Below are positions 1 to 64,000 of a DNA stretch of 64,000 nt, one piece after another (position 1 is the first letter of the stretch; each line of letters opens with the position of its first letter). The stretch spans positions 372,001 through 436,000 of the forward strand of contig OZ037772.1 of NCBI GenBank assembly GCA_964035545.1, written 5' to 3'. This stretch comes from Bugula neritina (taxonomy: Eukaryota; Bryozoa; Gymnolaemata; Cheilostomatida; Bugulidae). The position numbers were made by a program, and so were the translations under genes. The notes beneath the pieces were generated by a model that was given only the letters and a program-made list of their open reading frames with translations, had not been told where the DNA came from and made no database searches.

Positions 1-36
1 TTTCCTTGATAAGATGGTATAGGCATAGCTTTAACT

Positions 37-611
37 CAGTGGTGTCCCACCTTCTTCATACCATTCCCCTTTTTATAAATGTTTTCTATTAAGTTTCCCC
101 CCTTTTGAGAAACACTGTAACTTATATTCATAAAGAAAATCAGGGTACAGATTTTTTCCAGAAAAGGCCAGTGTGTTTGACATGGACCAGTGTCTGCCAC
201 AGCTTCAGTTTAGCTTTGAAAGCATTGATGCTGGTATCAAAAGCAGTGAGTTGATGATTATACTCATTCATTTTAGGTTCAGAGTTTATAGTACAGCAAA
301 TATATCTACTAGGTATTCAGGAAATATTTTATGGAGATCAGTTTGACTGGCTGCAACAAATTCCTGTTAGTTTTTGCTTTCAAGAAACTTTTTAACCTCC
401 ATTCGTAGTAGGAAGGGTAGCAGCTAGAGTAGAAAAGGAAAAGGCACTTTGTGTTTGACATGGACCAGTGTCTGCCACAACTTGAGTTTAGTTATAGTTA
501 TACATATACATGTAACCTGGAAAACAAGGCAAGAGCTCAAAGAAATGAAACCCCTGAAAAGCCCAAATTCCCTGCAAGGGGAATTCCCCCCCCCAAGGTT
601 GGGAGCCACTG
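37..611. mobile_element. Non-autonomous hAT-like MITE, copy A
   Basis: The left end reads CAGTGGTGTCCCACC and the right end reads AAGGTTGGGAGCCACTG, which are imperfect terminal inverted repeats of the hAT type. The left flank is CTTTAACT. The right target-site copy has been lost here: compared with copy B, about 31 bp is deleted just after the element. No transposase is encoded. The internal motif around ACATGGACCAGTGTCTGCC occurs twice. It is orthologous to the element at 33,419-34,013. Confidence 0.7.
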
Positions 612-779
612 CTGTGATTAATGAGCTAACCTGTGAAATATTTCTAGTCCAACCAACTGTCTAGTTATCACATAGTATGTGTATAGTGATACATCATCAA
701 CCTGTAGTTAGAAGTATAGTAGGTGCAGAATAAGTACAATATCATATCTTTTATGGATCGTGTGATTTTATGTATACAG

Positions 780-3700
780 AGGAGACAGTAGCATCCCATG
801 ACTTGGCATCTTTGAGTGATTTGTCTTGTGAGTTACGAGAAAGTCTGACTGGTGGAATAGAGACTCTGTCTGAGAAAGTTGCAGAGTTGAATGACATCTC
901 AAAGGATGCCTGGAAAGAACTGAGTAAAATAGAAGATGAAGTGAAGAAGATGGTTGCCAGAGTAAACTCTGTAGCTGACGCTCAGGTATGCTGACATGAT
1001 GATGTCATCTAATGTATTTCTGTTTGTCTGAAATTAGGTTTTGCATGTGGTCTTTGAGTTGTAAATAGAAATGAATTCCATTTGCCACTAGAATTAACTG
1101 GCCATTAAAGCTTTATCATTCTGTGTACAAGTAGCAGTAGTCATTCATCACATGTTACTCAGTGCAGAGGAACCTGTCAATACAGATGACTCACTCATCC
1201 TTCTGCAACTGTCAATCACTCACACACAGAGAGGTTGGCTGTGTGAGTGATTGACAGGTGTCAGGAGGAGGAGACTAGTCACGTGATGTACTAGCTCTCT
1301 GCTGTGTATAGAGTGTCACGTGACTGAGTCATTGTCCACTCAGTGGGTGATCTGTTATTTTCATTTCAAGTGTAGAGGTTGTGAGGTGCAGATGTGGTTA
1401 CGCTGTGTTACTATTTATTAGATAGAAAAGATTAGAAAGAGAGCTACAAACCTGAGGCTAGAAATATATGGATATTTGAAGAGCTGCACACAGAAAGTGG
1501 ATAATTATAGAATAGAGCTGGCCTTGAGTAAGACAATGGGCAGACAGTCTCTGCTGGACACAGTGCAACATGCAGTTGATAAGTTCAATGATGCAGGGAT
1601 TGTGAGAGACTACAAAGAGATGAGTGAGAAGATGGAAAAGGCTACAGATATTGGTGTAATAGAGAAGTGTGTACTTCCAGACAGCATCTTGGTGCCAACA
1701 TGTAGGTGGAGTCTATAAATAGTAACACTAACTATAAATAACTTTCTGCTTGTAATTAGTTGAGTTGTTTTCACTGAATATTTTAATAGTAGAATAAGTA
1801 GATAGAGTTTATTTATTAGAGAATTGAGTTTTATTCTACTCTCACATTATGAGACATTTCTGCAGTGTTTCAGAGTTTATGATGTATAAGTGAGCTGCTA
1901 AACTGTGTTATGCTGACTACCTGCTGTCAGTATTAACAAGATATTCTCACTTAGACCTGTGCATCACGTAGCAACTTGTAGTAACTACAGACTGCTTGTA
2001 TTTAAAACATCTTTTTATTTTAAGTTTGAAAAGCTGTTCCCACCTCCTCAGGTGATGAGATTCCCAAGTTATAGAATTGTTATTTTGTTGTTGCAGACAG
2101 TGAAGACAGTCTGGGACTGAAGCTGCTGCAGCCACCATCTTCTCTACAGTCTGATGGACTTCCTGTACGTGACTTGTGTGGCTCAGTAAACATCTCAGCT
2201 GATGGACATCTTATGTGTGTGACACCAGGAGGTGTAGAAGTAATAAATAGAGACACTCTGGATACTATCAGCTCAGTGAAACACACCAACACTACAGGGT
2301 GGTGGGAGATAATCCAACCTGAAGGGGTGATGGTTGGCAGCTGGTATAACAGAGAGGAGAAAACAGCTGAAGTCTCACTTCTTGATCCGAACTCCTTTGA
2401 GAAGACTCGCTCTCTCTACAAGCAGCCATTAAATGTACCCTTCCCCACTTACTATAGAATAACTCAGCACGACTCACTGCTCTATATTGTAGACAATAGA
2501 GAGAAACAGCTGGTAGTCTGTAATCTAGTTGACAATAAAATGCAGAAGTTCCCACTTCCTGAGATGGAGTTCCCTGACCCTGTATGCATCCTCCCAGACT
2601 CAACTCTCCTCATAGGAGACTGGACTGAAGATGGTGCAGTGAGAAGATACAAAGTGGAGAACACAACTCTCTCTCTAATGTGGGAGTTTCCTCACATCTC
2701 ACATCCAACTGGTATTTCCTTTGATCCAACATCTGAACTGATTCACATCTGTACAGCATATGGACCTCTCCTCATCCTCTCACTTGAAGGTAAATACTGT
2801 GTTTATTATAGTAAGTTTAGTTATTTTATATATAATTATGTTGTAGTAAATAATATATTTTAATAATTAACAGTAAACAACTCCCACTCATAAGATATAT
2901 TATGACATTGTTAGTATTTATCAAGTCGCTGAGGTTATTTTTAGCTAAAAGTTATGTAATAAAGACTGTAACATGCTGATAGTAGATGTTATATTCTTCA
3001 TCACATGACTTGTAGCTAATAATAATATTAGTGAATAATACTGCCTCCCTGCAATAAGTTTATTTCCAGCTGCAGTAACATGCAGGATGTAAGCACAGGT
3101 AAAAGTGTATATTATATTGTATAGGTTTAAGGTGTACTCTGTGTAGTGTGCAGTGAGCTCTTAGTAAACTCTCTATTCAGTCTTCCTTTCCAAGGGTTCA
3201 CCTGGTAGTGTAGAGGATAGGGACTCCACACTGCTGAGTGAGTTGGTGCTGCAAGGGGTTTAAACCCACCTATCAGCATGTCTAATTAGTATACTATGCA
3301 AGTGTTTTACAGTAATTTTAGAGGTGCTCAGTCTAACAACTGTACAGACTGCCAGCTACACATGAGTTATGAGTTGTAGTTTGACTTCAGTCTAGTGCTG
3401 CTGTTGTTTTGGTCATCAGATAATTTAATTATAAATAATTTGATACTTTTTGACTGCCATTGCTGAGACTAGTGTAATTTGATGATGGCTGGTAGAGCAG
3501 TGTTTGCTGGTGGGACTCAGGTGGCCGTGGTTGGTTCTTGTTAAGTATTTTATATGTGATAATGTTGGAGTAGCTGCAGTAGTATTAGAAGTAGACATGT
3601 GGGTGTGTCCTTGCTCAGAGCCACAGGCTAAGTTTGTGGGTCAAGGTCAATACAGTTGTATAATAAGATATTATTTTCTGCTGTTTGAGTATTTACTTCA

Positions 3701-3927
3701 TGCATATAACCTGCTGAGTTCCATCTTTAAAGGCAGTCTGTCTGTTTCTCTCAATACACACCAACTGATACAATATGATGCTATTATTTACAGGTCAACT
3801 GGTGCTTACTGTTCCCAGAGAAAGTCTTGGTGTGAGTGCCGAGGTGTGGGACATTGCTGTGTATAACAGAGACACAGTGTTTCTAGCATGTCAAGATGGT
3901 CTGAAGAGATACACAATAAAATACTAA
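780..3927 (+). CDS. TRIM-like protein, copy A (exons 4-7; 5' part outside window)
   Basis: Four exons are visible: 780-985, 1422-1701, 2097-2789 and 3794-3927 (stop TAA). All splice phases agree. Exons 4-5 encode a charged, Leu-rich, probable coiled-coil region. Exons 6-7 encode about 275 residues with recurring patterns such as ISADGHLMC, GGVEVINRDT, LLYIVDN and ISFDPTSELIHIC, typical of a beta-propeller. The C-terminus is RYTIKY. The RING and B-box exons seen in copy B must lie left of base 1. No stop or frameshift is seen, so this part could be functional. TRIM proteins are usually ubiquitin ligases whose C-terminal domain chooses the target; the target here is unknown. AATAAA at 4105-4110 is a plausible polyadenylation signal. 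Confidence 0.85.
1209..1257. repeat. Perfect 18-bp inverted repeat (intronic hairpin)
   Basis: CTGTCAATCACTCACACA at 1209-1226 is mirrored by its exact reverse complement at 1240-1257, with a 13-nt loop. It lies in the intron between TRIM exons 4 and 5. The copy B equivalent (about 34,650-34,700) has mismatches in the right arm. Confidence 0.85.
3200..3270 (+). other. tRNA-like / SINE-head-like segment, copy A
   Basis: A box-A-like stretch (TGGTAGTGTAGAGG) is followed about 50 nt later by GGGTTTAAACCC, a degraded box B. It lies in the last TRIM intron. The copy B counterpart has the better box B. A complete cloverleaf is not evident, so this is more likely a tRNA-derived relic than a tRNA gene. 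Confidence 0.3.
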
Positions 3928-4640
3928 ACTTATCAGCTACAGTTTACTAATATTCAGCTCAGTGAGGTGCTGAGAGATAAAATGGATAATATTTGTCATC
4001 AACATAATTATATTCATTACAATTCATCAATACACACACTCTGTAATTATAGTTGGATATGAGATGTTTTACTTTATCAAATATATGTTGCTATTTTACC
4101 ATCTAATAAAGTTTATTTGTTAGCGAAAACATAGTCTGTTTTCATGCCTCATTAGCTTTAGTTCAAGTTGAGTTTGGTTAGTAAAAATAATCTATACTGG
4201 AGCAGTAACTGTAAATGACTTGTTTGTGGGAGAATTTGTTCACTGAATTGACATGCAGGTGCAAGTACCTCCAACATGACTAAGTAAATTTATTCCAACC
4301 ATTCATAATAATATACATTCCATTGCTGTGTACAACAGCATTGAGTAGCCAATCAAATTGTTTCTTGTCATGCAATCAGGAATCTGATAAATAATATATA
4401 AGGCAATCAACTAGATATAAACACTGTATTACTCTACACATGAGCTGTCTATGTTACAGCTGTTTTGTAAACTGTGTGTAATTTGATGAGTTTAGTTCAA
4501 TTGGTTGCAGTTTAATTATGACATGTTCCCCATTCACCTGGTAGAAATACCTTGTGTGCACAGACAAGTTGTAATGACTAACAGAAACTTTTTCAGTAGG
4601 TTCCAGTTCATCTTGAATATAGTACAGCTTGTTGTCATTT
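3928..4640. other. TRIM copy A 3' UTR and flank
   Basis: AT-rich DNA follows the TRIM stop. AATAAA at 4105-4110 lies about 180 bp after it. No further coding signal is seen up to the 35-bp minisatellite. Confidence 0.5.
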
Positions 4641-4644
4641 GGTC

Positions 4645-5215
4645 TCCATAGTATTGATGGTACACTACCTTGTTTGGCCTCAATAGTATTGATAGTATAC
4701 TACCTTGTTTGGCCTCAATAGTATTGATGGTAGACTACCTTGTTTAGCCTCACTAGTATTGATGGTACACTACCTTGTCTGGCCTTAATATTATAGATGG
4801 TATATTACCTTGTTTGGCTTCAATAGTATTGATGGTAGACTACCTTGTTTAGCCTCACTAGTATTGATGGTACACTACCTTGTCTGGCCTTAATATTATA
4901 GATGGTACATTACCTTGTTTGGCCTCAATAGTATTGATGGTATACTACCTTGTTTGGCCTCAATAGTATTGGTGGTAGACTACCTTGTTTGGCCTCAATA
5001 GTATTGATGGTATACTACCTTGTTTGGCCTCAATAGTATTGATGGTATACTACTTTGTTTGGCCTCAATAGTGTTGATGGTAGACTACCTTGTTTAGCCT
5101 CAATAGTATAGATGGTACACTACCTTGTTTGGCCTCAATAGTATTGATGGTATACTACTTTGTTTGGCCCTAATAGTATAGATGGTACACTACCTTGTTT
5201 GGCCTCAATAGTCTT
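4645..5215. repeat. 35-bp minisatellite, copy A (about 16 units)
   Basis: Tandem units contain CAATAGTATTGATGGTA followed by TACTACCTTGTTTGGCCT. Sequence variants alternate (GTAGAC, GTACAC, TTATAGATGG). Copy B has about 25 units. Confidence 0.95.
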
Positions 5216-7085
5216 GCTAACAGCACAACTTACAAGATTCAACTAATTTAACTTGTTGAGATTTACATGAATATAATACATATGAAATGTGAAAATAGCA
5301 TTAAAAGTCAAGCAAGGAATTCACATGTTGACACAATTATATACTTTCACTTGAAGGTAAGCTTGATGAACCAATATGAACTGCTCACAGAGTTTACTGT
5401 GTAGGATTAGTACCTAGAATATTTAGTTACATCAGAGCTAAGTGAAAAATCTAACAGTTGATTTATTCTGTTGAAAGTTAATGTGTTGAGTATTGATCTT
5501 ATTACCCAACTTCACCCTTTTTACTGTAGAGTTTGTTGATGTAAGTTCACCTAATTAAACTATCCTCATGCAAGGGGTGGGGGTGGAATATAATTGTGAA
5601 TTTATGCTTTACTTGTTATTATAGGGTCTATTTAGGCAAAGCTATTTCACCAGGTTTGTGATTGCTAACACTTTATTCTATTTATTTCAAGATACTAATA
5701 AAACTGTACAACTATCAAAAACACGTTCCATAATAAGAGAGAGAATATACAAGACTTTACAATCACTGCGTTTCCATGACTGCGCATAATGCGAATGAAT
5801 GCTTCGTACGGATTATTTGTGGTTTGCATTAACTTATAGTTGCGGTTTCATTCGATGTAACTGTTTCCATTAGCCGAATGAAAAAATCCATTCGCATAAT
5901 GCGATAATGGAAACGCAGTGTATAACAATTCCAATAACTCTCTGCCTGCTAGTCAAATAGACTAGGGCCCACTACAAGTATTCAGCTCCGCCTACTACTA
6001 ATTACTAACAGTCACTGATTGGCCATCACGATGGCACCATCACACTAGTTGATCTGCATGCTGCAAAATGCATCATGTCCTCTAGTTAAAGTGTGTGAGT
6101 GGAGTTGTCATTTCGATATAATAACATAATGTACAAAATCTCTGCAATACGCCATCTGGGATATCTGTATGAGAAACTTAACCAATCAACTAGCAGCATC
6201 TTCACTATTCAATGAAATTATCAAACTATATTATTCAACTGTAACATTATCCTAGTGAAACCTCTTATCTGTTCCTCCTATTCACTAATCATCAAATTAT
6301 TCTCCTCTACCAAATCAATACATTGTGCAGACTCCATATTCAATCTCCTCTACATACAGTTTATATTCTAGCTATCAGAGTCATGATTCTACATCACATG
6401 AATGTTCTTTACTTTAACAAGAGAATAGCCAACTATAAAAACCTGCTATAGCACACAATATAGCAACCTGTTATAACATGACATACAGTACATCAATATT
6501 CATTCACTACACAAAATATCTCAATACACATAACAACTGGAGCTGCTGAAGTTCAATGGCTTATACAAGTTGAATTGAACAAAACACTACGTTGTTCTTC
6601 AGCATATCAACTAGTATGAGTAGTGTGGAGAGATCTTTTATATATATAAAAACTTGTGTTTGAAGGAAATATTAAATTATATTATTCCTCTTAGCATCAC
6701 ATGTAGCATGGATATCAACTTATAGTTAGTGAGTTACTAGAAGTTTCTTTGTAACGGAAACCAGTCCGATTTCCCCTGCAGTTCCATCTCAACGAGTCTG
6801 GCCTGAGCTGAGGTCACCGCATGATGACATCATTCACTAGGTTCTTCTTGGTGTCTGGAAATTTTCCACCAGTTACTCCAGTGACTGAAAATGAAGTACT
6901 AATACCAGTGACTCGGTCTCAAACTTACTTACTGAGTCATTGTGATTATTAGTTGATGACTTAATGTTTTAGTGAAGTTATAGTTATAGTTAACTTATAG
7001 TCCTACTGACACTAATAGCTAATGTGCCATTCAGTCTCATCTTCATTCTCAGTAATTGTAATACTGATATTAAGACTAACGCCTA
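5216..7085. other. Intergenic, no gene recognised
   Basis: This AT-rich stretch lies between the 35-bp and TAG arrays and contains the MITE at 5,764-5,920. A short minus-strand open stretch near 6,765-6,835 (ending FPLQRNF then a stop) is kept in both copies, but I cannot tie it to a gene. Confidence 0.5.
5764..5920. mobile_element. 157-bp MITE present only in copy A
   Basis: It starts CACTGCGTTTCCAT and ends ATGGAAACGCAGTG. The imperfect inverted repeat extends about 36 bp and includes CATAATGCGAATG. Copy B at about 39,526 reads straight through (TTTACAATAACAATTCC), so this is an insertion/deletion difference between the copies. The short target duplication is AT-rich and ambiguous. No coding capacity. 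Confidence 0.85.
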
Positions 7086-7204
7086 ATGCTAAGTTCAACT
7101 ACTAATTATTACACTACTAGTACTACTACTACTACTAGAAGTAGTGGTGGTGGTGATGGCGGTAGCGGTAGCAGTAGTAATGGGAGTACTAGTAGTATTA
7201 GTAT

Positions 7205-7245
<41 letters not shown>

Positions 7246-7272
7246 GTAGTAGTAGTAGTACTAGTAGTAGTA

Positions 7273-7343
<71 letters not shown>

Positions 7344-7344
7344 C

Positions 7345-7406
<62 letters not shown>

Positions 7407-7418
7407 CTAGTAGTAGTA

Positions 7419-7459
<41 letters not shown>

Positions 7460-7530
7460 CTAGTAGTAGTAGTAGTAGTAGTACTAGTAGTAGTAGTAGT
7501 ACTAGTAGTAGTAGTAGTAGTAGTAGTATG
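7086..7530. repeat. (TAG)n trinucleotide array, copy A
   Basis: Nearly pure TAG/GTA triplets run about 400 bp, broken by ACTAG. The open frames across it are poly-Val/poly-Ser artefacts. Copy B has only a short remnant at about 40,730-40,815. Confidence 0.95.
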
Positions 7531-7575
7531 ACAGCGCTTCTTCATAGGATCTGCCAGTCACCCAGTAGTTGTTGT

Positions 7576-7695
7576 CACTAAACTATGTAAAATATATAGA
7601 AGTTAAAAGGTCACTAAACTATGTGAAATATATAGAGGTCAAGAGGTCACTAGACTATGTGAAATATATAGAGGTAAAGAGGTCACCAGACTATC
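7576..7695. repeat. Short tandem repeat, about 35-bp unit
   Basis: About three and a half copies of a unit containing GTCACTAAACTATGTGAAAT then ATATAGAGGT. Copy B has fewer units near 40,862-40,945. Confidence 0.8.
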
Positions 7696-7709
7696 ACCAA
7701 CTTTCCATG

Positions 7710-7865
7710 TACCGATCTCAGATCGATCTCAGCGAGATCGATCCATGGAAAGACGCCAAAGATCGATCTCCGCCGATCTGAGCTCGTCGGTCGGTGGAGC
7801 TCGAACTCAGATCGATCTCATGTCAATAAGACCATGGAAAGACACCAGATCGATCTGAGAAGTAG
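7710..7865. repeat. GATCGATC-rich palindromic cluster, copy A
   Basis: Many overlapping palindromes (AGATCGATCT, CGAGATCGATC, CCATGG) occur within about 150 bp. CATGGAAAGAC repeats at the edges. Also in copy B at about 40,965-41,110. The nature is unknown; a decayed foldback element is possible. Confidence 0.5.
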
Positions 7866-8144
7866 AAAAAGACTGCGTGCTACAATGTTGTCTGCTAATA
7901 AAAATGATAACTTATTGATAATTACTAAGCAAAGTATTAAATAATCATGATAGCCGCCTTTTCAGATGCCAAAACTTTGACTTTCAGTACAATGATTAAG
8001 AAAACTCAATTATATGCAGAAGAAGGTAAAAAAAAATGGGAGAATTTAAATTGAGTTCAAATGACTATATTAAAACTCAGTTTCATTAGCTATTTCCTTT
8101 GTAATTTTAAGCCTAACAGTCCTGTAAGTTTATTAATAATCTGC

Positions 8145-8325
8145 AAGGGCCACACCCACTCCCGAAAGGGCCACACCCACTCCAGAAAGGGCCACACCCA
8201 CTCCAGAAAGGGCCACACCCACTCCAGAAAGGGCCACACTTACTCCAGAAAGGGTCACACCCACTCCAGAAAGGGCCACACCCACTTCAGAAAAGGCCAC
8301 ACCCACTTCAGAAATGGCCACATTA
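8145..8325. repeat. 21-bp minisatellite, copy A (about 8-9 units)
   Basis: Tandem units are GGGCCACACCCACTCCAGAA plus A. The Lys-Gly-His-Thr-His repeat peptide in one frame is a by-product. The copy B array is about three times longer. Confidence 0.95.
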
Positions 8326-8614
8326 AAGGGAATTCATAGTTTATCAACATAAACATAGTCTGTGGTAAATATTAGGTCTGTGCTAAACCCACTTGCTTTC
8401 TGTAAATAACACAAGACAAAATGAAGAATGGCTCATACCTCAGCCTTAGGTTGCCCCTGGATCTGCACAAAGTAGGCTGGTATTCTGTGCCCCCACCATA
8501 GCTGTCTGGAGATACACCAGTCCCTGGAGTTCCTCAGCCATTTGTACCAAGTGACTGTGTGATAGTCTGGTATGATCTTTAGCTTGCCTGATTCTACTAC
8601 CTGCAGTATACGTA

Positions 8615-8895
8615 CTATGCTATAGATGTACTATGCTATAGATATACTATGCTATAGATATACTATGCTATAGATATACTATACTATAGATATACTATAC
8701 TATAGATATACTATGCTATAGATATACTATGCTATAGATATACTATACAGTACTAATATATATACTACACAGTACCAATATATTATACTATACAGTACTA
8801 ATATATTATATACTATACAGTACTAGTATATATACTATACAGTACTAATATATATATTATACAGTACTAATATATTATATACTATACATAATATA
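8615..8895. repeat. AT-rich minisatellite pair in ValRS pseudogene intron, copy A
   Basis: A 16-bp unit (GCTATAGATATACTAT) is repeated to about 8,750. Units containing CAGTACTAATATATATACTA follow to about 8,895. Copy B equivalent: 42,222-42,515. Confidence 0.9.
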
Positions 8896-9559
8896 TAATA
8901 CAAGTACCTCTACAGCCTTGGCTGCCATATCGTCAAATGCCACATATCACTGTGGTTTGGGTATCGGCTCAATGATATCTTTAGATCGACTATAACACAA
9001 GAGAACACGTTGTAGAGGTCATTGTTAAAAGACAGACTCACATAGTAACAGTTCAACTCAACAGCATTGTAAAATATAGTGGATATGTTAATGGAGCTAT
9101 TCTTTAGGAGAACAAGAGAGGACAACTTCTATTACATTGAGATCTGTAACTATGAGTCATTTTACTTGATTTAGCACACAGAGCCATATACCTCTAGCTT
9201 TTAGCTGTTGTTCACAGTTGAGCTGCTAATTCAACATTTTAATGTAAGAAACTATACACAATAGCAGCTAAACTGTGAAAAATAGCTAAGAACCAGAGAT
9301 ATGGTGTGTACTAAACTAAGTAAAATGACTCACAAGTAAACATGACTAGAAACAGTTCAGGATCTAACTGGACGTGTATGAAGAAAATGTAATGGAACCT
9401 GTAGAAATCTAACAAGTTGGGATAAGATTGTAGAGAGAAGACGACTCACCTACATACAGGAACTGCCATAGGGTTGTCTTCCTTTCCTTTGTATAGCCCC
9501 AAGTCTTCCAACCTTTTATGAACACCTGCACATAAAACTTACACAGAGTATAAATTGCT

Positions 9560-9645
9560 AATAGGCTCACACCTGTCACCTGCTTACAAATGTCACCTGC
9601 TCACACCTGTCACCTGTACACACCTGTCACCTGTACACAAATGGT
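9560..9645. repeat. CACCTGT-rich short repeat
   Basis: Repeats of CACACCTGTCACCTG alternate with CTTACAAATGT and TACA. In a ValRS pseudogene intron; shorter in copy B. Confidence 0.7.
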
Positions 9646-10584
9646 ATTAAACCACTAAAACCTATGTAGATCAATATTTTCTTGCTATTAAGTTGACTAA
9701 TTGTGAAACAGCCAAAATAGGAAAATAAGACCTTGTAGTGCAGTGAGCAAGGCAAGTTCAAGCCATACAACTTTAACATGTTGCATTACAGAAGAAAGAC
9801 CTGCTTCATTTTGGTAAATAACTATAAGTAATATTGGGAGTTACGCCACCTATGAGTAACAACATGGAGTTGTGTTTCTTTTCATAAACGCAAAAAGGTA
9901 AAAGTTACTTGTTCCTTCGAGGTAGCATATATAATGCAAGGAAAAACCATCTCAACTTAGAAATATGTCACACATTTAGGAGTTATGCCACCTCCTTGTC
10001 AGCAACACGGAATACTAGTTTCACACACCTTTTCATTTCCACAAACTCGCCGAAGTCTCCACATATTAACCCGTCATCGTCAATGATTGTGAGGAAGGGG
10101 AGTTTGTGTCAGAGGCCAACGTCGTAATTCTTGGGATCATGTGAGGGGGTTATCTTCACCGCCCCTATCGACAATTAGATGGGAAGTGAGAAGCTCTGAG
10201 GCTATGAATATTACAAACAGTACTCGTTGCTATACGAATAGACTCCAATATAGTTCTCCCTCCGTATCTCAGTAAGGGACCTGAAACCTCAATTCATGAC
10301 ACAGTAGAATTCTTACCATAGCAGAATACCATATTTAACACACGGATCTGTTAATTTAAACTATTTTGTCCCAATACACATAACATAAGTCACAAAACAA
10401 AGGACCAAGCCATTCTCATGACCTGGGGTATTTCATGAGAACTAGAAACATAAGATATAGTGGAAGCACTGCCCCAAACAAAACAAATCAAATGAAATGA
10501 TAGTTTAGTGATGGAAATAATTAGTTAATAGTCTTTGAAAATAGTTGGGCCGGTCAACTTCTGAAATTACCATGTAAGAAACAC

Positions 10585-11525
10585 AACAGGCTATGAATAT
10601 ACAGGACAACAGGCTATGAATATACAGGACAACAGGCTATGACTATACAGGACAACAGGCTATGAATATACAGGACATCAGGCTATGAATATACATGACA
10701 ACAGGCTATGACTATACAGGACAACAGGCTATGAATATACAGGACAACAGGCTATGAATATACAGGACAACAGGCAATGAATATACAGGACAACAGGCTA
10801 TGAATATACAAGACAACAGGCTAAGAATATACAGGACAACAGGCTATGAATATACAGGACAACAGGCTATGAATATACTGGACAACAGGCTATGAATATA
10901 CAGGACAACAGGCTATGAATATACAGGACAACAGGCTATGACTATACAGGACAACAGGCTATGAATATACAGGACAACAGGCTATGAATATACAGGACAA
11001 CAGGCTATGAATATACAGGACAATAGGCTATGAATATACAGGACAATAGGCTATGAATATACAGGACAACAGGCTATGAATATACAGGACAACAGGCTAT
11101 GAATATACAGGATAACAGGCTATGATTATACAGGACAACAGGCTATGAATATACAGGACAACAGGCTATGAATATACAGGACAACAGGCTATGAATATAC
11201 AGGACAATAGGCTATGAATATATAGGACAACAGGCTATGAATATACAGGACAACAGGCTATGAATATACAGGACAATAGGCTATGAATATACAGGACAAC
11301 AGGCTAGGAATATACAGGACAACAGGCTATGAATATACAGGACAACAGGCTATGAATATACAGGACAACAGGCTATGAATAAACAGGACAACAGGCTATG
11401 AATATACAGGACAACAGGCTATGAATATAGAGGACAACAGGCTATGAATATACAGGACAACAGGCTATGAATATACAGGACAACAGGCTATGAATATACA
11501 GGACAACAGGCTATGAATATACAGG
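10585..11525. repeat. 23-bp minisatellite, copy A (about 41 units)
   Basis: Tandem ACAACAGGCTATGAATATAC plus AGG with few variants. It lies in the intron next to ValRS pseudogene exon 9. Copy B has only about 12 units (43,870-44,157). There are no unique spacers, so it is not a CRISPR array. Confidence 0.97.
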
Positions 11526-14310
11526 AAACAGAGCACCTGTCCCAAACTCCATCTCCACAAAGTGGTCAGCCACAATAGGTATTCTCCTGTCAGCAAAAGG
11601 ATGTCTCACGAATTTCCCGTGTAAGTGTTTGTATCGGCCGTCTTCAGGGTGGACAGCCACGGCAGTGTCACCTACAATAGTTACCAGACTTTATAGTCTC
11701 TCACAGTATTGAGTATTGATATACAATTATATATTTACTGAGTGTTTACCAGATCCAACTTCACAGTCACTATACTCAGAGTACACAACTCCCAGTAAGT
11801 TAGTATCAAGCTAATTAACCACTAACCCCCTATTCACACTTACCGTATCGTACGCCGTAACAGCAAATATCAGCCATTTTTATGAATGTCTGAGCTTCCT
11901 GTCCGGTGTTGCGGTACGGTAGGATCAAGCACTGCTTGATTCAAGTAAGTTGCGGCGGACTCCTATTGGACAGAAAAACTTTTGCGTTAATTCATTGGAT
12001 AAAAATGTCTAATGTAGCGTCATAGATCGTACCTAATAGCGGACTTTGAAAACTTCAACCCGCACCTTAAACCAAAATGGAATAATAAAATTAAAGAACT
12101 TAGGCTATCTCAAGTTCTCCACTACTGCTCCTAAGTGAGAAAGTAAGAATAGTTAGAGAGATCTACTGGAGTTATTTCAACTGGCAGCAAGAGTCAGCCA
12201 TTATTACGTTGCTAAGCAACAAAGCTATTAGTGACATTGATGTCTACTAACTCAACATAGTTTCTAATCTAGTTGTGGCCACAATGATTTCTTCGTCAGA
12301 GTCTTACACTTTATATGCAAAGGAAAGGAGAACTCCGAACTCCACCTTCTCCTTGTAGCCAGGCACAGAGAGCATAGTCCTTCCTGTCAACTCTACTTTG
12401 TCTACCTGCAATCAGTGATACAACTCTCTCAGACTATACAGGTCAAAGGTTAAACTGTAGTGTGTGCTTCTGAGTCACTGCGTTCTCATTCTTTTCTATT
12501 AGTTCACATTGTGTAAATGGATGCTCGTACGAATGAATATGTGGCTGTGGTCTCATTGATGTATTCATTCGAAGATGGTCATAATGTAATATATCAGGCT
12601 GTGTCTGAATACTACTATTAGGTTAGTTACCACCAACACACAAGTCTCGCAGTGAATAAACAGTTGACGTGCACACAGCAGGGAGTCAGACTGATACTGT
12701 ACAATATACCTCAATATCAGAGATGGCAGAGTTGAGAGTACAGGACCAGTTGACGAGTCGGTTAGCTCTGTAGATCACACCTTTCTCGTGCATTCTGATA
12801 AACGCTTCGTTCACCGCTTTCAAAGATTTCTAATAAACAATTATATATTAGTCATGTGTCAAGTGTGAACTGATTGGAAACAAGGCCTCATGATTAACCA
12901 ATCATAGAGAGGATAACACACTGAGTCAGTAAACAGTCGACACGGCATATAGACTCCACTACTCAAACATAATACATGTATAGAGAGGATAACTCCTCAC
13001 CTCATCCACAGTGAACGTAGTTCTGTCCCAGTCATAAGACCGGCCCACTTTCCTCAACTGATGGTAGATTCTGTCTCCTTTTCTATAGAAATTATATAAT
13101 AACACTGACCAATCGTTGTGCTGCAAAACTTAGTTATATTACCAACTTAAATAATGAGTCCAATGATATAGTGTGATGAAGTAAACCTATATTTAACTTT
13201 TTGTATATTCAATTATATATATTAATTTTATCATATTATCATATATATTATATATTATCTTATATCAAACTGTAGCAACTGCACACCAATAAGATAAAAT
13301 AAAAACTCAAACCCGAATACTAAGTCGCCATGAAATGCATTTTCAAGATAAAATATTCCCTTACTGGTTCTTCCAGTCCCACACTCGTCTCACAAACTCA
13401 TCTCGTCCCAAATCGTGTCGAGTTTTATTCTCTTCTCTAGCGAGTTTTTTCTCGACGACAACTTGAGTGGCTATTCCTGCGTAGTCACATCCGGGTACAA
13501 ACAGTGTCACCTTCCCATTCATCCGGTGCTTGTCAATACAACAGAACTGACACCTGCAGACACCTGACAGACAAGCATATCAGACACCTGTAGATATTCT
13601 GGAAAGGTGCTGAGAGAAATATCTGTGGTTGAACCAACATCAATATAATAGATGAATGACTTATGCCAACCGGTACTTGACACAAATTTTATCAGCATTC
13701 AAAAGAGAATTAACAGGGGGATGTTCATAGCCTGTCTGTGGAATATCTCAAAGTGACTTGGCAAGATGCCGAAATGTCATGTAGTCACCACCAGAGGAAT
13801 GGTGTCTACTGTTACATGCTATAAGCTACATACACCACCAGTTTAGTGACTAGGTAAGTACGGAGTTGTCTCATCTATATGAATGAACATCTCACCACCG
13901 AACTATCGCATCCTCAACCGCCCCCGTGAGGGCGTGTCCTAGGTGAAGAGTCCCGGTCACATTAGGGGGAGGGATCAGGATGATAAACTTCTCTTCAGGT
14001 GTGAGTTTCAGCACATCTCTACCTGTTACAAAGCAACCAATCACATCTCTCTCGGTTACAAAGTAAAAAGCAACCAATCACAGTACCTGTTACAAGAGAG
14101 TAACAAATCACACCTCTACGTGTTAGAAGTAACCAATCACACATTATAGACTTTACTATGATGAGAAGTGTACCCTTGAGATTATACTCAGGTTTGAAGA
14201 ATCCTTCCTTCTCCCACCAAGAGTACCAGGCAGCTTCCACATAGGACGGGGAGTAAGAACCAGGCATGGGACACGTCGTGTCTAGAATAACAGAAAACTA
14301 TAAAGTATAG

Positions 14311-14385
14311 GGGGGCAGCTGTGGTCTAGGGGTTAGAGCGTTTGTCTAGTGAACACGAAGCCATTGTTTGACAAAGGCCATTGGT
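14311..14385 (+). other. tRNA-like segment (degenerate)
   Basis: GGGCAGCTGTGGTCTAGGGG then TTAGAGCGTTTGTCTAGTGA resembles the 5' half of a tRNA with box A. The expected box B is not found downstream. Probably a SINE head or tRNA pseudogene. It lies in the segment deleted from copy B. Confidence 0.35.
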
Positions 14386-15916
14386 GACGTTAGAAAGAGT
14401 ATCTAGTCATAATTGCTCCTGTGCCACATCTAAAAAAGTCCTTAGCCTGTTTTAACAAAAATGCTTTCCACCAGGAGTCTCTCACAAGGATGGTGACTAT
14501 GCACTGATATCTAGATATACTAAGTTGAGACTTGTCTTCTACTGGTCCATACAGTTCAAATATGATAAACACATGTATAAATACAATAATCTATTCATAG
14601 CCCATAGTCTAACCACCAACCAGGACGAATAAATAAGACGGTGGCCTGACACTACTACTACAACTTATATAACTTATACACAGCAGACTGTTAGGAGTAT
14701 TTGAATCTGAGGCTATCCAATGTATGAGTAGGGCAGCCCTAAATGTAGGATATTGGAATACCATGTCTTATTACTTCAGTCTAAAGCAGTTCTTATACCT
14801 TCACGATTTTCAGTCAGAAATTCAATTTTGATGAGTTGCATTTCATTGTAAAAGCCAATCATCAAAATTTTTGCTTTGTGCATGCTTAATCAAATAATTT
14901 TAGAGTAACAATCAAAGGAAATGATAACTCCTTTAGATATGGGGTATTCATGTTTATAATTACATCGGCTGTCTTTTTCAATTATCACTTTTATGCTGTC
15001 AACTTAATTTATTACGTTTTCAAAGGGCATCAAATAGTGATTAAGCGAGTTATATTTGAGTATTACAGAGTGAGCTTCCTTTATTAATATGATTTACACA
15101 ATTTTAAGTAAGACTATAGAGGGGCGGGAAACACTGAACTCCTTTCAGTAAAGATAGAAACGCAACTTCAGTTTAAACTGCTTACACACATAACTGTGTG
15201 TTCACTACCGAGCAGTGTACACTGATAAATCAGTGCTTCAACTGAAACTTGTAAGTAAAGGAATGAAGAGCTCAATTGAGTATAAAATGTAGAGAATAAT
15301 TGAACTGAACTTTTCTTATGGCCAACTGGTGTGTCATCGACATACGTTACTACAGCCTTCTCCTTTTTCTCTTTCACTTTTTTCTAGAAAAAAAAAATCA
15401 AATTTGAAGAAAATAAAATGGAAATTGTTAGCTACAGATACAGACAACTTCCAGGTAAAAGTACAGCCATACAGTCGCAATACGAATATGTAATTCAAGT
15501 AACACTTTCATGTAGAAGTACAACCATAAATATGAATAGAAAGTAACACAAATATATACATTTAGGAGCAGTAGTGTAGAAATCGAGATAGCCTAGGTTC
15601 TTTAATTTTATTATCAAATTTTGGTTTGGGGCTTGGGTTGAAATTCTTACAAAAACACAACTTCTTATGCTACATTTCTAATCTAGAACACAGGCTTTCT
15701 CAATTTCTCCATTACTGCACCTACCTTAGTATATATAGAACCTGTAACTAACTAAACAGACACCTCAGTAGTCGTGGCAGACTCTGCCTTCTGTTTAGCC
15801 TGCTTAGCTTGAAACTTGGCTAGTTTAGCAGCTTTAGCAGCTTCTTTCTATAACTCTTTCTCAGATTTCACCTTGACCTCGCCAGTTGGCGCATCACCAG
15901 GGTTCACTTCCGACAT

Positions 15917-16895
15917 GTTCGTTTATTGTGAGACTTCCCTTATAACACAATCAGCCGGCATGGAACTAATAGATATCTCAATACTAAACATACAAACTAT
16001 TGACCCAGTATAGTTATAGACAGATATCTTAATACTAATAATATAAACTAATAGCTCAGTATTGCCTTAGTTATGCGTGGGGGTTCAGTGATAACACTCC
16101 TATAAACCACACAGTTCAATAATGAAAGACTGTGACTTTTCACGAACAGACATCTCATCTCTGATTCTAATGAAAAATCACGAAATTTTCAGACAAACGA
16201 TACTGCATTTCAACTTTGTGACTATCACATGATAATAATCATTGTCATTTGAAAGATTCTGCTAAAATCGAAATGCCAATGTTAATCACAAGGTCAACCA
16301 TAAATGACTCAGTCTGATGACTGACGGTTATGCTTAATGATTAATTAGTAATATGAATAGATTGCAAGTGATCAGCATGATGATGGTGATGATTGCTTTT
16401 CACCATCAAAGGTCAAACTTTGTAATTGCAGCTTGAAATGTAAAATTAAATAATATTACTTTTATTTAATTATACAAGTATAACTTACTATCATAACAAC
16501 ATTCAACTTTATGTAGTCATTATGAACATGATAACGGTTTACCTTTTACTTTAGGTGATGATTATACTATTCACGATTATCATTATGTCTACCATTATGA
16601 TTATCTCAACTATAACCTATCAATTACGATAATTAACCATTTATTTTTTAATGATAAAAACTTAAATCATTGAATGAACACTAAAAGTAATTTAAATTCA
16701 CACTTTTATTATCATAACTATGAAATTAATATTAATAGGCATATTTGATTTTTAGATTACAATAATAATTATCAAATCATGGTATAGAATTAAATATTAT
16801 AGTTAATATTATTATAAATATAATTAATATAATTGTATTTATTGAAACTAAAATAGTAAGGTAAACTAAATGAATTATCGACATGAGTATGAGTA
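15917..16895. other. Intergenic, no gene recognised (copy A)
   Basis: AT-rich DNA upstream of the ValRS pseudogene ATG, up to the LINE remnant. I see no coding or structural feature. Confidence 0.4.
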
Positions 16896-17293
16896 GGCCA
16901 CAACTAGAAGGTGCAGCAGCAATTTGAGATCCCCGTTTGCAATACCTCATCAAAGAAATAGAACAGGTGCAAAATAATGCAATCAGATTCATTGCTAAAT
17001 TGAAAGGCAGAGACAGTATCACTGTGGCACGTGACAAACTAAACCTAGAATCTCTCCCCGACAGACGCTTCAAGCTGAGGCACAAGTTACTGTTGCGACT
17101 TCTATCTAATGAGGGAAATCAGGCATCTCTAACCAACTCCTATGAACTGATGAACAGTAAAACCTAAAATACTAGGTTTACTAAGGCATCAAGCAGGGAC
17201 GATCCCTCAACCATTTTTGCAAAATCAACAGCCTACTACAGCAGCTTCTTTCCAAAAACAGCCCGAGAGCTTAAGTCTATGCTAAATAATTAG
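16896..17293 (+). pseudogene. LINE reverse transcriptase C-terminal remnant, copy A
   Basis: One frame reads PQLEGAAAI-stop-DPRLQ, then EIEQVQNNAIRFIA, RDSITVARDKLNLESL, and after another stop FAKSTAYYSSFFPKTARELK and a final TAG at 17,291-17,293. This is the pattern at the C-terminal end of non-LTR retrotransposon ORF2 (LEYA..WDP..., EKVQ..A.RFI, SFFPRT). Stops at 16,925-16,927 (where the family has Trp) and 17,165-17,167 show it is dead. The copy at 46,757 carries both stops, so decay predates the duplication. Confidence 0.85.
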
Positions 17294-19977
17294 TCAATAC
17301 ACCAGAGTTGTATATGTGCAACATACTGAAAATACTTGCTAGCCTGTAATCGGCAACTGTAGAGGTGTGCTTCTTGCTACATGCTCTAATGCGTGTAAGA
17401 GGTAAGAGGACTATCAATATGACTATCAATATTAGTAGGAGTACCCAAGTACCAGTAGACATAGTAGCTGTAGAAAGTCTATCCCAATCAGTAACTGTAA
17501 GCCGTGAGGGCTGAGACTATCACTAGGAATATAAAAAACTATAACTTGAGTATAACTAATTAAAGGTGAGTTAACATAAATTAAAAAATAATAAATATAA
17601 TTACTACAAAATCAAAATGAAATATGCATTATAAATATTTATATTTTTATTTTATAATAAGTTTTTAATTTATTTATATCATTTTATTTAGGTTCATCAC
17701 CTTTCATTATGATTAATGAAATTGATAAATCATATTCATAACGATAATGATGATCACTTAAAAAAAATTGATAAACCCATAATCATAACCATAATGATTA
17801 TATTTATTATTATCATTTATCGCTTATCAGTGATAATCATAATGATAATCATAATGATAATGATAATCTTGATCATAATCAATATGAATATCAATATCAT
17901 GTTATACTTATTCAATAATTATAATTGATTGATTCTTATTCATATTAATAATGAATAAAAAATTATATTAACACTACAACTTACTTAATTAGAGTATTAA
18001 ATTTAGTGATTTACTATTAGTATTACTATTAGTATTAGTATTACTATCACTATGACTATCAGTATTATCACTATTACTATTAGTATTACTATTACTATTA
18101 GTATTACTTACAACTTGCTTATGCAAGAGAATTAAATCTTTAAAGCGTAGCATCCTTTTCAAGCAAAATAAGGATAATAAGTTTCGTCAAATTGAGTTAA
18201 AAACTACAACTTATAAGTCACAAGTATAAAGCAACTTATGCTCAGTCATCACTAATCCTAGTGGGTACAGCAAGCATATAGCATAATTTATTTCACAATG
18301 CGACAAGATTATCTAGACGGTGCGCTTACGCCTCTCATTGTACTTAAGCAATATCCAATTATACGGTTTTTATGACTTTAAAATCCGTTTTTGAGAAGCA
18401 AGGCTAGATAGAAATTAATGATCGATATTGACTCGCTAAGAGTACTCATGTAAACCCGCAAACTACAACTTTTAACTTGACCGCAAAGCTGGAAGTACGA
18501 TAAGCGTCGCCGTATTGATTTCAGGCGAATTTTAGTTGATTTCTTTCAAACTGCTGAGAAGTAATATTTGCTTCCATTTTATGTCTGTATCAGCCATCAG
18601 GGCTATCGCGATACAATTATAAATGTTGTTAATTCAATCAATATTATGAAATAATTAATGAAGGAAATTCAATTTTGACTATATAGAATAATCTCAATCT
18701 AAATAAGTATTACTATTAGTATTATTTATTTATTGTAACACTTGCACATCGTCTTACTCTGACTCTTAGTCAGATAACATAGTACATACTGATACTCATA
18801 CTGATACTCAATCCCATACTCAATCTCATACTGAGTCTGATACTCATAGTCATAGTGATAGTCTTTACCAGATTATTGCTAGATAATTTAAGCTAGTACT
18901 AGTACTACTACTAGTAGTACTAGTACTAGTAGTACTACTACTAGTACTAATAATCACAGTACTAAATACTACTAATAAGTAATAGTATTAGAGTAATACT
19001 AATACTAATAGTAATACTACCACTAGTAGTAGCAGTAGTGCTAGTAGTAGTAGGCTACATGATGATGATCATTATGATTATGATTATGAAGATAGTTATT
19101 ACTATAACTATTACGGTATGAGTATAACTATAACTGTATTAGTATTTGATTTTATTTTGCATTGCTAATTGAAGACCATGCGTTAAAATTAACTGTTTCT
19201 CTCTTTTCTAAATTACATTTCAAGTTGCACACTAATAGACATATATGCTTTCAATTTTTTTGGTCTATCTTCAAGTTGTGAAACTTGACCAGTATGACTA
19301 CGACTAACTGTAACTAGAATAAAATATTGAATAATAGAGAAGTTCCATACCGTTACCCCTCCTTTGACTTAAGCTACCGTCGGTAGTGCTAAAAGAGTGG
19401 AGTCAAAGAAAAGCATAATCACAGAATTCACAGCCTGCTGGTTGGAGATTTTTGTGGTCTAGAGATTGTACTGGGTTACAGAGCTCTTTTTCCGTCTGTG
19501 AATTTTTGATCCCTGCGGTTGTTTCTGACTGTGGGTAGTTGGAGGTGTTGAGGGAGTGGGCTCACTTGGTAGGCTATATTATTGTAATCATATTAACCAA
19601 CTTGACAGTTTACTAATTCATTGTCTAACTCTGTCTGTCTTAGTCTAGTAACACTGTTTATTTATTTATTTACTTATTAATTTATTTATTTGACTAAATC
19701 TTGTCTGTCTTTGTCTAGTAGCATTATTTATTTATTTATTTACTTATTAATTTAATTAAATTACTAGTTTATATTACCAGGTTATATTACTAGTTTATGT
19801 TACCAAGTTATATTACTAGTTTATGTTACCAAATTATATTACTAGTTTATTTTGCCAAGTTATATTACTAGTTTATACTGCTAGTATTCAACAACTACCC
19901 TCCAGCACATCTCAACTCTGACGCAACTAAGCTGACTAATCATCCGTATAGTTTATAGTTTTTGTTGAATTATTCAG
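17294..19977. other. AT-rich intergenic with simple repeats (copy A)
   Basis: Contains imperfect AATCATAATGAT repeats (about 17,710-17,930), TATTACTATTAG repeats (18,005-18,110), AGTACTAGT palindromes (18,895-19,060) and TTTATTTA or TTACTAGTTTATATTACCA repeats (19,650-19,890). No gene is recognised. Copy B matches only to about 18,760. Confidence 0.5.
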
Positions 19978-20854
19978 ACCCTGAGAACTGTGCGTGTGGC
20001 TTCACCTGCGAGTGTGTTGGGGTATGTGACCTTGACAGAGACTGTGGGAAGCTGCAGATCTGTTTGGAGAAAAGATGTTATCAGCAGGCCTCACCAGATG
20101 ACAGAACTGTTGTTTATGATCTTTATCACTCAGAACTAGTAGAACGTTCTTCAGGTTTGAATGCGAAATCTTTGTTCTAAACTCTATTAGAGTTTAAAAG
20201 TGTTGCTTTCTGTTGTACTTATATCTGTGCTGGCCAGGATTTTTGAATGATTTTTGTTATGTATTTACGTAACAGAGTGTAAACTGAATTTGCTTTATTT
20301 TCTACATATTTTGGTTTGCGATTTTTCAGTAGAAACGAGGCATCACACTCGGTGTGATTATCAGCATTTTTTGCAGGTGCTTCTATCTGTGTACTGACAA
20401 CACATCATGTCCTAGTGATGGACAAATCTGTCACCATGGTGTCTGTAAAGAGGGCTGTCAGGTGAGTAGTCGCTATGACCTACACTGCGAGTTATTGATG
20501 ACTTTCATACTATGAGTTATGACTACCTACTATAATTTATACTGCGAGTCCAAGTAGCTGCTGTAACTTATGCTGTGAGTCATGACTAACTGATATCACT
20601 TATACTGTGAGTCAATTATCAAAAATAGAGATATGTTGTGTATGTGAGATATGTGAGGTTATTTAGTGACTAGTTCGCTATTTATAGAGTTTTGTTTCTA
20701 TTAATAGACTGTACTGAAGATGAACAATGTGGATCTGAGTTTACTGAATGCATATCCAACATATGCTATCAGCTTTATCCTCTCAACGATCCAGATCTTT
20801 CTGATGCTGAGCAGGACAGACTCTTTGATGATCGGCTGGACCTACAGAATGATG
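19978..20854 (+). CDS. Cys-rich (WAP-like) N-terminal exons of the collagen gene
   Basis: Three Cys-rich exons: 19978-20154 (CACGFTCECVG, CDLDRDCGKLQICLEKRCY), 20377-20461 (CTDNTSCPSDGQICHHGVC) and 20708-20854 (CTEDEQCGSEFTECISNICY). The spacing C-x4-DC-G..C...CY recalls WAP/EB-type modules, which occur in N-terminal regions of invertebrate fibrillar collagens. Codon phases at the two junctions do not match when the Cys frames are kept, so exons are missing or frameshifts have accumulated. No signal peptide exon is found. Copy B lacks this block entirely. Confidence 0.6.
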
Positions 20855-20856
20855 GT

Positions 20857-21118
20857 AAGTTACTCTGTTAGTACAGTTACTCTGTTAGTATAATTACTCT
20901 GTTAGTATAGTTACTCTGTTAGTACAGTTACTCTGTTAGTATAGTTACTCTGTTAGTATAGTTACTCTGTTAGTACAGTTACTCTGTTAGTATAGTTACT
21001 CTGTTAGTATAGTTACTCTGTTAGTATAATTACTCTGTTAGTATAGTTACTCTGTTAGTATAGTTACTCTGTTAGTATAGTTACTCTGTTAGTATAATTA
21101 CTCTGTTAGTATAGTTAC
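20857..21118. repeat. 17-bp minisatellite, copy A (about 15 units)
   Basis: Tandem AGTTACTCTGTTAGTAT, starting right at the collagen exon's splice donor (GTAAGT followed by the first unit). Copy B has about 31 units. Confidence 0.95.
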
Positions 21119-21979
21119 AGTAAAAGTTTGCTAGTCATAATAACTTGCACTGTTAGTTGCTCGACAAGTTATTCTACTTCTCTTGTAGCCACAACCAAAG
21201 TGGTGTCTATATATTCTGCTAGTGACTTGAGTAATGACTCATATGTAATTGTAATTAATTACATATCTAATGTAATTGATTTTTGCAATTACTTTACAAT
21301 TACATCTCAATTACTTTAAACTTTTAAATCTTAAAATCTTAAGAAATTTATTCTTTTTTAGCATGACTACTGTTAAATAACAAGTACAGATTAAGTCAAT
21401 GTAGTATAGTATCACTTTTGCGAACAAAGCACGTTCACCACTGTCAAAATTGCCCCTGCTAGGTGGACCCTAGAGGTGAAATTGCATAACTTCCATTTGT
21501 CCTTTGTGAGAACAAAAGTAATTGTAATTGTAATTATTTGCATTGCCATGTAATTGTAATTAATTGCTTTACAATGTAGTTTTGTACTGTAATTAATTAC
21601 ATTTATTTCAACTGTAATTATAATTGTAATTGTAATTGACAAATTCTCATGTAATTGTAATTAGTTACATTCACATGTAATTGACCCCAACCCTGGTTTA
21701 TTATGGAGCTCATACTTTTATTGTTCAAGGTCTAGATGTATTCTCCACCATGTTTTTACTAGAAGTAAACTTTAATTCCGTAATAAGTTTAAAATAAACT
21801 GTTGTTTCGCCTTGTACAGTTTACTATTGCCTGAATATTCTATTGAGAATATTGGCTTAACAATTCCAGTGCAGCGATGTGATTGGCCTGACAATATCAA
21901 AGTAGTGATGTGATTGGCTACTCTGTTCTGTTTTGCAGGGCCATGCCTACTTGTATTATGTGTTAATCTTGTTTTGCAG
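21119..21979. other. Collagen intron with TAATTGTAATT repeats
   Basis: Clusters of GTAATTGTAATTAATTAC at 21,240-21,310 and 21,515-21,680. The rest is unremarkable. Copy B equivalent: 62,235-63,070, with one repeat block shortened. Confidence 0.6.
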
Positions 21980-24818
21980 TGAACAGAAAGGGATAATGGG
22001 TCCCAAAAGACACCCGGGATCTTACCATGGAGAGGAAGGGTTCACCCGATGTTGATGGCCTGCCTGGTATATCCGGCAATCCTGGAGATGCAGGAGAAAG
22101 GAGACCACCTTGTTTGTCAGGAGATACCGGACTTTTTGGAGAACCAGGTAATGTTTATGCTCAATTGAGTTTAATCTGTCAAGTTATGTTGGGATCTTTT
22201 TCGTTTTCGTTATTTTATGTTTGTTACGTGGAAAAAGGAACAAACTCTGTCTTGGAGCATTTTGGTTTTTTCAGAGAGCTTTGGATTATTTGATTATGGT
22301 CTACACAGGGGTGTAGACAAACTAAACTAGACAGGGGTGTAGACAAACTAAACTAGACAGGGGTGTAGACAGACTAAACTACATAGGGGTGTAGACAGAC
22401 TAAACAACACAGGGGTGTAAACAGACTAAACTACACTGGGGTGTACACAGACTAAGCTTGACAGGGGCGTAGACAGACTAAACTACATAGGGGTGTAGAC
22501 AGACAAAACTTACTACAAACTTATAACTACCTTGTGTCATGCCGTCATGACATCTTTATTCTCTCCTATAATATGACCTTTATTTAGCGAGCAGATTTCT
22601 AGTAGGCTATTCTATAGTGGCCAGTCACACTGTTTATTATAGCAACATAGAAATCAAATTGAAAACTAGTTGCACCTGTTGTGATGCTATCAATGGGTGC
22701 TTACAGGTAGAGACGGAGTACCTGGACCTGTTGAGATCGGTTATCAGGGTAAACAAGGAGATCAAGGTCCTGCAGGTAAGAATGAGGAGTTACTCACCCT
22801 TGCTTGTGTATTTCTGTTCTTTTTAGGTATTCTATAATATGCTGGGGTTTCCCTCACAGCTATTATATATGCTGGAATTCCCCTCACACCTATGATATAT
22901 GCCGGGGTTTCCCTCACAGCTATGCTATATGCTGGGGTTTCCCTCACAGCTATTATATATGCTGGAATTCCCCTCACACCTATGCTATATGCCGGGGTTT
23001 CCCTCACAGATATTCTATATGCTGGGGTTTCCCTCACAGATATGCTATATGCTGGGGTTCTCCTCACAGCTAGTCTGCACTAAGGCAGGGAGTAGGCTAA
23101 GTAATCATATTGAATCCCAGCAGTGATTGTTACTTCAACTGGCAGGATTACTGTGTATGATAGTTGCTCTGACTGGTTTCCATGGATCATTTTTACCATA
23201 TTGTTTGCCACATGATGCATTGTCTTAGTAAAAACAAGAAAACAAAGAAATATACCAGAAATGTTGAGAATTGTGGTGTTCCAGAATTAATAAATGACCA
23301 CTTGTAATGCGTACTGGTGCTGCTTGGTTCATAGGACCTGTCGAACAAGCTGGAGAACCTGGTCTGGATGGCAGAAATGGAAAGACAGGAGAAACTGCAG
23401 GAACTGGTATGCCTGGTCCAACTGGCTCAAGGGGGGTCACTGGAGAACCCGGATCTGATGGAAGGTAATATTTGTGCTTTACTCTACCCTATTCAGCTTC
23501 TTGGAACTTTTTATTTCATTTAGTTTTTATAATTTGTTGTCAATTTTTTCAGAGTTGGTTTACCTGGAGTACTGGGTGCTGATGGTAAACCTGGGGAGCA
23601 GGGTGATCAAGGACCTCCTGGCCCCATGAGTCCAGTGGGAATCCCCGGTAACCAGGGACCTGAAGGTGCTCAAGGAGACAAGGGTGATAAGGCAGGAACA
23701 TTCTTTATTCAGTTTTCTTTTTATTTCAGTTCTCTGGTTTTCCACTAGTCAATCCTGTAGTTGTTTATTTGTTTTAGTTTATTTATGTTAATACTAGAGT
23801 TGCTTCAGTGACACCACATCATGCAATATATTACACAACAGTACAGTATAATACACCATAATATAATATGTTATACAATACAATAATATTACAGAAAATA
23901 TAATTCAATAATATCTCACAGCTAAGGCGTGTCTCCTAAATATATTCATTACTATAGGGGCCAGCTGGGCCACAGGGTGCTTCTGGACCAACTGGATTGT
24001 CCGGACCGGCGGGTCCACGTGGGCCAACTGGTCCTCAGAGACCCCAGGGAGCTAAGGGAATTCCCGGCGAACAAGGACCTAAAGGTATGAATGAAGTTGA
24101 ACCAATCTTTGTCCTTAGTTATTGGCCATCAACAGAATCATGGCTCTAAGAGTTTTCCTACCTGGTAAGAAGATAAGGCAACTCCTAACTCATGATAATA
24201 TGAATGGTGCTGCTGTTGTAAGACCCACTGGTTTCCAGGGACCTCAGGGATTTCCCAGATCTCCCGGTATTGATGGTGAAAGGGGAGATGTCGGATCACT
24301 TGGTATTGCTGGACCACCCGGGCTACTGGGTGATGATGGCAAACAAGGGATAACTGGTTCTCCTGGTGCTATGGGTCTACCTGGACCTGATGGTGCTAAG
24401 GTAAACACTTACACTCACGCTCACACACGCATGCACTTACACTGTTAGCAGGTTATTGTTATTCATCTTGTTAGTTTAGTTGTAATAAACCAATAGTCTG
24501 TATTTCTAGGGTGAACAAGGGAGAGTTGGGGAAATGGGTGGTCCTGGCAGTCCTGGACCTCCTGGTAAAGCCCAGTATTTGGTTAGTTATTAGCAAATCA
24601 TTGTTCATCACTTGTATCTTTTTTTATTTCTTTTCAACTGTGTATTGATGATCTTTTGGGAATTTCATTCATAGCCTGTGATTGAAGCTTTTATTTTATT
24701 CTACCATGGGTTATGTTAGGTGCTCCCCCTATGATGATGAGTGCAATGATGTCCAACGGTAAAGGTGTACAAGCAGATGATGCAGGCGCCAACAATGAGC
24801 TCTATAATATGTACCTCA
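21980..24818 (+). CDS. Collagen triple-helix exons (Gly-X-Y), copy A
   Basis: Exons: 21980-22147, 22707-22775, 23335-23464, 23553-23691, 23958-24084, 24223-24400, 24510-24564 and 24720-24818. Gly-X-Y runs include [56 protein letters not shown] and [13 protein letters not shown]. The last exon ([12 protein letters not shown]) looks like the C-telopeptide region. Defects: the first exon needs a frameshift and has lost several Gly; the second has a 2-residue break; the exon at 24223 starts one base out of phase; the donor at 23692 is GC (AAG|GCAGGA). This is either a decaying gene or one with assembly indels. The product would be an extracellular matrix collagen. Confidence 0.7.
22299..22510. 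repeat. About 26-bp minisatellite, copy A
   Basis: Eight or so units containing GGGGTGTAGACAGACTAAAC in a collagen intron. Copy B equivalent: 63,396-63,560. Confidence 0.9.
22835..23075. repeat. 30-bp minisatellite, copy A (about 8 units)
   Basis: Units contain ATATGCTGGGGTTTCCCTCA followed by CAGCTATGCT. The repetitive peptides in four frames are artefacts. Copy B begins the same array at 63,890. Confidence 0.95.
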
Positions 24819-25258
24819 GTGAGTAATGGCCATGATGTGCTTTGATGTTGCCCGCTTTGTAGCAGAAAGGCTCTTTGAATGCTGTTTTGGAACTCAAATG
24901 ACAGACTTGTTTCAAATTGTTTGTATGTTTAATTTGCAGACAAACAATTTCATAATCAACTGCTAGAAACTATTGTAATAAAAATATAGACAGCTGTTAT
25001 AATGTGTTTCTCCTCCTAGCATTAATGAGTAGCATTCTTGTTTGATGAGTCACCTAATTAGTTCGTTTCTTCAGTTAAATGTTGCTACATTCTGACAGAT
25101 TATATAATGTTGGTTTCGTTGCTGTTAGCTTACATCACTACTTACACCTTATTTCTCTAGAAACATAGGTAAGGGATGGTACAATTTATACTGTGTATTA
25201 TATACTGTTAGTTATATTGTGAAATAGAGAAGTTGTATTCTCTATTGTTTGTTGTCAG
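24819..25258. other. Collagen intron where an expected exon is not found
   Basis: Between the telopeptide exon and the next COLFI exon I see no exon for the NPARTCRDL-type start of a fibrillar C-propeptide. The flanking phases (1 and 0) also disagree, as if one exon were lost. Confidence 0.45.
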
Positions 25259-26287
25259 GTGGATCCAGATGGTGGCTCCATAGCTAATGCTATCCAGGCT
25301 TACTGTCGCAAGGAAATGAAGAGCACTTGTATCAATGCCAAGAACTCCGAGTTTGCTACCAAATCGTACGTCACCCAGCAGCTAGATAATCAGCCATTCA
25401 TTGCTAAACACATGGGAACAGCACTTGTAAGTGTTTATCTTGTATCAACCACGACTGTCTTAGTAATAGTCAAGAATATTCAAAAGTTTTATGTTGAGAA
25501 TTGTCGCTATAGTAACATATTTGTTTACTGTATGGATGTTGATAAGTATTGCTATAGTAACGTGTTGGTTTCCTGTATGGATGTTGCTAGTCACCAGATA
25601 CTAGTTCTCTACTATGTTGCTAGGCACTTGATAATCTGAACAATCACTGGCTTCTTCTTAAGCTGAGCGAGTTGTTGGTATGACTATTCCTTTTGCTGAT
25701 TGTAGATGTATAAACTCAGTGGCGGTAGAAGATGCATTCGGTGGGAAGAAAAAGTCAGTCATTTTATATACAGCTGGTGAAAAAGAATACACAGCGACAG
25801 TCAGCAGGCTCCAATCTTCCGTGCTGCAGGATGATTGCAAGGTATGTAAATCTAACCTGTATATAGTGTAAATCTGATCTATATACTGTAAATCTGACCT
25901 ATAAAGTGTAAATCTGACCCATATAGTGTGAATCTGACCTATAAAGTGTTAATCTAACCTATATAGCGTAAATTCTACCTACATATGAACATGATTGCGA
26001 TAGTTGCATCTTTTTGTATTGATATACAATATAGCTTGCCTTTGAGGCTTTTTAACAACTACTAATGAGTTCAACCCAAAAGCACTTTGATTTCTGTGCA
26101 AGTTTAGAGTTTTGAGTTTGCCCTCTGCCATTTTGTAGAATTCCAAATACCATCAGAAGCTCTGACAGTGATTGAGATTTACACCAAGACCACCACCCAC
26201 TTGCCTATTATTGACATTGCTCCTGGTGACATCGGGACCACCCACAAAGAGTTTGGGGTTCAGCTTGGAGAAGTCTGCTTTTCATAG
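25259..26287 (+). CDS. Fibrillar collagen C-propeptide (COLFI-like), 3' exons
   Basis: Exons 25259-25426 ([16 protein letters not shown]), 25668-25841 ([30 protein letters not shown]) and 26139-26287 ([32 protein letters not shown], stop TAG 26,285-26,287). The order and motifs match the C-propeptide of fibrillar collagens, which drives chain trimerisation in the ER. About 160 residues are seen against about 230 in the family, with the first third missing. The last junction joins phase 0 to an exon needing phase 1, implying a frameshift. AATAAA at 26,447-26,452 is a likely poly(A) signal. Confidence 0.75.
25855..25980. repeat. About 20-bp tandem repeat in collagen intron
   Basis: About six imperfect units of GTAAATCTGACCTATATAGT after the splice donor. 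Confidence 0.85.
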
Positions 26288-28900
26288 ACTCATATCTAAC
26301 AACAGTTTTATTTGTCTGATTTGTAAGACTGTCCCTGATTAGAGAATTAGTGGCCAATCAGAGAATGCAATCAATGTTTGGTTGGCTGAGACCAGCAGTC
26401 TGATTTTTATATAACCTAATTGTAAATGAAAGATTTGATTACTCTAAATAAATTTATCCGAGACTTCCAAGGCAGTGATGGTGATTTTTGTACATATAAC
26501 TTTGAAGAAGTTTAGCTATAGAGTTTATGCTGTTTTTTAATTATTCCACCATAACTTGAGATTGTGAGTAGTGATTCTAGAATGAGATAGGGAGGGTGTT
26601 ATGCCCCTCCCTATGATTTTATATATTCAGAAACTGTTGTTAATTTAGTAATTCTGTTGGTGCTACATTTTTGAATTTATTTAATCCAATCATTTCTTTA
26701 ATATTGCAAAATATATTTTACCATACAGCACTACCAACTTATTTCTCAGCTTGTAAATTTCATCATCAAAATTATTGAAGTAATAAATAATAATCATAAT
26801 CTTATATTATAATCAAATATACTAGAACAAATATAGACTTCTATAGTATATTATGCCTATCATTCATAAATTGCACTTTTAGAAAGAGGGGAACTTGATA
26901 GTAAACAGTTATGGAAGGGGAGATGATATGGTATGAAAAAGGTTTGGAACCACTGAGCTAGAGGAACCACCATACCTCTACCATATCATCACATCCCTCT
27001 GCCATCTTGATTGCAGCCTGCCAGTTAAGAAAATTCAGGATTAATCAGATATTCAGTGATGTCGCTGAATATGCTAGTACTAAACAGCTCAACTTAAACA
27101 TAATAAAAATATTTTACATAATGAAAGTACAAACAAAAAGATGCAAGTGCTAGCTGACACTGAAGACTACTAATAAGAGACAGAGTCCTTGTAAAGATTT
27201 TGCTACTGAAAAGGACATAGATGTTATCGGTATTTTTGTAATTTGAAAATATACAGGACCGGAATTGGATATTCTAAAATAGTTCAATTGAAAAACATGC
27301 ACACCTGGTGCCCTGGATAATTGTTCAGATTTCAACCTAAGAGTTGTCTCTCTTCGACACTACAATATAGCGCTCCGCTCAATAAATGCAACATTTCTTT
27401 CACGTGATTATTATAGAGCCGACCTTTGTACTTGAGTGACGTGTTATAATCCTTCTGCGCGCAGAACTTCCTCGTTATTTTGGTTTTGGTTTTATTCATA
27501 TTGTGCCTTTTCTCAGTTACTACGTACTAGTTACCAAGTTTCTTACCAGTTTACAGACTGACACTATTGACTCTCGTGAGGTGAGAACAGTTTGAGTCAT
27601 CTCATCATTTCTCAAATTAATCAGGTACCCGTACTTTAATACTTGCAGTTAGATTTGCTATTTTAGTATTTACTATAAAAATTTAGTATTTTACTATTTT
27701 AATTCTAGATTTACTTTTACTTTTAGTTTTAGTTTTACTTTTAGCCTTTAGGCTTTAGGTTTAAGTCTAGGCTTATAACTTATATAATACCAATATAAGA
27801 TTAAGCTTAAGACTAAGTTATATTTAAATTATAAGTTATATAAATTAAAATTCTTACAGTTTGAGTTAATCATAATTTTATAATATTAATTAAATATAAT
27901 ATTAATTGTTTCTCTTTGAGTCTTGGATTTGAAATTTACAATAGACATAGTAATACCATAGCCCATAGGCATATGATCAATAATTAATTAATTATAATGA
28001 TTTATCGAATAATATAAATATGAATATCGTATTGATGATATTAAATTTATTATTATTATAAAAAATTTAATCGACTTCAAGTTTAGGTTCAAGTTTTAAT
28101 ACTGAAAAATTGATCTACCAGTAGTAGTACTAGTACTACTACTAGTACTACTACGTCTACAGTAGTACTAGTAGTAGTGGTGGTAGCCTACGATTACAGA
28201 TTACTATTACGTACTATAAGTATTAGTTCATTAGTAATACATGTACTATTAGATTACTCTTAGTATTGCTATTCGATTTACTGTTGGTATAACTATATAA
28301 GAATTGAGACTAAGTATTTCAGTTTCGCACTATTTTATTTATATAAATGTTTGTATTAACTTTAAGTATTACTATTAGTAATCACAATTAGCATTGATAT
28401 TGCATCTCCTATTAGGATTACTGCTATTACTATTAGTATTGTTGTGTGAGTAATTACTAATTAGTATTAGTAATTTTTACTCATTGCATTACATTTACTA
28501 TAAGTATAACTATAAAGTGTAAGTTACTATTATTGCTCTACTATAACTATCAGTATTAGATTTAGTGTTGCAGTTGGTTTTACTGCCAGGTCCCCTACCA
28601 TCATTAAATTTATTTATAATGATAATCTTGGTGATTATCACCCAATATTGACTCATGACTAGGTTAGCCACATTTATATGATCTGCTATTGTTGTAAACA
28701 TAAAAATATGAGGTTAGTGTTAATAAATCATTTGCTAGGTAAGAGTGTAGAATAAATAATTGGCTAGAGATGAGTGTAGAAGCTGCCAACTCATGAAACA
28801 ACTACACCTGACCTAACAGAAGCACAAACATGTTAAATTAGTATGTTCCACACCACCATAGTTTCTATTAGATGATTAGAGTAGCAAACTAGCAGTTGAT
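26288..28900. other. Intergenic, no gene recognised
   Basis: AT-rich. Contains a short hAT-like MITE end at 26,878-26,962, TTTTAG-type repeats near 27,660-27,760, and AGTACTAGT palindromes near 28,118-28,180. I see no exon-like coding signal. Confidence 0.5.
26878..26962 (-). mobile_element. Solo end of the hAT-like MITE family
   Basis: The reverse complement begins CAGTGGTTCCAAACCTTTTT and continues with the CATACCAT...CCCCTT...TTTACTAT pattern seen at 60-110 and 30,720-30,775. Only about 85 bp remains. Confidence 0.6.
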
Positions 28901-28919
28901 GGCTTTTTCCCTGGCTGGT

Positions 28920-29545
28920 GGAAGAGTGAATCTAAGTAACATATTAATATTTTGGTGTGTTAGTGGATTAGAATTTGAGATTTCATGAACATGTACAATC
29001 AGTAGTTACAACAGTATCAAGAAGAATGTATATTGTGAAGAGTTTTGCATATCTTAGCTCTAAACCTCTAGCAAATATGTTATTCAAAAGTTTCATCTTG
29101 TCCCGCATCGCCTATTGTCTACCTACTATTTTTACTTGTATCTATGCCAGTGATAAAAAAGCCATTCAAAGGATTTTCAAAGTTTGCTCAAAACTTGGGA
29201 TTGAGTATCTAAACATTGATTTGCACATTCAGAAACTCACTAAAGAACTTGCTATCAAATATATAGCAGACAATGACCATTTTATCAATAACTTTCTGAG
29301 TCAATGCCCTTCTGGAAGATATCGAACTATCAAATATAGAGGGGCATGGGGCCGAGATAGCTTCTTGCGACTTCTTGTAAATACTTTAAACGAGCTTTTA
29401 TTTTAAATAGTCTAACAGAGTTTTGACTTTTTCTCTTAATTTTGTTCATGCCTAGTTATGTTATAATCAGCATTTACACTGAATTTTGCAACGTGTTGTC
29501 ATGTTTGTGATATATAATAAATCAATCAATCAATCAATCAAATCA
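28920..29545 (+). mobile_element. 5'-truncated LINE insertion with (TCAA)n tail
   Basis: An open frame at 28975-29406 encodes FHEHVQSVVTTVSRRMYIVK, FKSFILSRIAYCLP and YRGAWGRDSFLRLLVN. These resemble the C-terminal end of a non-LTR retrotransposon reverse transcriptase (HV..V..KVSRRLY..., S....YC.P). The reading frame stays open to TAA. About 110 bp later comes AATAAATCAATCAATCAATC, the short-repeat 3' tail typical of CR1/L2-type elements. The upstream two-thirds of RT is missing. Not found in the duplicated part of the window. Confidence 0.75.
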
Positions 29546-30224
29546 TGCATCACCAACACTGCAGAAATGTTGAAATGAATTTTGTCATTTAGATTATGGA
29601 GAAAACAAAGTATTTTCAACACCCAGCACAAAATATTTCATGAAACTATGTTTTCTCCCACTGCTATGTTTCCCCCTATTTTGTGTCTTAGCGTGAGCCC
29701 ACGCAATGTATCTAGCCCAAAAATGGGCAGGTAACATTGTAAAAATGGCTGATATTTCTGAATAAGGGGATAAGCAGCTGAGCCCAATTGTGCTGTTTGT
29801 TCATAAAAGTAATACATAACTCACTGGTATTCATGTTTCACTTCTCCTCTATATATTAGAAACACTTGATTATTGATGTTCAATAGAAGTAGAATAAAAG
29901 TGTTCACTGAAGCACACAACATTGCTTCATATTTACTGTATATGGAGTTTGAGTCACCAGCAAAAACCTATTCAGTGATTACAATGGAAACAATACAGCC
30001 TTTGTTAGAGAGTTAAAGCTGTGAGCTCAGCATGTTGTAGCTGACTATCATGTATACCAGTGTTATTAACTGCCTTTGTTTAACATTATTTTTCATGTCT
30101 TTATTTTGTATGGTTTATTGTTAATGGTTAAGTCTTTGATTGGGAAACCTTCACATATGCAGTGTGAAATATTATGCTAAGAGAATGTGTATCTTTTACA
30201 GCATTTCCTTATCATATAACCAAG
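29546..30224. other. Upstream flank of TRIM copy B
   Basis: No gene recognised. It should contain the TRIM promoter, but I cannot point to a specific element. Confidence 0.3.
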
Positions 30225-33200
30225 ATGGCAGAATCCAGAGTTGTGAAAAAGAGACTAAACAATTCGTATCGCTGTGGGTACTGCTCGCAGTACTTCAACA
30301 AACTTGAAGATCCCAGAACTCTGCCATGTCTGCATGTGTACTGCATGAGATGTTTGAAGACTGACATCGGTGGTAGGAAGGATCATATCAGATGTGCTTA
30401 TTGTAGGTGAGTTACAGTACATAACACAATATATCATGTCGTAGGCTTGCGTATGATTTTCTCACTATCATCTAGGAGTTGTCTGGTCTATGTCTATGAA
30501 AAGCAAACAATACTGTGTATTCTATGTGAACTCTGGTTACCAACTTGTGGAGTGTGTGGATATCTTCTCATTAGGTAGAGAAAGTAACTGTTATGTAGAT
30601 TGCATCATCAGCTGTCCTCTCTTGTTGAATTGGGTATACTGTTGGATGTCATGGGATTGGGGTTGTCTCCTCATTATATTATTTTGTTCTCATACAGTAC
30701 AATACTTGTTAGACCAACCTTTTTCATATCATTCCCACTTTCATAAATGTTTACTATTGATTATCCCCCCTTTATAAAAAACGAAAAAATTTATGACTGA
30801 CATAATGATAATATAGATTACTATGCAATATTTTTTCTATTACATTTGAATATAATATAATTATTTCTGATAATTATATTGTACATGTATAAAACACAGA
30901 GCAGTTCAATTATTAATATTATGGCTGCAGCTGATGACATTGTGTCAGCTTGCTTTCCAATCGCCCACCCCAACCCTTAAACCCCAACCCCAATATTGAA
31001 ATTAAAACACATTCATGTAGAAGTAGACTGAGAAGGCAGAATTGGTTAAATAGATAAGCTAAGATGAATGCTTATAGATATACATGTACATGTAACTTGC
31101 AAGAGCTCAAAAGTCTTTACAAACTGCTTGAAATTTTCAAAATCGAAATCCAGGCTCCCCCCTAAAAAGCCCGAATTCCCTCTTATAGGGGGATTCTCCC
31201 AGGTTGGGAACCATTGTGTTGAATTGACTTGTGTTTACTATCTCCTTTCCTGTGATTATAAACATGTATGATGTTGTCATGACAACAGAGTTGCTGTGGC
31301 ACAAAGTACAGTTTACTAGTATGTAGTGATTGTGTAGTGAGAGTGGAGTGTCTGGTTATTGTCCATGGTTATGTGTAATCTGTAAGGAGTAGAATTATAT
31401 TATTTTAATATAATGTTGAGAGAGGTACTTTTATAATGGCAGTTTGCTCAATAGTTTTAGTTCTAATGCAATAGACTCATAGCTCTGGAGTCTAGCAGCT
31501 GCTACTATTACCACTAGCTGTTCAAAATTCGGCCAACATCCGGGCTGCCAAACCATAATAGCCATTGGCAAGGCCAAGCAGTCACTGAGAAATTATTTGA
31601 CTAAAGAGCAGGTCTTATGACAATTAGTAGTCAGTCCCTTAGACAGGAAACAGTGATTCTGTGACCTATGTAGTTAAATCCATTGCTGAACTTTTGATTG
31701 ATTATTAGATAGCCATCACAATTGTGTTTGGTGGTAAGTTGTACAATATAATATTATGGGGTGTCAATCAGTGTCTAATATAATCTGTGAATTGAGTGTC
31801 TCCTTTAGCTTTGATGAGTTGATTACTTTGTACTGAGTCATGAATAGTGTTGAGGATTTGGGCCTTTATTATGCCAACCCCCCCCCTCTGACTTAAACTG
31901 TGACCCAACCTGCTGCACATACATAGTAGTACTACACTGAAGATAGTTAACATGTGTATATATCATATACATATATATATAACATATATATATACATGCA
32001 TATATCATCCTACTAGTAATGGATTACTAAGTACAACTTATCCTATGACTCACTTTTCTTATGCTAGCTGCACGAGATAGACAACACACACGTGACACGC
32101 ACTCACAGTGCACTAGCTCTTGACACATTGCCAAGGATGATGAAATGACAGTTTCGCGCCACTCCTAGCAGTTAGAGTGGCAGGGAATAGTTGTAGTATG
32201 TTGTAGTATTGACTTCAGAATTCACACCTCAGTAAGTAGTTGCATTGCACAAACTTGCAACAAAAGTGAATAATTATTGACAATATGGCCTCCACTCAGT
32301 AGTTAACTAGTAATTTGTCTTGTAATTTTACTCTACAAGTTACAGTTGAGTCTATTTGTTGAGTAGCAGTTCTTTGTCATGAGTGACTATTTTCCAGCAT
32401 ATTAAGTACATAATATAGTCAAGTGTGTTTGTGTGATAGCCTGTGGTCTATATAATGAATGTGTGTTGATGGGTGATGAGTATTTATTTGAGTATTTGTC
32501 AAGGACATAGCTGTGTGTGTGGATGGAGTATTTCATCACTTGAGATATACTAAACACAGCTAACACAGGTAACATACTGATTGCTATATATTGTAGGAAA
32601 GATCACTATGACATCACGGATCCCACAACACTACCAGTAGCTCAGCATGGAGACCCCTTAGAATACAAGTCTCCACCCAAACCTGCACCCATTCCCTGCG
32701 ATGTTTGTAAAGGTGGAACTGAAGCTGCTGTGTTTTGTGTCGACAGTCAAAAGAAATTGTGTCAGCAGCATCAAGAAGTGAGTCTTTCTTATATAATTTC
32801 TCAAGATTAGTTACTAAACCAGTTCTGGTTTGTATGTAGAATATTATTGAAAAGAAATGTTGAGTCTGTGTGACTTTTTATACTAAACACACAGTTTCAC
32901 AGTGCAGTGAGTCAACTATGACAGACTTGTTGGTGAAAATACAACCAACTAAACTGTTGACCTTTATTATACAGAATCACAGAGAGCTGATGGGAGATAG
33001 ACATCAGTTTATTGACATTGAGGTCTACAGAGCTTCTCCCCAAAGATATACTATAACTGAGTGTGAACATCATAAACAGGAACAGCTGACAGAAGTGTGT
33101 TCCAAGTGTCACCAGATATTCTGTATGAGATGTGATATGAAGACTGGCTGTAAGGATAAGACAGGTATTTACTTGCTGTTTCTATTTCTGTAGAAAGAAA

Positions 33201-36200
33201 CTGAGAAATGTTACAAGAACCTGTTATTTATTATTTTATTATTAAAGTGAGTTATGTAACAGTAAAAGAGGAAGTAAGTTTGTCAGCATTAAGGTTTGTG
33301 TGAGACAGAAGTGGATAGTGCAGGAGTTTATATTCTCACTGTTATGTTGAATATTTAGTATATTTCATCCTTCAAGTGTCTGTTTCCTTGATAAGATGGT
33401 ATAGGCATAGCTTTAACTCAGTTGTGTCCCACCTTTTTTATAAATATTTTCTATTAAGTTTCCGCCTCTTTGATAAAATTGTAATTTCATTTATAAAGAA
33501 AATCTCGGACAGGTTGTTTTCCTAATAATTCATTGAGTGTAGAAAAAAGCACTTTGTATTTGACATGGACCAGTGTCTGCCGCAACTTCAGTTCAGCTTT
33601 GAAAGCATTGATGCTGCTATTAAAAGCAGTGAGTTGATGATTATAATCATTCATTTTAGGTTCAAAGTTTTTAGTACAGCAAATATATCTACTAGGTATG
33701 CAATAAGTAGTTCATGGAGATCAGATTGACTCACTGCAAAAACTTGCTGTTGGTTTTTACTTTCAAGAAACTTTTTAACCTCCATTCATAGTAGGAGGGG
33801 TAGCAGCTAGGGTAGAAAAGGAAAAGGCACTTTGTGTTTGGCATGGACCAGTGTCTGCCACAACTTCAGTTTAGTTATAGAACACATACATGTAACCTGG
33901 AAAACAAGGCAAGAGCTCAAAGAGCTAGTAAACTGTGTGAATTTTTTAGAAATGAAACCCCTGGAAAGCCCAAATTCCCTGCAAGGGGAATCCCCCAAGG
34001 TTGGGAGCCACTGCTCTAACTTTTTCAATTATATTATTCTAAGTGCAGTGATTAATGAGCTAACCTGTGAAATATTTCTAGTCTAACCAACTGTCTAGTT
34101 ATCACATAGTATGTGTATAGTGATACATCATCAACCTGTAGGTACAAGTAGCAGGTGTAGAATAAGTACAATATCACATCTATAATAATGTTTTTATAAA
34201 TAGTGTGATTTTATGTATACAGAGGAGACAGTAGCATCCCATGACTTGGCATCTTTGAGTGATTTGTCTTGTGAGTTACGAGAAAGTCTGACTGGTGGAA
34301 TACAGACTCTGTCTGAGAAAGTTGCAGAGTTGAATGACATCTCAAAGGATGCCTGGAAAGAACTGAGTAAAATAGAAGATGAAGTGAAGAAGATGGTTGC
34401 CAGAGTAAACGCTGTAGCTGACGCTCAGGTATGCTGACATGGTGATGTCATCTAATGTAATTCTGTTTGTCTGAAATTGGATTTTGCATGTGGTCTTTCA
34501 GTTGTAATCAGAAATGAATTTCATTTGCCACTAGAATTAACTGGCCATTAAAGCTTTATCATTCTGTGAACAAGTAGCAGTAGTCATTCATCACATGTTA
34601 CTCAGTGCAGAGGAACCTGTCAATACAGATGACTCACTCATCCTTCTGCAACTGTCAATCACTCACACAGAGAGGTTGGCTGTCTGAGTGATTAACAGGT
34701 GTCAGGGGGAGGAGACTAGTCACGTGATGTACTAGCTCTCTGCTGTGTATAGAGTGTCACGTGACTGAGTCATTGTCCACTCAGTGGGTGATCTGTCACT
34801 TTCATTTCAAGTGCAGAGGTTGTGAGGTGCAGATGTGGTTACGCTGTGTTACTATTTATTAGATAGAAGAGATTAGAAAGAGAGCTACAAACCTGAGGCT
34901 AGAAATATATGGATATTTGAAGAGCTGCACACAGATAGTGGATAATTATAGAATAGAGCTGGCCTTGAGTAAGACAATGGGCAGACAGTCTCTGCTGGAC
35001 ACAGTACAACATGCAGTTGATAAGTTCAATGATGCAGGGATTGTGAGAGACTACAAAGAGATGAGTGAGAAGGTGGAAAAGGCTACAGATATTGGTGTAA
35101 TAGAGAAGTGTGTACTTCCAGACAGCATCTTGGTACCAACATGTAGGTGGAGTCTATAAATAGTAACACTAACTATAAATAACTTTCTGCTTGTAATTAG
35201 TTGAGTTGTTTTCACTGAATATTTTAATAGTAGAATAAGTAGATAGAGTTTATTTATTAGAGAATTGAGTTTTGTTCTACTCTCACATTATGAGACATTC
35301 CTGCAGTGTTTCAGAGTTTATGATGTATAAGTGAGCTGCTAAACTGTGTTATGCTGACTACCTGCTGTCAGTATTAACAAGATATTCTCACTTAGACCTG
35401 TGCATCACGTAGCAACTTGTAGTAACTACAGACTGCTTATATTTAAAACATTTTTTTATTTCAAGTTTGAAAAGCTGTTCCCACCTCCTCAGGTGATGAG
35501 ATTCTCAAGTTATAGAATTGTTATTTTGTTGTTGCAGACAGTGAAGACAGTCTGGGACTGAAGCTGCTGCAGCCACCATCTTCTCTACAGTCTGATGGAC
35601 TTCCTGTACGTGACTGGTGTGCCTCAGTAAACATCTCAGCTGATGGACATCTGATGTGTGGGACACGAGAAGGTGTAGAAGTAATAAATAGAGAGACTCT
35701 GGATACTATCAGCTCAGCGAAGGACACCAACAATACATGGTGGGGGGAGATAATCCAACCTGAAGGGGTGATGGTTGGCAGCGGGTATAACGAAGAGGAG
35801 GAAACAGCTGAAGTCTCACTTCTTGATCCGAACTCCTTTGAGAAGACTCGCTCTCTCTACAAGCATTCAGTAGATGTACCCTTCCTTTACTATAGAATAG
35901 CTCAGCACGACTCACTGCTCTATATTGTAGACACGAGTGAGAAACAGCTGGTAGTCTGTAATCTAGTTGACAATAAAATGCAGAAGTTCCCACTTCCTGA
36001 GATGGAGTTCCCTGACCCTGTATGCATCCTCCCAGACTCAACTCTCCTCTTAGGAGACTGTGCTGCAGATGGTAAAGTGAGAAGATATAAAGTGGAGAAC
36101 ACAACTCTCTCTCTAATGTGGGAGTTTCCTCACATCTCAGTACCATCTGGTATTTCCTTTGATCCAACATCTGAACTGATTCACATCTGTACAGTGGAAG

Positions 36201-37367
36201 GACCTCTCCTCATCCTCTCACTTGAAGGTAAATACTCTGTTTATTATAGTAAGTTTAGTTACTTTATATATAATTATGTTGTAGTAAATAATATATTTTA
36301 ATAATTAACAGTAAACAACTTCCACTCATAAGATATATTATGATATTGTTAGTATTTATCAAGTCACTGATGTTATTTTTAGCTAAAAGTTATGTAATAA
36401 AGACTGTAACATGCTGATAGTAGATGTTATATTCTTCATCACATGACTTGTAGCTAATAATAATATTAGTGAATAATACTGCCTCCCTACAATAAGTTTA
36501 TTTCCAGCTGCAGTAACATGCAGGATGTAAGCACAGGTAAAAGTGTATATTATATTGTATAGGTTTAAGGTGTACTCTGTGTAGTGTGCAGTGAGCTCTT
36601 AGTAAACTCTCTATTCACTCTTCCTTTCCAAGGGTTCACCTGGTAGTGTAGAGGATAGGGACTCCGCACTGCTAAGTGAGTTGGTGCTGCAAGGGGTTCA
36701 AACCCACCTATCAGCATGTCTAGTTAGTATACTATGCAAGTGTTTTACAGTAATTTTAGAGGTGCTCAGTCTAACAACTGTGCAGACTGCCAGCTACACA
36801 TGAGTTATGAGTTGTAGTTTGACTTCAGTCTAGTGCTGCTATTGTTTTGGTCATCAGATAATTTAAATATAAATAATTTGATACTTTTGACTGCCATTGC
36901 TGAGACTATTGTAACTTGATGATGGCTGGTAGAGCAGTGTTTGCTGGTGGGACTCAGGTAGCTGTGGTTGGTTCTTGTCATGTATTTAATATGTGATAAT
37001 GTTAAAGTAGCTGCAGTGGTATTAGAAGTAGACATGTGGGTGTGTTCTTGCTCAGAGCCACAGGCTGAGTTTGTGGGTCAAGGTCAATACAGTTGTATAA
37101 GGAGACAGTATTTTCTGCTGTTTGAATATTTACTTCATGCATATAACCTGCTTAGTTCCATCTTTAAAGGCAGCCTGTCTGTTTCTCTCAATACACACCA
37201 ACTGATACAATATGATGCTATTATTTACAGGTCAACTGGTGCTTACTGTTCCCAGAGAAAGTCTTGGTGTGAGTGGCGAGGTGTGGGACATTGCTGTGTA
37301 TAACAGAGACACAGTGTTTCTAGCAGGTGGAGATGATGGACTGAGGAGATACACAATAAAATACTAA
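30225..37367 (+). CDS. TRIM-like protein, copy B: RING, two B-boxes, coiled coil, propeller-like C-terminus
   Basis: Seven exons with fully consistent phases: 30225-30406, 32597-32777, 32975-33164, 34223-34428, 34863-35142, 35538-36227 and 37231-37367. The total is 1,866 nt, 621 residues plus stop. The start ATG sits in AAGATGGC. Exon 1 is a RING finger (CGYC, CLHVYCMRC, CAYC), suggesting E3 ubiquitin ligase activity. Exon 2 holds a B-box (CDVCKGG, CVDSQKKLC, H..H). Exon 3 holds a second one (CEHH, CSKCHQIFCMRCD). Exons 4-5 are probable coiled coil (dimerisation). Exons 6-7 are a propeller-like domain of about 275 residues, by analogy the target-binding part. Its target is unknown. AATAAA is at 37,549-37,554. 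Not assignable to a named TRIM. Confidence 0.92.
30709..31218. mobile_element. hAT-like MITE in TRIM copy B intron 1
   Basis: The left end (ACCAACCTTTTTCATATCAT) and right end (CCCAGGTTGGGAACCATTG) match the family at 37-611 and 33,419-34,013. The internal match includes AAGCCCGAATTCCC. The ends are degraded and no clear 8-bp target duplication is seen. Confidence 0.6.
31219..32596. other. TRIM copy B intron 1, remainder
   Basis: No second gene is seen. It contains an ATATAT-rich block at about 31,950-32,005 and otherwise unremarkable DNA. Confidence 0.5.
33419..34013. mobile_element. hAT-like MITE, copy B, with 8-bp target duplication
   Basis: The element starts CAGTTGTGTCCCACC and ends AAGGTTGGGAGCCACTG. 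The flanks CTTTAACT (33,411-33,418) and CTCTAACT (34,014-34,021) differ at one base, fitting the 8-bp target duplication of hAT elements. About 595 bp, non-coding, with an internal repeated motif (TTTGACATGGACCAGTGTCT). It lies in the intron between TRIM exons 3 and 4. Confidence 0.8.
36630..36712 (+). other. tRNA-like / SINE-head-like segment, copy B
   Basis: TGGTAGTGTAGAGG resembles box A, and GGTTCAAACCC at 36,695-36,705 is a perfect box B. Spacing is about 50 nt. No convincing acceptor stem pairing was found, so a SINE head or tRNA pseudogene is preferred over a working tRNA. Confidence 0.4.
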
Positions 37368-38090
37368 ACTTATCAGCTACAGTCTACTAATAATCAGCTC
37401 AGTGAGGTACTGAGAGATAAAATGGATAATATTTGCCATCAACATAATTATATTCATTACAATTCATCAATACACACACTCTGCACGTAATTATAGTTAG
37501 ATATGACATGTTTTACTGTATCAAATATGTGTTGTCATTTTACTATCTAATAAAGTTTATTTGTTAGTGAAAACATAGTCTGTTTTCATGCCTCTTTAGC
37601 TTTAGTTCAAGTTGAGTTCGGTTACTAAAAAATAATCTTTACTGGAGCAATAACTGTAAATGATTTGTCCGTGGGAGAATTTATTTTGCAAATTGACATG
37701 CAGGTGCAAGTAACTCCAACATGACTTAGCAAATTTATTCCAACCATTCAAAATAATATACATTCCATTGCTGTGTACAACAGCATTGAGTAGCCAATCA
37801 AATTGTTTCTTGTCATGCAATCAGGAATCTGATAAACAATATATAAGGCAATCAACTAGATATAAACACTGTATTACTCTACACATGAGCTGTCTATGAT
37901 ACAGCTGTTTTGTAAACTGTGTGTAATTTGATGAGTTTAGTTCAATTGGTTGCAGTTTAATTATGACATGTTCCCCATTCACCTGGTAGAAATACCTTGT
38001 GTGCACAGACAAGTTGTAATGACTAACAGAAACTTTTTCAGTAGGTTCCAGTTCATCTTGAATATAATAGTACAGCTTGTTGTCATTTGG
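37368..38090. other. TRIM copy B 3' UTR and flank
   Basis: Near-identical to 3,928-4,640. AATAAA at 37,549. No gene recognised. Confidence 0.5.
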
Positions 38091-38980
38091 TCTCCATAGT
38101 ATTGATGGTACACTACCTTGTTTGGCCTCAATAGTATTGATAGTATACTACCTTGTTTGGCCTCAATAGTATTGATGGTAGACTACCTTGTTTAGCCTCA
38201 CTAGTATTGATGGTACACTACCTTGTCTGGCCTTAATATTATAGATGGTATATTACCTTGTTTGGCCTCAATAGTATTGATGGTAGACTACCTTGTTTAG
38301 CCTCACTAGTATTGATGGTACACTACCTTGTCTGGCCTTAATATTATAGATGGTACATTGCCTTGTTTGGCCTCAATAGTATTGATGGTAGACTACCTTG
38401 TTTAGCCTCACTAGTATTGATGGTAGACTACCTTGTCTAGCCTCACTAGTATTGATGGTACACTACCTTGTCTGGCCTTAATATTATAGATGGTATATTA
38501 CCTTGTTTGGCCTCAATAGTATTGATGGTAGACTACCTTGTTTAGCCTCACTAGTATTGATGGTACACTACCTTGTCTGGCCTTAATATTATAGATGGTA
38601 TATTACCTTGTTTGGCCTCAATAGTATTGATGGTAGACTACCTTGTTTAGCCTCACTAGTATTGATGGTACACTACCTTGTCTGGCCTTAATATTATAGA
38701 TGGTACATTACCTTGTTTGGCCTCAATAGTATTGATGGTATACTACCTTGTTTGGCCTCAATAGTATTGGTGGTAGACTACCTTGTTTGGCCTCAATAGT
38801 ATTGATGGTATACTACCTTGTTTGGCCTCAATAGTATTGATGGTATACTACTTTGTTTGGCCTCAATAGTGTTGATGGTAGACTACCTTGTTTAGCCTCA
38901 ATAGTATAGATGGTACACTACCTTGTTTGGCCTCAATAGTATAGATGGTACACTACCTTGTTTGGCCTCAATAGTCTTGC
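38091..38980. repeat. 35-bp minisatellite, copy B (about 25 units) with higher-order repeat
   Basis: Same unit as 4,645-5,215 but longer. Three unit variants (GTAGAC..TTTAGCCTCA, GTACAC..TCTGGCCTTA, TTATAGATGG..TTTGGCCTCA) recur as an approximately 105-bp block, several times in a row. Confidence 0.95.
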
Positions 38981-41396
38981 TAACAGCACAACTTACAAGA
39001 TTCAACTAATTTAACTTGTTGAGATTTACATGAATATAATACATATGAAATGTGAAAATAGCATTAAAAGTCAAGCAAGGAATTCACATTTTGACACAAT
39101 TATATACTTTCACTTGAAGGTAAGCTTGATGAACCAATATGAACTGTTCACAGAGTTTACTGTGTAGGATTTGCACCTAGAATATTTAGTTACATCAGAG
39201 CTAAGTGAAAAATCTAACAGTTGATTTATTCTGTTGAAAGTTAATGTGTTGAGTATTGATCTTATTACCCAACTTCACCCTTTTTACTGTACAGTTTGTT
39301 GATGTAAGTTCACTTAATAAAACTACCCTCATGCAAGGGGTGGGGGTGGAATATTATTGTGAATTTATGCTTTACTTGTTATTATAGGGTCTATTTAGGC
39401 AAAGCTATTTCACCAGGTTTGTGATTGCTAACACTTTATTCTATTTATTTCAAGATACTAATAAAACTGTACAACTATCAAAAACACGTTCCATAATAAG
39501 AGAGAGAATATACAAGACTTTACAATAACAATTCCAAGTGCTCTCTGCCTGCTAGTCAAATAGACTAGGGCCGACTACAAGTATTCAGCTCCGCCTACTA
39601 CTAATTATTAACAGTCACTGATTGGCCATCACGATGGCACCATCACACTAGTTGATCTGCATGCTGCAAAATGCATCATGTCCTCTAGTTAAAGTGTGTG
39701 CATGGAGTTGTCCTTTCGATATAATAACATAATATACAAAATCTCTGCAATATGCCATCTGGGATATCTGTATGATAAACTTAACCAATCAACTAGCAGC
39801 ATCTTCACTATTCAATGGAATTATCAAACTATATTATTTAACTGTAACAATATCCTAGTGAAACCTCTCAACTGTTCCTCCTATTCACTAATCATCAAAT
39901 TATTCTCCTCTACCAAATCAATACCTTGTGCAGACTCCATACTCAATCTTCTCTACATACAGTTTATATTCCAGCTATCAGAGTCATGATTCTACATCAC
40001 ATGAATGTTCTCTACTTTAACAAGAGAATAACCAACTATAAAAACCTGCTATAGCACACAATATAGCAACCTGTTATAACATGACATACAGTACATCAAT
40101 ATTCATTCACTACACAAAATATCTCAATACACATAACAACTGGAGCTGCTGAAGTTCAATGGCTTATACAAGTTGAATTGAACAAAACACTACGTTGTTC
40201 TTCAGCATATCAACTAGTATGAGTAGTGTGGAGAGATCTTTTATATATATAAAAACTTGTGTTTGAAGGAAATATTAAATTATATTATTCCTCTTAGCAT
40301 CACATGTAGCATGAATATCAACTTATAGTTAGTGAGTTACTAGAAGTTTCTTTGTAACGGAAACCAGTCCGGGTTCCCCTGCAGTTCCATCTCAACGAGT
40401 CTGGCCTGAGCTGAGGTCACCGCATGATGACATCATTCACTAGGTTCTTCTTGGTGTCTGGAAATTTTCCACCAGTTACTCCAGTGACTGAAAATGAAGT
40501 ACTAATACCAGTGACTCGGTCTCAAACTTACTTACTGAGTCATTGTGATTATTAGTTGATGACTTAATGTTTTAGTGAAGTTATAGTTATAGTTAACTTA
40601 TAGTCCTACTGACACTAATAGCTAATGTGCCATTCAGTCTCATCTTCATTCTCAGTAATTGCAATACTGATATTAAGACTAACTAACGCCTAATGCTAAG
40701 TTCAACTACTAATTATTACACTACTAGAACTACTACTACTACTAGAAGTAGTAGTTCTAGTAGTAGTATTAGTGGCGGTAGCGGTAGCAGTAGTAATGGG
40801 AGTACTAGTAGTAGTATGACAGCGCTTCTTCATAGGATCTGCCAGTCACCCAGTAGTTGTTGTCACTAAACTATGTAAAATATATAGAGGTTAAAAGGTC
40901 ACTAAACTATGTGAAATATATAGAGGTCAAGAGGTCACCAGACTATCACCAACTTTCCATGTACCGATCTCAGATCGATCTCAGCGAGATCGATCCATGG
41001 GAAAATGCCAAAGATCGATCTCCGTCGATCTGAGCTGGTCGGCCTGTGGAGCTCGAACTCAGATCGATCTCATGTCAATAAGACCATGGAAAGACACCAT
41101 ATCGATCTGAGAAGTAGAAAAAGACTGCGTGCTACAATGTTGTCTGCTAATAAAAATGATAACTTATTGATAATTACTAAGCAAAGTATTAAATAATCAT
41201 GATAGCCGCCTTTTCAGATGCCAAAACTTTGACTTTCAGTACAATGATTAAGAAAACTCAATTATATGCAGAAGAAGGTAAAAAAAAATGGGAGAATTTA
41301 AATTGAGTTCAAATGACTATATTAAAACTCAGTTTCATAAGCTATTTCCTTTGTAATTTTAAGCCTAACAGTCCTGTAAGTTTATTAATAATCTGC
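38981..41396. other. Intergenic, no gene recognised (copy B)
   Basis: Matches 5,216-8,144 without the MITE and with a very short TAG array at about 40,730-40,815. Contains the GATCGATC cluster at about 40,965-41,110. Confidence 0.5.
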
Positions 41397-41932
41397 AAGG
41401 GCCACACCCACTCCCGAAAGGGCCACACCCACTCCAGAAAGGGCCACACCCACTCAAGAAAGGGCCACACCTACTCAAGAAAGGGCCACACCCACTCCAG
41501 AAAGGGCCACACCCACTCCAGAAAGGGTCACACCCACTCCAGAAATGGCCACACCCACTCCGGAAAGAGCCACACCCACTCTAGAAAGGCCACACCTACT
41601 ACAGAAAGGGCCACACCCACTCCAGAAAGGGCCACACCCACTCAAGAAAGGGCCACACCTACTCAAGAAAGGGCCACACCCACTCCAGAAAGGGCCACAC
41701 CCACTCCAGAAAGGGTCACACCCACTCCAGAAATGGCCACACCCACTCCGGAAAGAGCCACACCCACTCTAGAAAGGCCACACCTACTACAGAAAGGGCC
41801 ACACCCACTCCAGAAATGGCCACACCCACTCCGGAAAGAGCCACACCCACTCTAGAAAGGCCACACCTACTACAGAAAGGGCCACACCCACTTCAGAAAG
41901 GGCCACACCCACTTCAGAAATGGCCACATTAG
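41397..41932. repeat. 21-bp minisatellite, copy B (about 25 units)
   Basis: Same unit as 8,145-8,325. Variants (GAAATGGCC, CGGAAAGAGCC, CTAGAAAGGCC, CTACTACAG) recur in the same order two to three times, so the expansion copied multi-unit blocks. Confidence 0.95.
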
Positions 41933-42221
41933 AGGGAATTCATAGTTTATCAACATAAACATAGTCTGTGGTAAATATTAGGTCTGTGCTAAACCCACTT
42001 GCTTTCTGTAAATAACACCAGACAAAATGAAGAATGACTCATACCTCAGCCTTAGGTTGCCCCTGGATCTGCACAAAGTAGGCTGGTATTCTGTGCCCCC
42101 ACCATAGCTGTCTGGAGATACACCAGCCCTTGGAGTTCCTCAGCCATTTGTACCAAGTGACTGCGTGATAGTCTGGTATGATCTTTAGCTTGCCTGATTC
42201 TACTACCTGCAGTATACATAC

Positions 42222-42515
42222 TATGCTATAGATATACTATACTATAGATATACTATGCTATAGATATACTATGCTATAGATATACTATGCTATAGATATA
42301 CTATGCTATAGATATACTATGCTATAGACATACTATACAGTACTAATATATATACTACACAGTACCAATATATTATACTATACAGCACTAATATATTATA
42401 TACTATACACAGTACTAATATATATACTATACAGTACTAATATATTATATACTATACAGTACTAATATATATACTATACAGTACTAATATATTATATACT
42501 ATACATAATATATAA
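42222..42515. repeat. AT-rich minisatellite pair, copy B
   Basis: GCTATAGATATACTAT units followed by CAGTACTAATATATATACTA units, as in copy A. Confidence 0.9.
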
Positions 42516-43535
42516 TACAAGTACCTCTACAGCCTTGGCTGCCATATCGTCACATGCCACATATCACTGTGGTTTGGGTATCGGCTCAATGATATCTTTA
42601 GATCGACTATAACACAAGAGAACACAGTGTAGAGGTCATTGTTAACAGACAGACTCACATAGTAACAGTTCAACTCAACAGCATTGTAAAATATAATGGA
42701 TATGTTAATGGAGCTATTCTTTAGGAGAACAAGAGAGGACAACTTCTATTACATTGAGATCTGCAGCTATGAGTCATTTTACTTAACTTAATACACAAAG
42801 CTATATACCTTTAGCTTTTAGCTATTGTTCACAGTTGAGCTGCTAATTCAACATTTTAATGTAAGAAACTATACACATTAGCAGCTAAACTGTGAAAAAT
42901 AGCTAAGAACCAGAGATATATGGTGTGTACTAAACTAAGTAAAATGACTCACAAGTAAACATGACCAGGAAAAGTTCAGGATCTAACTGGACGTGTATGA
43001 AGAAAATGTAGAAATCTAACAAGTTGGGATAAAATTGTAGAGAGAAGACGACTCACCTACATACAGGAACTACCATAGGGTTGTCTTCCTTTCCTTTGTA
43101 TAGCCCCAAGTCTTCCAACCTTCTCTGAACAGCTTTACAGGCATCAAACCTGCACATGAAACTTACATGAAGTATAAATTGCTAATAGACTCACACCTGT
43201 CACCTGCTTACAAATGTCACCTGCTCACACCTGTCACCTGTACACAAATGGTATTAAACCACTAAAACCTATGTAGATCAATATTTTCTTGCTATTAAGT
43301 TGACTAATTGTGAAACAGCCAAAATAGGAAAATAAGACCTTGTAGTGCAGTGAGCAAGGCAAGTTCAAGCCATACAACTTTAACATGTTGCATTACAGAA
43401 GAAAGACCTGCTTCATTTTGGTAAATAACTATAAGTAATATTGGGAGTTACGCCACTTATGAGTAACAACATGGAGTTGTGTTTCTTTTCATAAACGCAA
43501 AAAGGTAAAAATTACTTGTTTCTTCGAGGTAGCAC

Positions 43536-43650
43536 AACTCCTAATTGTGTGACATATTTCTAAGTTGAAATGGTTTTTCCTTGCATTATATAATATATAA
43601 TGCAAGGAAAAACCATATCAACTTAGAAATATGTCACACAATTAGGAGTT
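43536..43650. repeat. 115-bp near-perfect palindrome, copy B only
   Basis: Arms of about 57 bp with one mismatch meet at TATATAATATATA near 43,594. The outer ends are AACTCCTAATTGTG and CACAATTAGGAGTT. Copy A (about 9,925-9,990) has only the right arm, so the left arm arose as an inverted copy in B. It lies beside the deletion that removed ValRS exon 10. Confidence 0.9.
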
Positions 43651-43869
43651 ATGCCGCCTCTTTGTCAAAAACACGGAATACTAGATTCACACACCAAACA
43701 GTACTCAGTGCTATATGAATAGACTCCAATATAGTTCTCCCTCTGTATCTCAGTAAGCTGAGGGACCTGACACCTCAATTCATGATACAGTAGAATTCTT
43801 ACTTTAGCAGAATACCATATTTAACACACGGATCTGTTAAATTATTTTGTCCCTACACACAAAAGGCTT

Positions 43870-44157
43870 TGAAATTACAGGACAACAGGCTATGAATATA
43901 CAGGACAACAGGCTATGAATATACAGGACAACAGGCTATGAATATACAGGACAACAGGCTATGAATATACAGGACAACAGGCTATGAATATACAGGACAA
44001 CAGGCTATGAATATACAGGACAACAGGCTATAAATATACAGGACAACAGGCTATGAATATACAGGACAACAGGCTATGAATATACAGGACAACAGGCTAT
44101 GAATATACAGGACAACAGGCTATGAATATACAAGACAACAGGCTATGAATATACAGG
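43870..44157. repeat. 23-bp minisatellite, copy B (about 12 units)
   Basis: Same unit as 10,585-11,525, far fewer copies and more homogeneous. Confidence 0.95.
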
Positions 44158-46006
44158 AAACAGAGCACCGGTCCCAAACTCCATCTCCACAAAGTCGTCA
44201 GCCACAATGGGTATTCTCCTGTCAGCAAAAAGATGTCTCACAAATTTCCCGTGTAAGTGTTTGTATCGGCCGTCTTCAGGGTGGACAGCCACGGCAGTGT
44301 CACCTACAATAGTTACCAGACTTTATAGTCTCTCACAGTATTGAGTATTGATATACAATTATATACTTACAGAGTGTTTACCAGATCCAACTTCACAGTC
44401 ACTATACTCAGAGCACACAACTCCCAGTAAGTTAGTATCAAGCTAATTAACCACTAACCCCTTATTCACACTTACCGTATCGTATCGTAACAGCAAATAT
44501 CAGCCATTTTTACAAATGTCTGAGCTTCCTGTACGGTGTTGCGGTACGGTAGGATCAAGCACTGCTTGATTCAAATAAGTTGCGGCGGACTCCTATTGGA
44601 CAGAAAAACTTTTGCGTTAATTCTTTGGAAATAAATGTCTAATGTAGCGTCATAGATCGTACCTAATAGCGGACTTTGAAAACTTCAACCCGCACCTTAA
44701 ACCAAAATGGAATAATAGAATTAAAAAATTTAGGCTATCTCAAGTTCTCCACTACTGCTCCTAAGTGAGAAAGTGAGAATAGTTAGAGAGATCTACTGGA
44801 GTTACTTCAATTGGCAGCAAGAGTCAGCCATTATTACGTTGCTAAGCAACAAAGCTATTAGTGACATTGATGTCTACTAACCCAACATAGTTTCTAATCT
44901 AGTTGTGGCCACAATAATCTTTTCGTCAGAGTCTTCTACTTTATATGCAAAGGAAAGGAGAACTCCGAACTCCACCTTCTCCTTGTAGCCCGGCACAGAG
45001 AGCATAGTCCTTCCTGTCAACTCTACTTTGTCTACCTGCAATCAGTGATACAACTCTCTCAGACTATACAGGTCAAAGGTTAAACTGTAGTGTGTGCTTC
45101 TGAGTCACTGCGTTCTCATTCTTTTCTATTAGTTCACATTGTGTAAATGGATGCTCGTACGAATGAATATGTGGCTGTGGTCTCATTGATGTATTCATTC
45201 GAAGATAGTCATAATGTAATATATCAGGCTGTGTCTGAATACTACTATTAGGTTAGTTACCACCAACACACAAGTCTCGCAGTGAATAAACAGTTGATGT
45301 GCACACAGCCGGGAGTCAGACTGATACTGTACAATATACCTCAATATCAGGGATGGCAGAGTTGAGAGTACAGGACCGGTGGTGAAAACGGTTAGCTCTG
45401 TAGATCACACCTTTCTTGTGCATTCTGATAAACGCTTCGTTCACCGCTTTCAAAGATTTCTAATAAACAATTATATATTAGTCATGTGTCAAGTGTGAAC
45501 TGATTGGAAACAAGGCCTCATGATTAACCAATCATAGAGAGGATAACACACTGAGTCAGTAAACAGCCGACACGGCATATAGACTCCACTACTCAAACAT
45601 AATATATGTATAGAGAGGATAACTCCTCACCTCATCCACAGTGAACGTAGTTCTGTCCCAGTCATAAGACCCGCCCACTTTCCTCAACTGATGGTAGATT
45701 CTGTCTTCTTTTCCATAGAAATTATATAATAACACTGACCAATCGTTGTGCTGCAAAACATATATTAGCAATTTAAAACACAGGCTTTCTCAATTTCTCC
45801 ATTACTGCACCTACCTCAGTATATATAGAACCTGTAACTAACTAAACAGACACCTCAGTAGTCGTGGCAGACTCTGCCTTCTGTTTAGCCTGCTTAGCTT
45901 GAAACTTGGTTAACTTAGCAGCTTTAGCAGCTTCTTTCTTCAACTCTTTCTCAGATTTCACCTTGACCTCGCCAGTTGGCGCATCACCAGGGTTCACTTC
46001 CGACAT

Positions 46007-46756
46007 GTTCGTTTATTGTGAGACTTTCCTTAAAACACAATCAGCCGGCATGGAACTAATAGATATCTTAATACTTAACATACAAACTACTGACCCAGTA
46101 TAGTTATAGACAGATATATTAATACTAATAATATAAACTAATGGCTCAGTATTGCGTTAGTTATGCGTGGGGGTTCAGTGATAAAACGCCTATAAACCAC
46201 ACAGTTCAATAATGAAAGACTGTGACTTTTCACGAACAGACATCTCATCTCTGATTCTGATGAAAAATCATGAAATTTTCAAACAAATGATACTGCATTT
46301 CAACTTTGGGACGATCACATAATAATAATCATATTGTCATTTGAAAGATTCTGCTAAAATCGAAATGCCAATGTTAATCACAAGGTCAACCATAAATGAC
46401 TCAGTCTGATGACTGACGGTTATGCTTAATGATTAATTAGTAATATGAATAGATTGCAAGTGATCAGCATGATGATGGTGATGATTGCTTTTCACCATCA
46501 AAGGTCAAACTTTGTAATTGCAGCTTGAAATGTAAAATTAAATAATATTACTTTTATTTAATTATACAAGTATAACTTACTATCATAACAACATTCAATT
46601 TTATGTAGTCATTATAAACATGATAATGGTTTACCTTTTACTGCAGGTAATCATTATACTATTCACGATTATAAATATAATTAATATAATTGTATTTATT
46701 GAAACTAAAATAATAAGGTAAACTAAATGAATTATCGACATGAGTGTGAGTATGAG
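46007..46756. other. Intergenic, no gene recognised (copy B)
   Basis: Matches 15,917-16,895 minus about 190 bp of AT-rich DNA lost near 46,670. Confidence 0.4.
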
Positions 46757-47156
46757 TAAGCCACAACTAGAAGGTGCAGCAGCAATTTGAGATCCCCGTT
46801 TGCAATACCTCATCAAAGATATAGAACAGGTGCAAAATAATGCAATCAGATTCATTGCTATATTGAAAGGCAGAGACAGTATCACTGTGACGCGTGACAA
46901 ACTAAACCTAGAATCTCTCCCTGACAGACGCTTCAAGCTGAAGCACAAGTTACTGTTGCGACTTCTATCTAATGAGGGAAATCAGGCATCTCTAACCAAC
47001 TCCTATGAACTGATGGACAGTAAAACCTAAAATACTAGGTTTACTAAGGCATCAAGCAGGGACGATCCCCCAACCATTTTTGCAAAATCAGCAGCCTACT
47101 ACAGCAGCTTCTTTTCAAAAACAGCCCGAGAGCTTAAGTCTATGCTAAATAATTAG
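46757..47156 (+). pseudogene. LINE reverse transcriptase remnant, copy B
   Basis: Same fragment as 16,896-17,293, with the same TGA in place of the WDP tryptophan and the same internal TAA. It differs by a few substitutions (KDIEQ, AILKG, FKLKH). Confidence 0.85.
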
Positions 47157-48760
47157 TCAATACATCAGAGTTGTATATGTGCAACATACTGAAAATACTT
47201 GCTAGCCTGTAATCGGCAACTGTAGAGGTGTGCCTCTTGCTACATGCTCTAATGCGTGTAAGAGGTAAGAGGATTATCAATATGACTATCAATATTAGTA
47301 GGAGTACCCAAGTACCAGTAGACATAGTAGCTGTAGAAAGTCTATCCCAATCAGTAACTGTAAGCCGTGAGGGCTGAGACTATAACTAGGAATATAAAAA
47401 ACTATAACTTGAGTATAACTAATTGAAGGTGAGTTAACATAAATTAAAAAATAATAAATATAATTACTACAAAATCAAAATGAAATATGCATTATAAATA
47501 TTTATATTTTAATTTTATAATATTTTTTTAATTTATTTATATCATTTTATTTAGGTTCATCACCTTTCATTATGATTAATGAAATTCATAAATCATATTC
47601 ATAACGATAATGATAATCACTTAAAAAAAATGAAAAGTGATAAACCCATAAATGATAATCATAATGATTATTATTATCATTTATCGCTTATCACTGATAA
47701 TCATAATCATAATGATAATCTTGATCATAATCAATATGAATATCAATATCATGTTATACTTATTCAATAATTATAACTGATTGATTCTTATTCATATTAA
47801 TAATGAATAAAAAATTATATAAACACTACAACTTACTTAATTAGAGTATTAGTATTACTATTAGTATTACTATTAGTATTAGTATTACTATTAGTATTAC
47901 TTACAACTTGCTTATGCAAGGGAATTAAATCTTTAAAGCGTAGCATCCTTTTCAAGCAAAATAAGGATAATAAGTTTCGTCAAATTGAGTTAAAAACTAC
48001 AACTTATAAGTCACAAGTACAAAGCAACTTATGCTCAGTCATCACTAATCCTAGTGGGTACGGCAAGCATATAGCATAATTTATTTCACAATGCGACAAG
48101 ATTATCTAGACGGTGCGCTTACGCCTCTCATTGTACTTAAGCAATATTCAATTGTACGGTTTTTATGACTTTAAAATCCGTTTTTAAGAAGCAAGGCTAG
48201 ATCGATATTGACTCGCTAAGAGCTTTCATGTAAACCCGCAAACTTATAAGTCACAAGTATAAAGCAACTTATGCTCAGTCATCACTAATCCTAGTGGGTA
48301 CGGCAAGCATATAGCATAATTTATTTCACAATGCGACAAGATTATCTAGACGGTGCGCTTACGCCTCTCATTGTACTTAAGCAATATTCAATTGTACGGT
48401 TTTTATGACTTTAAAATCCGTTTTTGAGAAGCAAGGCTAGATAAAAATTAATGATCGATATTGACTCGCTAAGAGTACTCATGTAAACCCGCAAACTACA
48501 ACTTTTAACTTGACCGCAAAGCTGGAAGTACGATAAGCGTCGCCGTATTGATTTCAGGCGAATTTTAGTTGATTTCTTTCAAACTGCTGAGAAGTAATAT
48601 TTGCTTCCATTTTATGTCTGATCGCGATGCAATTATAAATGTTCCTAATTCAATCAATATTATGAAATAATTAATGTAGGAAATTCAATTTTGACTATAT
48701 AGAATAATCTCAATCTGAATAAGTATTATTTATTTATTGTAACACTTGCACATCGTCTTA
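47157..48760. other. AT-rich intergenic (copy B)
   Basis: Matches 17,294-18,762 with shortened simple repeats. No gene recognised. Includes the local duplication at 48,001-48,493. Confidence 0.5.
48001..48493. repeat. 240-bp local tandem duplication, copy B only
   Basis: The block starting AACTTATAAGTCACAAGTA at 48,001 is repeated from 48,241. Copy A has it once, from about 18,208. The second copy ends like copy A, while the first has a 12-bp deletion (GCTAGATCGATATT). Confidence 0.92.
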
Positions 48761-49097
48761 GCCTAGGGCCACACGACGCGTATTTTCGCACTCGTCGTGT
48801 GCGAAATGTCGCAAAAGTGAAAAAAGGAGTTTACTGTACGCGAATTTCATGCGTTGAAAATGCTGAACGGCAAGTGCGAAGATTTTTCTGTCGTCCTTAC
48901 CTAATTGGCTGGTAGTTATTTAGCGAGCCCGGTTTTCCTAATTTGCTACTCTTTCCATTAAATTGCGCATTATTTGTTGTATAGCGAGTAATATTTAAAA
49001 AGCAACATTTCTAGCCGTGTAAGTTTTCTACTTTCTGTGTATGTTTCTGCTATTCAGAATAGTCAAATTGATGTAATCAAACATTTTATAGATAAAA

Positions 49098-52000
49098 ATG
49101 AACTGGCAAGAGAAGTTGATTAATGCAGTGAGTAATTTTCTTTACAATTCTTATAAAATTTGTGATAAAAAATGGCACTTTTTCAATTTCTCCGTGAGTT
49201 TCACTATGTCATACATTCAAAGTCAGTCATTCAGATTCAGTTATACTTATTGGCAATACTCATACTCATAGTGATAGTCGAACTCAATCAGTCAATGTGA
49301 ATGTCATAGTGATTGTTAGATTACCACAATGTAATAGTATGTCTTACCAGTGATAAAGCTGCTAGATGAAAGAGACCGTTCACTCTGTTTGTCTGGGTTT
49401 TATCTGCTTTAGCTTGTAGCTATCTCAGCTATACGGTGGCTGGTAGGGCAACTCTTAGTAACACGATAGCTCAAGTATCTGATAGGCTATTGTCATTAGC
49501 TAAACTCTCAGCGTGCCACTATAACATGCCCCCTTCCAATAAAGGCTGGTGACCACCTGCTAAAACTAAGCATTTCAATTACATACTATTTCTAAAAGCT
49601 ATAAGCTGATGAGTACCACATGTCTGTGGGTAAACTTACTCACCTCTATTTGCCAGAAACTGTAAACACAAGCTTTAACTATTTGTAATTTAGTAGTTCG
49701 CGAGTCAGTGTGTCGTTGAGTGTGTGAGTAAATAAGTAGGTGAGTAAGTTAGGTGAGTAGGTTGTTTAGTGTGTCGGTAAGTGTGTAAGTAAGTGAGTTG
49801 GGATCGGAGGATGTTCTCACCCTCTTCTCCCTCAGTCTCAGTTGCCTGAGACTGACCAGAACCTCAATGCAGTGCTTCGGGATTAGAAGATGTTTCCATC
49901 TTCACCTCCCCAGTCTCAGTTGCCTGAGGCTGACTAGGACTGTAGGTCGGTCTCAGACCAAGGTCTGAACCACCATGTACACCGGGGGTCTGGGGCTCTA
50001 CGGCCATTGACTCCTCCCAAGTGTCGTCCCGAGGGCAACCTGGGGTCGGCGACTCCTCTACGGCCTTTGACTCCTCCTGGTTACCACTGGGACCTTCCGC
50101 AACTGTGGTTGCAGGGTTTAGTATTGTGCTACCCAACCCTCTGGAATGCACGTTGGCCACGCTGGCCCAGTTTTCGATTGCTACTTTAATAGCCATTGAG
50201 CACTGATACTCCTTTTCCAAGAGACTCTCTCGCTCACTGATCTCTTCCATTTGCCTGTTGAACTTTCGTTGAAGTTCTTGCTTTTTTCTATTTAATTCCT
50301 CTTTCCTTAGTGCATAAGCCTTCCCATCCAGGAAGTCGCACCCCGTCAAGCCATTCAGGAACCCTGAAACTTCACTGACAATAACATTTTTAGGCTTTAA
50401 TGCATGAACATAGCTTGATGATGTAGCTACACCACCAGAGGCAACACTTGCATAGTTTGATTTCTGACTACCTGAAACCTTGGCTAATTTTGGTGCTGGA
50501 TCTTGAGAGTCAACACCATTAACAGCCTTCCGCTTGAAGCTAGAAGGTGCGTGACTACAGTCTGAGGTTTTGTGTTGGGCTGCGACACAACACCAACTGC
50601 AATAGACTTCTCTGCAGTCCTCCACCCAATGACCTTTCTGCCCACACCTGTAACACTTATTATTGGGACAGTCTCGGGCAGAGTGATCCCTGAAGCATCT
50701 ACAGATGGCACACCTAATTGTGCCCTTGTTGCCACATACCTCATGTGGCTTCTTAAGCTTAGCCTTATCTTCTGTATTCTTGGGCTTACCCTGGGGGTTA
50801 GCTACTTTTACCGTTTCTTTATGTCTTCCTGAGGGTCCGGCTTTAGACCAAGAGTCCATGTCGGGTTCCCCTATACCTTCCTTCTCTTTCTCACTATTGC
50901 TCATTGTTTGTCTCTTTCTCTATCTATATATTGTTTTTCTCAAGTTTTTTAAAACGATATCTATAAAAAACACATTATTATTTATACCTCTGCATGTTTA
51001 GTCTATTAGGAGGTTTGCTTAGTCTCCCCCGTCTAGTATGCGTAATTTCTCCTTGTTCAGGAGGAAATAACTTGCTGTCATTGCAATCATATAGTCAGCT
51101 TGCAAATCTGACTCTCCTATAACCCTTATTCCTATCACTACTCCCACTACTTGACCTATAAGGTTTGGTCTCTCTTTCAGGGCAATCTTTAGTGGTGTGC
51201 CCTCGGCAGTTACATACGAAGCACCTTACATCAGGGCAGTCCCTAATTCTATGATCATGTTTTTTACAATGATAGCAAAGATTTCCTTCTCTTCTAGGGG
51301 AGCTAAACCTTTTAGACCTAGAATGATAGTAACCCGAATTCGGTCTATCTACGAGAGGTTTTTCATCCCTCCTCCTTCGTTGGCTTGAACAGAATTTATC
51401 CCTACTATTGTAATGTTGTTTACTATGATCATCAGAGCTATTACTAGATCCACTCGAGCTTCTACTTCTATAGTGGTCACTATTCCTAAGGCTACTTCTC
51501 AAATAAGGTCTCCACTTTATTCTAGATCTAGAAACCCTATTAACAGAATAACTGTCACAGTTGTCACTGCTACTGTTTCTAGTCTGCTTAAGAGAACTTA
51601 CAGCCCCGACTTCTTGTTTGATGTCCACTATTTTCCTAGCTTCATTTAAAAGTAGGTATGAGTCTCTAGCTAGCTTTTTTGCTTTAGGCTTGGTATTTAA
51701 GTTGTGAGGATGAAAGAGAATACTTGCTGAGAGTAGGAAAACTTAGTAGAGAATTAGGTTTAGGTGCTGGGACCGAGGATGTTAGAAGGAGACTTAGTGT
51801 TGCCTTACCAGTAAATGGCTTGCGCGATACTAATGCTAGGAGACAATTATTGCAAGAACCCGATTTATCCTGGGACGACTTAAATACCAAGCTTAAAGCA
51901 AAAAAACTAGCTAGAGACTCAGACCTACTTTTAAATGAAGCTAGGACAATAGTGGACGTCAAACAAGAAGTCGGGGCTGTAAGTTCTCTTAAGCAGACTA

Positions 52001-54147
52001 GAAACAGTAGCAGTGTCACAGTTGTCACTGCTACTGTTTCTAGTCTGCTTAAGAGAACTTACAGCCCCGACTTCTTGTTTGACGTCCACTATTGTCCTAG
52101 CTTCATTTAAAAGTAGGTCTGAGTCTCTAGCTAGCTTTTTTGCTTTAAGCTTGGTATTTAAGTCGTCCCAGGATAAATCGGGTTCTTGCAATAATTGTCT
52201 CCTAGCATTAGTATCGCGCAAGCCATTTACTGCTAAGGCAACACTAAGTCTCCTTCTAACATCCTCGGTCCCAGCACCTAAACCTAATTCTCTACTAAGT
52301 TTTCCTACTCTCAGCAAGTATTCTCTTTCATCCTCATCAATGGCCTGTGACACTGTCACAAACCTCATTGTTTTAACATAAAAGCTATCTGACCTATCAT
52401 AGTGGCCCCTAAGTAGACCTAATGCTTGCTCATAGCCTTCATTCCCATTGTTTCTCAAATCAAAGCCAAGAGATTGTAACGTGGCTCTACCATCATTGCC
52501 TATTGCGCTCAACAATGCTAACAACTTAGTCCTACCTCTAAATTTATTTACTTCTACACCCTCCACTGTCTCTTTTCCCAGATTCAAAGTAGTTAACTCT
52601 ACTGTTATCTCAAATTGAGCTAGCCAATCATTCCATGATCCTGTCACATCATTACAATTCAATTGAAGTCTTGGAAATGAATTTAAATCCATGACTTTGT
52701 TGTTACAATTCCCTGTGCTACAAAGGTTACTACTTGTACTAGTTTGGAGCCTTGATTTACTCGTGTGTTATGTCAAGATGCCAATCACAAAATATCTTAA
52801 ACACTGAGTATCACTGTTTCGGTCACTTGTTGTAAATGACTGTAGTATCACAGTTGCCAGCTGTGAATCACGATATCAAATTAAGATTATCACTCATTAG
52901 ACTACACTAACAATAACACTACACTAACAATAACACTACACTAACAGTAACACTGCACCACCAGTAACACTGCACCAACAGTAGCACTGCACCAACAGTA
53001 ACACTGCACCAACAGTAACACTGCACTGCACTGCACTACACTGCACTACACTACACTACACTACACTACACTACACTACACTACACTTATATTATTATAT
53101 TATATTCAAAACACTTGCAACTGATAATGATTAATTGAAGAAAGTACTTATCTATCATCTATAGTTGTAAGGACAGAAAGAGGTTCTCACTGGCAGGTTC
53201 GTTAAAATGCTGACTGCGCCATGTTAGATTACCACAATGTAATAGTATGTCTTACCAGTGATAAAGCTGCTAGATGAAAGAGACCGTTCACTCTGTTTGT
53301 CTGGGTTTTATCTGCTTTAGCTTGTAGCTATCTCAGCTATACGGTGGCTGGTAGGGCAACTCTTAGTAACACGATAGCTCAAGTATCTGATAGGCTATTG
53401 TCATTAGCTAAACTCTCAGCGTGCCACTATAACAGTGATACTAGTGTTGGTCAGTACTGCACATCATCCAACACGTAATAATGGTTCAATTCATCATTTA
53501 TACTATTTGTTGTTCTAATTTCAGGTCAGGGAAAGACCATGCTTGTGGGACAAGAATCATAAACACTACATGTATAAAACTGTGAAAGAAAATAACTGGA
53601 AAGATGTTAGCAAAGAATTAGGAAATTTATTTGATGGTAGTTTATCAGTTTAATGAAGTAATTATGTCTATTGTAATCAGATATTTAATCTACCACTTTT
53701 CAAGTTTACTTTTGACTTTTATAATCTTTAGAAAAAGCATGTGCTCTGAAGTATCGGAACTTGCGGGACACCTACGTGAGACTGAAAAGAGAACAGTTAA
53801 AAGTACCCAGTGGCTCTAGTCCGATTGAACCGCCAAAATGGCCTTTTTTTCAATTGTTCAGCTTCGTGGATAATAAGAGTGGTGCAGAAAGGTTGGTTTG
53901 TCCTTACGTTAAGTAGTTTATTTATTTTTTCAACAAACAAACTTTAAAAATTATAAAATTATTTAATACACATCAAGTAATTTATTTTGCAGTAGTATAG
54001 CTGACAATATGCCATCAGAGGATATCGTGCAAGAACTTGCGACCACTGATACAGATACAGCGACAGCAAGCAGCCAGCAGCCGGCAGCCAAAAAGAAAAA
54101 AAATGACACTGCAATGAAAGAAATAGACTTGGAAATAAAAAAAATAG
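49098..54147 (+). CDS. MADF-domain DNA-binding protein, 3'-truncated
   Basis: Exons: 49098-49127 (MNWQEKLINA), 53525-53636 (RERPCLWDKNHKHY, NWKDVSKELG), 53732-53891 (LKYRNLRDTYVRLKRE, PPKWPFFQLFSFVD) and 53993-about 54147 (Gln/Lys/Thr-rich). Phases agree throughout (0, 1, 2). The order W..LI..V.ERPCLWD...W..V...L......RNLRD.Y is the MADF domain, a Myb/SANT-related DNA-binding fold. The fourth exon runs into the collagen minisatellite before any C-terminal motif such as BESS, so the 3' end is lost. A 4.1-kb LTR element sits in intron 1 in the opposite orientation. Confidence 0.8.
49314..49526 (-). repeat. 3' LTR of the compact element
   Basis: 213 bp, identical to 53,222-53,434. Preceded on the plus side by GTGAT. 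Confidence 0.95.
49527..49538 (-). other. Polypurine tract of the compact element
   Basis: Minus strand reads TTGGAAGGGGGCA and then the LTR's TGTTATAG. This is the usual plus-strand primer position. Confidence 0.8.
49864..50904 (-). CDS. Zinc-knuckle protein of the compact LTR element (346 aa)
   Basis: Intact frame. Three CCHC-type knuckles lie at about residues 60-115 (CAICRCFRDHSARDC, CYRCGQKGHWVEDC, CSWCCVAAQHKTSDC). A charged, probably helical stretch (KEELNRKKQELQRKFNRQ) lies at about 200-235, and the C-terminus is acidic and Pro/Thr-rich. No protease DTG or RT YxDD motif. It probably binds nucleic acid. It is separate from the gag-like frame, which has its own knuckles, and its role is unknown. 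Location between LTRs, in the element's sense direction, argues that it belongs to the element. Confidence 0.75.
   Translation of the reverse strand: MSNSEKEKEGIGEPDMDSWSKAGPSGRHKETVKVANPQGKPKNTEDKAKLKKPHEVCGNKGTIRCAICRCFRDHSARDCPNNKCYRCGQKGHWVEDCREVYCSWCCVAAQHKTSDCSHAPSSFKRKAVNGVDSQDPAPKLAKVSGSQKSNYASVASGGVATSSSYVHALKPKNVIVSEVSGFLNGLTGCDFLDGKAYALRKEELNRKKQELQRKFNRQMEEISERESLLEKEYQCSMAIKVAIENWASVANVHSRGLGSTILNPATTVAEGPSGNQEESKAVEESPTPGCPRDDTWEESMAVEPQTPGVHGGSDLGLRPTYSPSQPQATETGEVKMETSSNPEALH
51095..52692 (-). pseudogene. gag-like gene of the compact element, interrupted by an inverted duplication
   Basis: It starts at 52,692 (MDLNSFPRLQLNCNDV). The first part is a capsid-like domain (WNDWLAQFEITVE, RTKLLALLSAIG, LLRGHYDRSDSFYVKTMRF). 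The end (51,628-51,095) has Ser/Arg-rich sequence and two knuckles (CYHCKKHDHRIRDC, CFVCNCRGHTTKDC). Between them, 51,705-52,015 is an inverted copy of 52,026-52,336, followed by a second, slightly different forward copy of part of the same segment. The single frame is therefore broken: the first part runs into the inverted arm and stops at 51,931. Confidence 0.8.
51705..52336. repeat. 311-bp inverted repeat inside gag
   Basis: Arms 51,705-52,015 and 52,026-52,336 are almost identical, with a 10-bp spacer. One coding difference is seen (ALPVNG against ALAVNG). Confidence 0.93.
52895..53090. repeat. Short tandem repeats in the compact element's 5' leader
   Basis: ACTACACTAACAATAAC units change to ACTGCACCAACAGTAAC units (17 bp), then to CACTA pentamers. 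Confidence 0.9.
53204..53221 (-). other. Primer-binding-site-like sequence of the compact element
   Basis: Minus strand TGGCGCAGTCAGCATTTT directly follows the 5' LTR. It starts with TGG, as expected for pairing to a tRNA 3' CCA end. The tRNA is not assigned. Confidence 0.6.
53222..53434 (-). repeat. 5' LTR of the compact element
   Basis: 213 bp, identical to 49,314-49,526. Followed on the plus side by the target duplication GTGAT. Confidence 0.95.
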
Positions 54148-54675
54148 TTACTCTGTTAGTACAGTTACTCTGTTAGTATAGTTACTCTGTTAGTATAGTT
54201 ACTCTGTTAGTACAGTTACTCTGTTAGTATAGTTACTCTGTTAGTATAGTTACTATGTTAGTACAGTTACTCTGTTAGTACAGTTACTATGTTAGTATAG
54301 TTACTCTGTTAGTATAGTTACTCTGTTAGTATAGTTACTCTGTTAGTATAGTTACTATGTTAGTATAGTTACTCTGTTAGTACAGTTACTCTGTTAGTAT
54401 AGTTACTCTGTTAGTATAGTTACTATGTTAGTACAGTTACTCTGTTAGTATAGTTACTCTGTTAGTATAGTTACTATGTTAGTACAGTTACTCTGTTAGT
54501 ACAGTTACTATGTTAGTATAGTTACTCTGTTAGTATAGTTACTCTGTTAGTATAGTTACTCTGTTAGTATAGTTACTATGTTAGTATAGTTACTCTGTTA
54601 GTACAGTTACTCTGTTAGTATAGTTACTCTGTTAGTATAGTTACTCTGTTAGTATAGTTACTCTGTTAGTATAGT
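54148..54675. repeat. 17-bp minisatellite, copy B (about 31 units)
   Basis: AGTTACTCTGTTAGTAT units, with an ACTATG variant recurring at regular multi-unit spacing. Twice the copy A length. It is the landing site of the Gypsy element. Confidence 0.95.
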
Positions 54676-55086
54676 TGTAGTGAATTTTGCCAGTTCACTA
54701 TGATTATTTGTGGGTCTACTTAATCAAAGCCACTGCGACAGGTTGTTTACGATAAGATACTTTATTATTTACACAAATATAAGAAGGTTATTTACTGCTA
54801 GCATGAATAGAAAACGATTACATAATTAGTGAGCTTTAATACACAACTGTTCTAAATGAAGTCCCAAGCTGCTCTGCCGGCTAGCTACTCAGCGCACTGC
54901 AACTACGAGTAGCTAGCTCCACCTGCTATCAATTAATGTCATTGTCCTGATTGGTGGCTACTAGTGGTGCCACTACTGCCCATAGCTACACTCCGACAGT
55001 GTCGAACTCACAAGATGCATAAAACAATATAGAGTTAAACCTTTTCGATTAATACCATAATACTTGCACCACTAAAATCTACCACA
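54676..55086 (-). repeat. 3' LTR of the Gypsy element
   Basis: 411 bp, TGTAGTG...ACCACA, matching 61,824-62,234. No classical polypurine tract directly abuts it: the minus strand upstream reads GATAGGTGTGGCGAG. Confidence 0.95.
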
Positions 55087-56372
55087 CTCGCCACACCTAT
55101 CGAAAAGTACACTCTACAATTGATGCACATAATCTCAAAAAAATAACAAAAGGAATAAAGGTAAAATAAAACAAAAAGATCAAAACCCCAGGAATGAGAG
55201 AACACAAAATATGTATTCAAAACGATGTCCATGTTGTACACGATCGATCCGGGTCAGTCACAGGGTAGGGGGGGGGGTCTCTTCACCAAATGATGTAGGG
55301 TAGCATGAACTTAGTGAGAAGGAGATGTACTGCTTCACACTCGTCTAGTCGAAGCCAAGCGATGGGGGTCGAGGAGTCCCCAGAAGAATCAAGCGTGGCA
55401 AAGGAGTCTCTCCCAAAGGGGGGAGAGAGTGGAAGGAATCTCCCCAAAGGGGGGGAGATGGAGGGGGGGTTGACTGGTCTCTTTACTACCAATGTCTACC
55501 TCGTCGCCGTCGAATTCCCAAAGGGAAGAAGGGGAAGACTTCTTCTTCTTAATTTCTATTTTTAACTTCATGTAGGAATCTTTAATATTACTTCTTCTTC
55601 TTAACTTCTATTTTTACTTTTTAACTTCATGCAGGAATCTTTAGTACTACTTCTTCTTCTTAACTTCTATTTTTATTAGGATGTAGCCACCGGAGAGAAA
55701 AGGGAGGAGCTACTCTGCCTATACCGGAACGTGATCGCCAGAGGAGAGGAGGAAGGAGCTACGTGCCAGTTGTCTCTGGCACTTCTGTTATGACAGCCAT
55801 CAGCCTGCTGTCATGTCGCTACAGGAATCCAGTCAAGCAGCCAGCATCTAGCCAAAAGTTGAGATGAATAATGTGACTGCGCTATGCCATGAGAAGGAAT
55901 TTGGCCCCGCCATTCCAGTCTCACCTGCAACAGAATGCCAACAACTGTTGAGGGGGTTTGCACCTGTCAGTACGACACCTCAACTGAGTCTCGCAATCAC
56001 TAACCACTGATTAATAATTAATCATGTGGTCGACCGCCCCACTCAAGTCGTCAGTGAATCACCTGACTTGGGAAATCAACTTTATCGTTATGATAAAGCG
56101 AGACTGATTTAGGCTACCAGCTTGAATTCTACTTAAATAATAGAATTATACTAGTAGACTTACCATAAGACAGCCCTGACTTTAGTCTGCTGCCCACTTA
56201 GGCTACGTAGTGCGCCAGCCTGCCAAGTACATGCGTGCACGTTGGCAGTTGAATCAGAAAAGAACGCTTTCCGCAGTGAAAGTGATTGTATAACCCCCTT
56301 TCACTAGCGAGCTGACTTCGCTCATTTCTTATCCCCGGTGGTGTTTCGTGTCACACCACTGGGGTAGGCAAC
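55087..56372. other. Gypsy element 3' non-coding region
   Basis: Between the pol stop and the 3' LTR. Plus-strand G-runs at 55,266-55,275 and 55,415-55,470 could form G-quadruplexes. A tandem repeat with CTTCTTCTTAACTTCTATTT at about 55,540-55,675. No further gene is seen. Confidence 0.6.
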
Positions 56373-59300
56373 TCACAATTGCGTCTCCTTATACCTTGGA
56401 AACGCAACTCTCAATTGCTCGTCCCCCCAGATTTCTTTTATGATAGCAGATGGATGTTTTTCCACTGCATCACACAAGAAATCTTTTAAATAAGATGGAG
56501 GCGCCCTAGTGCGTTGGCTACGCTCCAACTGCACTGGGGAATTTGCTACGACTGGTGACTCTTCCACCACGGGTGGTGTCGCCAGTACGGGGGGGTCCAC
56601 CAGTACGGGCGGTCCCCCCCCAGCTGCCTCTTCCTCATGATTTTGAGGAATTGCCATCTCATCCGGGACGATGGGCCTGTCGACCGGCTCCACAGGTGGT
56701 GGGGCCGGCTCCGACAGGTCTTTAGGTGTGTCGACCTCCTCTTCCTGGGGTGGAGGAGGTGGGGGCTGGTCGGCTGGCGCATCAGCCGCCCCGTCCTGGT
56801 CTGGCAGTATCTCCTCAATCTCTCGATATGCCATGGGTCGCCCCCTCATAGGAGGGCGCCTAGCTGGCTCTAAGAGAGGAGGTGCTTGACCTGCCGCATC
56901 AGGACTCGCCCAGTGAGGTTTAAGCCGTGCCTCGTTCTGGACCGACACTTGTCCAGACCGTTCCACTTTGTATGTATGATTTGGCATTACCTCAATTACG
57001 CAGTAGGGACCTACGAACTTCGGCTGCAACTTGGCTGCCTGTCCGCGCCTGCGGCGATGACTGGTCATCCAGACCCAGTCCCCCACCTTGTATAAGGGTG
57101 GGTCGTCAGAGTCACCACTCCTGACCTGCCACTGCTGCTCACGTAGCACCTCGTGAGCCGTCCCCATGCGTTTTACGAGCTTGTCCACGTAGTCGTGGAC
57201 ATTGCTCTCTGGATTCGGAACATGATAGGTTACGTGCTCAGGAACCCTTGTTTCTCTCCCCAGCATGAGAAAATTAGGGGTCTCCAGTGTACTGGAGTGA
57301 GGGGTACTACGGTACGCTCGCATGATCTGCGGCAACACCAAGTCCCACTCTTCCTGGCTCCTACCGATAAGCAGGCTTCTCAGAGAGTCCCCTAGCATTC
57401 GGTTGTTCCGCTCCACGACCCCGTTCCCTTGCGGGTGATACGGGGTCGTCCGACTCTGGTTTACCCCCCACATTCTACAGAGATCGCTCATAAGTTGCGA
57501 CTGAAACTGGGCGCCCTGGTCAGAGTGTATCTGCTCCGGCAAGCCGAAATAGCAGAACACCTGTTGATCCAGAGCTCTGGCCACCGAGGGGGCCGACGCA
57601 TCTGGAATAGCCAGTGCATCAGACCACCGCGTGAAATGGTCAGTTAATACCAGTATCCAGTTATTACCTCTCGCTGTAGTGGGCATGGGGCCTACCAGAT
57701 CGACAGCAACCACCTGCCACGGACGACCGGCATGGAGGCGACGCCTCCCTGCGGTCTCAGTGGGGCGGCCATGCTTGCTAGCTTGGCACACCTCGCACTT
57801 CCGCACCCGGAGTCGGACATCCCGGGTCATACCGGGCCAAAACCACTGGAGTTGAAGACACCTGATCACCCGGCTAGCTCCTGCGTGAGCTTGCTTATGG
57901 GTGTCCCAGATCAACTCCCGCCGCAGAGCTGACGGGCAGACTACCCTCTCTCGTTCACTGCGATTGGTGCCGACTGCCAACGTAATCGTTAGCAGCCCAT
58001 CGCTGTTGAACCTTAGGGAGTCCCAGCGGTCACAGAAGTACTTAAACTCAGTACTCTTCACTCGCTGTTCGGCCTCACTTGGCCGCCGTCCCTCCTTCTT
58101 GGCCCGGACTAGGTCAGCTACCACTCCTGGTAGCGTGGACTGGAGCCGGCATAGCTCCCTGACGTTCCGAAGCAACGTGGGGTTTGCGTGAAAGTTGTTA
58201 ACAGCTTTGTTGGGTGATTCGGACAGGAGTTGCCCTTCTTCCCAGCTGTACACACCCGCTTTCCCCAACTGCGCTTCGACGTCCGAGCGAGGGGGTCCAC
58301 CGTCCCTGCGCTCGATATTCTGGCATTGCTTACACCCATCTGCCTGGCGGCGGCTGAGTCCATCTGCATTACCGTGTTTCTTACCGGGTCGATGCTCGAT
58401 CCGATAGGAAAACTCTGCCAGGATCTCTAGCCAGCGCGCCACTTGGCTGGATGGTTCTGCCCGTCGACACAGCCATATCAGGGACGCATGATCCGTCCGA
58501 AGCCGGAATGTGCGCCCATATAGATATGGTCTAAAGTGTTTGACCGCCTTGACTACTGCCAAGAGTTCCCTCCTGGTTGTACAGTAGTTCTTCTCAGGCG
58601 CCGACAGGGCCTTGCTATAGTAAGCCACCACCACCTCGCGACCATCTTGGACCTGCGACAGCACAGCCCCCACATTATGGTTACTGGCATCAGTATCCAA
58701 AATGTACTCCTTCGCAGGGTCAGGATACGCCAAGATGGGTGCTTCCACCAGGCGATCCTTCAGGTGGTCAAATGCCTTCTGCTCAACCTGTGTCCACTGC
58801 CATCGCACCCCCTTTGCGGTCAGCCGATTCAACGGCTGTGCAATTCCTGCGAAGCCTGGTATGTACTGACGATAGTACCCCACCAGCCCCAGGAACGCCC
58901 GCAATTCAGAGAGGTCGACAGGAACAGCCCAGTCCCTCACAGCCCGTACCTTCTCGGGGTCAGTGGCGACCCCGTCTCGACCAACTACATGGCCCAGGTA
59001 CTTGACCTCGCGTTGCAGTAATGCACACTTCGAGGGCTTTAGCTTCAGGTTAGCAGCTCGGAGTCTGTCGAACACCTCCCTGAGTCGACTGACATGTGTG
59101 TCGAAGTCGGGGGAGATGACGATGACATCATCGAGATATATGAGCAAGGTCTTCCAGTGCAGCCCACTCAGGACCTGCTCCATGAGTCGCTGGAAGGTGG
59201 CTGGTGCGGACGTAAGTCCGAATGGCAACACCTTCCATTTCCAGAGCCCATCCCGCGTTATGAACGCGGCCTTGTCCTGTGCTTCAGGACTCAGGGGCAC

Positions 59301-60947
59301 CTGCCAATACCCGCTTAGCAAGTCCAACGTGCTGAAGAACTTGCTACCAGCTAAGGCATTGAGCGACTCATCGATCCTCGGGAGAGGGTAAGCGTCCTGG
59401 ATGGTCACGCTGTTCAGCCTGCGATAGTCAACGCAAAACCTCCAGCTACCATCCTTTTTCCGAACCAGGACGACTGGAGAACTCCAGGCCCCATGGCCTG
59501 GCTCAATCAGGTCCCGGTTCAGAAGGTCTTGCACCTGACGGCTCACTTCTCTCTCTTTCTCAGGACCTAACCGGCGGGTCGGCTGCCGAATCGGCACCGT
59601 CCCCGCCGCCAGGGGTATCTCATGACGAACCGTCTCAGTCAGACCCATGTCATGGTCGCTGCAACTGAACATGTCTTTGTACTCAGAGAGTAGCCGCGCC
59701 ATCACCAGGCGTTCTCGCTTGCTCTCGCAGCCATCACAGGCATCCTCGTACAACTCTGTTACGTGTTCAGGCACCGGCCCCCTGCCGTCTCTAGTGGGTA
59801 CTCCCCGGGCACCGCCCGCTGTTTCCAGCGCGGGCCCTACATCCTCCTCTTGCACGGAGTGGAACTTCCCTACTAGAGACCCAGCCGGTAATTCTACCGG
59901 CTCCGTGAAAGGGTTTACGCACTGGACCAGGAACTCCCTCCGCTCATCCAGTCTATTCAGACTGTTAGCGAGCTGGACGCCCCCCAGTGCACCTTCCACC
60001 ACTCCGAGCTCGGAGATCTCCCTACAGTTCACTCTGCAGCGAACTGTAGCCCGGGAGCGCCCAGGTACAGTACAGCGCTGTACCACCTGCACTCCCCCCA
60101 CCAAGGGTCGGCCAAATCGGTCGACACAGGCCAGCTCACGCCCCGCCATCACTACTGCCGACTTGCTAAAGTCGATGTAGCACCTGTGTCTCTTCAGAAA
60201 TGGCATGCCCAAGATGGCATCCTCCTTGAGTTGACTGACGATGAAGGTCTCACTGATCATCTGATCACGGACTCTACCAGTCAACTGGATTACCCCATAG
60301 AAAGGAATACACGACCCGTCCGCCAATGTGCCGTGTTCCCCCTCATATGGTTCTAGGCTAGCCCTGTCCTTGGCACTGAGAGTGTCGAAGAGACGTCGAC
60401 TCAGTAGATTTGTGGTACACCCAGTATCCAACAGGAATGTGGCAGCTTTACCAGCAATTTTGCCGGGGAGGAAATAGCTGCTTCCATATGGCTGGGCGCT
60501 CACTGAGCGATTTGTCTCTTGAGGCGACACCTCATGTGCATGGAATTGGGGATGCACCTGTGCTCTGCGGTTGCGAGGGGGTCGTCGACGTTGCATGGGC
60601 GGGCAGGGTACGTCTCGGTCTCGCTCACGCACGGGCGGCCGAGTGAATTCTCGGACTGATGCTCGTGCGGGCAACCGAGGAAAATCCCTGTTGTGCTCCC
60701 ATTCGTCGTTCACTCCCTCATCAAGCAAACCTTCAAAGCGGTTTTTGAGTGCCCAAGCCGGAGGTATTGGTGGGCCTTGCGGCCGACTCACTCTCCTTGG
60801 GACTTGCCACTCTGGCGAAGGCGGCCTCCTCACCCGATGGGGTGGGGGCCGTAGCCTTTGCCTTGGGGGGTTAAACTCGGGCCCACGGTAGGCGGAAGTT
60901 ACCGTGGGCCGTCGCTGTTTAACCGCCTCCCACTGCCGCGGGGGCAA
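56373..60947 (-). CDS. Gypsy pol polyprotein (protease, RT, RNase H, integrase)
   Basis: An open frame of 1,524 codons. Aspartic protease DTG at about residues 174-176. RT with LDLLSGYWQVPL at about 541-552 and YLDD at about 604-607. RNase H DTDAS at about 751. Integrase HHCC zinc finger (H1017, H1021, C1051, C1054). Integrase catalytic triad near D1083, D1143 and E1179, fitting D,D(35)E. A GPY/F-type motif (FVGPYCVIEV) follows, then a Pro-rich C-terminus. It overlaps the end of gag in the -1 frame, so it is probably made by frameshifting; the in-frame ATG at 60,947 is not needed. No internal stop. Confidence 0.97.
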   Translation of the reverse strand: MPPRQWEAVKQRRPTVTSAYRGPEFNPPRQRLRPPPHRVRRPPSPEWQVPRRVSRPQGPPIPPAWALKNRFEGLLDEGVNDEWEHNRDFPRLPARASVREFTRPPVRERDRDVPCPPMQRRRPPRNRRAQVHPQFHAHEVSPQETNRSVSAQPYGSSYFLPGKIAGKAATFLLDTGCTTNLLSRRLFDTLSAKDRASLEPYEGEHGTLADGSCIPFYGVIQLTGRVRDQMISETFIVSQLKEDAILGMPFLKRHRCYIDFSKSAVVMAGRELACVDRFGRPLVGGVQVVQRCTVPGRSRATVRCRVNCREISELGVVEGALGGVQLANSLNRLDERREFLVQCVNPFTEPVELPAGSLVGKFHSVQEEDVGPALETAGGARGVPTRDGRGPVPEHVTELYEDACDGCESKRERLVMARLLSEYKDMFSCSDHDMGLTETVRHEIPLAAGTVPIRQPTRRLGPEKEREVSRQVQDLLNRDLIEPGHGAWSSPVVLVRKKDGSWRFCVDYRRLNSVTIQDAYPLPRIDESLNALAGSKFFSTLDLLSGYWQVPLSPEAQDKAAFITRDGLWKWKVLPFGLTSAPATFQRLMEQVLSGLHWKTLLIYLDDVIVISPDFDTHVSRLREVFDRLRAANLKLKPSKCALLQREVKYLGHVVGRDGVATDPEKVRAVRDWAVPVDLSELRAFLGLVGYYRQYIPGFAGIAQPLNRLTAKGVRWQWTQVEQKAFDHLKDRLVEAPILAYPDPAKEYILDTDASNHNVGAVLSQVQDGREVVVAYYSKALSAPEKNYCTTRRELLAVVKAVKHFRPYLYGRTFRLRTDHASLIWLCRRAEPSSQVARWLEILAEFSYRIEHRPGKKHGNADGLSRRQADGCKQCQNIERRDGGPPRSDVEAQLGKAGVYSWEEGQLLSESPNKAVNNFHANPTLLRNVRELCRLQSTLPGVVADLVRAKKEGRRPSEAEQRVKSTEFKYFCDRWDSLRFNSDGLLTITLAVGTNRSERERVVCPSALRRELIWDTHKQAHAGASRVIRCLQLQWFWPGMTRDVRLRVRKCEVCQASKHGRPTETAGRRRLHAGRPWQVVAVDLVGPMPTTARGNNWILVLTDHFTRWSDALAIPDASAPSVARALDQQVFCYFGLPEQIHSDQGAQFQSQLMSDLCRMWGVNQSRTTPYHPQGNGVVERNNRMLGDSLRSLLIGRSQEEWDLVLPQIMRAYRSTPHSSTLETPNFLMLGRETRVPEHVTYHVPNPESNVHDYVDKLVKRMGTAHEVLREQQWQVRSGDSDDPPLYKVGDWVWMTSHRRRRGQAAKLQPKFVGPYCVIEVMPNHTYKVERSGQVSVQNEARLKPHWASPDAAGQAPPLLEPARRPPMRGRPMAYREIEEILPDQDGAADAPADQPPPPPPQEEEVDTPKDLSEPAPPPVEPVDRPIVPDEMAIPQNHEEEAAGGGPPVLVDPPVLATPPVVEESPVVANSPVQLERSQRTRAPPSYLKDFLCDAVEKHPSAIIKEIWGDEQLRVAFPRYKETQL

Positions 60948-61768
60948 CTTCGTAGGAAGTGCCCACCACTACCACAGCCCCAGCATACGGGGCCGCGCCT
61001 GTCGGCGACAGCTACCGACGACCTCTTGGGTCTCTCGGCTGTCGCCTGCTGGCGCAGTTGCCTGAACTCGGCGAGCAGTTCTCGAATCAAGCTCGTGGTT
61101 AAGCTAGATTCGTCTGCTGCTGCCGCTGCGACTTGTACAGCTGTCTTCGTTGACGACGTCGACACGTCGTCTGCCCCGACTTGCTGTACTGTCGCGCCAG
61201 GTCGACTTGCACTGTCGGCTTGGAAATAGGCATTCCCAAGCCTTAGAGCTCTCTCCATAGTCTCAACTTCGGCCACCAGCAGATGCTGTTTAAGACCGAG
61301 GTTGTTAATAGACTGGAGGAATGCATCCAGTGCTAGGCTCTGTCGACCATCGGCAGGCAAGTCGCTGTAAGCAACTTGTGCCAGTCGTTCGACTACGGTA
61401 GCGTGCTCTCGCAGATTGGTCTTAGGATTTCTCCTAAGACTCTGCAGTTGCACGCGAGCATCTCGAGCGGTTAATCCAAACCTAGCTCGTATTGCTTCAA
61501 ATATGTCACCGACATTCTGGCTTATCCCATAGGGTTTAGCCGGCCCTGTCAGACACAACCGCAGCTGGATCAGAGTAACCCTGTTCGGCCATCCGCAGAT
61601 GTCCGCCACATCACTGAACTCAGTGATGAATTGCTCCACATCTTCTTCTCCAGAGAAGGTGGGAGCCCGCAAGTGGTACCTGTCCATAGGCAGCGCTGGG
61701 CCGCCTATGTGATCCTCCTCCATTGCTGCTGGCTCCTGTCGGGGCGCGTCGACGACTTCGTCGGCCAT
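60899..61768 (-). CDS. Gypsy gag protein (289 aa)
   Basis: Starts MADEVVDAPRQEP. The capsid-like region includes PTFSGEEDVEQFITEFSDV and RFGLTARDARVQLQSLRRNP. One CCHC knuckle CWGCGSGGHFLRSC lies near the C-terminus. It ends in TAA inside the pol frame overlap. It would form the particle in the cytoplasm and bind element RNA. Confidence 0.93.
   Translation of the reverse strand: MADEVVDAPRQEPAAMEEDHIGGPALPMDRYHLRAPTFSGEEDVEQFITEFSDVADICGWPNRVTLIQLRLCLTGPAKPYGISQNVGDIFEAIRARFGLTARDARVQLQSLRRNPKTNLREHATVVERLAQVAYSDLPADGRQSLALDAFLQSINNLGLKQHLLVAEVETMERALRLGNAYFQADSASRPGATVQQVGADDVSTSSTKTAVQVAAAAADESSLTTSLIRELLAEFRQLRQQATAERPKRSSVAVADRRGPVCWGCGSGGHFLRSCPRGSGRRLNSDGPR
60917..60923 (-). promoter_or_regulatory. 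Candidate -1 ribosomal frameshift site GTTAAAC
   Basis: On the minus strand, gag codons TTA AAC are preceded by G, giving the slippery heptamer G-TTA-AAC about 20 nt before the gag stop. A -1 slip enters the pol frame at ...VKQRRPTV. A GTTAAAC heptamer is a known slippery type in other systems. Downstream structure was not modelled. Confidence 0.6.
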
Positions 61769-61804
61769 CTTACTCCCTGACTAGGGGCATTTGTATTAAG
61801 TGTG

Positions 61805-61822
61805 ATCCCACCGCTGCCACCA
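61805..61822 (-). other. Gypsy primer-binding-site-like sequence
   Basis: Minus strand TGGTGGCAGCGGTGGGAT lies one base after the 5' LTR end. It begins TGG, complementary to tRNA CCA. tRNA identity not assigned. Confidence 0.7.
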
Positions 61823-61823
61823 G

Positions 61824-62234
61824 TGTAGTGAATTTTGCCAGTTCACTATGATTATTTGTGGGTCTACTTAATCAAAGCCACTGCGACAGGTTGTTTACGA
61901 TAAGATACTTTATTATTTACACAAATATAAGAAGGTTATTTACTGCTAGCATGAATAGAAAACGATTACATAATTAGTGAGCTTTAATACACAACTGTTC
62001 TAAATGAAGTCCCAAGCTGCTCTGCCGGCTAGCTACTCAGCGCACTGCAACTACGAGTAGCTAGCTCCACCTGCTATCAATTAATGTCATTGTCCTGATT
62101 GGTGGCTACTAGTGGTGCCACTACTGCCCATAGCTACACTCCGACAGTGTCGAACTCACAAGATGCATAAAACAATATAGAGTTAAACCTTTTCGATTAA
62201 TACCATAATACTTGCACCACTAAAATCTACCACA
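61824..62234 (-). repeat. 5' LTR of the Gypsy element
   Basis: 411 bp, matching 54,676-55,086. Followed by the TAGT target duplication. Confidence 0.95.
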
Positions 62235-63070
62235 TAGTTACAGTAAAAGTTTGCTAGTCATAATAACTTGCACTGTTAGTTGCTCGACAAGTTATTCTAC
62301 ATCTCTTGTAGCCACAACCAAAGTGGTGTCTATATATCCTGCTAGTGACTTGAGTAATGACTCATATGTAATTGTAATTAATTACATATCTAATGTAATT
62401 GATTTTTGCAATTACTTTACAATTACATCTCAATTACTTTAAACTTTTAAATCTTAAAATCTTAAGAAATTTATTCTTTTTTAGCATGACTACTGTTAAA
62501 TAACAAGTACAGATTAAGTCAATGTAGTATAGTATCACTTTTGCGAACAAAGCACGTTCACCCCTGTCAAAATTGCCCCTGCTAGGTGGACCCTAGAGGT
62601 GAAATTGCATAACTTCTATTTGTCCTTTGTGAGAACAAAAGTAATTGTAATTAATTGCTTTACAATGTAGTTTTGTACTGTAATTAATTACATTTATTTC
62701 AACTGTAATTATAATTGTAATTGTAATTGACAAATTCTCATGTAATTGTAATTAGTTACATTCACATGTAATTGACCCCAACCCTGGTTTATTATGGAGC
62801 TCATACTTTTATTGTTCAAGGTCTAGATGTATTCTCCACCATGTTTTTACTAGAAGTAAACTTTAATTTGGTAATGAGTATAAAATAAACTGTTGTTTCG
62901 CATTGTACAGTTTACTATTGCCTGAATATTGTATTGAGAATATTGGCTTAACAATTCCAGTGCAGCGATGTGATTGGCCTGACAATATCAAAGTAGTGAT
63001 GTGATTGGCTACTCTGTTCTGTTCTGCAGGGCCATGCCTACTTGTATTATGTGGTAATCTTGTTTTGCAG
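62235..63070. other. Collagen intron, copy B
   Basis: Matches 21,112-21,979, including the TAATTGTAATT repeats, with one repeat block about 35 bp shorter near 62,640. Confidence 0.8.
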
Positions 63071-63832
63071 TGAACAGAAAGGGATAATGAGTCCCAAAAG
63101 ACACCCGGGATCTTACCATGGAGAGGAAGGGTTCACCCGATGTTGATGGCCTGCCTGGTATATCCGGCAATCCTGGAGATGCAGGAGAAAGGAGACCACC
63201 TTGTTTCTCAGGAGATACCGGACTTTTTGGAGAACCAGGTAATGTTTATGCTCAATTGAGTTTAATCTGTCAAGTTATGTTGGGATCTTTTCCGTTGTCG
63301 TTATTTTATGTTTGTTACGTGGAAAAAGGAAAAAACTCTGTCTTGGAGCATTTTGGTTTTTTCAGAGAGCTTTGGATTATTTGATTATGGTCTACACAGG
63401 GGTGTAGACAGACTAAACAACACAGGGGTGTAGACAAACTAAACTAGACAGGGGTGTAGACAGACTAAACAACACAGGGGTGTAGACAGACTAAACAACA
63501 CAGGGGTGTAGACAGACGAAACTACACAGGGCTGTAGACAGACTAGACTAACTAGTGGTCTAGATGGACTAAACCTACTACGAACTTACAATTACCTTGC
63601 GTCATGACGTCTCTATTCTCTCCTATAATTTGACCTTTATTTAGGGAGCAGATTTCTAGTGGGCTATTCTATAGTGACCAGTCACACTGTTTATTATAGC
63701 AACATAGAAATCAAGTTGAAAACTAGTTGCACCTGTTGTGATGCTATCAATGGGTGCTTACAGGTAGAGACGGAGTACCCGGACCTGTTCAGATCGGTTA
63801 TCAGGGTAAACAAGGAGATCAAGGTCCTGCAG
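63071..63832 (+). CDS. Collagen Gly-X-Y exons, copy B (partial, runs off window)
   Basis: Exons 63071-63238 ([22 protein letters not shown]) and 63764-63832 ([20 protein letters not shown]) match 21980-22147 and 22707-22775. The first exon carries the same frame break and lost glycines as copy A, so that decay predates the duplication. The Cys-rich upstream exons are absent from this copy. The rest of the gene lies beyond 64,000. Confidence 0.65.
63396..63560. repeat. About 26-bp minisatellite, copy B
   Basis: GGGGTGTAGACAGACTAAAC units, fewer and rearranged relative to 22,299-22,510. Confidence 0.9.
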
Positions 63833-63889
63833 GTAAAAATGAGGAGTTACTCACCCTTGCTTGTGTATTTCTGTTCTTTTTAGGTATTC

Positions 63890-64000
63890 TATAATATGCT
63901 GGGGTTTCCCTCACAGCTATTATATATGCTGGAATTCCCCTCACACCTATGATATATACCGGGGTTTCCCTCACAGCTATGCTATATGCTGGGGTTTTCC
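63890..64000. repeat. 30-bp minisatellite, copy B (cut by window end)
   Basis: Same ATATGCTGGGGTTTCCCTCA units as 22,835-23,075. Confidence 0.9.

What the first reader, a model, noticed from the sequence alone, without database searches (positions are those of the whole stretch)
35538..37367. Propeller-like domain of the TRIM paralogs shows far more replacement than silent change
Comparing exon 6 of copy A (2097-2789) with copy B codon by codon, I count 31 replaced codons, one codon deletion and only 3 purely synonymous codons (CTT/CTG, AAA/AAG, TAC/TAT). The changes cluster, for example NREEKT against NEEEET, QPLN against HSVD, WTEDGA against CAADGK. Exons 4-5 show about 5 replacements, and the 395-bp intron before exon 6 differs at only about 6 positions. 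So the exon is changing several times faster than non-coding DNA beside it. Diversifying selection on a recognition surface, or conversion from a more distant paralog, would explain it. A RING/B-box ligase with a variable binding domain in a tandem array resembles an immune or self/non-self receptor family. That function is inference.
Basis: partly seen in the sequence, partly recalled or inferred. Interest (0 to 1): 0.88.

Follow-up and report, generated by a model that had tools for sequence, protein, structure and literature searches.

The report
Bryozoan ubiquitin ligases with hypervariable propellers
A colonial sea animal carries a large array of very similar ubiquitin-ligase genes that differ most at a ring of surface residues on one face of a propeller domain, which looks like an inherited repertoire of intracellular recognition proteins.

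Summary
It is family-wide. The RING exon's protein is identical in 53 of 150 scored rows. In 48 copies, 18 exon-6 codons have mean pi 0.46 and 0.54 at positions 1 and 2, against 0.035 in intron 5. All 18 map to one face of the predicted propeller. Silent variation there is not raised, and the residues are conserved in most of the few orthologs of outlying copies, so hotspots or lost constraint do not explain it. All 48 combinations differ and exon-6 linkage is near the floor. Best reading: a germline repertoire of intracellular E3 ligases diversified by selection, probably with gene conversion, probably immune. The layout matches fungal HET-D/HET-E propellers. Targets and function are inference.

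The parts
30225..30406 (+). Copy B exon 1: start codon and RING finger (C3HC4 pattern, by eye), aa 1-60
   Evidence: protein identical over 60 aa in 53 of 150 rows scored; pN/pS 0.03 among 13 copies
32597..32777 (+). Copy B exon 2: end of RING and first B-box-like zinc finger
   Evidence: pN/pS 0.12 among 19 copies
32975..33164 (+). Copy B exon 3: second B-box-like finger (PF00643 E 0.0035, below cut-off)
   Evidence: pN/pS 0.40
34223..34428 (+). Copy B exon 4: probably helical / coiled coil (inferred from composition)
   Evidence: pN/pS 0.41
34863..35142 (+). Copy B exon 5: probably helical (inferred from composition)
   Evidence: pN/pS 0.63
35143..35537 (+). Copy B intron 5, the neutral yardstick, pi 0.035
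35538..36227 (+). Copy B exon 6: blades 1-5 of the propeller with 18 hypervariable codons
35615..35623 (+). Hypervariable residues 26 and 28 (assigned by me to the D-A side of blade 1)
35660..35668 (+). Hypervariable residues 41 and 43 (end of strand B and B-C turn, blade 1)
35723..35746 (+). Hypervariable residues 62, 67, 69 (D-A loop and start of strand A, blade 2)
35792..35794 (+). Hypervariable residue 85 (B-C turn, blade 2)
35876..35878 (+). Hypervariable residue 113 (D-A loop into blade 3, which also varies in length)
35933..35938 (+). Hypervariable residues 132-133 (B-C turn, blade 3)
36008..36016 (+). Hypervariable residues 157 and 159 (D-A loop and start of strand A, blade 4)
36059..36067 (+). 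Hypervariable residues 174 and 176 (B-C turn, blade 4)
36140..36142 (+). Hypervariable residue 201 (D-A loop into blade 5)
36194..36199 (+). Hypervariable residues 219-220 (B-C turn, blade 5)
37231..37367 (+). Copy B exon 7: end of propeller (blade 6, inferred) and stop; variable codons at 37275, 37278, 37284 and 37329-37337
   Evidence: 20 copies; loop assignment by analogy, exon 7 was not modelled
780..985 (+). Copy A exon 4
1422..1701 (+). Copy A exon 5
2097..2789 (+). Copy A exon 6 (propeller)
3794..3927 (+). Copy A exon 7 and stop (its exons 1-3 lie upstream of the window; the whole gene is intact in L028)

Best explanation
The two genes belong to a germline-encoded repertoire of cytosolic TRIM-like E3 ubiquitin ligases in the bryozoan Bugula neritina. 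Each has a constant catalytic end (RING, B-box-like fingers, helical region) and a six-bladed propeller whose D-A and B-C loops form a hypervariable binding face. Shown: the array, the constancy of the RING, the position of the variable sites on the predicted fold, the excess of replacement change, the near-free assortment of variants in exon 6. Inferred: the mechanism. Each copy binds a different target protein by the variable face and ubiquitinates it; selection favours new binding residues, and short gene-conversion tracts among copies probably help to shuffle them while keeping the framework alike. The most likely targets are proteins of intracellular parasites (viruses, mobile elements, bacteria).
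For: Excess of replacement change is confined to the propeller: pN/pS for exons 1-7 is 0.03, 0.12, 0.40, 0.41, 0.63, 1.32, 1.30 (13-20 copies). In 48 copies exon-6 dN exceeds dS in 83% and exceeds intron-5 divergence in 98.7% of 1128 pairs. In 24 non-overlapping pairs the exon-6 ratio is 1.30, Fisher P 0.0013. The 18 sites have mean pi 0.46/0.54/0.21 by codon position against 0.035 in intron 5, yet a silent difference between two copies with the same residue is as rare there (0.030) as elsewhere (0.034). 18 of 18 sites fall in the D-A/B-C half (107 residues: 14 sites in loops, 4 in adjoining strand ends) and 0 in the other half (100 residues), Fisher P 4e-6. L010/L011 and L024/L031 are identical over 673-674 flanking bases and differ in exon 6 by one codon each, both times a replacement at one of the 18 sites. 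In exon 6, r2 falls to about 0.03 beyond 30 bp (1/n is 0.021), and 48 of 48 combinations are distinct. Copies look like genes: 54 of 59 propeller exons have a same-strand RING exon within 20 kb upstream. The highest 19-residue hydropathy is 1.49, inside the propeller, so no membrane span is apparent and the protein is probably cytosolic. Environmental relatives of outlying copies L083, L085, L086 keep 56 of 63 hypervariable residues, while those of clustered C8 and C2 copies keep 31 of 130, about the level between array members (0.23).
Against: No target, expression, ligase-activity or population data. RING and B-box score below Pfam's curated cut-offs. Whole-exon ratio is only 1.3, and no codon-model likelihood test was run. 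The comparison of exon 6 with flanking sequence in the 24 pairs (P 7e-82) is inflated, because pairs were chosen for similar flanks. Conversion is not proven: outside exon 6 linkage stays higher (r2 0.06-0.20 at 30-500 bp, 30 sites), so low linkage in exon 6 may owe as much to recurrent selected change, and 11 of 153 site pairs are associated at P<0.01. With a looser threshold (diversity above 0.3) 4 of 39 sites fall on the other half of the propeller. Intron 5 itself has 8 bases with pi above 0.4. The ortholog contrast rests on 4 environmental proteins and 3 loci; a fifth pair, P0003 with L082, keeps only 5 of 18. An immune role is argued from analogy.
Confidence: 0.6

Rival explanations
1. 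Colony allorecognition: the propellers recognise polymorphic proteins of the same species, as HET-D/HET-E do with HET-C in Podospora, and gate colony fusion or rejection.
For: Same layout of diversity as the fungal allorecognition propellers. A review of bryozoan interactions says fusion may occur only between closely related individuals and that B. neritina larvae show kin recognition (passages, PMC11686985). The draft-genome paper mentions only weak similarities to the allorecognition gene Alr1 (passages, PMC7576161).
Against: No apparent membrane span, unlike surface allorecognition receptors (recalled). Dozens of loci are more than one or two polymorphic loci would need. No allele data.
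Confidence: 0.17
2. Endogenous use: the variable face sorts many host proteins or gives cells an identity code, with no parasite or non-self partner.
For: Outlying copies L083, L085, L086 keep their variable residues in environmental relatives, 56 of 63, so some members seem to have a fixed partner.
Against: Array members turn over at the variable residues far faster than in their framework, unusual for fixed host substrates.
Confidence: 0.1
3. Relaxed constraint or local hypermutation at loop codons, without selection for diversity.
For: 14 of the 18 sites are in loops, which tolerate change.
Against: Mean diversity at their first and second positions is 13 to 16 times that of intron 5, which lost constraint alone cannot give; silent variation is not raised at the same codons; loops of the other face are nearly constant (mean diversity 0.03-0.06 against 0.32-0.42); the residues are conserved in most relatives of outlying copies.
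Confidence: 0.03
4. Silent donor cassettes: only one or a few copies are expressed and the rest feed variants into them by directed conversion, as in antigen variation or lymphocyte receptor systems.
For: Low linkage in exon 6; identical flanks with differing exon 6, L036/L042; mosaic copies such as L086, about 97% to copy B over exon 5 and 76% over exon 6.
Against: 54 of 59 propeller exons keep an upstream RING exon and the RING is under strong constraint, as expected of working genes rather than donors.
Confidence: 0.05
5. One conversion tract from a distant paralog, or an assembly error, explains the A/B difference.
For: Large family of high identity.
Against: Differences are scattered single codons at the same sites in several independent sets; 53 of 55 copies open; the assembly paper reports QV 53.7 and about 132-fold long reads (passages).
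Confidence: 0.02

Closest known systems
HNWD NLR family of Podospora anserina (het-d, het-e; WD40 propeller sensors)
   Same: Near-identical framework attributed to concerted evolution; a few hypervariable codons per blade on the top face, in the D-A loop and the B-C turn, in pairs i and i+2 (7/9 and 25/27 there; 26/28, 41/43, 67/69, 157/159, 174/176 here, the other 8 sites here not so paired); many distinct combinations (55 among 69 repeats there, 48 of 48 genes here). Read: abstract, section list and sections 9 and 10 of PMC1805685, passages of PMC12222747.
   Different: Fungal NLRs with a HET effector and NACHT domain; there the repeats within a gene are alike and exchanged, whereas here whole propellers differ among genes and the effector end is a RING. 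No WD40 match in Pfam at E up to 1.
finTRIM, bloodthirsty-like and TRIM35-like families of fish; TRIM5alpha
   Same: Large lineage-specific families of RING / B-box / coiled-coil proteins with hypervariable, positively selected loops in the C-terminal domain. Read: passages of PMC3137616.
   Different: Their variable domain is B30.2 (PRY/SPRY); here it is a propeller, and no B30.2 domain was matched.
TRIM-NHL proteins (TRIM2, TRIM3, TRIM32, Thin)
   Same: RING and B-boxes followed by a propeller (recalled); RING matches TRIM2, TRIM3 and TRIM32; Foldseek match to the NHL domain of Thin, 6xg7, TM 0.66 on the query.
   Different: No NHL repeat matched in Pfam at E up to 1; no comparable array or hypervariable face in TRIM-NHL genes is known to me (recalled).
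Tachylectin-2 of the coral Oculina
   Same: A propeller protein of a sessile animal with positively selected residues, proposed to be immune. Read: passages of PMC2880987.
   Different: Alleles of a lectin-like protein; its selected sites were not significantly clustered in space.
Nematode and plant F-box / MATH ubiquitin-ligase adaptor families (recalled, not read)
   Same: Large families of ubiquitin-ligase parts with fast-evolving substrate-binding domains.
   Different: Different domains, and adaptors rather than whole ligases.

Membership tests
TRIM (RBCC) proteins | N-terminal RING finger | tested here: met
   PF13445 E 5.6e-5 (23.5 bits, just under the cut-off of 25.2), residues 17-57; PDB sequence matches to RING-containing chains of TIF1-beta (TRIM28) and TRIM2, E about 3e-5; zinc ligands visible in the sequence
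TRIM (RBCC) proteins | one or two B-boxes | tested here: inconclusive
   PF00643 E 0.0035, 17.9 bits against a cut-off of 24.1; two Cys/His-rich stretches in the expected place, by eye
TRIM (RBCC) proteins | coiled coil after the B-boxes | not tested
   No coiled-coil predictor was run; residues 185-330 hold 5 Pro/Gly of 146, which suits helix
TRIM (RBCC) proteins | E3 ubiquitin-ligase activity | not testable with these tools
   needs a biochemical assay
TRIM-NHL subfamily | NHL repeats in the C-terminal propeller | tested here: not met
   no NHL family at E up to 1; only the fold is shared
finTRIM / class IV TRIM | B30.2 (PRY/SPRY) domain | tested here: not met
   no such match; propeller predicted instead
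HNWD NLR family | NACHT and HET domains, WD40 repeats | tested here: not met
   none matched
HNWD-like mode of diversification (works like) | hypervariable codons restricted to D-A and B-C positions on one propeller face over an alike framework | tested here: met
   18 of 18 sites above diversity 0.6; 35 of 39 above 0.3; pi at 183 quiet codons 0.014-0.035
Allorecognition receptor | polymorphism among individuals that segregates with fusion outcome | not testable with these tools
   one haplotype at hand

The most novel reading that the evidence does not exclude
An animal counterpart of the fungal HNWD system: a bryozoan anticipatory repertoire in which dozens of ligase genes with a constant RING carry combinatorially shuffled propeller faces, built convergently on the same loop pairs, serving immunity and perhaps colony self/non-self recognition.
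Probability: 0.45. Interest if true: 0.93.

Novelty: new variant of a known kind. Interest (0 to 1): 0.85.

Why it matters
The searches made here (listed in the full report) showed no known immune or allorecognition gene system for bryozoans, a colonial phylum with fusion and kin-recognition behaviour; this locus is a mapped candidate. It suggests that animals and fungi independently made the same face of a propeller into an evolvable recognition surface, coupled in one case to a RING ligase and in the other to an NLR. The framework is so constant and the variable sites so few that the specificity code could be tested directly by binding assays.

Tried and rejected
A first guess that the host was a sponge was dropped once chromosome lengths matched Bugula neritina. 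Exon 5 was read out of frame; its exon-5 ratios there are discarded and one search is used. An earlier count said 12 of 20 copies are wholly intact; recounting one search gives 11. Another entry says about 29 members in the second cluster; recounting one search gives 26. One conversion tract, assembly error, hypermutation and relaxed constraint were considered and are rejected above. Counting a 35-bp pattern gave 22 places and was less useful than the protein search. No codon-model likelihood test was run, because one tree would be doubtful where linkage is so low; diversity by codon position and non-overlapping pairs were used instead. Copies dropped: L025 and L058 (stops in exon 6) from the set of 55; L012, L023, L057, L059, L063 (gapped exon 5 or intron) from the pairwise and pi sets, leaving 48; L066 (frame broken) and L088 from the alignments of exon 6. 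Three of the 45 environmental proteins (P0044-P0046) were left out of the structure alignment. The lists were typed: 90 of 142 propeller rows and 102 of 150 RING rows, the rest being fragments or more distant; one row of 61% identity on C5 was left out by oversight.
Full report
Where it is. The window is 372,001-436,000 of contig C8 in a 215.8-Mb assembly. Contig lengths C1 35,640,107, C2 33,575,671, C3 32,418,041, C4 24,795,343, C6 16,049,455 and C8 13,348,985 equal chromosomes 1, 2, 3, 4, 6 and 8 (35.64, 33.58, 32.42, 24.8, 16.05, 13.35 Mb) of the colonial bryozoan Bugula neritina, tzBugNeri2.1 (passages with Table 3, PMC11480708). The identification rests on these lengths; total size and scaffold number differ slightly (216.00 Mb and 320 there, 215.85 Mb and 295 here).

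The observation. Copy B is a complete seven-exon gene whose 621 residues read through without a stop. It has a RING (best PDB sequence matches TIF1-beta/TRIM28, TRIM2 and TRIM56), weak B-box-like fingers, a part that is probably helical and a propeller that Pfam does not recognise. Copy A is complete too, with its first three exons outside the window (L028).

The family. A search with exon 6 as protein gave 142 matches. Ninety rows of at least 61% identity were taken on: 59 on C8 below 4.42 Mb, a few of them broken or partial, at a median spacing of 67 kb, the rest on C1-C4, C6, C8 and C9. Of the 59, 54 have a RING exon on the same strand within 20 kb upstream; 8 RING exons in the same stretch have no such partner. 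The 60-residue RING query has 53 perfect full-length matches among 150 rows scored, 48 of them on C8. Of 20 copies fetched at 8 kb, 11 have all seven exons intact, L025 has an internal stop in exon 6, and 8 cannot be judged in full because exon 1, or more, is cut off by or missing from the stretch; one of these, L019, also shows an early stop in exon 7.

The pattern. Among 53 open C8 copies, a small set of codons carries up to 13 amino acids while codons beside them hardly change. In 48 copies, 18 codons with amino-acid diversity above 0.6 have mean nucleotide diversity 0.46, 0.54 and 0.21 at the three positions; 27 codons of middling diversity have 0.24, 0.16 and 0.09; 183 quiet codons have 0.023, 0.014 and 0.035; intron 5 has 0.035. 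The threshold of 0.6 was chosen after seeing the data; the same threshold finds 0, 1 and 1 triplets in the three frames of intron 5 and none in exon 5, although intron 5 has 8 single bases with pi above 0.4. If these codons mutated faster, silent differences between copies with the same residue would be common; they are not, 0.030 against 0.034. The recent pairs are telling: two pairs identical over 673-674 bases upstream differ in exon 6 by a single replacement, each at a hypervariable site, and L036/L042, also identical upstream, differ at 20 codons of which 3 are synonymous.

Structure. AlphaFold2 on exon 6 with 44 aligned sequences gave mean pLDDT 85.9 and pTM 0.83, with five blades, the fifth lacking its last strand; residues 1-22 are mostly below 50. 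Labelling each residue from 23 on by the nearer set of loops puts 18 of 18 hypervariable sites in the D-A/B-C half (107 residues) and none in the A-B/C-D half (100 residues); at diversity above 0.3 it is 35 of 39. Labels come from the predicted strands, and residues 23-29, which hold two of the sites, were assigned by me; coordinates were not measured. Exon 7 carries further variable codons at what look like the equivalent places of a sixth blade. Solved folds matched include propellers of the Pizza6, NHL and WD40 kinds.

Independent replication. Per-site diversity in the C8 array correlates with that in 23 copies from other places (rho 0.61) and with 45 environmental proteins of unknown host (rho 0.54); at the 18 sites mean diversity is 0.76 and 0.81 against 0.18 and 0.32 elsewhere. 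A second cluster of 26 matches at C8 6.63-7.21 Mb, 22-26% identical, was sampled with 6 copies; variation again favours these sites (0.43 against 0.19, P 0.0008), though 5 of the 18 do not vary there.

How diversity arises. Linkage in exon 6 drops to near the floor within 30 bp, and all 48 combinations of the 18 residues differ, by 13.9 residues on average and as few as 1. Outside exon 6 linkage is higher and uneven (r2 0.06-0.20 at 30-500 bp, 30 sites), so the low linkage in exon 6 may come from recurrent selected change, from short-tract conversion, or both. Even among copies alike in framework, variable residues mostly match at about the random rate (0.19-0.26 up to 96% framework identity). 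Some copies are mosaics: L086 is about 97% identical to copy B over exon 5 and 76% over exon 6, while 5 of 8 C2 copies show the reverse, 71-78% over exon 5 and about 90% over exon 6.

The contrast. Environmental relatives of the outlying copies L083, L085 and L086 keep 56 of 63 variable residues at 92-96% framework identity, whereas relatives of clustered C8 and C2 copies keep 31 of 130 (P0016 counted with both); L082 behaves like the clustered ones with 5 of 18; no relative reached 90% framework identity to a C3 copy. So these residues seem to matter when a gene is left alone, and turn over inside the arrays. The sample is small: 4 proteins for the conserved class.

What it works like. The nearest precedent is the Podospora HNWD family, where codons 7 and 9 (D-A loop) and 25 and 27 (B-C turn) of each WD40 repeat are under diversifying selection on the propeller's interaction face (sections 9 and 10 of PMC1805685). 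The Bugula genes reach the same layout with a propeller in which Pfam finds no WD40 or NHL repeat, attached to a RING. They are not members of HNWD, finTRIM or TRIM-NHL by the features tested. A TRIM-like protein with no apparent membrane span should act in the cytosol, which favours intracellular parasites over surface recognition; this is inference.

Prior knowledge. Ten literature searches listed no title or abstract opening that describes such a family in bryozoans; several had far more papers than were listed, and only open-licence papers are held. The single paper holding both 'bryozoa' and 'tripartite motif' was seen in the listing only.

Noticed in passing
C8:6632672-7214740 of the same genome (outside the window; L089-L094): A second cluster of 26 distant propeller matches (22-26% identity) with RING-like matches in the same stretch; 6 sampled copies vary at partly the same loop positions.
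   Followed up: partly
C8:263239, 456614, 739519, 2726007, 3732591 (outside the window): Five short open fragments, each matching only about residues 30-91 to 30-95 of the propeller at 65-68% identity, and a sixth, shorter one; possibly a separate duplicated piece or exon relic.
   Followed up: no
4638-5216 and 38086-38979: A 35-bp minisatellite follows both gene copies, with about 16 and 25 units; 21-bp and 23-bp arrays are also shared by the two units. They could promote unequal exchange.
   Followed up: no
30225-32777 (exons 1-2) against exons 3-7: Silent divergence among copies is higher in exons 1-2 (pS 0.09-0.11) than in exons 3-7 (0.03-0.06), as if the 5' part were homogenised less.
   Followed up: no
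56373-61780, minus strand: A retroelement-like pair of long open frames (pol-like and gag-like, by eye) lies downstream of copy B; further gag-like frames at 49864-52767.
   Followed up: no
35709-36209, minus strand: A 166-codon open frame lies antisense to exon 6; probably chance.
   Followed up: no
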